Assembly: GCF_018446385.1 (NCBI RefSeq)
Contig: NC_055991.1
Coordinates: 114,929,794-114,993,793 of the forward strand
Length of the DNA stretch: 64,000 nucleotides
Reading direction: 5' to 3'
Source of the DNA: Zingiber officinale
Lineage: Eukaryota > Streptophyta > Magnoliopsida > Zingiberales > Zingiberaceae
Below the pieces are notes generated by a model that saw only the letters and a list, made by a program, of their open reading frames with translations, was not told where the DNA came from and ran no database searches. The position numbers and the translations under genes are program-made. This document shows, piece after piece, positions 1 through 64,000 of the stretch (positions within the stretch are counted from its first letter, which is position 1; each line of letters starts with the position of its first letter).

Positions 1-1495
1 TATCAATTGCAACCCATATATTTTGTCATATGAGATAGTTTGTAAGGACAAAAATACCCCTACCTCAGTACATCAAGCTCGGAGAACTTTGATATCACAG
101 CAGGTCTCTGGGCGCAGGTGGCGACTCGGTGAGGAATGATCGATGAAATTTTCTTATGAAATAATTAATCGGTTTAAAAAATTAGATATTAAAATTATAT
201 ATATATACCCATTACCCAATCCAACAAATTTAAACCGATTGTGAATTCAATCCTAAGAAACAAAATATTGAATTGAAATAAATGAGTATATATTAGAGCA
301 AATAAATGAATATATAGATTATTATTATAATGATAATTTTTAATCATATGATTAATAAATTATCATTTTCATCAACAAAGTACTATTTAAAGAAATATTA
401 GGTAAGTTATATGATTAACTAAACTCTTAAAAATGAAATAATAGATATTAATATTTGATCATGTCTATAAATTGAGAATATTGACCGAGTCACCATGCCC
501 TGAATGGGAAGGGTATGCTGAACTATCTTTTATGTTGACCAAGTCATCAGAAGGTCTTTGGTCAACGCTACCGGTAGACAGTGACAGAGTTTTCTCGGTC
601 TCTGGCACCCTGATGCTCGAGGCAGATTCCACAAATATATAAAAAGTAGGCTAAATAGTAGAATAATAAAATGAATGAAAAGTAATACGATGATATACTT
701 GGTCCAGGGGATGTCCTCTGGTAGATCAGTGAGTTGATAGTGACGCTGATCGAGTCATCGTGACCAGAAGAGTAGATGAATGTGAACCAGATGAGGAGCA
801 TGATTTGACAGCATGGAGCTGGGTGCGGCAGGGAACCAAAATACGACAGTGGCACACAGGCTGGAACACAATAGCGGTGCAAAGGCCATAACACCACATA
901 TTAGCTCACATACCGGGTAGTAACAACGGCGTGAATGCCGAAACAACATATCGACTCGAAGTTCGGAACACAATAGCGAGGTGCATGGTAGCGGTGACTC
1001 AGGGAAGGCTGGTTCTCGTTAGAAGTGTATGACAACACGGATCGAGGGCTAAATCGGTCCCAAGAGAGGATTGCGGTGGTAGTCGGAGGTCAAATCTGTG
1101 TTACATCTAAAGGCAAGGTGTCGAATGGTCAGATCCGGCAATAGTGATATTGTCTGCGACGCAGAAGGTACGAAGGGCGTAGTAGAGTGAGAAACAGCGT
1201 AGCCGACTAAGTCAATAGACTGAGGAGGCCGGGGGCATCATGACCGGCGATGGTGGCTGGTCGTTGCGGCAGAGAGGTCGTCGATGAGTGACTGTGGACA
1301 CCAGAAAGGAGGGGAGTGCGGCGGCAGGCTATGGGGCGAAGGCGGTGGCCGGTGGTGGCATGAAGGCAACAGCTGGCTGTGGCACGAAAGCTGCTGTCGC
1401 GGAGTGCGACGAAGGCACCCGCAACGCTGGAGTGGGTTGAGGGTGGTCGGTGACGACGCTGAAGGGCGGCTGTCGAAGGACTGTGGAGCGAGGAG
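1..1495. other. Non-genic stretch: AT-rich, then GC-richer repeat-like DNA
   Basis: Bases 1-480 are AT-rich, with (AT)n runs near 200, and show no coding pattern. From about 480 to 1495 the base composition rises and short phrases recur (a ttgaccgagtca / gttgaccaagtca pair near 480-545). That style resembles the internal or LTR DNA of plant retroelements, but I recognise no protein domain on either strand. The open frames here (for example 1207-1524 on the minus strand) are low-complexity Ser/Arg/His-rich translations of GC-rich DNA and are not supported as genes. Confidence 0.4.
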
Positions 1496-2170
1496 TGATA
1501 GGATCCTTTAATGGATCTATTCAAATAAATCCTTTAACTTTATTTCCTTTTCTAAAGTAAGTTTTAAACCTTTTCCTTTTCTAAGATAAGTTTTAGATAA
1601 GATACTTTCTCTTGAAAATAGGGATGACAATGGATATGATTTGGGTAGGATTTTATATCCTCTATATCCATCCCTATTTATTATATCTATACCCATACTC
1701 ATCCCCATATCCATCGGGTATTTAACTTTCATACCCATCCCCATACCCGTCAGAGTTTCGGGTATCCATATCCTACCCATCATCCTATTGCTCCCTACCA
1801 TTCTCGTTTTTTTTTTAAAAAATATTTTAATGTACTTGTTAGTTCTTCCTCGTCTCACGCTCGGGTGAACATTTCCCATGGAAAAGAAAATGATATACAT
1901 GTTGATGATCGAATAAAGAGACAAACTAAGTCTTTTTTTGCTAAGACGGAAAGCGGACTAAAGTTTTATATATATATATATATATATATAGTTTAGATCT
2001 CTATTTAAAGAGACGTTATGTAATTTTGGAAGACAAGTAATTTCCTTTTTAGTTAATCGATTTAATTTGATTATTAGAGGTCGATCCCCTCGAAGTGATC
2101 ATCCTATCCATCTTTTCTTTTTTTTTTCTCCTTTGATTTTTCCACGTGATAGGCTCCCGGGTTTCTATCA
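1496..2170 (+). repeat. 5' LTR of the Ty3 fossil, split by an insertion
   Basis: The two arms, about 1496-1620 and 1986-2170, align with the 3' LTR at 3605-3915. The intervening stretch has no counterpart there, apart from about 35 bp of LTR sequence that seems to have been replaced. Confidence 0.75.
1621..1985. mobile_element. Insertion inside the 5' LTR, unclassified
   Basis: About 365 bp with no match in the sister LTR. It opens GGGATGACAATGGATATG and is built of degenerate tandem phrases (ccatatccc / gggtatccat / atacccatcc), ending in an (AT)n tract at 1965-1990. Such GGGTATCC-type tracts are common in small plant DNA elements, but I cannot define terminal repeats or a target duplication, so the class is open. 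Confidence 0.45.
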
Positions 2171-3604
2171 CCTTGGTTCAACGACATAGACTCTCATCCA
2201 AAACATATTACAGAATTCATCATCAGAACTCTACTATTCTTGAGATGGAGAAATTTTATGATATAAAAATAGAATCTTCCTTCCAACAAACACAATTGAA
2301 AAATAAGTAATATTGAAGGAATTTCATTGTTCACCAATTGCAGGGTATTCTGGCTTCCTATGCACGTATAAATGGATTTCAAGAGCTTTCTATTAGAAGG
2401 GAATGAAGAAAGATACCAAAAAATTTGTTACTGAATGTGATGTATGTCAAAGAAATAAAGGAGAAAATGTAGCAAGACCAAGTCTTCTTCAACCCCTTCC
2501 CATACCTGAACAAATATGGACCGACATTTCCATGGATTTCGTAGATGGGTTACCCATTTCATAAGGACAAATCACTATCATGGTAGTCGTTGATTGTCTC
2601 ACAAAATATGCCCATTTTTGTTCATTATCGCATCCTTATATAGCTGCTCGTGTTGTTCAAGTATTTGTTGACCATATAATCAAACTACATGGTCTACCAA
2701 GATCTATTGTCACTGATAGGGATCCAGTATTCACAAGTAAATTTTGGAGACAATTATTTCAATTGCAAGGCTCTAAACTTAATTTTAGCACATCCTACCA
2801 CCCACAGTCTGATTGACAAACATAGATGGTTAATCGATATTTAGAGAATTATTTATGTTGCTTAACTGGTGATAAACCCAAGGAGTGGGCTGGTTGGCTT
2901 CCATGGACAGAATGGTAGTATAATACGACCTACAACTCAGCTACTAAGATTACCCTATTTGAGGTTGTTTATGGATGTATACCACCCTCAGTTAACTCAT
3001 ACACACATGGATCAACAAATGTGCATTATGACGACCAAAACCTATGCACAAAGGGCCAAATATTGCAACTTTTGAAAAAACAACTTATGCAATGCACAAG
3101 CAAGAATGAAGCAACTGGCCGACATGCATCATTCGGAAAGAGAATTTGCAATAAGTGATTGAGTTTTTCTAAGATTTCAACCATACAAATAAGTTTCAAT
3201 TCGTCCTTTAACCTCTATGAAGTTGTCACAAAAATTTTATGGCCCTTATAAAGTGATAGAACGTATTGCACATGTTGCTCATCGCTTGGAGCTTCCACAA
3301 AATTCTATAATACATCCTATATTTCATGTGTCTTGTTTAAAGAAGAAATTAAGCGACAAATTTACTCCTCAACAACATCTTCCTGAAGTGAATTCAGATG
3401 GTGAAGTTAAGTTTCAACCTTATGCTACTTTAGAAATGAGACTTGTGAAGAAGAACAATCAAGCCATGGTTGAGCTATTAATTCAATGAGACAATTCATC
3501 TATTAATGATGCAACATGAGAATTATATGATACCATTCAAGAAAATTTCTAGAGTTTGTTGCTAAACAACCTTGAGGACAAGGTTGTTTTGAAGGGCGAT
3601 GGAA

Positions 3605-3915
3605 TGATAGGATCCTTCAATAGATTTATTTAAATAAATTCTTTAACTTTTTTTTCCTTTTCTAAAATAAGTTTTAGACGTTTTCCTTTTCTAAGATTAG
3701 TTTTAGGTAAAATATTTTCTCATGAAAATATATTTTTATTTTAGATCTTTTCTTTTGAAAAGATAGTCTAGATCTCTATTTAAAAAGACGTTATGTAATT
3801 GTGAAAGATAAATAATTTTTCTTTTAATTAATTAATTTCATTTGATTATTGGAGGTTGATTCTCTCGAAATGATCACCTTATCTCCTTTTTGTTTTTTTT
3901 CCTGGGTTCCTATCA
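3605..3915 (+). repeat. 3' LTR of the Ty3 fossil
   Basis: This 311-bp copy starts TGATAGGATCCTTCAATAG and ends TTCCTATCA. It matches the arms of the 5' LTR with modest divergence, so the insertion is not very recent. Confidence 0.75.
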
Positions 3916-4537
3916 AGGAAACCGCTTGTGAGAGGAGAGGCAGTGTGCGCGAGAGGAAGAAAAGAGATGATCTCGGTAAGGGAGAAGGAGGCTAACCACG
4001 AAGATTGACCGTGTCAAAGGCAACTGGCAGTCGGCAGGCGACAAGAGAGATGGCGACATTATCCCTCTGGCAGCGCCCAAAACCCCCCTCTTTTTTCTTT
4101 AATGCCGGTGAACAATGTTCTCCTAAAAACCCTAAATGCCCCTCCCTCCTCCTCTTAGTCCTTCTTACCCCACGCAATAATATCCCTATCAATATTTAAA
4201 AAAAAATCTTAGTGAATAAGTCAATTTATCATCCTACTTATATATTAAAATTGTCTCTTTTTTTAAAAAAAAAATCTTGTTTGATGCCCTACAGAGGCAA
4301 ACTTGCCATTTATGAAACTTTGACGGGTAAAATAAGAAGTTTAGGAGCAAGCCAGCCAGGTGAAATATTCTTATTAATCTTTTCGAACCACCACCAGCGC
4401 CTCATCTCCGTTCTCGTGCCGTCCGTCGTCGTCAATTCCCACTGCGTGTCCTTCTTCAATAGCTCCACCTCTCTCCCAGCCCGTACCTTCCATCTCACGC
4501 GTCCCCCCTGAATCCCGGTTGCCTCCCCGTGGAGCAG
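3916..4537. other. Upstream region of the first gene
   Basis: No coding pattern is visible. CT-rich tracts (4380-4510) immediately before the start codon at 4538 are typical of plant 5' leaders. I saw no convincing TATA box within 100 bases of the start. Confidence 0.4.
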
Positions 4538-7500
4538 ATGTCTATCGCAACCACCGCCCTCACCCGCCTCGATCGCCTCTCCCCGCTTCCCGCTTGCCCC
4601 TGCCGCGCCCGATTCGCGACTCCTGTTTCCTTCTCACTTGTCTTTCCGCGGGATCGGCACCTACTTCCTCTGCAGCAGGCGACACCAACACATGCTTCGG
4701 CCGACGCGTATCGCTGGAGAATCGGCGCCGCTTTCCCAGGTAATGCGAGGTCAATCCCTGGAATCAGCTCCAGCATTTGGGGAAAGTTTAAAAATTCGAT
4801 TTTTTTAGGTGATGCTATCGCTGGGAATCCGAGCAGGGATTTTCGGGGCTGCCTGGGTTTGGATGAGCTTCTTTTAGTTGCCGAAGTGCTCTGCGTGGCG
4901 CCAGCCGTCATGTGTTCGATCTGGGTCCTCGCGAGTAGCGCATTTACCGGAGCATTAAAGGGTTTCCATATGTCATTTGGAAGTAATTTTTTTGTCTTGC
5001 AATACTCGCTGCTTGTTGGAGCGGTGGTGGTTGGGAGTATGATTCGTTGCAGGCAGTGGCGGAGGATTTGCAGGGCGAACAAAGATGGAGTGGTGGTTGG
5101 TTTTGTTGGGAGGCTCGAGAAGGTGGAAGAGGATATCCGGAGCTCGGCCACCATCCTTAGGGTTTTATCTAAGCATCTTGAGAAGCTTGATACTAGGTTT
5201 AGACTCACTAAGAAGGCCTTAAAAGAACCCATTCGTGAGGTAATACCAATCTTATATTTTTTTTTCTTATAAATCGTATGCTTTGCAGATTCCTTTTTGT
5301 CATAGCATTCAGCCGGGTTTTTATCCACTAGAGCTGGTTGCAATCACATGCCCACAGCAAACTTGGATTCTATCACTACACAACTGAATGCTGTGGCATT
5401 GCACGTACCTCGTCTAAACTTTAGTCTTTTTTCGGTACACCTTAGGCAGCTATAGGCATCAAACAGTTGCTACTTACAAAATCTTACAATGGATGCATCA
5501 GATGCCCTACCTTACTTACCGGAACTATTATACAGAAAGGTTAGGAGTTAACTCTGCAGTGGGTATTGTTTAGCAACATAAAAGATAGTTGTTAAATTCA
5601 GTCAAAGCTAGACCACGGGATTTTAACATCTATTGCAGAAATCTAGGACTGTTAATACCTGCACTATAATGCAGACACAATGTCTGGTCAACATATGCCT
5701 CGCCAACGCTCTAGTTAATACCACAGCTACTCCACTCCAACTGTAAGTGCCAGATGAAGTGGATGCCCTATAACCATACCATGTCCTGTGAAACTTATCC
5801 AAAACACAAGTACAGTATTGACTAGGCTCCATATTGGCACGGACTATAGAACAAAGCTACTAGAAGCATAAGTATATGAAAACTAAGCATGATCTGGGAA
5901 TACCTTGTCAAGGAAGATTTGTTACACATGCAGTATTCTGCTTAAAAAGCAAGACCAGGATTTCTTTGTGGTAGCGTTTCAAAAGGGTCTGGTGTTGGGT
6001 ACCATTAGTATGCCAAGTCTGTTTTCTAATAGATGTTGTACAAGAAAAGTTGGATGTATTGAAAGATGTTATAACTTGTGAAAGTTGATTCACTAACTGA
6101 TTATCCCCAGAACTCAAACCATTAAGAAAGGAGCCAATCTTTGTAGTTGCATCTTTAACACTCACCCTTCATATATGGGTTGGTATACTTTGGTTTACTG
6201 CCCACCGAATACATGCATTGATGAGATATATTGTTGGCATTTTCTCTACTACCATGTTAAAGTGAGTGGCTAATTAATTATTGGACTATTAAGAAAGGGA
6301 ACGATAATTGTATCCTTAATGACTTGCGTAATCTATGCCTTGATCTATTATAAATGTGTTTATTTACCAAAATTAGTAAACCCATCTAGCTGAGGCTAGA
6401 GTTTGCAATAATCTGAGAAAGCAAGCCATTCTAGTAATGCCCATTGGACCCTTTATCATAGTATTAATATGTAATATAAAGGACTTTGAAACCTAAGACA
6501 TTGTTATTTTCACATTAGTAGCATTCTTATGTTCAATATCTTTATGAGCATGTGCAGCTAATGTTGGTGCCTAGGAGCAAACAGATTTGCTGATTCTTAT
6601 GTTCAATGCATTTTTGTGTAGCTTGCTATAAGTAACTGACGCTTAATCTTACTTTATATTACATAGCAATTGATTCAGGAAAATAGTAGACAAAAGTTAT
6701 TTGCCTTGCTGAGTGATCAGGAATTTGTCAAACTGTTGGCAAGAGAATCTTTTTCTGATATGATCTGGGAAAGCTACATTAGACAAGACCAAAAGAAGTG
6801 TAGATAGAAATATAACCTTCTCTTATGATATACTGAACCTTGAAACTTAAAATGAAAAATGTTCTTTGTACCTTGTGCCCTTTTTACTAAACAGAAAAAA
6901 GGAAAAGGAGACATTTCTACAAAACTAGCCATCTATATTATTTTATTACTTTTCCTGACAACTTAAAACTTTCTATTTTCTGTCTTCATGCTTTTCTTTT
7001 GCGTAATAAGTATATGGGTTGGTTAACTCCAAAGGCATAATTTGATGCTGCAGACGGCAGCCTTAGCACAGAAGAATTCCGAAGCTACTCGAGCATTAGC
7101 TATACAAGAGGAAATTCTTGAGAAAGAGCTTAGAGAAATCCAAAAGATTTTGTTGGGAATGCAGGTGAGGCTTTGTATTACAAGAATAGTGTCTTTATAA
7201 TCTGAAATTCTGAATTACAGATTTGTACAAGTACTAATTAACTGCAATGTCTTGGTCTGGTAGTTTCCATTGAGTTTTTTTTTCTGAATTAATATTTCAA
7301 TCATTTAAAATTTGATGAAGTTCTAGTGGTACTAAGATGAATATAGGAAAGGCAAGTTGAGAAATTTTAAAAGGAAACAGTAAAGAAAGAATTAAATAAG
7401 ATGAACAAGAATTTTTTTATTGTAAATCTATTATTATGCATAAGAGATATTATAAAGAGTTATTCATAGGAAAAATCTTGATAGCTAAAGTCGAGAGCAG

Positions 7501-9439
7501 AGTTTATGGTCATATGCCTAGAAACATTTATAAAAGAATGGTGCAACTACTGAGAAAATAGAATCTTTATCTTAAAAAATGCTAGAAATGAAAATGTTGA
7601 GATGGATATGTGAATTTACTAGGAGCTTGCATTAGATGAATGGTATCGATATGGTCAAAGAGAACCAAATTAATTGAACTTACAAATTTAAGAGGCAAAT
7701 GAAGTTACAAAAAGGAATTTTCTAAAAAATTTAAACAAGCTTAGTATACATGGCTCAAAAAGAGAGCACGAAACTGATCCAACACTTGGGACATATGACC
7801 TGTTTATGTTATTGAATGGTATATATATGTTCAAATAGGACCAAATCAATTAGAGTTATAAGTTTAAGAAGCAAATGAAGTTATAAAAGAAAACCTAAAA
7901 AACGAGTGCATGAAACTGATCCAAATATTTGGGACATAGAGCTTATTATGTTGTTGAGTGTTTGGTGAAGTCTGGGGGGTTGGTATTTTCTGCATTATCT
8001 TCTTCCTAATGGATTGGAGAAATTAAGAATTGATGTTTCCTAGGCATAAACAATTTTCTGGGTTTTGTGCACTGTGGTTGTCCCTCAATGATGATGATCC
8101 TTCTAGATGGAAATGGGCAGGAGCATGATCCATACATGTAGAGCTTCATCAACTTTGCAAGTGCTATTAGTATTCCTTAACCAACCTATCACTATATAAG
8201 ACAGAAGGGAAAGTAAATCTATTTTAAGTTGCTCCGTCTAAGAAACCCAATTGAAGCAATGCTAATAGCCTAATACTAGTATTTGAATGAATTGATGGTT
8301 TTGCAGCAGGTAGAGACCCAATAGCAAACTCCATGATGAACGATATGGTGGATTGGTTGTTATCAAGTTACCCATTCTCTTTAGTAAAGCAAACTATTGT
8401 TCATTAACTTGAACAGAATTATCATAAATACCTTCTTAAGTACTTTGTGTCCTGGTGTCATTGCAATCAGACCCCTTCTTGAAATTATTGAAGTTACTGA
8501 AAAAGTTCTAGCTTGGTTTATTGACACATGTTTTCCATATTCAGCTATCAAAGCAATGCTGAAAAAAAGTATTTGAATTAATGAACGGTTTTTGGTAGGT
8601 AGCAAGCGCTAGTAGAGAACTTCGGGAAGAACACTAATGTTGATTTGTCTTCTTAACTTATCAAATTATCCATTCTCTTTAACAGCACGTGAACTTAGAA
8701 AAAATTTGTCATTAAAACCTTCTCAAATACTGTGTTCAATAATGATTACGAAAATATTGAAGTTGACAATAAGTTTCTCTTGTTTTAGTAACACATTTTT
8801 TTCCATGCCCGACACTTAGCTGATTCTTAGTTTACTGAATAGAATCATTAAGGCCTTTTCATCTATTTTCTTTGCCCTATAATGATTTTAAAAATACCCT
8901 TTATGTTTGAATTATCAAAGTTGCCAATAAGTTTCTTTCTTGTTTTATTCACATTTTTTTGCATGTTCAACTCATGTACTAATGATGAGGGTAAAACAAA
9001 GTATTTGCATGAATCAATAGTTCTGGGGCAGTTAGAGGGCAGCAGTAGAGAACTTCATGAGGAACTAATGTATGTCAATTGGTTCATAACTTATTATCCA
9101 TTCTATTTAGTAAATCTAACTAGAGCACATCAACTTAGAAAAGAATGATCATGGAAACCTTCTCAAGTATTTTGTGTTTTCCATGATTGAAACTATCAAA
9201 GTTACTGATCAAGCTTCTAGCTTGTTTTAATGCTATTTTCCCCCCTCCCCCCATCTTCAACACCTTTATTACAGGAGCAACAACAGAAGCAGCTGGAATT
9301 GATCCTTGCACTTGGCAAGCTAGGAAGATTTTTGGATACCAAGGAGAGCTCTTCAGAAGGTAGTTCTGCAACTAATAATCCCATTTCAGTGAAGAAAGAA
9401 CTGGAACTGGAAACCCAGTCAGAAAGACATCTTGGATGA
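4538..9439 (+). CDS. Uncharacterised plastid-type membrane protein with C-terminal coiled coil
   Basis: I do not recognise the family. Coding exons: 4538-4739, 4809-5239, 7054-7164 and 9275-9439, with GT-AG junctions and matching phases; the product is 302 aa. If the 69-nt intron 4740-4808 is retained, the frame stays open and the product is 325 aa. The N-terminus is rich in Ser, Ala, Arg and Pro with few acidic residues, like a chloroplast transit peptide (inference). In the 325-aa numbering, two hydrophobic stretches (about 111-135, LLLVAEVLCVAPAVMCSIWVL, and about 151-171, FVLQYSLLVGAVVVGSMI) look like membrane segments. From about 180 to the end the protein is a charged, heptad-rich helix (FVGRLEKVEEDI, KEILEKELREIQKI-like, EQQQKQLELILAL), likely a coiled coil. 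The frame is open upstream to a GTG at 4529, but the first ATG is at 4538. Introns 2 and 3 hold repeats. Existence of the gene is well supported; its function is unknown. Confidence 0.78.
7320..7975 (+). mobile_element. LINE-like reverse transcriptase relic in an intron
   Basis: The region carries short decayed matches to the C-terminal part of plant LINE polymerases, best at about 7575-7620, which reads LEMKMLRWICEFTR and recalls the EMRMLRWMCGHTR motif after the RT domain. A piece of about 170 bp is duplicated within it (7630-7795 against 7800-7960, both with agaaccaaat/aggaccaaat and ACTGATCCAA). Stops in all frames show a dead relic. Family assignment rests on one motif from memory. Confidence 0.45.
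8260..9260 (+). repeat. Degenerate ~300-bp tandem repeat just before the last exon
   Basis: At least three copies follow one another (about 8265-8550, 8555-8820 and 8995-9250), with a shorter partial one between. Shared phrases include AGTATTTGAATGAATTGATGG-type starts, TAGAGAACTTC, CCATTCTCTTTAGTAAA, CCTTCTCAAGTA and TTGAAGTTAC...TCTAGCTTG. The last copy runs almost into the 3' splice site at 9274. No coding capacity is seen; the array appears to have grown within the intron. Confidence 0.7.
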
Positions 9440-10422
9440 AACATTCGAAACAGCTCATTTTTACCGAGTTGTAAAGATTTGGAAGAAGTATCAGATGAGC
9501 ACTTACCATTGGCATATAGGTGAATAAGTGTTGCAGTATTGGAGCCCAAATGACTCGAAAAGTTGTTCAAGTCAGAGGGAGGAATTGAAACCTTTCAATG
9601 TATAGAGTTTGAACAGGATTATTCTTATTTTATTTGGAATCCGTGTTCTCTTCCTAGTTTGTAATGTTTTGCTTTTTGTTGCTAGCAAAAATGATCGAGT
9701 TCTGAAAATCGAAGTGGCAAAATTTCTACCAACAAAGTGGCACAATTTCTACCAACAAGTTCTTTTATTATTATTATTTTTTGTGTTCTTACATATATAA
9801 TTTCTTCTTATTATTATTTTCATCATATTCTAATTTTGTTAAATATTGCATCGTATTTTTTAAATATAGGTGCTCATCCAGATAGTACGTTCTTAGGTTA
9901 TCTAAAAAGAGATAAATTATATAGTCAAATTGATTATCTAAAAAGAGATAAATTATATAGTCAATTTATAATCAATTGTTAAGTGGTGTTAAATGGTTAA
10001 AGAATGATAGGAGTTTTTTTTCCTATTTGATTCCGATCTAATATATGTAATATGCTTATGCTCATGATTTTGAATAATTTGAATTCAATTCAATTATTAT
10101 TTATCATAATCATGATGGGAAAAAAATTGAAATTAAACTCTCCAATTAACCATCCGAATTTCTAGCCCCCAAGTAGGTTAGTTTTTCCGGCTGGTAAAAA
10201 AGTTTCATGAAACTTGTTCAATCGTTTCAGAAATAATCAAATCTATATCGATACAACCAACTAAAAAAATAATTTCTTATTAGAAGTTGATATACTTTTG
10301 ATTAAATTGTTTTTCTATTGATTTTTTTTTTTAATTTGTAACGTGTTTCTTAACTATTGTTAGGTTACCCTAGATACTTTTTTTGGTCAGTCCACCGTGG
10401 CATCCTCGTAATTTAGAATCCC
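9440..10422. other. Intergenic region between two + strand genes
   Basis: This holds the 3' untranslated region of the first gene and AT-rich spacer, with no coding pattern. A near-exact short tandem duplication lies at about 9898-9966: the phrase TATCTAAAAAGAGATAAATT with ATATAGTCAA, present twice with a spacing of about 38 bases. Confidence 0.5.
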
Positions 10423-10429
10423 TATAAAA
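10423..10429 (+). promoter_or_regulatory. Probable TATA box
   Basis: TATAAAA lies 57 bases upstream of the ATG at 10480. A transcription start about 30 bases downstream would fall near 10455, beyond the earlier in-frame ATG at 10447. This is the reason to prefer 10480 as the start. Confidence 0.6.
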
Positions 10430-10479
10430 CCAGGTCAGTGTTCCCGATGCCTTTCCTACCTCCTCAAGTTTCATTTCCA

Positions 10480-13382
10480 ATGGACGAGAACACGAAGTTT
10501 GTCGGCGCCGCCGGCGTCTGCGTCGACGCCCTCAGCTCCCTCTTTCTCCGTTTTCTCTCCGATGGTCCGCGCTTATTTCTCTTCTCCTCCGGCGACGGCG
10601 GTCGGATCCTCCGCCGCTTTCTCTTCTGCTCCCTCCACATCCTTTTCTCGATCCTCTCCCTTCTCCTCTCTCGCCTTGCTTCCTTTGTACCTCCCTCCCC
10701 TCCTCTACCTCGCACCTCCGCTCCGCCGCTCCCGCTCCCTTCCACATCCGATTCCACGAGCGCCGGCCGCGCCCTCTCGCGCGTCCTCTCCGCCGTGTCG
10801 CTCGTTCCCGTCGCGTCCCGTAAATACGACCTCGTCCGCTCCATCGCGGAACGCATCCTCGACGGGAATCTCGTCGGTGGCTCGGACGAGCTCCAGGAGC
10901 TCAACCGCTCCTCCCTGGCCGCCGCGTTCTCTAGGTCGATCGCCCTCCTCGAGGCCGCCGTCGAGGCGGAGGCGTCTCCGGCATCGGTGGATGGAGGAAA
11001 GATCATGGAAGCGCTGGGAGCGCTGAGGTCGAGAGTGAGGAGGTGGGCCGCGCCGGCGGGAGATGGGAGGTTCGGCGCGTCTGCGGAGAAGCTAGCGGCG
11101 GAGACACTGTGGCTTGGGCAGAAGATGGCAGAGAGCGGCGTCGCCTCAGAGGCGGTGGCATCGTGGGGCTCGGCGTCACGGCTCGGAGCGCTCGCCATCT
11201 CCGCCGAGCCGCGGCTTCAAGTCGGGCTCGTTCGGGTTTGCGGTAACTATCCTTCACCCTCTTAATCCCCTTTATTCATATTCTCTCTGGCTTATGATTG
11301 ATGATTGGAAGAAGCTTTGGAGCCTTTCTCTTCTTAGCGGAGAGAAGCAAATTCTGGGGCATATGGTTGATAACAATTATCTTTTGATTATTTTTTTTAA
11401 TTTCATTCAATTTATTTTCTTGCGTCCGATCACATCAGAGTAACAGAAAATTTAATTTTGTCAAATAATTCTGTGATGAACAATATTTCTATGCCCCTCA
11501 TGTGAAGGCTGAGGGATAGGGACTGACAAATGACAATTAGAAATGCTACTTCACTGTTGGACACCATATGAAGGCTGAACCAAAGATGAGAGATAAAATA
11601 TAAGGATTGACAATGAAAGATATTTATTTCCCTGAGAGATAAATGCTCCCAAGTCGCTTGCCATGAAGCAAGATACTTGATGTTGTGAATATTTCAGATC
11701 TAAATATATTAAAGAAAACACATCATTACATTTGATAAATATTAGATTGCTGCAATGAGCTAACAAGGAGCTCGTCTTCACTTCAACCATCTTGTTTAAT
11801 CGATATGAAATTCATTCCTTACCATCTTGTTTAATCGATATGAAATTCATTCCTTACGTTCCTTTGTTTATTATGATTTCTCTTTCACATTTCTCTTGAC
11901 TATATTGGTTATTCTTTTCTTAATTACTGAAACTACACTGTATTTTTTTTTTTGCTTCTAGTTAGTGTATTAGTCCCTCCCTGTCTGCTAGGAATTGACT
12001 TTTGCTCAAGTTAAAACGCCTCTTAATTTAGTAATCTCAAAAGTATACATATAAATTTGAATGTGACTCATAAATTCATCGACAATCATTAATAGATATA
12101 CTGGTGGCATAGTAGATAGACAGTAATTTAAGAGATTTTGGTGTTATAGTGATTGAGTCTTTCATCGAGTTCAATCCAGGAATAACATCCATGTAGCTGA
12201 TACTAAATGCTTGAGACTATCAAAGCTATAGCTTGATGATGGTAGTATCCCTTATTAGCTTTGACACCTTTCTTTTAACCCATATAACTATTGGGTCACC
12301 CTCTTTGGGAAATATTCCTAAATAGATTTCTTGACACTAATGAAATATTAATACACCACATATTGAAATCTTTCTTACCGCTGTAAATTTTCTCCAACGC
12401 TCATCTCATTTGAGTTGATATCTTAATTATGACAGTAGTGTGGATAATCCTATGAGTAATCAAACTCTAACTTGCCAAGGTGAGTCAGATTTTGTTTTCT
12501 CAAACTGAATAAGTACTGTTTAAATTGATTGCTGGATCTCAGATCTCAGTATTCATTGAATTAATTTATTCCAGAAACAGCATGAAATTGCAAACATTTA
12601 AGCAGATTGCAAACTGCTTTGAAGATGCTTTTCCCCTCATTTTTTGAGTACACAACTGAATGAGTCATTCACTTTTTAAATTTTTATCATTTAATCCTAA
12701 TTTTATTTTCGTTGGTTTTGGGTCAGGGTACTTTGTCTGAAAACGTTGATAAGATCAGTCTGTTTGATTACAGTTACAACAATTATAATCTTAATGTTGA
12801 ACCAATGTGAGAAATGCTTTCTTAAAAATCAACCCTATTACAGAACCAATGCTTGTGTCAAAAAAAAGAAGAAACAAGATACTAGGTAAAAATTTCTTTT
12901 TTTTTTCAGATTAAAACAATCTTCTTGTATCAATCTTTTCTTTCTAACATTCCGCAACATATTTTTCCTCTCCATTGTTACGTTCAAAGCTAAGTTATGA
13001 ACCACTGATTCGGTGACACACTACTGATTATCTTTTTATCCTTGTGTTCAAAGTATTTTTGTTCAAGCACACCAACTCCAAGGAATTGGAGCGAGATGAT
13101 GGGAAAGATACCACAACCTCTCGATTGCCGATGTTGAAGACTTGGCTGCCGTTACTTTGCCATGCATGCTGCGGAGTTGACAGTTCCATACTAAGCATTC
13201 GAGAGAAGGCAGATATGGTCAGCATATTGGAGGAAATGATCGAGAAACTTACTTGGGAGGAGCAAGAAGATGTTTTATCTCAATGGCTTCATCACTTTAT
13301 CTGTGCTGATTCTGACTGGCCTAACCTTGAATCATGCTACATGCGCTGGTACTCCGAATCTCGAAAGCTCCCTCTAAAATGA
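10480..13382 (+). CDS. Uncharacterised plant protein with conserved Trp-rich C-terminus
   Basis: Two exons, 10480-11242 and 13054-13382, are joined by a phase-1 GT-AG intron of 1811 bp; the split codon gives Val. The product is 363 aa (374 if the in-frame ATG at 10447 is used). Exon 1 is very GC-rich and encodes an Ala/Ser/Arg-rich region with a Leu-rich hydrophobic stretch (LHILFSILSLLLSRLASF). The C-terminal 110 residues look like the conserved core: a TWLPLLCHACCGVDSSILS segment, a helix EEMIEKLTWEEQEDVLSQWLHHF, then SDWPNLESCYMRWYSESRKL. I recall closely similar tails in anonymous plant proteins but no assigned function. No catalytic motif is visible. The gene is credible from codon pattern and splice phase; no role can be given. 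Confidence 0.75.
11786..11857 (+). repeat. Perfect 35-bp tandem duplication in an intron
   Basis: The unit starting ACCATCTTGTTTAATCG occurs at 11786-11820 and again at 11821-11855 without change, a recent duplication. Confidence 0.9.
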
Positions 13383-14387
13383 CATCGTACCTTGTTCAAT
13401 AGAACTACTACATATTGTCTATAGCGATTCACTTGGAAGATCGTCCCCTTTAGACAAACAAATATTACTAGTGGGTACCGGTCAACTGGTGTTAGCTTGT
13501 GTATTTATATTGTCCTATGATGACAGGCAATATCAGGTTATAATCTTTTCAAATATGAACTTACTGTTTAAAGGTTCAATATGTTTACCATTCTTCTACT
13601 TATCATTTTCTATATGCTTAAAGGTTCCAAACTCAATGATGTGCTTGTTGTTAAACTTGAGTCACTTAATTGCACTCGTTGTTGGACTTAAGTCACCAAT
13701 CTGAGACCTTAGATTGCAATTTAAATTATTAGTATTTTAATGTAAATCAAATCTTCATAATAATCGAATTTGTTATTATAGGATCGATTTATATAATTGA
13801 ATAATAATAATCAAATCTTCATAGAGACCGAGGAATTACGATGGCTACATTCAATTTCCTTATTTACTCTATTTTAATAGTAACTAAGAAGACAGTCGTG
13901 GAGGGTAGTTCAGATTCTCTATCCATGACATCATGACATCATAAGATCTTCATGACATTATTATAATTGAATAATAATAATCAAATCTTCATAGAGACCG
14001 AGGAATTACGATGGATCAAATTAAATCTCAAGACATCATGATATCTTTAAAATATGTACAAAAAAAAAAAAAGGGGACAGAAGATCCGAACTGGGGTGGA
14101 GGGCCGCCTGACTAATTCTACCTCCTACCAAAGTTTTATTTACATTAGGATTCCAAAAAAAAAACCGTATATGCCACTTTTAAGTGGTAGGAAACTTCGG
14201 CCCATTACAATCCACCGGCCTAGTACCCCTGTTTAATGGGCCGTTCGGAACCGGAAGGAACCGCATCCTCAAATCTCATTATAAATTCTCGGCCACTCGT
14301 TCGCAACCTGCCATTAGATCGCTTCCTTAGCCTTCGGCGATTCCTTTTCGAAACCCTAGAATACAGATCGAACTCATCGCCGGGGCT
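13383..14387. other. Intergenic region with a 53-bp direct repeat
   Basis: Downstream of the stop at 13382 the sequence is AT-rich with no coding pattern. A perfect 53-bp direct repeat lies at 13792-13844 and 13962-14014 (starting TATAATTGAATAATAATAAT and ending TTACGATGG), separated by 117 bases. The part from about 14200 to 14387 is the likely promoter and leader of SC35. Confidence 0.6.
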
Positions 14388-16985
14388 ATGTCTCACTTCG
14401 GGAGAACAGGGCCGCCGGACATCAAGGATACATACTCCCTCCTCGTCCTCAACATCAGCTTCCGTGAGTGCTTGCTCTTTTTGTTCGTTCTCTTTCGCGG
14501 CTTTCCGATCTGTATTTAGTGTAAAACTCGCTTGCCCTTTTGAATTGCTAGGTACCAACGCCGATGATCTCTTCCCGTTGTTTGATCGGTACGGGAAAGT
14601 GGTTGACGTCTTTATTCCGAGGGACCGGAGGTGAGCGTTGGTTGTTTGCCGTAGGATTTGGTGGCTTTTGTTTATTAATTTTATCTCTTTTTTTTTTTGT
14701 ATCTGCGAACTGGAAGGACTGGGGAGTCTCGGGGGTTTGCTTTTGTGAGGTATAAGTATGCAGATGAAGCGCAGATGGCTGTCGAAAGGCTTGATGGCAA
14801 GTTTCCTCCATGTCTTTTTTCCTTCCAAAATTTGAGGTGTTAATGTTTGGTTTTTTGTGTGAAGTAATCTGAAACTATCGGTGAATTATGAATTCTATTT
14901 GATGTTATAGGGAGGGAAGTTGATGGTCGGAATATTATGGTTCAATTTGCCAAATATGGTCCAAATGCTGAACGCATGTAAGCTATGAAATTTCTTATTT
15001 GTTTTAAAATGATAACTAGACTAATTTAATTCATATCTTTTGGTCATTTTTTAGTAAAGTGATATTTAGTTGTTAGCTCTATTGAGATGCTAATAAAAAG
15101 AAAACATATTCTAGATTATCTGAGGATGGGAAATTGTAGGCTGTTTGAGGTTTATAGGCTTAGGTTGTTGAACCATTTCATATTGGGAACATCTTTGGAT
15201 AATGGCCATCTAAACAAGTTAATGAGTCATTTTGGGGGGTGTGCCAATTTGTCACTTTTCTACTCATAATAATAAATCTAAAACTTCATAAAAAAAAAAT
15301 CTGTAGGGAAGAATCTATGGTTGAAGGGTTTAATCAAACAACAAATTCTTGGTTGTTAATGATGGATTAAGGCCCCATTGTCAATGACACATTAAGCCAA
15401 GGTGGCTCTTTGTAATGCCAAAGACAAGGATTCAGTTTGCCATTAGAGTGTACTTCATTATTTTGTTATGTGCATTCCTTTTGACTAATGTTTTTGTGTT
15501 TGTCTTATCATTAAAATTCATTTATGCTCTATCACTTTTGTCTTTTGCCAGTCATAAAGGAAAAATTATGGAAGCAATCCCAAGCAGACGGGGAAGATCT
15601 AGAAGTCGCAGCCCTCGCCCCAGGCAAGTCGTTTCTGAGCAACTGAAGTGTTTTTTTTCCTGAATCTTATTGTGAATGTGGATTCTCTTTCCATATCAAT
15701 AACTTTAAAAAGTTGCATTTGTTATGCAAAAATGATTCTTTTGTAGACTTGTCCTTCCTTTCTGAATGAACAGTGCATATATGTCTCTTTTAGTTCTTGC
15801 AAGATGACATCAGTAATAAATTTAGTCCATGGAATCTAAGGAGCTGCTTGATGGTGGAGTCGGAACTAATTAACTCATCTTTTGCTTTGATTTGTGTAAA
15901 AAGTAAACTAAAGAACAAGGCAAACTTCTAACCTGCAGTTTTCAATTCTGGTGGTTCATACTTTTTACCACTTCTTCTTCTTTTATGCTTTATTTTTTTT
16001 TACTTTCTTATATTAAGGGTAGACAAGGCTTGGTAGCCTTCAATGTCTTCAGGTTTTTTTATCGTTTGCCTCTAATTGTTGTCAAACCAAAGGCTTAAAA
16101 AATTATGCAGCTTGAAGTAAACAAGTAGTATTGTTACTTTGATCAAAGGCTTAGATATCTCAGTATCCTTCAATTCCACACTATGGGCCTGTGTCTGTTG
16201 ACTAAATTGGCTTGTCAAGCCCTGATTCATGCTATGAAAAAAACTAATATTATTTTCTGCATGTTTCAGCTATATGATTATCCTTGAACAATGAAACTGT
16301 TAGCAACTGACAACTACAAGTTTTTGCACCTTAATTCATACCATTCAAATTGTCTTTGGATGCTTTCTGGGCTGTTTATCTTTTTCCACTTGTATTAGCA
16401 CACTTTATGATTATCTAGCAGACATAGAGACAGCTATCGAGATCGAGAATATAGAAGGCGAAGCCGCAGTAGAAGCAGAGATAGGTATGAGAGAGATAGG
16501 TATAGTGACCGTGAGAGAGAGAATCGCCGCCGAAGTCGAAGCCGAAGCCGAAGCCGAAGTCCTAGTAGAAGTCCTGACTATCATAGGAGCCGTGGCAGAG
16601 ATAGCCGTAGGAGCAGGAGTGCTTCTTATGACAGGTAACATTTTGCAGAGGTGCCTTTTTGCTTCTAACTTATTGTGCATATTGTGACTTCTTTTCTTTG
16701 TTACCAGTGCTTCACCAATTAGGCGTAGTCCTAATCCTGCAAGGAGTTCATCACCCCGTCGCACTCCTCCCTCAAGCCCTGAGAAAGGGAGCCATGGCGG
16801 AAAGTCACCCCCTCCAAAAAGTGTCTCTCCTGCAGGTCGCTGTACAAATTCTCGAAGCCCATCTCCTCACAGCTCAAATGAGGTACTTAACATTACATAT
16901 TCTGATATCTTCCTTTTGCTCTTAATTCTTAGTTATGTTTTGTAAAATTGCATAATTAATTTAAAATTCTATTTTGCAGGATTGA
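14388..16985 (+). CDS. SC35: SR splicing factor SC35 (SRSF2-type)
   Basis: This nuclear pre-mRNA splicing factor binds exonic enhancers and helps recruit U1 snRNP and U2AF. Exons with matching phases: 14388-14463, 14552-14630, 14717-14800, 14915-14977, 15552-15623, 16422-16634, 16708-16882, 16980-16985; the product is 255 aa. The N-terminus MSHFGRTGPPDIKDTYSLLVLNI matches the plant SC35 start. The RRM has RNP2 (LLVLNI) and RNP1 (RGFAFVRY), then VDVFIPRDRRTGESRG and a VQFAKYGPNAERI end. The rest is an RS domain with many Arg-Ser dipeptides (RRRSRSRSRSRSPSRSPD) and a Ser/Pro tail. The last coding exon adds only Asp and the stop. Two points are unusual: the intron after 15623 begins with GC (AG|GCAAGT), and the acceptor before 14915 must be the second of two AGs to keep the frame. 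SR genes are often alternatively spliced; that is not visible here. Confidence 0.93.
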
Positions 16986-19049
16986 TGGATGCTTAGGTGT
17001 TGAAGAACTTGTGTGACAATTGCTGTGTTACTTTTTGTTCGCTGGGCTGCTATAAGGTTACATGTTGTCTTCATTAGACCGCCGGTAGCTTTCAAAATGA
17101 CTAGCAGATGGTGTTAAACTAGTTTTGGAATTTCCAGGTTTAATTGTTGGACAATTCTGTTATTGTGTAACTTAATACTATCTGCTTTCTTCCCTTTATT
17201 AATCTTCTGGACCTATTTGCTCACTATTATCATGGCTCATCTGGACTGCATTGTGCATTTTCTAGTTATCTGTTCGTGAAAAGTGCTGATGTTGCCTGTG
17301 ACAAGATGATATCAGAAGGATATTTCCTTGCTGTTCATCTTCTGGCTGATGATTTTTGAACTTCATAGTTATTGTGATATGATGGTCGTGTTGGGGGTTG
17401 ATGGTGCTGTTGAACCAGCCAAAACTTTGCAGGTTCAATCGGTGGACAATTCCTATTATTACATCACTTAATTTTTTTTCACGACCTATTCATTCATCAT
17501 TATCAGCACTTATACTGAACTGCATTGTGTATTTTCTAGTTGCCTGATCCTGAAAAGTGCTGATGTAGCTGTGACATGATATTAGACGGATATTTCCTTG
17601 CTCGTTATCCTCTGGCTGATGATCTTTGAAACCCATAGTTGTTATGATTTGATGATCGTTGTTGGTGCTGTTGAACCAGACCTTATGGTGGTTGTATGAT
17701 TCTCTGGTGATACATACTCGCTGGAGGTTGAAGTATGCACTGAACCATTTATAGTTACAAATATGTTGATGGCCTCTTAGTTGGTAAGAATCATGTCTTG
17801 TTATGTTCTAATTTCTAATAATGCTACCACATGTTTGCAAGTCTTGTAGCACACAAGAGCAGTGATAGCTGCGATGAAGACCTGCTTTCCTGTTTCAGTT
17901 TATGCATGATGATTTATATTCTGACTGTTAGCACATGGATATGATGCAGTACACACCTCAATGGTTATGCATCTATTGATGGTCTAGCACAATGAACAGC
18001 ATCGTCAACAACTTCTAGGTTTTGACATGGATATTTTACTTTTTTTTTATGATTATTATTATATTACTGGTGATTTGGTGCCCATATCTTGTTAGGTTTT
18101 GCAAGTCATTGTTTTCTTGTAGATCCTTTCTTCGTATACTTTTAGCTTGGAGTTACTCTTGTTGAAACATAGAAATAGGAATAAGATTCCAAATATAGTT
18201 TAGAAAAACATGGTTTATGGTTTGATGATGATGATGATAATGCAGATCATGTAGGTTTTGTTTGCTATTGTGGGGCGGGGGAGGGGATATACTTGTACAT
18301 ATGCATTTTTACTATCAAGCATACTTGTATTCGTGCACAAAGCAAATGGAAATTAATAAGAAAAAAGGATTTCGTAGGAGGGGATTACATGTCTTTACCT
18401 GAATGTTTTATTACTAGTGATTACTGGATCCGGAGCCCCTTTTGTGTGACACCACTAGTGAAACCATGATGCAGCATTAGGTTTTTTTTTCTCTCGAATG
18501 TTTATTTGCTTTTCAAGGTACATGAAAAATAAAAGGTTATTTGATTGGCAAGTCAGCTTGCAAAGTGCCAATCGACTAGGATCATGATGTCTTAGTGAAA
18601 GCTATATTTCAGTTATATTTAGTAATTTTAAGATTGTCGTAATAGGTCTGTAAAATTGAAATGTTTGGGACTCCTCATGTTCGTTAACTCACTCATTTTA
18701 TAACTCTGTTAAAGCTTCTTTCAGGCCCACTGGACAAATTGATTAATGATTTATTAAAATGTTATTAATAGCTATAGATGAAACGATAAATTTTAATAAA
18801 AATTTGGCTTCATATAATCTTAGTCCAGAAGTCTTATATAATCCTTAATTAAATTAAGGTTAGAATGATAATCTTAGTCTAGAAGTCTTATATAGTTGGG
18901 ATTTGAACCGTACATGATCAATTCAGAAGATACAAGTTGATTAAATTAATTAATTAAAATTTAAATACTGTGCTCACTTCGCCGTCTGCTCATTGTTGCC
19001 GCTGTGCTCAGATGCCCGCCGGTCGTGCCTCAGGCGCCTGCAGGTCGTT
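16986..19049. other. 3' region of SC35 and spacer, with a duplicated segment
   Basis: 16986 to about 17220 probably holds the SC35 3' UTR. A segment at about 17222-17420 is repeated with divergence at about 17476-17680; both carry CTGCATTGTG, ATTTTCTAGTT, GGATATTTCCTTGCT and CTGGCTGATGAT. Beyond 17700 there is only AT-rich sequence, with a short repeat ATAATCTTAGTC...GTCTTATATA near 18816 and 18869. No gene is seen. Confidence 0.55.
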
Positions 19050-19910
19050 CCTCAAAAAGCAGCAACTCATGATCGAAATTTTTCATCAATTAGTATCTGA
19101 ATTATAATTTAAATATCTTATCATGGTACCATAGTCGAGGGACAACATAGTGATTAAATAAAAAAAAAATGATAATCTCAATTAATTTCATTGACTATTC
19201 TTGGGATGATCGGTCCGATTTTACGAAAATTTTTCACCGGCCAATAAGGTAAATTAGGAAGCGCTCGCGGTCGTCAATCCAGAAGTCCAACATCTTTTGA
19301 TTACATCTGTCATTTGGAGGAAAAATTCTTATAAGTATATCGTAACTGGGGTTTGAACCATGGATATCTGGGTGGGACAATATATTGATCAAACAAAAAA
19401 AATGATTAACCAGACTGGGTAACGTCGAGCCTAGGGTGACCGTCCCAGTCCCATGAAAGTTCCCACCGGTCACCAAGATAAATCGGGAAACGCTCGTAGC
19501 GGGAAGTTCAGGAGCCTAGCATCATTTAGTTGCGTGCTCTATTTGGAGGAAAAATTCATGCAAATTTGTCATAGCTGAGGCTCGAACTGCGGGTGCTTGG
19601 GTGACAACCTAGATGTCCTACCGCTGCACCATAGCTCTGGGGGCAACATATTGATCAAGCAAAAAAAAAATGATTAACCAGGCTAGGTAACGTCGAGTCT
19701 GGAGTGACCAGCCCGGTCCAATGGAAGTTTTCCACCGGTCACCAGGGTAAATCTGGAAGCGCTCGTAGTGGCCAACCCAGGAGCCCAGCATCCTTTAGTT
19801 ACGTGCCCCATTTGAAGGAAATATTCTTGCAAATTTATCATAGTTGGGGTTCGAACCGCAGGTATCTGGGTGACAACCTGGATGCCTTATCACTGCATCA
19901 TAGTCTCGGG
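19050..19910 (-). mobile_element. Head-to-tail array of tRNA-type SINEs on the minus strand
   Basis: Read on the minus strand, three copies follow each other: 19661-19910, 19391-19642 and 19156-19380 (the last lacks the head), plus a divergent head at about 19050-19135. Complete copies begin near AGCTATGGTGCAGCGGTAGG, an A-box-like tRNA head, followed by GTTCGAGCCTC or GGTTCGAACCCC-type B boxes. A body of about 150 bp follows (ATTTTTCCTCCAAAT, GATGCTGGG, GCGCTTCC, ATTTACC, GGTGACCGGTGG), ending TTAATCATTTTTTTT. The spacers between a tail and the next head are alike (GATCAATATGTTGCCCC), so copies may have arisen by tandem duplication rather than separate insertions. Related sequences are at 35148-35306 and 50427-50665. 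Confidence 0.75.
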
Positions 19911-20493
19911 AAGTGCTTCACGGTCCCATATCCCAGAAATCTTTGAAGGGATTTTTTGAGGAGTTTCAATACCACTTAGTTGATAAGAACGTCCTATCGT
20001 TGAAGCGGCAACCTCATTTAATAAGCTTCAAATTAAGAATTTTTAATTGATAAGAATTTACGCACGTGGGAGCTTGAATCCAAACATACTGATCAAACAA
20101 GAAGCATAAAAAAAACAGCTTAGGGGCACAATAATCAGAAATCTAATCAAACAAGAAGTTAGCCGGAACAATCATAGCGGCAGGTGCAAAAGAAAATCAA
20201 AAAAGCAACAGCATACATGAAACCATCCAAATCGCCGGACAACCTGTGCAACACCGGGGAGCCACATGGAGTTTCCACTTTACTCCAAATCCAGTTCAAA
20301 AACATAAAAAAGGAAATAAGATGCTCGCAAAAAAGGAATCGAAGAGATCGGAGCATACGGAGGTCGAGAGCGGAAGTAAGTCAGTAACAAATCTCCTCTC
20401 TCCCGTTCTGAAAAAAACAAAGATGATTTTGCGATTCAATTCAAGGGAATTCAACAGAATGTTACTGAGGCAAACGAGGCGGGTAGTTGCAAG
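19911..20493. other. Spacer with no recognisable gene
   Basis: The sequence is AT-rich. A minus-strand frame of 65 codons at 20159-20356 begins MLRSLRFLFCEHL but has no recognisable domain and no partner exon. It could be chance or the orphaned first exon of a lost gene. Confidence 0.35.
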
Positions 20494-22391
20494 TGTTAAG
20501 AGTTAAAGCAGATGAAAGGACATCTGTTTCCCTTCAATTTCTAGACTATTCAAATTCTTCCATGAGAAAGAGAATGAGTTATCTTCCGTATATAAAATTA
20601 CGTCCAAGGTCTAAGAAGAAGGGAGAGAAGTTGTGTGCGATGTTTATGCAAGGTCAAAGAGAAAGGATTTATCTTATATGTGAAAGGTCTCTGTATAACA
20701 TTCATCCGTGAGCACAAAAGAGAGAGAAGTGGTTACTGCTAAGAACATTCAAGGTTCGTTCGTTCGTTTACTAAAGAGGGATTTGATTTGTGAATCTTGA
20801 GAGACGGTTCAATTTTTTGTGATCGTTTCTTGCCGACGACAAGTTCTTCAACGCAGTGTCATTCTTCGTCTTCTTTTCTGAGCATTGTAAGTTTTTAGGG
20901 TTTACAGATTTCATTTTCTGTATTCTTTTCATGCTTTAGAACCAACAATGATATTAGAGTAGCGAGTTTCTAAATTGCGTGAAACTCATCTCTTGGAAAT
21001 CGCGACTTCGTGTCGAAGATTTCCTTTTGAGCCGGCAAGCGCCTCGCGATCATCACTGGTACAGGCGCCTACGAAGTGTGCTAGGGACCACGTCGCGCAC
21101 TAGTTGTTGTGTTGGAGATCTGGTCGGAAGGCCAGCGATTGGCCGCCGTGGTCGGCGATCTCAAGTTTATCGTGACATAGAAAGAGTTTGATTAATCGAT
21201 TGATTTAATCGATTAAGCAATTTCTTCGGTTTTGCTTTTAAGAAACAAAAACGAAAGAAAGTTTTTTTTTTTACAGGTTAAGTTTAAACAATCATATTTA
21301 GATTTGATCCAATTAGTTTGAACCAATCTGTTCTAATCAGATCCAGGTTTGATCAAACTATTGATTGATTTAATCAGATTAATTTAGTCCAAATCAGAAT
21401 CGATCTATTTAGGACGATCAATTAATTAGACCAGATGGAATCATACTGGTTATGTTTAATCAAATTGGCTAGATTTATTCTAATATGTCATATTTAATCA
21501 AATTGGGCCAGATTATCCAATGGATCAGAATTAATCAAATAAGCTTTGGTTTGATCAATAAGTCCGAGTTACTTAAATGAGTTTTGGTTAAATAATAACA
21601 ATTGAGCATTCCAATTAGATTAGTTCTAATGAAAATAAGGGAACAAGGTAATGCTTAAGGTCTAGTTTCCCAATCGACCGATCTAGAGCATTAATCAACT
21701 GGAGCCCCTCAAATAAAGAAAATGAATTGATTTTTCTTATTTGCTTAATTATTCTATGTATTAGTTTTATGCATATGTGTGAATTAAAATGAACTGATTT
21801 TGTTACTAGTTTATTGGTTTTGTAATAACTTTCTTAGCAATAATTGCTTAATGTGCTTGCTGTCGCACAATTCATTTTTCCTAGTATATGAAATGAATGT
21901 TCTTACATGATTTTTGTGACTAGATGACCTTTCTGAATTAACTTGGACAAGTAGAAGATGTTAGAGTTAAAAAGATGAAAGGGTACCACTTTCCCTTCAT
22001 CTTCTAGAACATTCAAATTCCTCGAGGAAGAGGATGAGTCATCTTCCTGATATAAAATTGCGTCCAATGTCTAAGAAGACAAGCTGTGTGCGAGGTTTGG
22101 GCAAGGTCAAAAAGAAAGGGTTCGTCCCGTGTGTGAAAGGTCTCTGTGCAAGGTTCGTCTATGTGCACAGAAGAGAGAGAAGAGGTTGCTGTAAAGAACA
22201 TTCAAGGTTGGTTGGTCCATTTACTAAAGAGGAATTTGGTTTGTGAATCTTGAGAGATGGTTTGATTTTTCATGATCGCTTCTCGCCGACGACAAGTTCT
22301 TCAACGCATCCTCATTCTCCTCTGAGAATTGTAAGTTTTTACAGATTACATATTTCATTTTCTATATTTTTTTCATGCTTTAGAACCAACA
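20494..22391 (+). mobile_element. Small non-coding LTR retrotransposon (TRIM/SMART-like), ends intact
   Basis: Direct LTRs lie at 20494-20947 (454 bp) and 21959-22391 (433 bp); both start TGTTA(A)GAGTTAAA and end TTTAGAACCAACA, giving TG...CA ends. Just inside the 5' LTR, ATGATATTAGAGTAGCG is a worn version of the initiator-Met tRNA primer site (TGGTATCAGAGC). A short purine run, AAGTAGAAGA, precedes the 3' LTR. Flanks gcaag and acaag are a possible 5-bp target duplication with one mismatch. The 1.0-kb interior has no recognisable gag or pol and contains repeated phrases such as AATCAGATT...AATTAG. The element looks structurally complete but non-autonomous; LTR divergence suggests an insertion of moderate age. 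Confidence 0.78.
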
Positions 22392-22812
22392 ACAAGGTTG
22401 TAGACTTCCATTTCAATGGAGTTCATGGGTAGCAATAGGAGAAGAAATCTCGCCATCGACATAGGGAGGATCGATTCTCTCAAATCAGACGATCCCTATC
22501 CTCTAGCCTCTCCAGCGCAATAAGGTCCTCTTTCCCGTTGGAGAGCAACAGTCATGACCTGGGTTGGTGTAGTAGTCAGGTTGTGGCACATCGCTAGGTG
22601 AGGGGGGAATGGCGACTGATACGAGTTATGATGAGCAGGTTCAGGAAATGACAGGGATATTAAAGTCAAGGTGAGGTGGTGATCAAGGTTAGGATAGGAT
22701 GATGTTTGTTACCTGATTTTGTTGATCGTCCTACATCAAAGTCTTGAAAGCGTGCTCGAGCATTTCCTGAGCAGGATGCTCAGATAGGGTCGACCAGTTA
22801 TAAACTTGATCT

Positions 22813-23540
22813 AACATAAGGTTGCTTGTGTGCGCTCGACAGGGCAAAGCCCGAGAGAGCTTAAAGGTACTCAGCATTATAAAGCTCTTAGCATATGATC
22901 AGCTGAGTGAAGGCCGAATGAACATAAGGTTACCTGTGTGCGCTCGACCGGGCAAAGCCCGAGTGCGCTTAAAGATACTTAGCCTTATAAAGCTCTTAGC
23001 ATACTATTGATCGAGCAAAGGTCGAATGAACATAAGGTTGCTTGTGTGTGCTTGACCGGGCAAAGCTCGAGTGAGCTTAAAGGTACTTAGCCTCATAAAA
23101 CTCTTAGCATACGATCAGCCAAGCAAAGGCCGAACGAACATAAGGTTACCTGTGTGCGCTCGACCGGGCAAAGCCCGAGCGAGCTTAAAGGTACTCAACC
23201 TCATAAAGCTCTTAGCATACGATCAACCAAGTGAAGGTCGAACGAACATAAGATTACCTGTGTGGCTTGACCCGGCAAAGCCTGAGCGAGCTTAAAGGTA
23301 CTCAGCCTCATAAAGCTCTTGGAATATGATCAGTCGAGTGAAGGCCGAACGAACATAAGGTTACTTGTGTGCACTCGATCGGGCAAAGCTTAAGCGAGCT
23401 TAAAGGTACTCATCCTTATAAATGTATTAGCATACGATCGACCGAGCGAAGGCTGAACGAACATAAGGTTACCTGTGTGCACTCGACCGGGCAAAATCCG
23501 AGCAAGCTTAAAAGTACTCAGCCTTATAAGAATTTCAATA
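22813..23540 (+). repeat. Tandem array A: seven ~108-bp units
   Basis: Units begin AACATAAGGTTACCTGTGTG at 22813, 22921, 23029, 23137, 23245, 23352 and 23460, a period of 107-108 bp. Each carries GCTCGACCGGGCAAAGCCCGAG (an imperfect dyad), CTTAAAGGTACTCAGCC, TCTTAGCATACGATC and a closing GAAGGCCGAACG. The period is not a multiple that would suggest a protein repeat being maintained. The array lies in the upstream half of an LTR-like region. Confidence 0.92.
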
Positions 23541-23810
23541 TACAACCGACTTAATGACTGGTCGAGATATATTCAATAAAAGGTATTATCAATATACGAC
23601 CGGTTTAATGACTGGTCGAGATATATTCAACAGAATGTATTCTCAATATACGACTGACTTAATGTCCGGTCGGGATATATTCAACAGAAGGTATTCTCAA
23701 TATACGACCGACTTAATGACTGGCTGATCAGCCGGGATATATTCAACAAAAGGTATTCTCAATATACGACTGGCTTAAAGACCGGTCGAGATATATTTAG
23801 CAGACAAGTA
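23537..23810 (+). repeat. Tandem array B: five ~54-bp units directly after array A
   Basis: Units begin CAATATACGACCGACTTAAT at 23537, 23590, 23644, 23698 and 23760 and contain GACTGGTCGAGATATATTCA and AAAGGTATTCT. The fourth unit is 8 bp longer because GGCTGATC-like bases are duplicated. Unit sequence and period differ from array A, so this is a second, independent expansion. Confidence 0.9.
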
Positions 23811-24462
23811 GTCGACAACCTTATGATAGCCTGGTGAACTTGTCGGGAAATATTCCCTCGAATCTTCTTCATTAATTAATTAGTTACAACGATACACTCC
23901 TTTGAGTATTTCATCAATAGCATAAATATAAATGACAAAGGAGGTACATCTAGGGTAGTAAAAAGATTCCTCAGAAGATTATTGCACGACGTCTAGGTTA
24001 TACTTCTCTCATCTTCTAACAAACTCTAACAAACTAGGGACCGCCTCACGATCACGGAGGTTATGTAAGGTGGTATAAAAAAGGAGAATTCTCTCCGCTG
24101 GCAAGGTACCCGACGCAACACGAACATATGCATCTGAAACTCTACTTTCTGGCATTTTTCGTTACTATTCTTCTTCCACTTTTCAAGAGAGGAGACTGAT
24201 TTGAGCATCAGAAGGCCTAGCCAGGGATTCCCATCCCGGACTTAGATCACTAACACTTTGTTGGTTCATCTGATTGTGCGCAGGATCGTTGAGGAGTTTT
24301 CTTCAGATCTCAAGAAGCTTATTATTCGTCGATCAACTACCTATCGGAGCGAGCGTACCATCTCACCGCCTTCAGACAGGATTAGCGACGAAGACAGGAG
24401 AAGGTAGGGGGAGGGATGAAATAGGGCCAGGATCGACATGGCCGTGAGAGAAGCAGCAAGAT

Positions 24463-24720
24463 CAGAGGCGATGGACGTGGAATAGGGGGCGAGGAGGAGA
24501 AGTGGTGGCACACAAGGTGCTTAAGGTGCTCAAAGGCGGTGCGCGAAGGGTTCGAGGCGGAGAACAAGGACATGCAAAGCATGCACCTAAGCTTCTTGGC
24601 CGAGTGGTATGCTACCCCCGCGACCATGACTAGGATGGACTCTAGATGGACCCAATACCATGCTCCTTTCCCTTCTGTCATTTTGCTCCGCACCACCGGC
24701 AATTGCATGCCGTCGGGTCC
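24463..24720 (-). pseudogene. Fragment of a BED-zinc-finger (hAT-derived) protein gene
   Basis: The minus strand encodes VVRSKMTEGKGAWYWVHLESILV...KKLRCMLCMSLFSASNPSRTAFEHLKHLVCHHFSS (given here in part). From memory it closely matches the N-terminal BED finger of a plant family of domesticated hAT-like proteins (KGKGAWYWAHLEP, KLRCSLC...FSASNPSRTASEHLKRGTCPNF). The two finger cysteines (RCMLC) and the later histidine/cysteine region are still visible. It is only about 85 residues long and embedded in a frame that runs into unrelated repeat DNA, so it is a captured or decayed fragment, not a working gene. Confidence 0.6.
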
Positions 24721-24835
24721 TCCTCCATGAGAAGAAGAAGCCAAGGATAATTTTGGAAATATTTTTCTATTAATCTTGGAATTGTTAAAAATCATCCATT
24801 TTGATGGTAATCTCATTTTCAATTTTGATGCCGAT

Positions 24836-24975
24836 CCAGGGGTAAAGTGGGACCCGGATGGTAGAGGAGCCAATGACACGTGGAGGTCAGAGTCAACACG
24901 GTCAACATCTCGGGCTCGGTCGGGCGGCCGGTGTATTGCCCGGGCGGCAGCGCGACAACCCAGCTCAACGCTGGG
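24836..24975 (+). repeat. Partial LTR copy
   Basis: It matches the beginning of the LTR at 33719-34545 (GGTAAAGTGGGACCCGGATGG, CAATGACACGTGGAGGTCAG, GGGTTTCC) and then stops abruptly against pol-derived DNA. Confidence 0.75.
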
Positions 24976-25183
24976 TTTCCAACAACCCATCCACGTACAC
25001 CTTCCAGGTGACTTCGGGCTCGAGGTCGTGCACCTCGGTGACGAAGTCTGCCAGAGCTTGTGCCTTTATGGCTGTTCGGGGCTGATACTGAATATCAAAC
25101 TCACTGAGCTCCGTGGTCCACTTGATCAGCCGCCCTGATGCTTCTGGATCAAGCAGGACCCTGCTCAACGGGCTGTTGGTCAT
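24976..25183 (-). mobile_element. RNase H-region pol fragment of a Ty3 element
   Basis: The minus strand encodes SRVLLDPEASGRLIKWTTEL, then FDIQYQPRTAIKAQALADFV and EPEVTWKVYVDG. These are typical of the RT/RNase H junction and the start of the archaeal-type RNase H of Tat-lineage elements. Only a fragment remains. Confidence 0.75.
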
Positions 25184-25224
25184 TACTATGATGGTATGCG
25201 CGAGAAAGTACGGACGGAGCCTCC

Positions 25225-25545
25225 GAGCGGCAACGTTAAACGCCAGAGCCGAACCGGCGGCTATATACTTGGTCTGAAGACCGTCGAGCGATGACGTTAA
25301 ACGCCAAAGCCGAACCGACGGCTATAAATACCTGGTCTGAAGACCGTCGAGCGGCGACGTTAAACGCCAGAGCTGAATCAGCGGTTATAAATACCTGGCC
25401 TGAAGACCATCGAGCGGCGACGTTAAACCCCAGAGCCGAACCGGCGGCTATAAATACCCGACCTAAAGACTGTGGAGCGGCGACGTTAAACCCCAAAATC
25501 GAGCGGCGACGTTAAACCCAGAGTCGAGCGGCGGCTATAAAGCTC
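25225..25545 (+). repeat. Tandem array C: about six ~62-bp units
   Basis: Units carry GACGTTAAACGCCAGAGCCG, AACCGGCGGCTATAAATACC and TGGTCTGAAGACCGTCGAGC; the GACGTTAAA phrase recurs near 25231, 25291, 25355, 25418, 25481 and 25508. The last unit is short. Each full unit contains a TATAAATA-like string. Its position between pol-derived DNA and the antisense ORF matches the repeat-rich spacer of Tat elements. Confidence 0.88.
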
Positions 25546-25775
25546 CACCTTCGCATCATTTCAATCTAACATGGGTCCTCTAGAAAGGAGGTGATCCTAA
25601 ACTCGATGGCCGAGCAGCAGCTCAAAAATCAAAAGATGAGGCTCTCACAAATTTAATAGCGATCGAGGGAACAGGTAACCCGCTCGGATATACACAGCGA
25701 GAGAACAAGAAATGGAAGACACAGAAAGAGTTCATTAATCAAAATAGGTCGAACGGCAAGTACATATCAACGACT

Positions 25776-28700
25776 TCACTCTAGATAATCAAAGACATCA
25801 TCAGGGATCGTGGTAAGAAGTCTGGCATGGTCACGAACAGGAATGGTGAAGTCTTTAGGGAGATGACCCTCTGTCTTCAGATAATTGACCGTGGCAGTGA
25901 TGGCCAGCTCGAACGCACACACGAGTCGAGCGCTCGCTATTTCAATAAACTCTGTCGAGCGGATATAGTTTTGCCGCAGGACGGCGGCGCGGGTCGGCTC
26001 AGCCTCTTGATATTCTTTGAACGCAGCACGGGAGGCCTCCAGCGCGTCCTGGAGGTTCTTTAACTCCTCTCGAAGAGCAGTCGCCTTTGCCGAGCGGGCA
26101 GTCTGTTCAGCGGTCAGCAGGTCCACCAACTGTTAGAGTGTATACTAAAAGCCTAGCTTTTGTAAACATTTACTTTTGAAATAAAAGAATCACATTGGTC
26201 AAATGTCTATATTTATTTGTGAAGTGTAGTTGTTCAATTAATTTATATTGTAGATAACATGGTGTGTGGTGTCACACACAGAAGATCATGTTATCAGTTC
26301 CTTATAAATTATAAACAGTTGCTCACGACTAAGATGGAAAGGAACAAACCATTGGAATAGTCGTAGTGTAATTAGGTATTAGTTTATCTTGACTAATAAA
26401 TTACACTAGTACACTCTAAGTGTATTGAGTAGGACCATTTTAGGTAAGTTCTTTTTATACTGACTTAATAAAAGAACTAGACCTTAGTTATTATGGAAGT
26501 GTATGTTCTTAATCCTAATATAATAACAAGCATATATATTTAGTATTTATTTCTTTAACTTATCAAAAGGTGAGAGATTTAGCTCGATAAATCAATAGGC
26601 CCGATAAGTTGGGAAATGATATTACTTATAGTGTGTGTTGTTGATTATAGAAGGAAACTGTGTCCTAGTAATCTAGGTTGAGAATGTCCCGAAGAGGATC
26701 TCATAAGGATTGTCATGTTAAACCCTGCAGGTGGACTTAGTCCAACATGACAATAAGGTTGAGTAGTACTCTTGGACTAAGACGTTAATCAAAGTGAGTT
26801 GTCAGTAACTCAATTAAATTAATGGACATTCAATATCTTAAACACAGGGAGACTGACACACTCATAGTAAGGAGGAGTCTATAATGTAATTTGGGATTGG
26901 TGCGATAGTACAATAATAACTCTCTAGTGGAATGAGTTATTATTGATGAACTTGAGTTGTGTGTTCGGGGCGAACACGGGATACTCAAGCTCGTCAGAAG
27001 GCTAAATCCAATTTCTCCTCTAGGTCCCTGTCGTAGCCTCATTAATGCCTTAAATCCACTCATGAAAAAGCTCATCTTGATGTCCAAGAGAGGGTCGACC
27101 CATGACTTGGTGACCAAGCCATGTGGCCGACCACTTCCTCCTCAATGGGGTCGGCCTCTTGCTTGGTGCCCAAGCAAGAAGGGACCGGCCACAATAATTC
27201 AAACTAGGAGGGGTGTTTTAAATTTTTAAAATTTTCTCTTTGTAGATATCTACAAGTTTTAAAAGAGAGATTTTAAAATATAAAACTTTCCTTATTTGAA
27301 TTAGGCCACATGATTTAAAAGAAAGTTTAAAAGTTTTAAAAATTTTCTTTTTTAACCATCCCCATGGTTTTAGAAAAAAGGAAGAGAAGTTTTAAATTTG
27401 AATCTTTTTAATTTTGTAACTATGTTTAAAAAAGGAAATTTTAGAAGAGAAGTTTTAAATTTTAAAACATGATTTTAATTTTTAAAACTTTCCTTTTTTA
27501 ACATCCACAAAAGGAAAGAGAGCTTGTAAAATTTTATAAGAGAATTTTTTCTTTTATAAAATTTTATAAAAAAATTATTTCTCTTGATGATAATGTGGCC
27601 GGCCACCCTTGCTTGGTGTCCAAGCAAGGGACCGACCATTAAAAGCATCTAATCATCCATGATTCAATCAATTGAATCAATGATTGAATCAATCAAGAGG
27701 AAAGAAAAGGAAAAATAAAAGGGGAAAAGTCAAAACAAGAGGAAAATTTTAATTTTTGTAAAAATATTTTCCTTATTTGCTTTGGGCAAGTAATATAAAA
27801 GAAGGGGAGAAGAGGCCTCATGGTACATCAATTCTTATTCTCAAGTTGATGCTCCCTCTTGTGGTCGGCCCTCTCCCTCTTCTCTTTCCCCTTGCTCTCT
27901 TTTGCTCCGTGGTGGTGGTGGTGGCCGAATACTAGAAGGAGGAAGAGCTTTTGGGTGGTGTTCATCTTGGAGGATCGTCACCCACACGACGTCCAAGGCG
28001 AGGCGAGGAATACGGCAGAAGATCTCGAGGTTATTAGTTTACAAAGAAGAGGTATAACTAGTAATTATTTCCCGCATCATACTAGTTCTTCTTTGTTAAG
28101 AATTCCAAACACAAGAGGTATTAGATTCTAGTTTTTCGAATTTGTTATTTGAGTTTGTGTTTTTTTTTATTTTTCGAATTTGTGATTCGATTGTTCCTTT
28201 TGGTTAAACCTAGAGTTATATAAGGAAATTAAATATTAGCTTTCCTTAAAAGGCTTTGTCTAGGCGGTGGTGGATGCTCACATACCCAAGAAGGCCATGT
28301 GCCTCGCTATGCAGTCCTGGAAGTCAATTTTGGAAATTAATATTTAATTGAATTTATAACATAGGTTGATTTGGATCAATAGTGTTAAGTTTCTCTTGCG
28401 ATCCAAATCTAAACCATTAAGAACAGATAAGTTAAATTTGGGAATCAATAATGTTAAGTTCCCTTTGCGATTCCTAATTTAACTTCTAAAGAACACAATA
28501 GGTTGTTTAGGAAAGGTTCGACACTTGTACAAAATTTTTGCACAGTGGAACTGGTACGATCTTCCTAGGACCAACCAACACCAACTCCTTGACCCTCCGC
28601 GTAAGGGTCCGGGCCTCAGTGTTCTTTATCTCCAGATCGGAGATAGCCGTGTTTTTTCTGGTGTTGGCCTGCTCGATCTTTTTGTCATATGTCTTAACCT

Positions 28701-30610
28701 CAGTCTTGAGCCGATCCACCATAGTCTGCAGGCCAGAAGATTTGTGCTGCTCGGCCTCCAGCAGTCTCTTGGTCTCGTCAAGGTCCGCCTTCAACTTGGC
28801 GTAAGAGGGGCCTTGAGGGGGAGCCCCACCAGAAACCTTGAGCTTCTTGAACTCCTCTTCTAGGAGCGCCAGGCGGTTGCTCACTGCAATACTTTTCACC
28901 CAATACTACAACAAGCTTGGAGGCAAAAACATCAGTGCCGAACGGAAGTAAAAAAGAAAAAAAGTTGAGAATACCCCGGTGGCCTGTTGTATGTGGTTGT
29001 TGCCGAACAGCCCCGGGGGCATCAAAGTAACGCGCGCTCGAGCGTCCTCCCAGACCTTCGCCAGGGGTCCCCGAATGGTTATTTGGTGTTCGGGGCTAGC
29101 CTGCCGGTCGGTCGCCTGTAGATTTTCCTCCGTCGGTAGATGGAGTATGGCCTTGATAATCCTGCGCCCGCCCGGCGTGGATTGAGCAGACGCTGAAGGG
29201 GCAGAGGACTGGTCGATCGGATCGGAGCGGATAAGAGATCGCCTAATTTTCCGCTGAGCGGGAGGGAGTGAGCTAAGGGGCTGGGCAGCGATGGGGTCAG
29301 AAGGTCAATCGCCTTAAGAAGGGGTCCGGTCGGAAGATAGCGCTTCCACCCTCGCGGGAGCCAACGGAGGGGCCGGGAACGCCCATCTGCTCGGACACAC
29401 GCACAGTTGAGGTGGCCGAGCGGGTTGGTGTGCCCGTTCGGCGTCGTTTGAGTCCAGACAACGGAAGTTCATCACCAGAAGACCTGGCTTCCTCGGCCTG
29501 AATGGCCGGTTGAGTACCTAACGGAGCGATCTCTCCTGCCACCTTGGTAGTGGCGGTCCGAGCGGCAGACGCATCGCCCGCCGTCTGCGCCTCTTCGCTC
29601 TCGCCTTCATGAGAACCGACCGGAGCGATGCTGAGTTTCTCCGCCTCCTTCGTTGCAACTGCCTCTATCTCGGCAGTCTTGAGTTTCATCATGCCGAGTA
29701 CCACCGACTTCATCATAGTGACAGCTGCAAGAAAGAAAGAAGAAATTAGTTATACCCAAAGAAAAAAGGAGAAAGTTATTTCTTACCAGGGCCGCCCGGA
29801 AGCCTCGCTCGGGTCGGACTTAAGCCGAACATATACATCATTCCTTCCGTGAGCAGCTTATGGATATCCAACTTCAGCCCGGCTAGCATGTTGGCTGCGT
29901 GAAGGTAGGCGGGCTCGGTCCTATACCGCTTCAGGTCAGTCTAGGTAGGCAAAGCGGTCTGCCATCAGGTCCGGAAGGGAGGTGGTTCGGGGAATCGCAA
30001 GAAGAAGAAATAATCCTTCCAATGCTTATTGGAGGATGACATGTTCTCAAAGAAGACGAGGCTGATCCAAGACTGAAACAAAAAGGTACCTATCTCGGAC
30101 TGCTTCGGATAATAAAAGTAATGAAAAACTTGAGGCTTTAGAGGAATGTTGTGCATTCGGAAAAGAACAACTACGCCGCACAGCGGTCGAAAGGAGTTAG
30201 GGACAAGCTGGGCAAGTGGAATGTGAAAGTAGTTGCAGACTTCTATCATGAACGGGTGGATGGGAAAGTGAAGACCCGCTACGAATTGGTCTCGAAAAAA
30301 GGTGACAGTGTCGGCCGGCGGGTCGTGGGGTCGGGCGGACGGCTCGGCTAAAACTATCTCATGGTCAGGGGAAAGATTGAAAGCACCTATCAGGCTGGCG
30401 GCATCACCCGAGTCGGACCGACTCTCCATGTTGTGGTACCAAAGGTCGGGAGAAGGGTTAGAGGAACTGACCATGACCGGAGAACGAAAAGCTTGGTGGT
30501 TTCGTCGAGGGATAAACGGGAAAAGGCCGACAGGAGTAGAAACAGCGCATAGGAAGGAAAGCCAAAACAAACGACAAAGGAGGACGATGAAGGAACTTAC
30601 GGGAAAGTGA
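25776..30610 (-). mobile_element. Antisense extra ORF of the Tat-type element (gypsy-type transposon domain), fossil
   Basis: Coding-like segments run on the minus strand at about 29965-30570, 29297-29716, 28590-28899 and 25776-26125. The first contains DTVTFFRDQFVAGLHFPIHPFMIEVCNYFH-type sequence with PLCGVVVLFRMHNIP, the plant putative gypsy-type transposon domain (recalled as PF04195). The second is acidic and low-complexity; the third and fourth are charged helices (LEEEFKKLK, KADLDETKRLLEAEQHKSSG, LREELKNLQDALEASRAAF) that look like a coiled coil. A solo LTR (26131-28580) sits between the third and fourth. On the minus strand a TTTATAAAAC string near 30741-30750 could be a TATA box. The whole is broken and now a fossil; function of this ORF in the family is not established. 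Confidence 0.65.
26131..28580 (+). mobile_element. Solo LTR, plus orientation (long-LTR family)
   Basis: The 2450-bp unit starts TGTTAGAGTGTATACTAAAA and ends GGACCAACCAACA, with perfect 5-bp target duplications CCAAC (26126-26130 and 28581-28585). It contains no gag or pol. GTAATATAAAAG near 27790 is a TATA candidate. Start sequence and the CATGGTGTGTGGTG...CACACACAGAAGATC block resemble Angela/Tork-type Ty1/copia LTRs (from memory). TG...CA ends plus an intact target duplication indicate a solo LTR left by recombination. Confidence 0.88.
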
Positions 30611-30898
30611 AACGTAGGGGAGAAAAGCGTGCCGAGGGTTCATCGGAACGCAAGAGGAGAAGGTTGCCGGAGCACTGGGCGTGAGGGAGGTCGCCTAAGC
30701 ACGAAGGTGGCAGCAATGGAGCAGAAGTCGACCTCGAGGTTTTATAAAGATCGAGCTCGACCAGCCGTAGCCGTCCGATCTAGGTCACGGGGATCAAAGC
30801 TTGCATCCGGTCGTGGAATTCAAACCGCCACATGTCCCATCGTGGCAAACGCCCCCGTCGTACGATGACGGCGGCGGCGCCACGTGGCGCCAGGTTAC

Positions 30899-33400
30899 TG
30901 TTGGTTGGTCCTAGGAAGATCGTACCGGTTCCGTTATACAAAAATTTTGTACAAGTGTCGAACCTTTCCTAACAACCTATTGTGTTCTTTAGAAATTAAA
31001 TTAGGAATCGCAAACAGAACTTAACATTATTAATTCCAAATTTAACTTATCTGTTCTTAATGGTTTAGAGTTGGATCGCAAACAATGCTTAACATTATGG
31101 ATCCAAATCCACCTATGTTAAAAATTCAATTAAATATTAATTTCAGAAATCGGCTTCCAGGTTAAACATGGCGAGGCACTAGACCTTCTTGGATATGGGA
31201 GCAACCACCACTTTCTAGTCAAAGTCTTTCAATAAAATCTAATATTTAATTTCCTTATATAACTCTAGGTTTAACCAAAAAGAACAATCGAATCACAAGA
31301 TCGAAAAACAAAGAAACACAAACTCGAAACAAATCTGAATATCTAGAATCTCTAGCCTCTTGTGTTTGGAATTCATACAAAGAAGAACTAGTATGATGTA
31401 GAAAATAATTACTAGTTATACCTTTCTTTATAAGCAATAACCTCTTGATCTTCTACTGTATTCCTCGCCTCCTCTTGAACATCGTGTGGGCGACGATCCT
31501 CCAAGATGAACACCACCCAAAAGCTCCTCCTTCTCTAAGATTCGGCCACCATCACCACTAAGGAACAAAAGAGAGCAAGGGGAAAGGGAAGGGGAGAGGG
31601 CCGGCCACAAGAGAATAAGAATTGATGCAATCCCTACTTCTCTTCTTCTCCTTCTCTTTGTATCCGGCCACACAAAGCAACCACAAGAGGTGGCCGGCCC
31701 TAGCATGAAGAGAAGCAAGGGCCGACCCTTAGGAGAAGACTAGAGAGAAGAGAGAAAAGAATAGAATACATCATGAGGTCTCTCCTCCTCTTCTTTTATA
31801 ATACTTGCCCAAGGCAAATAAGGAAAGATTTTTACAAAAAATTAAAATATTCCTCTTGATTTCCTTTCCCCTTTTTATTTTTCCTTTTCTCCTCTTTTAT
31901 ACTCTTAATGGCCGACCCCTTGCTTGGACACTAAGCAAGGGTGGCCGGCCATATCATCATGAAGAGAGAGAATTTTTTTTTTATATAAAATTTTATAAAA
32001 GAAGGAATCCTCTTATAAAATTTTACAAGCTCTTTTTCCTTTTGTAGATGTTAAAAAAAGGAAAGTTTTAAAAATTAAAACCAAGTTTTAAAATTTAAAA
32101 ATTCTCTTATAAAATTCCCTTTTTAACATGGTTACAAAAAATGAAAGTTTTAAATTTAAAACTCTCTTTTTTAAAAATCATGTGGATGGTTAAAAAGGGG
32201 AAGTTTTAAAACTTTTAAAACTTTCTTTTAAACCATGTGACCTAATTCAAATAAGGAAAGTTTTGTAAATTTAAAATCCCTCTTTTAAAACTTATAGATG
32301 TCTACAAAGAGAAGATTTTAAAAATTTAAAACGCTCCCTAAACTTTGAATATAGTGGCCGACCTCCTTCTTGCTTGGGCACCAAGCAAGGGGCCGGCCCC
32401 TTTGTGGAGGAAGTAGCCGGCCCCATGGCTTGATCACCAAGCCATGGGTCGCCCCCCTCTTGGACACCAAGATGGACTTTTCATGAGTGGATTTGAGGCT
32501 TCATTGAGGCTACGACAGGGACCTAGAGGAGAAATTGATTTTGGTCTCCCGATGAAATTAAGCTTCTCGTGTTCGCCCCGAACACCTAACTTAATTTCAT
32601 CAATAATAATTCATACCACTAAAGAATTATTATTGAACTACCATACCAATCCCAAAAATATTTTGGGTTCATTCTTATTATGAGTGTGTTAATCTCCCTA
32701 TGTTTAAGATGTCGGATGTCCACTAATTAATTGAGTTACTGACAACTCATTTTAATTAATATCTTAGTCCAAGAGTAGTACCACTCAACCTTATCGTCAT
32801 GTCTGACTAAGTCCATCTGCAGGATTTAACATGACAATCCTTATGAGCTACTCTTGGGGACATTATCAACCTAGATTATTAGGACACAGTTTTCTTCTAT
32901 AATCAACAACACACACTATAAGTAATAGCATTTGCCAACTTATCAAGCCTATTGATTTATCGAGCTAAATCTCACCCTTGATAAGTCAAAGAAATAAATA
33001 CTAAATATATGTGCTTATTATTATATTAGGATTAAAAGTATACACTTCCATAATAACAGAGGTATTGTTCTTTTATCTAATCAGTATAATAAAATTACCT
33101 CAAATGGTCCTGCTCAATACACTCAGAGTGTACTAGTGTAATTTTATAGTTAAGATGAACTAATACCAAATTACACTACAACTATTCCAATGGTTTGTTC
33201 CTATCCATCTTAGTCGTGAGCTACTGTTTATAATTTATAAAGAACCGATAACATGATCTTCTGTGTGTAACACCACACACCATGTTATCTACAATATAAA
33301 TTAATTGAACAACTACACTTAGCATATAAATGTAGATATTGACCAATGTGATTTTTAAATGTTTATACAAAAAGCTAGACTTTTAGTATACACTCTAACA
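30899..33400 (-). mobile_element. Solo LTR, minus orientation, same family as 26131-28580
   Basis: The 2502-bp unit is the reverse complement of the family: on the plus strand it begins TGTTGGTTGGTCCTAGG and ends TAGTATACACTCTAACA, flanked by perfect 5-bp duplications GTTAC (30894-30898 and 33401-33405). It differs from the other copy by many small changes and a net 52 bp. It carries its own target duplication, so the two copies inserted separately and are not arms of one element. Confidence 0.88.
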
Positions 33401-33718
33401 GTTACAGGGTGACATTTAATGGAGGCCATTACTCGGCGTGGCCGCGTGCTCGGTTTTAATGACGGGGATTTGCACGAATTTCGAGGAGATTTCGATGACG
33501 ACAACTTTGACCACAAGCAGACCCAGACATGGAGCGATAAGATTAACAAGTACCGGCACACTTCTCGTCGAGCGGCCAACGAAGGTTCGACCGAGCGAAT
33601 CACCCAAGCCCACCTGAATCATTTCATCATCACTGTCGAGTGACCGGCAAAACACTAAACCAATTTGTCCAGTCAGTCGGACTTACAGCCTCCTTCGACT
33701 AGACTTGAAGGGGAGGCA

Positions 33719-34545
33719 TGTGATCCAGAGGTAAAGTGAGACCCGGATGGTAGAGGAGTCAATGACACGTGGGGGTCAGAGTTAGCACGGTCAACATCCC
33801 GGGCTCGCTCGTTCGGCCGGCGTACTGCCCAGGCGGCAGCGCGACAGCCCAACTCAACGTTGGGTTTCCGACGCCTAGGGGTCGAGCGGAGCCCCCGCTC
33901 GACCGGACGGTGGACACTGCTCGACTACGCGTGGCGAGGCGAGAGCAGGATGAAGCATTAGGGGACGAGCGGGCCTCCCACTCGGCTCGGTCACTCCCTC
34001 AACAGTATGGGGGCGCAGCCGAGCGGACCCCCCACTCAGTCTTGTAGACGACAAGATGAGCAGGAGGGAATATCTTCCTCAGGGCAGGCATCACCGACAA
34101 GCGGCATGGTTGGCGGCATGGTCAGGCAGAGAATCGTACGGTGGAAGCCTCCACTGTCACGTCAGGGATATGCCCGGTCTGTTAAGGCACGACGTCAGAC
34201 ACGCTTTTCTGACACACTCATTACAGGTATGCTTTGAGAAGCGTGCACATCTCGATAAACGTGCACACGCCTTCAGGGATCTCTATATAAGGACCCCCAG
34301 ACTTCAACGGAGGTATAGGCGACTCATCACTGTAGCTACAGTCTCGTCATTCTACTTCAATTTCTTGCTGCCGGAGGCTGACTTGAGCGTCGGAGGACTG
34401 TTGCCAGGAACCCGTTCTCAGCTCGGTTTTGTGCTTGCAGGTTCCCGCCAAAGGTCTACGTCACTCACAGGGCTGCGCGGAGTCAACTAGAACACCACGT
34501 CCCCAGCGACCGTCGACTCAGCACTCGAACTGGATCAGATGTGTT
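33719..34545 (+). repeat. 3' LTR of the Tat-type element
   Basis: It follows a purine-rich tract and starts TGTGATCCAGAGGTAAAG. TCTATATAAGGACC at about 34282 is a good TATA candidate, followed by leader-like DNA (GACTTGAGCGTCGGAGG, GTGCTTGCAGGTTCCCG). The right end is estimated from the change to AT-rich spacer. Confidence 0.65.
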
Positions 34546-36169
34546 TGTTGATGTGACTAGAGTGATTGGTTACTTAGGAATAATTTATTATCTAAATAAA
34601 ATAAAATTAAATAATATAACCTTAATAACCTTTTGTTCAATAACTAAAATTATCAACTATTACCCCAACTAAATGCACTCTTAACAGTTATACGCTTTTG
34701 CTCCTTTGCATATCATTAGGTTAACTCTGAGAAAAGTGGCCAATAGTTCTTGATCCATTCTAAATGCCAATAAGGATTTTAATTTTTTAAAGTTATTATA
34801 AACATTGCCACACAAACTAATTCAGATTTTTGTTTCTTTTATGGTGATAGTTTCAATATTTTTAGATGATCGATTTTCTAACAGTAATCTAACCTCTTAA
34901 TGGTGAATTCTCATCCTCTAATATGTTTTATCTAATTTTTATTTTCTAAAAATTTCTTAAGTATTCAAATTATTTAACCTTTTAAAACTATATATATACA
35001 TATATATTTTAAACTAAAAGTATTAAATTTCGTACCTTTTAAAATTATTATTCTTTAAATTTAATGCTCCCGTGCAAAACATGCTTCTAATGTAATTTAA
35101 AATTGAATGTAAAATATTATAAAATTTTCTTAGGATATAATACTAGTGTAAAAAAATTATGATAATTTTAATTAATCTCATTAATTATTTTTGTGATGAT
35201 CGGTTTAGTTTCATGAAAATTTTCTATCGATCATCAGGATAAATCGAAAAGTGCACACGACGATCAACTCGAAAGCCCAGCATCCTTTGAGTGTGACCCT
35301 CATTTGAGGATATAATACTAGTAGAAATAATGACAAAGGATTATACATAATTAATTGTCTAAAATTAATGAATAATCTCAATCGTTAACTAGGGTGGTAA
35401 ATAAATTAAATAGTTATTAGTAAATTTAATATTTAGTTTGATAAGAATTTATTGTATTCATTGTGGTAAAAAGGATTTAGTAAATTTAATACGCTCGCCC
35501 CCAACGTCCCCGCCAACCCATCCCAAGGCTAACACGGAGGAAGTAAATCACGGACGACTACTAGCCTTTGGAATAATGACTAACACATAAAAAAAATATT
35601 TATCTCGACAACTAAATCTATCTGAGGGGACGAATTTATTGTATTCATATTCAATATGGACAACGTAAATTAAATAAATAACTTCAACATTTATGCTCAA
35701 TTTACGAATGTTCATTAATAAAAATTATAAACTATTATAAATAATATTCATGGATAATATAACGATTTTTTTTATGAATCATATATTCTATAATAAAATA
35801 GTTATCAAACTTATAAATAAATAAAAATTAATCTAAATAAATAAATAAATAATTTCAAATTTAAATTCATTAACTAATTAAATAAGTTAAAAAAATAAAA
35901 ATCAAATAAATTTAAATTAAAAATTGATAATATCGAAAAAAAACAAACTCAAATCAAGCTCGAATTAAAATCAAACTAAAAAAGGTAAATATTTAATAAT
36001 TTGATTCATTTTGGAATGACTGGGTTCAATTTTAAGAAATATAAATTGAAACTCATTTAAACTAATAATGCTCATTAATTTTGAAAATTTTATAATTGTA
36101 AAAATTTAAAATTGTAATTTGACTTGGACTGATATAATCAGCCCGACCGACCAGTATCTCGCGACAAGG
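34546..36169. other. AT-rich intergenic region upstream of CDKC
   Basis: The region is mostly A/T homopolymer-rich spacer with no coding pattern. It contains the truncated SINE at 35148-35306. The last ~50 bases before 36170 lead into the CDKC promoter. Confidence 0.6.
35132..35322 (-). mobile_element. 5'-truncated SINE with 16-bp target duplication
   Basis: The body at 35148-35306, read on the minus strand, contains GGATGCTGGGC, ATTTATCCTGATGATCGATA and a T-rich end. It matches the 3' two-thirds of the SINEs at 19.1-19.9 and 50.4 kb. It is flanked by perfect copies of AGGATATAATACTAGT (35132-35147 and 35307-35322). 5' truncation plus a long target duplication is what target-primed reverse transcription leaves. 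Confidence 0.85.
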
Positions 36170-36177
36170 TATATATT
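36170..36177 (+). promoter_or_regulatory. Candidate TATA box of CDKC
   Basis: TATATATT lies 264 bases before the main start codon, which would give a leader of about 230 nt. In the leader are a possible 33-codon uORF (36192-36293, only if transcription starts before 36192), an ATG-TGA pair at 36293, and an in-frame upstream ATG at 36338. Confidence 0.45.
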
Positions 36178-36433
36178 GCAATCCCTAGACAATGGCATTC
36201 AGTTCAGCACTCGCCGCTGTCGTTCTCGTCCTTGTCGGGTCGCCTTCTTACCTTTCTCTTACGACTCCATCGATCGCTGCTCCAAAACCCTAATGTGAGG
36301 ACTCAGCCATTGCTGGAGCATTAGGTTTAGTGTACCGATGTCTCTGTCGATTTTGAAGCGAATGACTTGTTCCTGTCTTTGCTGCAGTTTCTTTCTGTTT
36401 TTTTTTTTTTGCTGGTTCTGGAGGCGGAGGAGA

Positions 36434-42558
<6,125 letters not shown>

Positions 42559-43068
42559 CCAAAATTGTGTGCAATAGATGTACTGATGTTAACATGGGAA
42601 TGAGGTGTGATCATCTTTGCAACATTCTTAGAAGCTTAAAATTGTTGTCTGACATCAAGTTTTGAGTATGGTGGTGTTACACGTTGAAAATGATAAAAAT
42701 GCTTAAGATAACAGGCTTTGGTTAACAATTCGATGTCCTTGAGTGTCCCGTTTCATTTTGTTTTGAAGTATTTCCTTCCAAATAAACTTGAAAGATTCTT
42801 CCATTGTGTTCTAGCCAGTTTTTTGTCGATCATTTGATTTTAATCCAAGTGTCAACATGAAGTGCAACAGTGCGCATTGGCCTCAGCCCTCAAGAGAGAG
42901 TTGAACATAAAATAGTATGCAATAAACGTGAAATCGATAAATCAAAGAGAAAGTCAAGATAAATCAACCTGATTTAGCTAAAACATGAATCTGCAGTTAC
43001 AGATCAACCAAAAGAACTAAATGATGATCTTCTTCGACTGTAATTATCAAAGAGGAAGTAGAGACAAA
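42559..43068. other. Shared 3' region of two convergent genes
   Basis: The stop codons of CDKC (+) and the monooxygenase (-) are 510 bases apart, so both 3' UTRs and their polyadenylation sites must lie in this stretch or overlap. It is AT-rich with no coding pattern. Confidence 0.6.
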
Positions 43069-45381
43069 TCAGACTGATGTAACTGACTGCTCCAGCATCT
43101 CACACTCAAAATTAGTGTGCTCCAACATTGGACCCAGACTCACCAGCCTTGGCACCATCACATTGTTCCTAAATGCACAAACCAGAGGATCATCCCACTG
43201 CAACAGCGAGCCAGTGATATTAGAACGCACCGTCAACGGAAAAATACGTGCCCATCTCTCTCGGCTGTAATCTTGCAGTGCTTCGTCCACCGCCGAGTGT
43301 CGGCCACTCCTGATGGCAGTTGCTAACTTCTTGACGAGAACCACAGAGTCTTCTAAAGCGCAGCAAGCACCCTGGCCGAGGTTGGGTGTCATGGGATGCC
43401 ATGCGTCTCCCACCACCACCACCCCATTTGATGAGGCTGAGGGGGTGAGAATGGGCCATAGCCACCGGTCGACCAGCGGAGTCTTGATGACCACATCTTC
43501 TGACGTGTTCTGTATGACATCAAGTAGCTCTTCGGGCCAGCTTCTTACAAGGTTGAGAGCTTCTTGTTTCAGAACAGATGGGTCTTTGATCTTTGGCCCT
43601 GTTTTGTGAGAATGTATCCTTCATATGGATAAACATTAAAAGTATGAACTTGATCCAAGAAGCATGATGATAAATATTAAGCAATAGGAAAGAAGTATTA
43701 TTTGAACATTGCAGCATATATTAAGAGCATAGAAAGAAAGGACGGTGACTCTTCGACAATGCTACTAACTCGATCATCTAGTATAGTGCTGCCTCGTACT
43801 ATCGACAAGCAAAAGCTACATAAAATCTGCACAAACATATTGTGTAGCTTCCAAAATAGTTAACCATACAGAACAATTTAAGACTGGAACATCAAAAAGA
43901 TGATCTTGAAGAAGCAAACCTGGGGATACACTGTTCCAGCAAATAAACCAATAAACTTTTGTGGAAGATATTGGAAGGAAACCGGCTCGAATCCCCCTTC
44001 CATAGATGTAGTTCACTTTTGCTTTGTGGGAATGACCTTCAGGATATACAGCAAGGCCACGGAAAGCACAATGTCCAACATATCTGGGTTCTGAAAATCC
44101 CATCCATTTGGCTACAGGTGAGCGGACTCCATCACAACCTATAACTATCTGTTAAACAATGTCAGATTCAAGATGAAGTAATTCAATTCTCAACTTGAAT
44201 TCTCTGACGAGACATGCTTAAAATTCTACTGGTTGCCTTGACATCACCAAAAATTCAAACAGAACAGTTCCTATAGAAAGAGCAATATCGCTTGAAATTC
44301 TACATGGAACGACAAGTTCATGGCGATGTTTCTGTTTCTAAACTGTGAGATACATTTTCACCAGGACATGTTAATGACAGGGAATGTAATTGCTTGTAGA
44401 AATCTTGTGGAAAACTCATTTTCACATTAGAAAGCATGAATAAGAACTACTTTAATCAGAACATAATCCATGCCAATAGACTAACTTTTAAGATATAGCA
44501 TTCCATAAACTTGAAATGCAGAAATCTTCTACTTAAAAAAATCTTCTGTCCATTTACCTTGGCACGTATGCTGTCACCATCCTCAAGTTCCAGTAGTGAC
44601 CCATGGCTTCCATCTTTTCTGATTGACTTCAATCTGGATGAGAAAGATATTGTGTTTGGTGGCAATGGGCTAGCTAGAGTCTCAAGAAGCACCCTCCTCT
44701 CAACTGCACGAGCTTCCTGCCTGCAACAGCCATCATCACTTCCCGTAACGAATTCAACAAATTAGGCTACACAAGCAATATTGTCACCCTGGGGTTTCCT
44801 CTTCGAGGACAAACGAGCGAAGCTCCCTTCCATCATCGGCTCTCATCACCAGCCTGCAAGGAGCTGACACCGTGAACGAGTTCAGACGCTGAAAAAATGA
44901 AATCAAAGCAAGTGTCCCCGAAAGTGGTCGTCTTTATAGTTCGAAACGCACCCTTGGATCTGCAGGAACTGGCCGCGGAGCTCGTCCGCGACGCCGATGG
45001 AATCCAAGACGCGCCATCCGTTCTTGAAGAGCGTCAGCGAGGTGCCTCCCGCCCGAAGCGAATCCCCTTGCTCCAGCACCACGGATCGGATCCCGAGCCT
45101 GCGCTAGGGTTCGGGAAATATCGCAACCTCGGCAACATCGACACCACAAAAGAGAAGCGGAAGGGAGGGAAGAACCTGTGGAGAGAAAGAGCGGTTGCGA
45201 GCCCAGCGATTCCGGCGCCGACGATGACGATCTCCTCCTCACGCGGGTCAGCGACTGATGCAACGGCCGGAAAGACGGTCCGACGACGAGACGTCGATGT
45301 TGCATCCCGGCGACGACTGAGGGGGAATGAGGAGGGAGGAAGGCGAAGGAGAGAGCAAGAGGATGCGGCGGCGGATGCCAT
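43069..45381 (-). CDS. Plastid-type FAD-dependent monooxygenase (CTF2/MO family)
   Basis: This is a flavoprotein monooxygenase related to zeaxanthin epoxidase and bacterial aromatic-ring or urate hydroxylases; its plant substrate is not known to me. Exons in coding order: 45381-45176, 45098-44952, 44853-44788, 44720-44558, 44148-43920, 43598-43069, with matching phases; the product is 446 aa. Residues 1-45 are Ser/Arg/Ala-rich and look like a chloroplast transit peptide (inference). The dinucleotide-binding motif IVIVGAGIAG is at 51-60 with VVLEQ closing the Rossmann fold; the DG motif GCDGVRS is at about 198-204; the FAD-ribityl motif GDAWHPMTPNLGQG is at 334-347. RTPLVDRW-like KTPLVDRWLWP and CCALEDSVVL are typical of the CTF2A group. 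ATG 45381 is the first in frame after a stop-rich leader. Databases often call such proteins FAD-dependent urate hydroxylase; that name is weak for plants. Confidence 0.9.
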
Positions 45382-45469
45382 GGGAGGTGTGCGGTGGTGT
45401 GTGTCACCGCCATGGATGTGGTGGTGAAGAGTATAGTAGCGGAGTCGACTTGTGTTTGCGCCACATATA

Positions 45470-45890
45470 AATAAGAGGCGGAGAAAGAGCCAATCTTTCC
45501 AATCGAATTCCTTTGTCTTCTTCCTCCTCGATCCAGTCCGCAAGCCTGAAGAATTGACCATCACATATGCAGTCTGCAAGATCATGCAAGATTTCGCGGA
45601 ACACAAACTTGTCCTTCTTTCTCGCTGAACTCGCAAACAAACAATGTTTCGAAAGATCTTGAACATTTTCAGATGAACCCAGTCCAATGGCCTCCCATAG
45701 CTGAAACAACTGATTTTGTTCGAAAGGGTAATTCATGTGAGGCAAGATGCGTCTTCCCCATTCCCACCGGGCAGGCGATGATGATCAACGCAGGCGACTC
45801 CTTTGATTCTCCTTCTGCTCTGTGAAGTAGCGTCGCCTTCTCCACATCTCGGCCTTTCGTCTCTCCAAAGGTAGATCCACACTTTATCGC
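45470..45890 (-). pseudogene. NB-ARC (NLR disease-resistance) gene fragment
   Basis: On the minus strand, about 45750-45885 reads GRDVEKATLLHR...SPALIIIACPVGMGKTHLA, an NB-ARC start with a P-loop (GMGKT). About 45490-45745 reads LPHMNYPFEQNQLFQLWEAI, then FVFREILHDLADCICDGQFF, which matches the winged-helix part of NB-ARC (FPKDYEFEKDELIQLW, YVMHDLLHDLA). The two pieces are in different frames and lie almost end to end, so the ~200 residues normally between them (kinase-2, RNBS, GLPL) are deleted. No LRR follows. It is a host-type gene relic; it ends less than 100 bases before the monooxygenase start codon, so it may overlap that promoter. Confidence 0.6.
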
Positions 45891-46173
45891 AGAAAGGTCT
45901 GGATTTGTCAGTCCCTTTGAAAAACCCTAATCTCTTGGAGGAGGCAATCGGCTCCGTCGATGACCTCCGGCGACTTTTTCATCGCTTTCTTAAAGGGCGG
46001 GCCAGCGCCGTCGCCTCCTTTGTTCGTCGCTCGGCAATGCAGTAAAACTCAAGTCGACGAGCACGTCCTCCGCCATAGCAAGATTTTGCCTTCTGGCGTC
46101 ACGACACCTTCCGCCGGCACTCGATGGCGTGACCTGTTCTCGTGGCGAGGGAAAGCGCAAGCCGTTTCGGTCT
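45891..46173. other. GC-rich stretch without a recognised gene
   Basis: An open frame begins at 45960 (MTSGDFFIAFLKGGPAPSPP) but has no recognisable domain and runs into the transposon at 46182. It may be upstream DNA of the lost NLR gene. Confidence 0.3.
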
Positions 46174-46181
46174 GTGGTACT

Positions 46182-46782
46182 AAGGGTGTAATCGAACTAA
46201 GTCGAGTCAAGTCGAGTCGAAGTCTTAGATATTTGAGTTTGACTCGTTTATAATCGAGCCGAGCTCGAGTTTTATTTAACGAATATATTTATGATTCACA
46301 AGCTTATTCAAACTTTTATCGAGCTTAAACGAACTTAATAAATATAAATTAAAAATTTAAATATTCTTTAAAAACTTAATTATATATTTTTAAAAAATTA
46401 TAATATTCTTGTTAAAATTTATAATTTTATTCTAATAAATAAATTTAATAAATTTATCTATATTTTTTATAAGTAGAGGTAAAATTTATAAATTCAATAT
46501 CAAAATTATTATTTTTTTATTTAAAAGTTGATTCACGAGCTTAACGAATATATTCACGAGTTAATGAACTGAATATTGTGAAGCTTGAGCTTTGTTTGTT
46601 TATCTTAACGAGCCGAATATTGTGAAACTTGAACTAAGTTTGTTTATCTTAACGAGCCGAATATTGTGAAACTTGAGTTTGGTTTATTTATCTTAACGAG
46701 TCTTATTAAACGAGCTTAAACGAGTTTTTATCGAATCGAATTTTCAATAGCTCACGAACAGCTTGGCTCATTTACACCCCTA
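46182..46782. mobile_element. hAT-like non-autonomous DNA transposon 1
   Basis: The left end AAGGGTGTAATCGAACTAAG is an imperfect inverse of the right end (CTTGGCTCATTTACACCCCTA). Near-identical 8-mers GTGGTACT (46174-46181) and ATGGTACT (46783-46790) flank it, as expected for an 8-bp hAT target duplication. The interior is AT-rich and non-coding. Three tandem units of about 57 bp (AACGAGCCGAATATTGTGAA...TTTATCTT) lie at 46555-46720. Confidence 0.7.
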
Positions 46783-46790
46783 ATGGTACT

Positions 46791-47811
46791 CAATCGACAT
46801 GACTACTCCGCTCCGCTCTGCTCCGCTCTACGAAGAGCACCATCATTTCTATGTTTATTTGAAAATACGAAAAACATACAAATGATGGGTCTCTGATATC
46901 ATTCACATACAAATTATTGGGACCTCCAATCGGTCGGATTAACGGGGGCGCTGAGACAAACATATTCATCTTTTATCATCATAAAATTATCAACAATCTA
47001 ATCAGGTTCTACCATGACAGTAGTTAAGGGGTCTCTGAACATTTATATTAGTGGAAAATAATGACCTCAACTATATGTGAAATAAGTGAAGGTGATTGTC
47101 TTCTATCAATCCATATCAGAGGATGGGTCATTGGTGGAGATTGATAGCTCCCACTTATTTTATACGTGGAGCCATCACTCTCTATTAATGATGAAGAATA
47201 ATCCATCTTCTAACTCATATTTTACGGACCAAAAGAACTGAGCTGATTTTTCCTAGTTCAAGAGCGGATCGAAAAAAAATGGTCCAGAAATCTCATTTAA
47301 TAGTTAAGACGTGGGTATTATTGTATTAACATATCTTCTGTATGTCTTGATAATTACATTAATAGTAAATATTTATCTATGATTACCTATGGGCGGATAT
47401 TGCATCAATAATATAATCAGAATAATATACTCAGCGGTATTAAAGAATTACCCAACAGAACTAAATTAATAAACCAAAAGGTTAACAAAAAAATCATACT
47501 AAAGCGTTTGATTTATGTGTTTTTTTTTTGTTTTTTTTTTTCAAAATATCTATTTTTTTTAGAAAATAATTTTTAAAATGAATGTTATCTCTTTTACTAA
47601 AAAAAATCTATATAAAAAATAAAAAAATATTTCCTACAGATCTCATTTCTCATTATTAATTAAGTATTAGTCTCACTCATAATTAATTTAAACAAAAATA
47701 AATACATTTATTCTTAAATTACAAATCTCAAATCTCCATTCATATTTTTTATATTTAATTTTTTTAATTTTATAAATCTTTTCAAAAAATCTTGCATTGC
47801 ATGCTAGACAA
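46791..47811. other. AT-rich spacer
   Basis: No coding pattern and no structured repeat was recognised. Long A/T homopolymer tracts lie at 47515-47770. Confidence 0.5.
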
Positions 47812-47819
47812 ATAAAATT

Positions 47820-48499
47820 AGGACGGCAAATGAATCAAACGTTTATGAATAAGCTTGGTGTTCGGCTTGGTAAGAACTTGTTTATGTTCGTTAAATATAC
47901 ATAAGATTAATTAAACAAACAAACTTGAACATCTCGTTAAGCTAAATAAACAGGCTTGAACACATATGTGTTCAACTCGTTAATATTCGTGAACAATGTT
48001 CGTGAATAATGTTCGTGAATAATGTTCACGAACCATATTTATTAATAAAATACTTTTCAATATGCTAAATAAATAATAAAATAAAATAAATAAATTTAAA
48101 TTATCAATCTTAATAACCAATCAAACAATTAAAAGTTTCAAACAATCAAACAAGTTTGAATTGAGAGTTTGATAACATTTAAACGAACCAAGCTCAAACC
48201 AAGCTCAAGCCAAGCTCGAACCAAGCTCGAACCAAGCACAAGCCAAGCTCAAACCAAGCTCGAACCAAGCCCAAGCCAAGCTCAAGCCAAGCTTGAATTG
48301 AGAGTTTGATAACATCTAAACGAACCAAGCTCAAGCCAAGCTTCAAACAAGCTCAAGTTCATAAAAAATAAACCAAGCCAAGTTTGAACACTCATTTCAA
48401 AAGTTTGATTCATTTTAAACTCGGCTCGGCTCAGTTCAATTATTTTATCAAATAAACTTGAACACTCAAAAAATCGGTTTGACTCATTTACAACCCTAA
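47820..48499. mobile_element. hAT-like non-autonomous DNA transposon 2, same family
   Basis: The ends AGGACGGCAAATGAATCAAA and (inverted) AGGGTTGTAAATGAGTCAAA pair over about 20 bases. Similar 8-mers ATAAAATT (47812-47819) and ACAAAATT (48500-48507) flank it. It shares the right-end sequence type with the element at 46182-46782. Its interior has an expanded ~11-12 bp repeat (AACCAAGCTCAAGCCAAGCTC-type) at 48180-48350. Confidence 0.65.
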
Positions 48500-48507
48500 A
48501 CAAAATT

Positions 48508-50426
48508 GATCCAATATGAAAAAATTGAACCTTAAAATTACCCATAAGATTGAGATAAAATAAATAAACCTAAGGGAATAAATATCCATGAGGAAAAAAA
48601 AACCTTGTAGTTAAAAAAATATTATCTCACCAAAATAATTACCCTGACAACTTTGCTCTACTGTCCTTTGGGAACAAAAGGAACACGAAACGATCAATCC
48701 GTACTGTACTTTTCACATATGGAACGTGAATATTCCAAGTGAAAAAGTAAATAACACAATATATTGTCCGTACGAATGATGTATGAGAGTGATGGACAAA
48801 ACCATTTTCTACATAAGTAATGAACCTATATATTTGAAATTATCGAATGGAGTAGGTTTCAATTGCTCTTCCCACTTAATTTGCATTCATTTACCATAAT
48901 ATAATGGAATTAATTACTGATGTGGGCATTGCTGTTAGCAATTCATTTCAAGATGACATTACTATAACATCTAACAGAATTGCAGAATTTCCTGCCCCCA
49001 GTAATGGTGCAGTGGTTAAGCATTTGGCAAATTAATTAAAATTCAATTTTCAGCTCTGACATACGATAAGATATTTTCATTCCATCAGGATGAAAAATCT
49101 AAGACGTTGACGGTTGAGTGAAGTGAGAAATCATAGCACTTTTAAATTTATCCTAATTACAGATGAAAAGAAAGAATAAAACTTTACCAGACTGTTCAAT
49201 TCTAAAATTTTCGCATTTAACTAAACAAGGATTAAAGACACGGGATTAATACGATCAAAATAGAACAAGAGAGAAGTCATCAATCCATTATATAAATGAA
49301 AGATTTATATCAATTGACAACAAGTTTTAACAACGAAACTTAAAGATGAAGTCAAAGGATTATTGAATATACTTCAATAAGAAAATCAAGTAATAAATAC
49401 GTGACCTTCCTACAAGAATTTACGGGTACAAATACAAATACAATAAAACAAGAAATGTGATAAAAGTGAAAATAATTAACTTATAAAATTTGTCATTATA
49501 GTCCTCTGATTACTTGCCTAATGCACAAATCATTCACATCAATCATGGAACAAAACTCTTCTTGAAAGAATGCTCAAATTAAAATTATATAGTTTGTATG
49601 CTCCAACTAGACAAACACGAATATCCGTCCTGCCAGTAAATACCAATATTCTAAATGCTTGTAAATACCAAGAGAGTGTGCAAGATTTGATTAATAACAA
49701 TTCTTTGTATATTCCATTTACTAAATAAATACCCAAATAATTCATTAGATAATAAATAACTAATATTGTTTCCACACAACCATTTAAGTTGCACATGTAG
49801 ATAGATTTTAAGCTATTTTTCATGTGATGAATTGGCACTTTTCAACAGTAGTAGCACAGTGTCTGTGTGTGTCACACCATTAACATAACCTTAATGAGTA
49901 TCAACTGCTATGATGAAATTTGTGGCAGCTTGGCTAAAAACAATACCATTTAAAATTGAGTACTAAATAATATGATGAAATTGTTAACAACTAATAGTTA
50001 AAAGCAATGCCATTTTGAAACACAACTAAAGAAAATAAAGTTTTTGAAACATTACTTGTAGATAGATTCTATTATGCATAGATTAAAAGCTTGCGTTAAA
50101 GGGAGGGTAGATAGGGCAAATAAGAAACAAATAGTCGTGCAAGTAGTGATAATGTATAAAGAAGTGCACAATTTAACTTCATGTGCATCAGTAGCCTGAA
50201 TAGTATGGCACTTGCTACCTTTTCAATCATTTTAGTTGGTGCTGATATGTTATAGTAATACATGCATATGTGATCATCATGCAAGGGGCGATGATATTTA
50301 AACCAATATCAAAATTTACTAGAAGACATCATGTGTTTGTGTTACATCTTTGATGATAGTTAGAATTGATAGAAATGAAGCAGACCCCCTCCTACCCAAA
50401 ACACTATGCTCTATATATTGCATCTT
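48508..50426. other. AT-rich spacer with a possible diverged SINE head
   Basis: No gene is seen. At about 49001-49080 the sequence TAATGGTGCAGTGGTTAAGC followed by TTTTCAGCTCTGAC resembles a tRNA-like A box and a worn B box, so a diverged SINE may start here; no end or target duplication could be set. Confidence 0.35.
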
Positions 50427-50665
50427 GGGCTATGGTGTCACGACTTAATATTTAGATTGTCATCCAGGTATTCACGGTTCGATCTCCAGTTATGATATAT
50501 TTGTAAGAATTTTTTCTTCAAATGGGATGCGCAACCAAAGGATGCTGGACTTCTGGATTATCTGCTACGCGCACTTTCCAATTTACCCTGATGATTGATA
50601 AAAAAATTTCATAGGATCGAACCGATCACTCCAGAACTAATCAGTAAAATTAACCGGGCATTATC
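50427..50665 (+). mobile_element. SINE, full-length or nearly so
   Basis: The head GGGCTATGGTGTCACGACTT corresponds to the A-box region and CACGGTTCGATCTCC (B box at about 50476-50487) to the tRNA T arm. A body with ATTTTTTCTTCAAATGGG, GGATGCTGGAC, TTTACCCTGATGATTGATA and ATCGAACCGATCACTCC follows. It is the same family as the minus-strand array at 19.0-19.9 kb. Target duplication not clear. Confidence 0.75.
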
Positions 50666-51084
50666 ATCCATTTCTAGTAATAATTATCATCCACAACTAT
50701 TACATCATTTTAAAAGCAATGCATTGATGAGAATACTAATTTCTTTTAAGCAAACAAGAATATAATAATTAGAAATTGATTAATTACTAGAAATGGAAGA
50801 TTATAAACACTATGGATCTTTTTTTTTCCCTATTGAATTGTATTAAAACCTTCAGTAATTTAGTAGAATGGTTATCTTTGTTTTTTCCCTCCTTACAGTC
50901 ATTTATTGTTCGTGATTGAAGGTGGAGTTACATATATACATTCTGGAGTTGACAAGAAACTTCAACACATCACAACGATCCATAACACACACACCCAAAA
51001 AAACGCAGATAATACTACAAGGAAACTGATTTTTAATGACCGGATTAGCAAAGCAATTTAAATTGCACTGCTAAATTCAGCCCC
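50666..51084. other. AT-rich spacer
   Basis: No coding pattern or structured repeat recognised. Confidence 0.4.
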
Positions 51085-51598
51085 GGTCCTAATAATCCGG
51101 AGGCCCGGGGCGAAACGATCAAAATAGGTCTTTAATTTTTTTCATAAAGTAAAATTTATTTATAATAATTTCTTCTAATTTTTTCTAGATATAAAATCAT
51201 CTATAATATGAGTAATTTCAAAAAAATTTAAAATCTCTTTTTCGATAGATAAAATTACTAATCCATTTAAAACCTTCAGATGCAGCGTGTAGGAGGTGCT
51301 GGTGCAGCCGTGTATAGAAGTGGCAAAGGCGCAGCTTCGCTGTGACGCTGTCGTGGAGTCGCCGATAAAAAGGAGAGCAAATAAAAATGAAAAAAAAAAA
51401 AAAAGCTAAAAGAAAAGTGATGTAATTGTAAAAAAATTTAAGAGAAAATTGAGAAGTAGAGAATATGAAAAAGGAGAGCGCTCATGGAAATTGTAATTTG
51501 CTCGAGCTTGTCTGCTTGTGCCGTTGTGCGATGACGGAAGAGCAGGTGCAATGGACAAACAGTACCAGATTTACAAAACCTATTTCTTAAAATAATTA

Positions 51599-51630
<32 letters not shown>

Positions 51631-51840
51631 AACATATACAAGTTGTGGGCCCTCCAAGAGCTTTGGCTTGTGCGGCGGCGGAACAGCGGCTGCACAATGC
51701 AAGGTTTACAAAATTTTTAAAACAATTAATATTTATATTATATAAACATCTCAAATTATGGGCCCCTCCCAAACTTGGGCCCTGGGCAATCGCCCAGGAC
51801 GGCCCGGCCTCTGGGCCGGGCCTGGCTAAATTAGCAACCA
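51085..51840. mobile_element. Non-autonomous element or duplicated repeat block with GGGCCC-type ends
   Basis: The block opens near GGAGGCCCGGGGCGAAACG and closes with GGGCCCTGGGCAATCGCCCAGGACGGCCCGG. A unit of about 130 bp recurs inside (near 51507-51640 and 51641-51770), each with ATTAATAT, TATTATATAAACAT and GGGCC(C)CTCC. An (AT)n run lies at 51600-51625. Such gggcccc...gggcaatcgcccag sequences are abundant in plant genomes and usually linked to DNA elements, but class and boundaries are not secure. Confidence 0.45.
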
Positions 51841-52199
51841 AATTAAGTGACAAAATTAATTTCTGTCGATCGAATTAATATTCGATCACTAATTTAATAA
51901 TTAAATATTTTTCCAGCATTATTCAATCGTTAATTTAGTAACAAAAAATTATTTCTGTTATTATTTTAGCGACAGAAATTGTCGCTAATTAACTTCTATC
52001 ACTGAAATAACAACAAAATATTTTTCCGTCTACGAAATATTTTTTTCGTCTCTATTTTAACTACTTTTTCCCGCACTCAATCACTTTTCCAATTCCTTCT
52101 TCACCAGTCTCCTATTTTGGATCTCTTTTTCCAATCTCCAACTCCAGTAAGCTTCTCTCCCCTCTCCCCTTACCTCCAATCACTTCCCCATTGGTAGGT
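51841..52199. other. AT-rich repeat with dyads
   Basis: Several short inverted repeats are present, for example GCGACAGAAATTGTCGC at about 51968-51985 and TCGATCGAATTAATATTCGATC at about 51867-51888. They recall terminal regions of plant DNA transposons. No boundaries were found. Confidence 0.4.
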
Positions 52200-53170
52200 C
52201 TCGGTGAGGTCGATTAGGAGGGATGGTTAATAGCCCTGCCAATTAGATTAACAATTTCTTTTGCTTTCTTTCTTAGCAAGGATATACTATTAGTTTAAAC
52301 AAAATAAAAAACATAAAGAAAGAATAAGAGATAAAAAGTTTTACTTAGTTACAATCAGGATGATTGTTAATCTAAGACAGTTGAAGTTCATTAAAAATTT
52401 TCTTTTGACAAAGGCAGAATAACCTCTTACAGACATTAACGCTAGAATAAAAACAAAGAATGAATTCGGAAATGAAAGTACAGTATTCGTAAACCAGTGT
52501 TGTGTTGAATAAAGAGGATCAGATCTCTATTTATAGTTCACTAGCTGAAATATAGCCGTTGATGACATGGTGGATTCCGCTCCACTGTGGCGCCTTATCC
52601 ACTCCGCAACGGCTCCACAACGATTTTTTGATAATTCTCTTATCCATGCTCGGGCGCTTGGACAAGTCTGGGAGCCTGGAATGTTGCTGATGTGGACCCA
52701 AATTCTATCCCCGTTGTAACGTTTCCGAAAGGGGGCCTCTGCTGGCCCAAGCTAGTTTCGGCACCCGAATTGGATCGGGCACTTGGAGTCTGGGAGCTTG
52801 GACTTTGTCCAAGCACCTAGACAAGTCAATTTTATGTTGACTTGTCCGGCTGCTACTCCGGTCCCTTGGGTGATTCTCCGACCATCCAGAGTTGAGCTCA
52901 CTTGAACCCAACTCCGACCTTCTCATTGAGTAGACTTCTTTCCTGGCTTCTCGTCCCTTAAAAGCGCTGCACGCATCCTTCTCGTCTACCGATGTACTCT
53001 TCCATAGTTCTTTGTCTCTCAGATGCACCAAACCCGTCGACTCGCTTCCCATGCCATCATTCTCGCTCGTTGCGTCTTCCGCTCGACTTTCTATGTTTCT
53101 AAGTCCCTGCATGCTTAGACATAATGCATCAAATATGCAGAGTCTAACTTAACTTGGTTGATCACATCAG
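52200..53170 (-). mobile_element. LTR-like block on the minus strand
   Basis: Read on the minus strand it starts near TGATGTGATCAACCAAGTTAAG, passes through GC-rich DNA, and reaches ACTATAAATAGAGATCTGATCC (TATA candidate near 52530) followed by a leader-like AT-rich end. That order (U3, TATA, leader) is typical of an LTR. The open frame at 52705-53112 is Ser/Arg/Glu-rich without a domain. No partner LTR or target duplication was found, so it may be a solo or partial LTR. Confidence 0.5.
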
Positions 53171-54530
53171 AACCAACCTGGAGTACTTACAAGGCAGACT
53201 AGGCACGACCTCACCTTGGTCGTGATCAGGTCACCCCTCAGCCATGACCTCGCAGCTAAGATGAGAGGCCAGTCGTGACCTCGTAGTGAGGTCGAGGCCG
53301 ACCATGGCCTTGCAGTAGGAGAAAATCCGCTGCTTCAGCATATCCTACTTTTGTTCTTCTTACTCCCTCTGTCCTCCTCGTCGCCGCCTTCCTCTTCTCT
53401 CCCGTTACTCTATTCATATACATATTCTTAAGTTTGTATGGAAGAAAAAGATAGAACGTGATATCATGCAAGTTGTACCTCTTGATATATTCGTGAAGGC
53501 TAAAAAGAAGAGCCAAAGAGAAAAAAATGGTATGTAATTATCATAGATAGTGGTATAATATGTAATAGTTAGATTTTTTTTAAAAAATTGTATGTTTCAT
53601 TTTGCTTGGATTGATCAAGGAAGATCACATGATGTTCATATTATTGGAAATATGAATAAAATAAAGAGGTAGAGACGAAAATATTCTATTATTCATGAGT
53701 TTTTAGTCTCACGTTAGAAGTCTCTTGGTTTTATTGCTAGTTTAAATTATGATACATGCATTGATATTGTAAACATATGCATGGAGAGAGACTCTCTCAC
53801 GTGTGGGTACGTAGGGGTGGGTGCAAATTCAGGGCCCGAATTTACACTGAACTAAGTTGGCTAGTGTGCGAGCACGACCAGCGTACGTCGAATGCTGGAT
53901 CGACCGAGGTAAATTCTGCCCAAAAGAATGAATCAACATTTTGCGACGTAAATCTCTTTTTGCTACCCGCTCAAGAGTGTAACAAAAACATTAATATGAA
54001 ATTAATGGTGATTCCATAATGTCTCGACATTAATGGTGACATTAAACTTATTAATATTGACTTCGTAACATCTCGATATTAATGACGAACTTAAACCGAT
54101 TAATAATGATTATGTAGCGTCTTGACATTAATGAAGAAATTAAACCCACTAATGACGACATTAACTCCAGCATTAAATGACCATAATTTGGTCATTCATT
54201 GTAGGCAAGGTGAGAACTCCTATATAAGGAGGTTGGATCTTGGGCATAGGAGAGAGCAACAGAAGATAAGCGAAAGAAAGAGCGAGAGGAAGAGTAGGAA
54301 GTGAACCTCTGTCCACCCGTGTTCTCCTACAAAAACTCTCTCAACCGTGTATTTGCTCGACTAAACTATTCGTCATAGCACAAGGATGCATGCTCAGTTT
54401 GTCACGTATAATCAGTGCTTAATTGTGTGTGTGACTCTGTCATTGTATCTTGGGAAACAAATGACTTGAGAGAACCTCGAAGCACAGCTGAAGGTGGGGC
54501 AAATCTGTTTCAAGGAAACTACGTTGAGAG
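53171..54530. other. Repeat-rich DNA, probable leader of a retroelement at its right end
   Basis: Short repeats (CATGACCTCGCAG-type) are seen at 53220-53310. At about 53995-54175 three ~55-bp units carry CATTAATG(G)TGACATTAAAC-like sequence. CCTATATAAGG near 54219 is a TATA candidate followed by CT-rich leader-like DNA, suggesting an LTR or promoter remnant. No gene recognised. Confidence 0.4.
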
Positions 54531-56357
54531 TGTTGGTGCAATATCCCTTGGATCAAGGTTGACCAGGTTGACTAGCCTTGAGTTGGCTCAAGCTTGAGTC
54601 TTGATGTTTTGGGTTTCGATGTTTGACAATACATGGAGATTGCGGATGTAATTATCCGATTGGGGAGATTGTTGATACAATTCTCTTCTGGTCAAGGTTG
54701 ACCAGTTAGACGTGAAGAAGAGTAAAGTAGGTCAAAAAGTTGATCGGATACTTGACTAGGAAAGTCTTAACTGGAGGTTAGGCAGTTAAAAGTCCTGGTG
54801 AGTGAAGCCAGATAGTTGGAAAATCCTGATGAGTGAAGCTAGGTGAAAGACCTAGTGAGTGAAGCTAGGCAGTTGGAAAATCCTAGTGAGTGAAGCTAGG
54901 TGAAAGTCCTGGTGAGTGAAGCTAGGCAGTGGGAAAATCTTGATGAGTGAAGCCAGGTGAAAACCCTAGTGAGTGAAGCTAAGTGGAAGTCCTGGTGAGT
55001 GAAGCCAGGCAGGTGAAAGCCCCGGTGAGTGAACGGGCAGTGGAAAAATCCTGGTGAGTGAATCCAGGTGAAAACCCTAGTGAGTGAAGCTAGGTGGAAG
55101 TCCTGGTAAGTGAAGCTAAGCATATGGAAATCCAGGTGGGTCAAGGTTGACTGGACACTTGGTATTGGGAAGTCCAAGTATGTAAAAGGTTTGACCGGAT
55201 ACTTTGCACGTGGAAATCCAAGTGGGTCAAGGTTGACCAGATACTTGGTGTTGGAAAGTCCAAGTAGGCCAAAGGATTGACCGGACACTTGGCATGAGGA
55301 GAAAAGTCCAAGTGGGTCAAAGAGATTGACCGGACACTTGGTGAAGGAATTCTAGTAAGTCAAGGTTGACCGGATGCTAGGCATGAGGTTCGAACAAGTC
55401 ACGGTTGATTGGATGTTGGACTTAGGGACCCTAGACTTGGTTTAAGCAAGTCAAGAGGAGACTAATCGGTTTAAGCAAGTCAAGAGGAGACTAATCGATC
55501 AACCGATCGATTGAACAGTGGTTCAATCTATTAGCTGATCGATTGGGACTATGCTGCGACAAGCAGTGGCCCAATCGATCGGTCGATCGATTGGGAGCCT
55601 TTGTCACAGGCACATAACGCTTCCCAATCAATCAACCGATCGATTGGGTACCTCCAATCGATCAGCCGATTGATTGGGGACTGGCTTTTCTCACACGATC
55701 GTGAGAAAGCCTGAATCGATTGGTCGATCGATTTAGGCCAGTTCTAGAGAGTAGAGGCACTCTGATTCGATCGACCGATCGATACAATTTGACCGTTGCG
55801 TAGGAAGCGAGCGATGGACGGTTGGGATGGCGCGGATCTGACGTGGAAATCGATTGGGAGCATGCCCAATCGATTGGGAGTCCTAGGAGCGCAAAGTATA
55901 TAGTCGTTGGCGAGCTTCTTCTTCGCAGCTCTTCTCCCAATCTACACACGACTTCTCCGACGACTCGTCGCTAGTTCTTGGAAGCTCTTGGAGACAAGTG
56001 CAACCGCACTTCCAAGGTTCAAGAGGCATCTACAAGCATCAAGTGAGCAAGAAAAAATGTTTTTCAGTTATGTTCTTTGTATTTTCTTCTTGTGTTGAGT
56101 TGTATACTTGGGTGAGTCTTGTACGAGGTTTCTCCACCTCCAGTAGTTACCAAGAAGGAGTGTTTTCGTCAGTGGAGTGTGTGTCACGTGTGGATCCTTG
56201 GATTATTCACCTCTTGTTGAGGTGGATACCAAGTAAATCCTACTTGTTAACGTTGTATTGTGTTTCGTGTTCTTTCCGCTGCACATCATCGTCACGAAGC
56301 AAGCAACGAATGGGCGATGAGCTATTCACCCCCCTCTAGCATATTTTGACCCTAACA
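54531..56357 (+). mobile_element. Solo LTR with TSD GAGAG, rich in tandem and palindromic repeats
   Basis: The 1827-bp unit starts TGTTGGTGCAATATCCC and ends TATTTTGACCCTAACA, flanked by perfect 5-bp duplications GAGAG (54526-54530 and 56358-56362). It holds a tandem field of CCTGGTGAGTGAAGCCAGG-type phrases (about 54790-55110), a second of GTCCAAGTGGGTCAAGGTTGACCGGACACTTGG-related phrases (about 55130-55400), and a cluster of CGATCG-rich dyads (about 55490-55870). There is no gag or pol. Start and repeats recall Ty1/copia LTRs of the long type; lineage is not certain. Confidence 0.85.
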
Positions 56358-56850
56358 GAGAGCATGCCTCGACATCTTACTCGGCGAATTCCCTTCCCAC
56401 TCAGAAATTTTGAAATGCATCAGATGGATGTAAAGACAGACTTTCTAAACAGATATTTAGAAGAGGAAATCTACATGGAACCACCTGAGGGATTTTCTGT
56501 ACTAAGACAGAAAAATAAAGTTTGTAGATTGGTGAAGTCATTATATTACTTGAAATAAGTACAAAAGTAATGACATGAGAAATTTGATAATGTCATGAAG
56601 GAATGTGGATTCAAAATTAATAAATATGATAAATGTGTCTATATGAAAGTCACATATAATGACTATGTTATCTTGTGCCTATATGTAGATGATATACTTA
56701 TCATTGGAAGTAATAATAAGATAATCGAATCCACTAAAGATATGTTGAACTCAAGATTTGACATGAAAGACAAGAGCCTAACTGATGTGATTCTAGAAAT
56801 CAATATTCTTAGAACAACAAAAGGACTTATTCTTAGTTAGTTCCATTATG
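56358..56850 (+). mobile_element. Ty1/copia reverse transcriptase fragment, fossil
   Basis: Recognisable RT pieces are MHQMDVKTDFLNRYLEEEIY, MEPPEGF, and YVILCLYVDDILIIGSNN (the catalytic YVDD box). Only part of the RT domain remains; it is broken, with at least two breaks, and lacks the rest of pol. The solo LTR at 54531-56357 inserted just to its left. Confidence 0.8.
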
Positions 56851-57121
56851 TAAATAAGATTCTTGAGGAATTCACCAAGGGTAATACTACGTTGGCATGA
56901 ATGTCGATAGATACGAGACTCTAAGTCTATGAATGGATATGTATTCAATTTGGGAGGTGCAGCCATTTTCTAAAAATCTTCTAAGCAAACGGTAATTGTA
57001 ATGCCCGAAAATTCTCAAAACTGCATTAGAAATATTCTATGATTTTTCTGGGATTTTTAGATATTTTTCCAGAATTTTTAGAATAGCGGAAGTAGTAAAA
57101 ATAATTAGAACCGCAAAATAG

Positions 57122-57205
57122 CTTAGGCGGGAATCGAACCCGGGACCTCTCGGATCCGATAACTTTTAGTTAGTCTTAGTAACCAGATGAACCCAGCAGG
57201 GCCGT
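57122..57205 (-). other. tRNA-like segment (B box) inside the LTR
   Basis: On the minus strand, CCCTGCTGGGTTCATCTGG, then GGTTACTAAG, then CCCGGGTTCGATTCCCGCC follow in tRNA-like order. The last contains a perfect B-box GGTTCGATTCC. The later LTR copy (62718 on) keeps the same layout with GGTTCAATTCCCGC near 62850-62865. It does not fold as a standard tRNA by eye, so it is not called as a tRNA gene. Confidence 0.5.
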
Positions 57206-58375
57206 GCTGAAAGGAAAGGGAATCAATTAAATTTATATTGAAGTTGGGCGAACTAATTCCTAAATATAAATAGGAAAACTATTAAGTGAGGAGATTGTTT
57301 TGATCGTGACTTTTCCTCCTCAAACCCTCACCCGCCGACCCTCTCCCTTCCTCACCTCTCGGCGCCCAAGCCAAGCAAGCCTAGGGTTCCATCCCTAGGG
57401 CCATAGGAGCATCTTCCAGCAACATCAAGGATACGAGGACGCTCCTCTCCGCGAGAAGATCATCGAAGAGATCTCTTCTCCGGGAAACCTAGCGCTTAGA
57501 TCTGTAAGGAAATCCAAACAGGAGGTAAGAAACCCCTCACCTGCAGTATAAGTAGCTTTCGTTTGATTGCATTCCTTTAGTTTAGCTATATGCAGATTTT
57601 TCGGCACCTAGGGTGTGTTTAAACCCTCCTCGCAGATTAGGGATCTAGTTGAGCACCTCTAGATGGGCCAGACACGTTGTTCTCCTTCAGTTGGAGGCTC
57701 TAGACGTTGTCGGGTGCCTAGAGGTGGTCTCCCTATTAGAGGGGAGAGTTGGAGCACCCCAAGTGTTCGACAAAATGATTAGAGTAGCTAAATACTACCT
57801 CAGATATTTTTAACAGCTCAGTTAAATGCATTAGTAGCATTTAAATCAGTATATTAGTCTAGTTTCAGCTTACATGGGACTACGGTCCAATGGGTGGGCT
57901 CCCACAGTCGCTTCTAGGTTTAGATAACCTAGCTCTAGGTTCAGATAACCTAGAAACAGCAAAATAAACAATTAGTAGCTATATTCAGTATTTTATTTTT
58001 AGTGGCACTGTACATGATTAGATATTCATTGGGTTGGGCTCCCACAGTCGTCCCTAGGTTTAGATAACCTAGTAAACCCTACTAAATGCGGGACTTGCAA
58101 ACCCGGGTCTAGCAAGGGATGTGTGGCAGGAACTTGGAATGAAGATCCTTAGGAAGTTTAGCAAATTAAGAACTTAGTTTCTTTTCTTAAGACACTTTTA
58201 TGCATTTCTAGTGGTTTAAATGCTATGAATTAATAAACCTTGCACTATGTCATGATAGAATGCTAGTTAGTGGATATTAGAATGTTTTCCATGCATTGTA
58301 TAATTGTTGTGTGAGGTTTTGGCACGAACTAGTGCTGAAATCAAAGTTTCGGTGTGAAATCAGAAACCCAGATCG

Positions 58376-58700
58376 ATCTACGGATCGATCAGAAATGGGG
58401 TAGTGCCACTGGATTGGTCAGCTGACCGATCCAGGCGCGAACAGAGAGTTAGCGTCTGTTATGGATCGGTCAGCCGACCGATCCAGATGCGAACAATGAG
58501 TACAGAAGCTCACTGATCGGTCAGCCGACCGATCGGCACGACCGATCGGTGTACTCTGGATCGGTCGATAGACCGATCCAGCAGCATACAAATGTGATTA
58601 TGGATCGGTCAGCCGACCGATCCAGAGCTTCTCTCCGTGCCAGTATCAAGCTGGATCGATCGCTGGATCGATCCGACAGCCCAATCGATTCATGGATCGA
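58376..58700. repeat. Cluster of ~20-bp palindromic repeats in the Ty3 LTR
   Basis: At least four near-copies of GGATCGGTCAGCCGACCGAT are present, with variants (GGTCGATAGACCGATCC, GGATCGATCGCTGGATCGATCC). Each is its own reverse complement or nearly so, and they are spaced by 30-60 bases. Confidence 0.85.
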
Positions 58701-61700
58701 TTGAAATGCCTAATTACAGCTAGCAGGACATCCGAGAGGCATAGATTATCTTCCCTAGCATGTGTACAACTCCTAGGTACACCTAGAATATTAAGTTCAG
58801 ATTTTATAGTAATCAGTTTAGTAAAATTTTAATCAATCCAGATTTTCGCAATAGTAATTTAGCACAGCATAATGTAGCGATCGACCTTACAGCCTAGTCA
58901 GTAGAAGGCGGGTCGTTACAGAGTGGTATCAGAGCAGTTTCCATACTTCCTACACACACATCAGCATTGTACCTGCAGCTTCCAAGTAAGAATACCTCTC
59001 ACTTTGTATGTTTATTGCTTTTCTGTTATAGATAACTAAAGCATGCTTGTTTATGATAGTAGTTAACATGATAACAATAGTTTCTCTATTATGCTTGTGT
59101 TAGTCATGTATGTCCTACATGTCTTTAGAAATGGCACGAGGACGCCCAGCTAGAAGGGCACCAGCCACTGAACCCCAGCATGACTTACAACACTAGTGGC
59201 TCGGTTACAGCAGCAGCTAGCTGAACAGTAATATGAAATAGCCACCTTAAAGGCTAGTCGGCAGAACACTCCCACTGTCACCCGGAGCCTAACTTAGCGA
59301 CACCGTGGTCTTAGAGGTTCCACCGATCCGACTTCAGTACCAGTAGCCCCAGTAGCCGGAACGCAACCTGATCCAGTGGCAGAGAGTCAAGCCGAGAATT
59401 TCTCGAGAACAATGAACCATGGGATGCTCGGGCATGGTTCAAAACTTTGGAAAGTACGATGGAGCTCTGATGGCGGAGCATGAGAAGGTGAAGTGCGCCT
59501 CCTTCTGTCTGGCAGGATATGCACGTATGTGGTGGGAGAGAATCAGAGCGAAGCGCCCAGTGAACCAGATGACATGGGCTGACTTCGAGAAGGAATTCTT
59601 TGAGGAGTTCTTTCACATGTGGGTCACCAACCGTCACTACGACGAGTTCACTGAGTTTCGTCAGGGCAACCTATCAGTTGAGGAAGCCGTGAATAAATTC
59701 AACAGGTTGGCTCGTCTATGCCCTGAATTAGTCAGCACAGAAAGGGAACGAATCCGGTTGATGCTCAAGATGCTGAGGTCGGATATTGCAATGAGCGTGG
59801 CTGGTGGAGTTCATAGGCCACAAACCACGGAAGAATTAGTGAGCAGTGCTCTAATCACTGAGCATTACCAGAATAGCATCAAGCAGCAGAAGCTCAGGCA
59901 CTCAGAAGCAACAGGGCCACGGCTCTAACTGGAAAGGGAACTCCGGCAACAAGCGCAAACCAGGGGGTTACCCAAAAGGAGGACCAGCCAGCAAGCAGCC
60001 CAGTTATCCAAAGTGTGCTACTTGTGGGAAATTCCATCCTGGAGTTTGTCGTAAGGGCACACGAGGATGCTTTGAATGCGGACAGGAAGGGCATATGGCC
60101 AAGCAGTGTCCAAACAAGACCAGTCTTTCTCAGCCACAACCGATTCAGTATGGAGGTCAGCTAGCTCAGTTACATCAGATGCAGGCCGCTTTAGATGGTC
60201 CACATATCAACCAGGGCAGATTAGAAGCCCCTCCAGCTACGACCAATGCGAGGATCTATTCACTGACCAGAGAGGACGTAGCAAATGCCTCGACAGTTGT
60301 TACAGGTCAGATTAGTATTTTACAGCAAAGTACAACTGTCTTATTCGATACTGGGGCAACCCATTCTTATATATCTAGGGCATTTGAAAAAAAATTAGCG
60401 AGACTTCCAGAGGTACTCAGTAGTAGTCAGTTTCTGACGACCTTACCTTCAGGAGAAATTATGGCATCCACGCACTGGCTCAGAGCAGTGCCAGTCATTA
60501 TAGCAAACAGAGAGCTCTTTTGTGATCTGATAGTGCTAAATATGACTGACTACGATGTCATCCTTGGAATGGACTTCTTGATCAGATACGGTGCCTCCAT
60601 CGAGTGCCGTAAGCAGAAAGTTGTATTCCAACCTGAAGCAGAAGCACAGTTTGAGTTCGTCGGAGAACCAAAGAGAAAGCCCAAGAAATTTCTCTCAGCT
60701 ATGAAGGCACAGAGGTTAATGGATTCAGGATGTATGGGATTCTTGGCACATGTAGTCAATACCAGTCAGGACAAGGACCAACAGCTAGCAGAGGTTCGAG
60801 TCGTATGTGACTACCCAGCTATTTTCCCTGAAGAGTTACCAGGCTTAGCACCAGACAGGGAGATCGAATTTGAGATAGAGCTCATTCCCGGTACAAATCC
60901 TATCTCCAAAGCGCCTTACCACATGGCTCCAGCAGAACTGAAGGAACTTCATGAGCAATTACAGGAGCTGCTTGACAAAGGCTTCATACGCCCTAGTCAC
61001 TCACCATGGGGAGCGCCTGTATTGTTCGTGAAGAAGAAGGATGGGAGCATGCGCCTGCGTATAGACTACTGGGCATTGAACCAAGTCACAATCAAGAACA
61101 GGTATCCTCTTCCCAGAATAGATGACCTGTTTGATCAGCTAAAGGGAGCAGCAGTGTTCTCTAAGATAGACCTCAGATCGGGTTATCATCAGGTGAAGGT
61201 CAAAGAAGGGGATATACCTAAGACAACATTCAGGACTAGATACGGACATTACGAGTTCGTAGTCATGCCCTTTGGTGTGACCAATGCTCCAGCTACTTTC
61301 ATGGACCTCATGAACAGAGTATTCAGGGAATATTTAGATAAGTTTGTCATCGTGTTCATCGATGATATTCTTATCTATTCAGGAACTCAGGAAGAACACA
61401 CAGAGCACCTGAGAACAGGATTGCAGACCCTTCAGCAGAACCAGTTATATGCCAAGTTCACAAAATGTGAATTTTGGTTAGATCAGGTGTCCTTCCTGGT
61501 ATCATCTCAAAGGATGGTATCATGGTAGACCCCAGTAAGATAGAATGTGAGCAACTGGAAAAGACCCAAGAACGCCGGTGAGATCGAAGCTTTCGGGATT
61601 AGCAAGTTACTACAGGAAATTCGTAGAGGACTTCTCCAGATAGCCTCCCCAGCGGCTCTTACGGAAAAGAAGAAAATTTCGGTGGGACGGATGTGAGAGC

Positions 61701-62717
61701 AGTTTATTGGTGAAAAGGAGATTGACCGATGCACCTATTCGACTCTACCGAGAAGCAGATAGCTTTGACATATATAGTGATGCCTCGAAGTTGGGACTAG
61801 GAGCAGTGCTGATGCAAGATGGCAAGGTGATCGCCTATGCCTCCAGACAACTTAAGGATTATGAGAAGAACTATCCTACTCATGACCTTGAGCTTGCAGC
61901 AGTGGTGTTCGCTCTCAAGATTTGGAGACATTACTTGTATGGAGCTCAGTGCAGAGTGTATACAGATCATCAGAGTCTGAAGTACTTCTTCACTCAGAAG
62001 GATCTGAATATGCGGCAGCGCAGATGGCTAGAGATGGTTAAGGACTAGGATATAGACATCCTCTACCACCCAGGAAAAGCCAATAGGGTAGCAGACGCCC
62101 TTAGCAGAAAGTCCAGTGCTGCCCTATTATCTCTAGCAGCCATGTCACCGCCCCTACAGAAGGAGATCTCAGATTTCGGTCTCGAGCTCATAGTCGGACA
62201 GCTCTCTACTATGATATTAGAGCCTACCTTGCTCGGTGACATCCAGACAGCTCAGGAGCAGGATCCTAAAATTCAGAGAATCAAGCAAGGTTTAGCAGAA
62301 TCAGAAGGTGGAGAGTTCAGAATATCAGATAGCGGGGTGTTGTATTTTGGTGACAGACTATGTGTTCCGGATCAGGAGGAACTACAGAGGAAAATCCTAG
62401 ACGAGGCTCACAAGACTCCCTATGCGATGCATCCTGGCTCCACCAAAATGTACCAGGACATGAAGAAACGTTTTTGGTGGCCTGGGATGAAGAGAGACAT
62501 CGCTCGATATGTCAGCACCTGCCTAACCTGTCAGAGGGTTAAGGCAGAACATCAGAGACCAGGAGGAGTTTTGCAGCCCATCCAGATTCCAGAATGGAAA
62601 TGGGAAGACATTTCTATGGATTTTATAGTGGGATTACCCAGAACCACGAATGGTTTTGATACCATCTGGGTAATAGTCGACAGATTGACTAAATCAGCTC
62701 ACTTCTTAGCTATCAAG

Positions 62718-64000
62718 TGTAACGCCCGAAAATTCTCAAACTTGCATTAGAATTATTCTGTGATTTTCTGGAATTTTTAGATATTTTTCCGGAATTTTCC
62801 GAGTAGCGGAAGTAGCAAAAATAATTAGAAAACGAAAACGGCCTTAGCGGGAATTGAACCCGAGACCTATGGCTTAGGGATAATGCTAGTAACCAGTTGA
62901 ACCCAGCAGGGCCGTGCTGAAAGAATGAGGAACCAATTATATTTATATTGGAGTTGGGTTCAATAATCCACTTAATATAAATAGGAAACTTAAAGAGGGT
63001 TTGGTTTATTTTAAGATTTTGGTTCGGCAAAATCCCTCTCCACCGAAGCCCTCACGCCAACTCTTCTCCTCTTCATCCTTCTTTCGGCGCCACACCAAGG
63101 AAACCCTAGGGTTCCTTCCCTAGGGCCCCAAGGATATTTTCAGGCGACGATTTCAGCACGAGGACGTTTCCCTTCGCGAGTAGAGCATGTGGACGTGAGT
63201 AAATCGTCGAAAGGGTCATCTCCACCGGAATTCCAGCGATTAGAATCGTAAGAAACTTCATACAGGAGGTAAGAAACCCCTCACCTGCAGTATAATAGCT
63301 CCATTTGGATTGTCTGTGTATTAGTTTAGTTTTATGCAGGTTTTGTCGACATGTAGGGTGTTTTAACCCTCCTCGCAGGTTTAGGGATTTAGTTGAGCGC
63401 CTTTAGATGGGCCGGACACGTTTACCCTCTTCAGTTTGGGGTTGTAGACGTTGTCGGGTGCCTAAAGGTGATCTCCCTAATAAAGAGGAGAGTTGGGGCA
63501 CACTAGGTGTTCGACAAAGTAACTAGATCAGTAAAAAGATGCAACTTAGGCATTTTAATAGCTCAGTTAAATGCATTAGAAGCGTTTAAAACAGCAAATC
63601 AGTTTATTTTAGCTTATATGGGACTACGGTCCAATGGGTGGGCTCCCATAGTCGCCTCTAGGTTTAGATAACCTAGCTCTAGGTTCAGATAACATAGAAA
63701 CAGTAAGTTAAAACAGTTAGCTATATTCAGTATTTTATTTTCAGAGGCACTGTACTGGATCAGATATCCATTGGGTTGGATTCCCACAGTCGTCCCTAGG
63801 TTTAGATAACCTAGCTAACCCTACTAAATTCGGGACTTGCAAACCCGGGTCTAGTTAGGGATGCACGCACAGCAAGTACAGTTGTCGGGCCCAAACAACA
63901 TGATTATGTATTTTCACTTATATCTATTAGCTTTCAAAGTTTATTCAGATATGTGACTATAGCATCAGAACAACACTAGTTTAGCTCAAGTATAGTTTCA
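62718..64000 (+). mobile_element. Second LTR of the same Ty3 family, runs off the window
   Basis: It starts TGTAACGCCCGAAAATTCTC directly after integrase-coding DNA and follows the 56997-58920 LTR closely through GAACCCAGCAGGGCCGTGCTG, AGGTAAGAAACCCCTCACCT and the GGTTTAGATAACCTAG phrases. It breaks the outer element in the integrase rather than at its 3' end, so it marks a nested insertion of a related copy (or a recombination product). Its other end and any target duplication are outside the window. Confidence 0.85.

What the first reader, a model, noticed from the sequence alone, without database searches (positions are those of the whole stretch)
26126..33405. Two long solo LTRs of one family, in opposite orientation, inside one Tat-type element
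The copies at 26131-28580 (+) and 30899-33400 (-) each have TG...CA ends and their own perfect target duplication (CCAAC and GTTAC), so this is a double independent insertion, not one element with long inverted ends. The result is a ~7.3-kb near-palindrome: ~2.45-kb arms around a 2.3-kb spacer holding antisense-ORF DNA. TATA candidates in both arms point inward, so convergent transcription would give double-stranded RNA. Such a structure could seed siRNA against the whole LTR family.
Basis: partly seen in the sequence, partly recalled or inferred. Interest (0 to 1): 0.72.

Follow-up and report, generated by a model that had tools for sequence, protein, structure and literature searches.

The report
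Two opposed solo LTRs in ginger
Two single long terminal repeats of one very common copia retrotransposon family landed separately, in opposite directions, in an older gypsy-type element on one of two homologous plant chromosomes (apparently ginger); the structure is real but ordinary for such a repeat-filled genome.

Summary
A (26131-28580, +) and B (30899-33400, -) are complete TG...CA LTRs, 87.5% identical as inverted arms, each with a perfect 5-bp duplication (CCAAC, GTTAC). The homologous chromosome C5 has both sites empty, with one copy of each 5-mer: two independent insertions after the haplotypes split, and an assembly artefact is unlikely. The host is the 3' part of a Retand-type (Tat) element: antisense TRP28 ORF, tandem array, 817-bp 3' LTR. 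The LTR family is Ty1/copia. C5 carries a third, full-length member about 330 bp from the A site. The genome matches the published 'Zhangliang' ginger assembly. The family is huge: 63,962 LTR-start matches, one per 48 kb, so roughly 800-1,700 comparable convergent pairs are expected by chance, and 5 of 38 sampled copies have an opposed family LTR piece within 1.5 kb. A hairpin RNA is geometrically possible but untested: TATA-like motifs lie on both strands, the arms share 120 exact 24-mers, and the C5 copy's LTR shares 2.7% of its 24-mers with A or B. 'siRNA against the whole family' is not supported. Ordinary nested transposon turnover; low interest.

The parts
26126..26130 (.). left target-site duplication of A, CCAAC
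   Evidence: read; single CCAAC at the empty C5 site
26131..28580 (+). solo LTR A (2450 bp) of a Ty1/copia family, TGTTAG...CCAACA
   Evidence: host DNA, not internal-region DNA, on both sides; absent from C5
28581..28585 (.). right target-site duplication of A, CCAAC
28581..30898 (-). spacer: internal region of the Retand/Tat host upstream of its 3' LTR, with broken antisense ORFs
   Evidence: ORFs; continuous with both flanks on C5 and in other copies
29965..30639 (-). antisense ORF piece with TRP28 / Transposase_28 (PF04195)
   Evidence: E 8.5e-8, 32.8 bits, above the 26.2 cut-off
30894..30898 (.). left target-site duplication of B, GTTAC
30899..33400 (-). solo LTR B (2502 bp), same family, opposite orientation
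   Evidence: absent from C5
33401..33405 (.). right target-site duplication of B, GTTAC
33401..33720 (+). last part of the Retand internal region, ending in a purine-rich tract before the 3' LTR
   Evidence: printout; continuous in other copies
33721..34537 (+). 3' LTR of the Retand host (TGATCCAG...CTGGATCA, 817 bp); exact first base is my reading
   Evidence: of 38 rows outside C6-own and C5, 11 start at query 317-325 and 32 end at 1137-1140; inverted 8-mers at the ends read
25224..25495 (+). 63-bp tandem array (4.3 copies) of the Retand host; homology of 4 other host copies to the window stops at or near its left edge
   Evidence: L055-L058
25496..26130 (+). Retand host DNA left of A
   Evidence: L055-L058

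Best explanation
Two copies of an abundant Ty1/copia family inserted separately and in opposite directions into the 3' part of an older Retand (Tat) element on one haplotype of a diploid plant, apparently ginger, after the two haplotypes diverged. Each then lost its internal region and one LTR by LTR-LTR recombination, leaving a solo LTR with its 5-bp duplication. Shown: complete LTRs, duplications, empty allelic sites, family identity, commonness of solo LTRs and of opposed neighbours in a sample. Inferred: the recombination step, because full-length precursors at these two sites are not seen. The most likely function is none beyond genome turnover; any transcription or siRNA would be an incidental effect shared with many other copies.
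For: Target duplications and ends. Both sites empty with one target 5-mer on C5, which is colinear with the window, with gaps, over 8000-15999 (96-99%, one 131-base piece 80%) and 33401-46124 (94-98%). A and B each have nearer relatives elsewhere (93%) than each other (87.5%). 11 of 38 other sampled copies are flanked by equal 5-bp duplications as solo LTRs (L005, L008, L009, L015, L016, L017, L022, L026, L029, L033, L038; L016/L017 and L026/L029 look like allelic pairs, so about 9 events). A relative with two LTRs 98.1% identical, its own ACTGC duplication, and separate ORFs matching RVT_2, Pol_BBD and gag_pre-integrs lies in the same host copy on C5. 63,962 LTR-start matches genome-wide against 6 for the reversed control.
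Against: No full-length allele at the A or B site was seen, so insertion as a full element is inferred. The sampled copies are the best-scoring ones, not a random sample. Three insertions in one host copy over two haplotypes is locally dense; family density alone gives 1.3 expected against 3 seen of 9 other host copies with a family LTR nearby (P about 0.14), and 0 of 38 sampled LTR copies have the tested Retand segments in their 1.5-kb flanks. The species is inferred from assembly statistics, not given by a tool.
Confidence: 0.93

Rival explanations
1. The inverted pair is a Muk-like hairpin locus: convergent or read-through RNA from the arms is diced into siRNAs that silence the copia family in trans.
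For: The geometry fits: A reads rightward and B leftward into the spacer. 24 perfect runs of 21 nt or more lie between the arms. An inverted repeat of MuDR, Mu killer, silences MuDR in maize (passages of PMC2725412).
Against: No transcript or small-RNA data. TATA-like motifs lie on both strands. 120 exact 24-mers are shared by the arms; 15-30% of the 24-mers of 33 related LTRs and 2.7% of those of the C5 copy's LTR occur in A or B. About 800-1,700 similar pairs are expected under random placement. The pair is absent from the other haplotype. In maize, small RNAs of the sampled LTR retrotransposons are lost in rmr1 and rdr2 mutants (passages), which I read as a route that needs no inverted pair.
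Confidence: 0.03
2. One element with long inverted ends, or an inverted duplication of one LTR made by assembly or repair.
For: Near-palindromic layout.
Against: Different target duplications at A and B, two separate empty sites 2.3 kb of host DNA apart on C5, arms 12.5% different with separate closest relatives.
Confidence: 0.01
3. The copia family prefers Retand DNA as a target, which concentrates A, B and the C5 element there.
For: Three independent insertions in one host copy over two haplotypes; family LTRs near the searched segment in 3 of 9 other host copies, L044, L047 and L049.
Against: 1.3 of 9 expected from density alone, P about 0.14; 0 of 38 other sampled LTR copies have the tested Retand segments in their flanks.
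Confidence: 0.03

Closest known systems
Solo LTRs of Ty1/copia retrotransposons in plants
   Same: Complete TG...CA LTR, 5-bp duplication, no internal region; relatives with internal region, copia-type domains and a tRNA-Met-type primer site in the same genome
   Different: Only the opposed pairing; the LTRs are long (about 2.4-2.5 kb)
Retand lineage of Ty3/gypsy (PMC11963269, passages; its place in the Tat clade is recalled)
   Same: Antisense TRP28 ORF upstream of the 3' LTR and a tandem array in that region
   Different: This copy is a degenerate 3' part; no pol of it was found in the window
Mu killer (Muk) of maize, as described in passages of PMC2725412
   Same: Inverted repeat of transposon sequence
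   Different: Muk is an inverted repeat of MuDR with genetic evidence of silencing; here two diverged solo LTRs around a 2.3-kb spacer, with no expression evidence

Membership tests
Solo LTR | TG...CA ends and equal 5-bp target duplication | tested here: met
Solo LTR | no internal region on either side; host DNA continues across | tested here: met
Solo LTR | relatives of the LTR that still adjoin an internal region | tested here: met
   L003 and L010 preceded by GAGAT and internal DNA, L004 and L007 followed by ATTGG and internal DNA; L007 and L010 lie 7.5 kb apart on one strand. C5 copy with two LTRs, 76% to A and 72% to B
Ty1/copia | copia-type reverse transcriptase and gag-pre-integrase domains in a relative | tested here: met
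   RVT_2 3.2e-64, Pol_BBD 6.9e-19, gag_pre-integrs 6e-15 on separate ORFs of the C5 copy; the solo LTRs themselves carry no coding region
Ty1/copia lineage (Angela, SIRE and others) | RT-based lineage placement | not testable with these tools
   no plant element reference set at hand
Retand / Tat | antisense TRP28 (PF04195) ORF upstream of the 3' LTR | tested here: met
   feature described in passages of PMC11963269
Retand / Tat | lineage-typical reverse transcriptase | tested here: inconclusive
   no pol domain near the host in the 24 distinct window ORFs scanned; the RVT_1 at 59855-61528 belongs to another element; not every ORF was scanned
Muk-like siRNA hairpin | hairpin transcript and arm-derived small RNAs | not testable with these tools
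   no RNA data

The most novel reading that the evidence does not exclude
A haplotype-specific, recently formed inverted LTR pair acts as a hairpin locus and lowers the activity of the nearest copia subfamilies in plants that carry this haplotype.
Probability: 0.03. Interest if true: 0.6.

Novelty: new member of a known kind. Interest (0 to 1): 0.12.

Why it matters
As a single locus it matters little. It is a clean illustration of haplotype-specific retrotransposon turnover: two solo LTRs on one chromosome and a two-LTR relative on the other, all in the same host element, since the two haplotypes split. If inverted LTR pairs did make siRNA, a genome expected to hold hundreds of them would be a good place to test that statistically rather than at one locus.

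Tried and rejected
Plasmid collection search with A: no match, as expected for plant DNA. tRNA scan of the window with a bacterial-code program: none. Promoter reasoning: TATA-like motifs are conserved at several places on both strands of 36 aligned LTRs, so no promoter was assigned. Target preference for Retand: not significant. Pfam on 28 distinct ORFs (24 of the window, 4 of the C5 copy) gave no pol for the host. Paper searches with words for inverted LTRs, hairpins and siRNA showed no title on this locus or on inverted LTR pairs in ginger among the rows listed; I saw listings only, and this is no proof of absence. (solo-LTR literature) was seen as a listing and not used. The copia lineage was left open.

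Full report
Observation. Self-comparison of the window finds A (26131-28580) against the reverse complement of B (30899-33400) as its strongest match. A starts TGTTAG and ends CCAACA, flanked by CCAAC on both sides; B, read on the minus strand, has the same ends and is flanked by GTTAC (plus strand) on both sides. A global alignment gives 87.5% identity over 2361 ungapped columns, K2P 0.139, 31 gap openings, longest perfect run 51 nt, and 24 runs of at least 21 nt. The spacer is 2318 bp.

Where it lies. The window is on contig C6 of a 3.09-Gb genome with 211 contigs. A published diploid ginger assembly has a total length of about 3.1 Gb, 22 pseudochromosomes of 88.69-194.39 Mb and scaffold N50 141.27 Mb (passages of PMC8342452). 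Here C15 has 141,269,392 and C2 194,392,478 bases, so I infer that this is that assembly ('Zhangliang' ginger, Oxford Nanopore plus Hi-C). C5 and C6 behave as homologues: with some gaps, window 8000-15999 matches C5 at 96-99% (one 131-base piece at 80%) and window 33401-46124 at 94-98%.

Empty sites. On C5 the left flank (window 23500-26130, 91%) ends at 140733513 and the spacer starts at 140733509; the spacer ends at 140745614 and the right flank starts at 140745610. Each overlap is the 5-base target, present once. Both LTRs are therefore best read as insertions on the C6 lineage after the haplotypes split; precise loss is not a known route for LTR elements (general knowledge). Between haplotypes K2P is 0.033 just outside the host element and 0.06-0.10 inside it, mostly transitions, as expected for methylated repeat DNA (inference). 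At 6.5e-9 per site per year (the rate in passages of PMC8342499) 0.033 is about 2.5 million years, a rough upper bound for both insertions.

A third insertion. C5 has its own member of the same family, minus strand, about 330 bp into the spacer, with ACTGC duplications. Its LTRs are 2377 and 2393 bp, 98.1% identical, K2P 0.019, about 1.4 million years at the same rate. Separate ORFs of its 5-kb internal region match RVT_2, Pol_BBD and gag_pre-integrs. Its 5' LTR is followed by ATTGGTATCAGAGC (reverse complement of a stretch printed), which I recognise from memory as the tRNA-Met primer site; passages of PMC6317226 say that all copia lineages primed by complete tRNAs use tRNA-Met. It is a more distant relative: 76% to A, 72% to B.

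Host. The spacer carries a broken antisense ORF with PF04195. Passages of PMC11963269 call an antisense TRP28 ORF between pol and the 3' LTR a characteristic of Retand elements (97% of clusters) and report tandem arrays there in about half; that Retand belongs to the Tat clade is recalled. The 3' LTR runs about 33721-34537 with inverted ends TGATCCAG...CTGGATCA. In 2 of 4 fetched copies the left flank runs directly into the spacer, and in the other 2 to within a few bases. In 6 of 9 further copies the spacer runs directly into the right flank; L044, L045 and L048 have small gaps or about 50 extra bases but no LTR exactly at the B site. To the left, homology to those 4 copies stops at or near the 63-bp array (25224); no pol of the host was found.

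How unusual. The first 21 bases of the LTR, with up to two mismatches, occur 63,962 times (31,840 and 32,122 per strand; reversed-pattern control 6), one per 48 kb. Under random placement about 790 convergent pairs with starts 4.9-7.3 kb apart, and about 1,690 up to 10 kb apart, are expected. Among the first 100 listed places, all exact matches on C1, 1 convergent and 2 divergent pairs lie within 10 kb, against 25 same-direction pairs, which will include the two LTRs of full elements. Of 38 other sampled copies (the 20 loci cut out in each, the window's own two dropped) 5 have an opposed family LTR piece of at least 120 bp in their 1.5-kb flanks and 4 a same-direction one; pieces reaching within 60 bases of the matched stretch were not counted, and L026/L029 look allelic. 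11 of the 38 are solo LTRs with equal 5-bp duplications, some nested in other copies of the family. The ginger paper gives 33.66% Copia and 'S:I = 2.06' as its removal rate (section 6). So an opposed pair of solo LTRs is what this genome can be expected to produce routinely.

The siRNA idea. Geometry allows a convergent or hairpin RNA, but nothing measured supports it. TATA-like motifs are conserved on both strands (for example at A-LTR positions 173, 180 and 1664 in sense, 112 and 1403 in antisense, each in 32-35 of 36 LTRs). The arms share 120 exact 24-mers; 15-30% of the 24-mers of 33 related LTRs and 2.7% of those of the C5 copy's LTR occur in A or B. A pair of this kind could at best touch close relatives, and many other pairs could do the same. 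Muk in maize is a known silencing inverted repeat (passages of PMC2725412), but it derives from MuDR and has genetic evidence.

Verdict. Two independent insertions is right and now has allelic support; the functional extension is unsupported and the structure is ordinary.

Noticed in passing
56994-58121 and 62715-63863: Direct repeats (82-84% identical pieces) flank ORFs with zinc knuckle, aspartyl protease, RVT_1, RNase H and integrase zinc-binding domains (59855-62750): a separate old Ty3/gypsy element.
   Followed up: partly
43069-43620 (-): ORF with FAD_binding_3 and a weaker squalene-epoxidase match, probably an exon of a plant monooxygenase gene.
   Followed up: no
24833-24980: 148 bp 89% identical to the first part of the Retand 3' LTR at 33722-33869, just left of the host's tandem array: possibly a truncated 5' LTR of the host or a related LTR.
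   Followed up: partly
16000-23500: This 7.5-kb stretch corresponds to about 54 kb on homologue C5 (140676333 to 140730878), so the other haplotype holds much extra DNA there.
   Followed up: no
A-LTR positions about 1019-1507; B-LTR about 953-1265: The LTRs themselves contain self-complementary stretches.
   Followed up: partly
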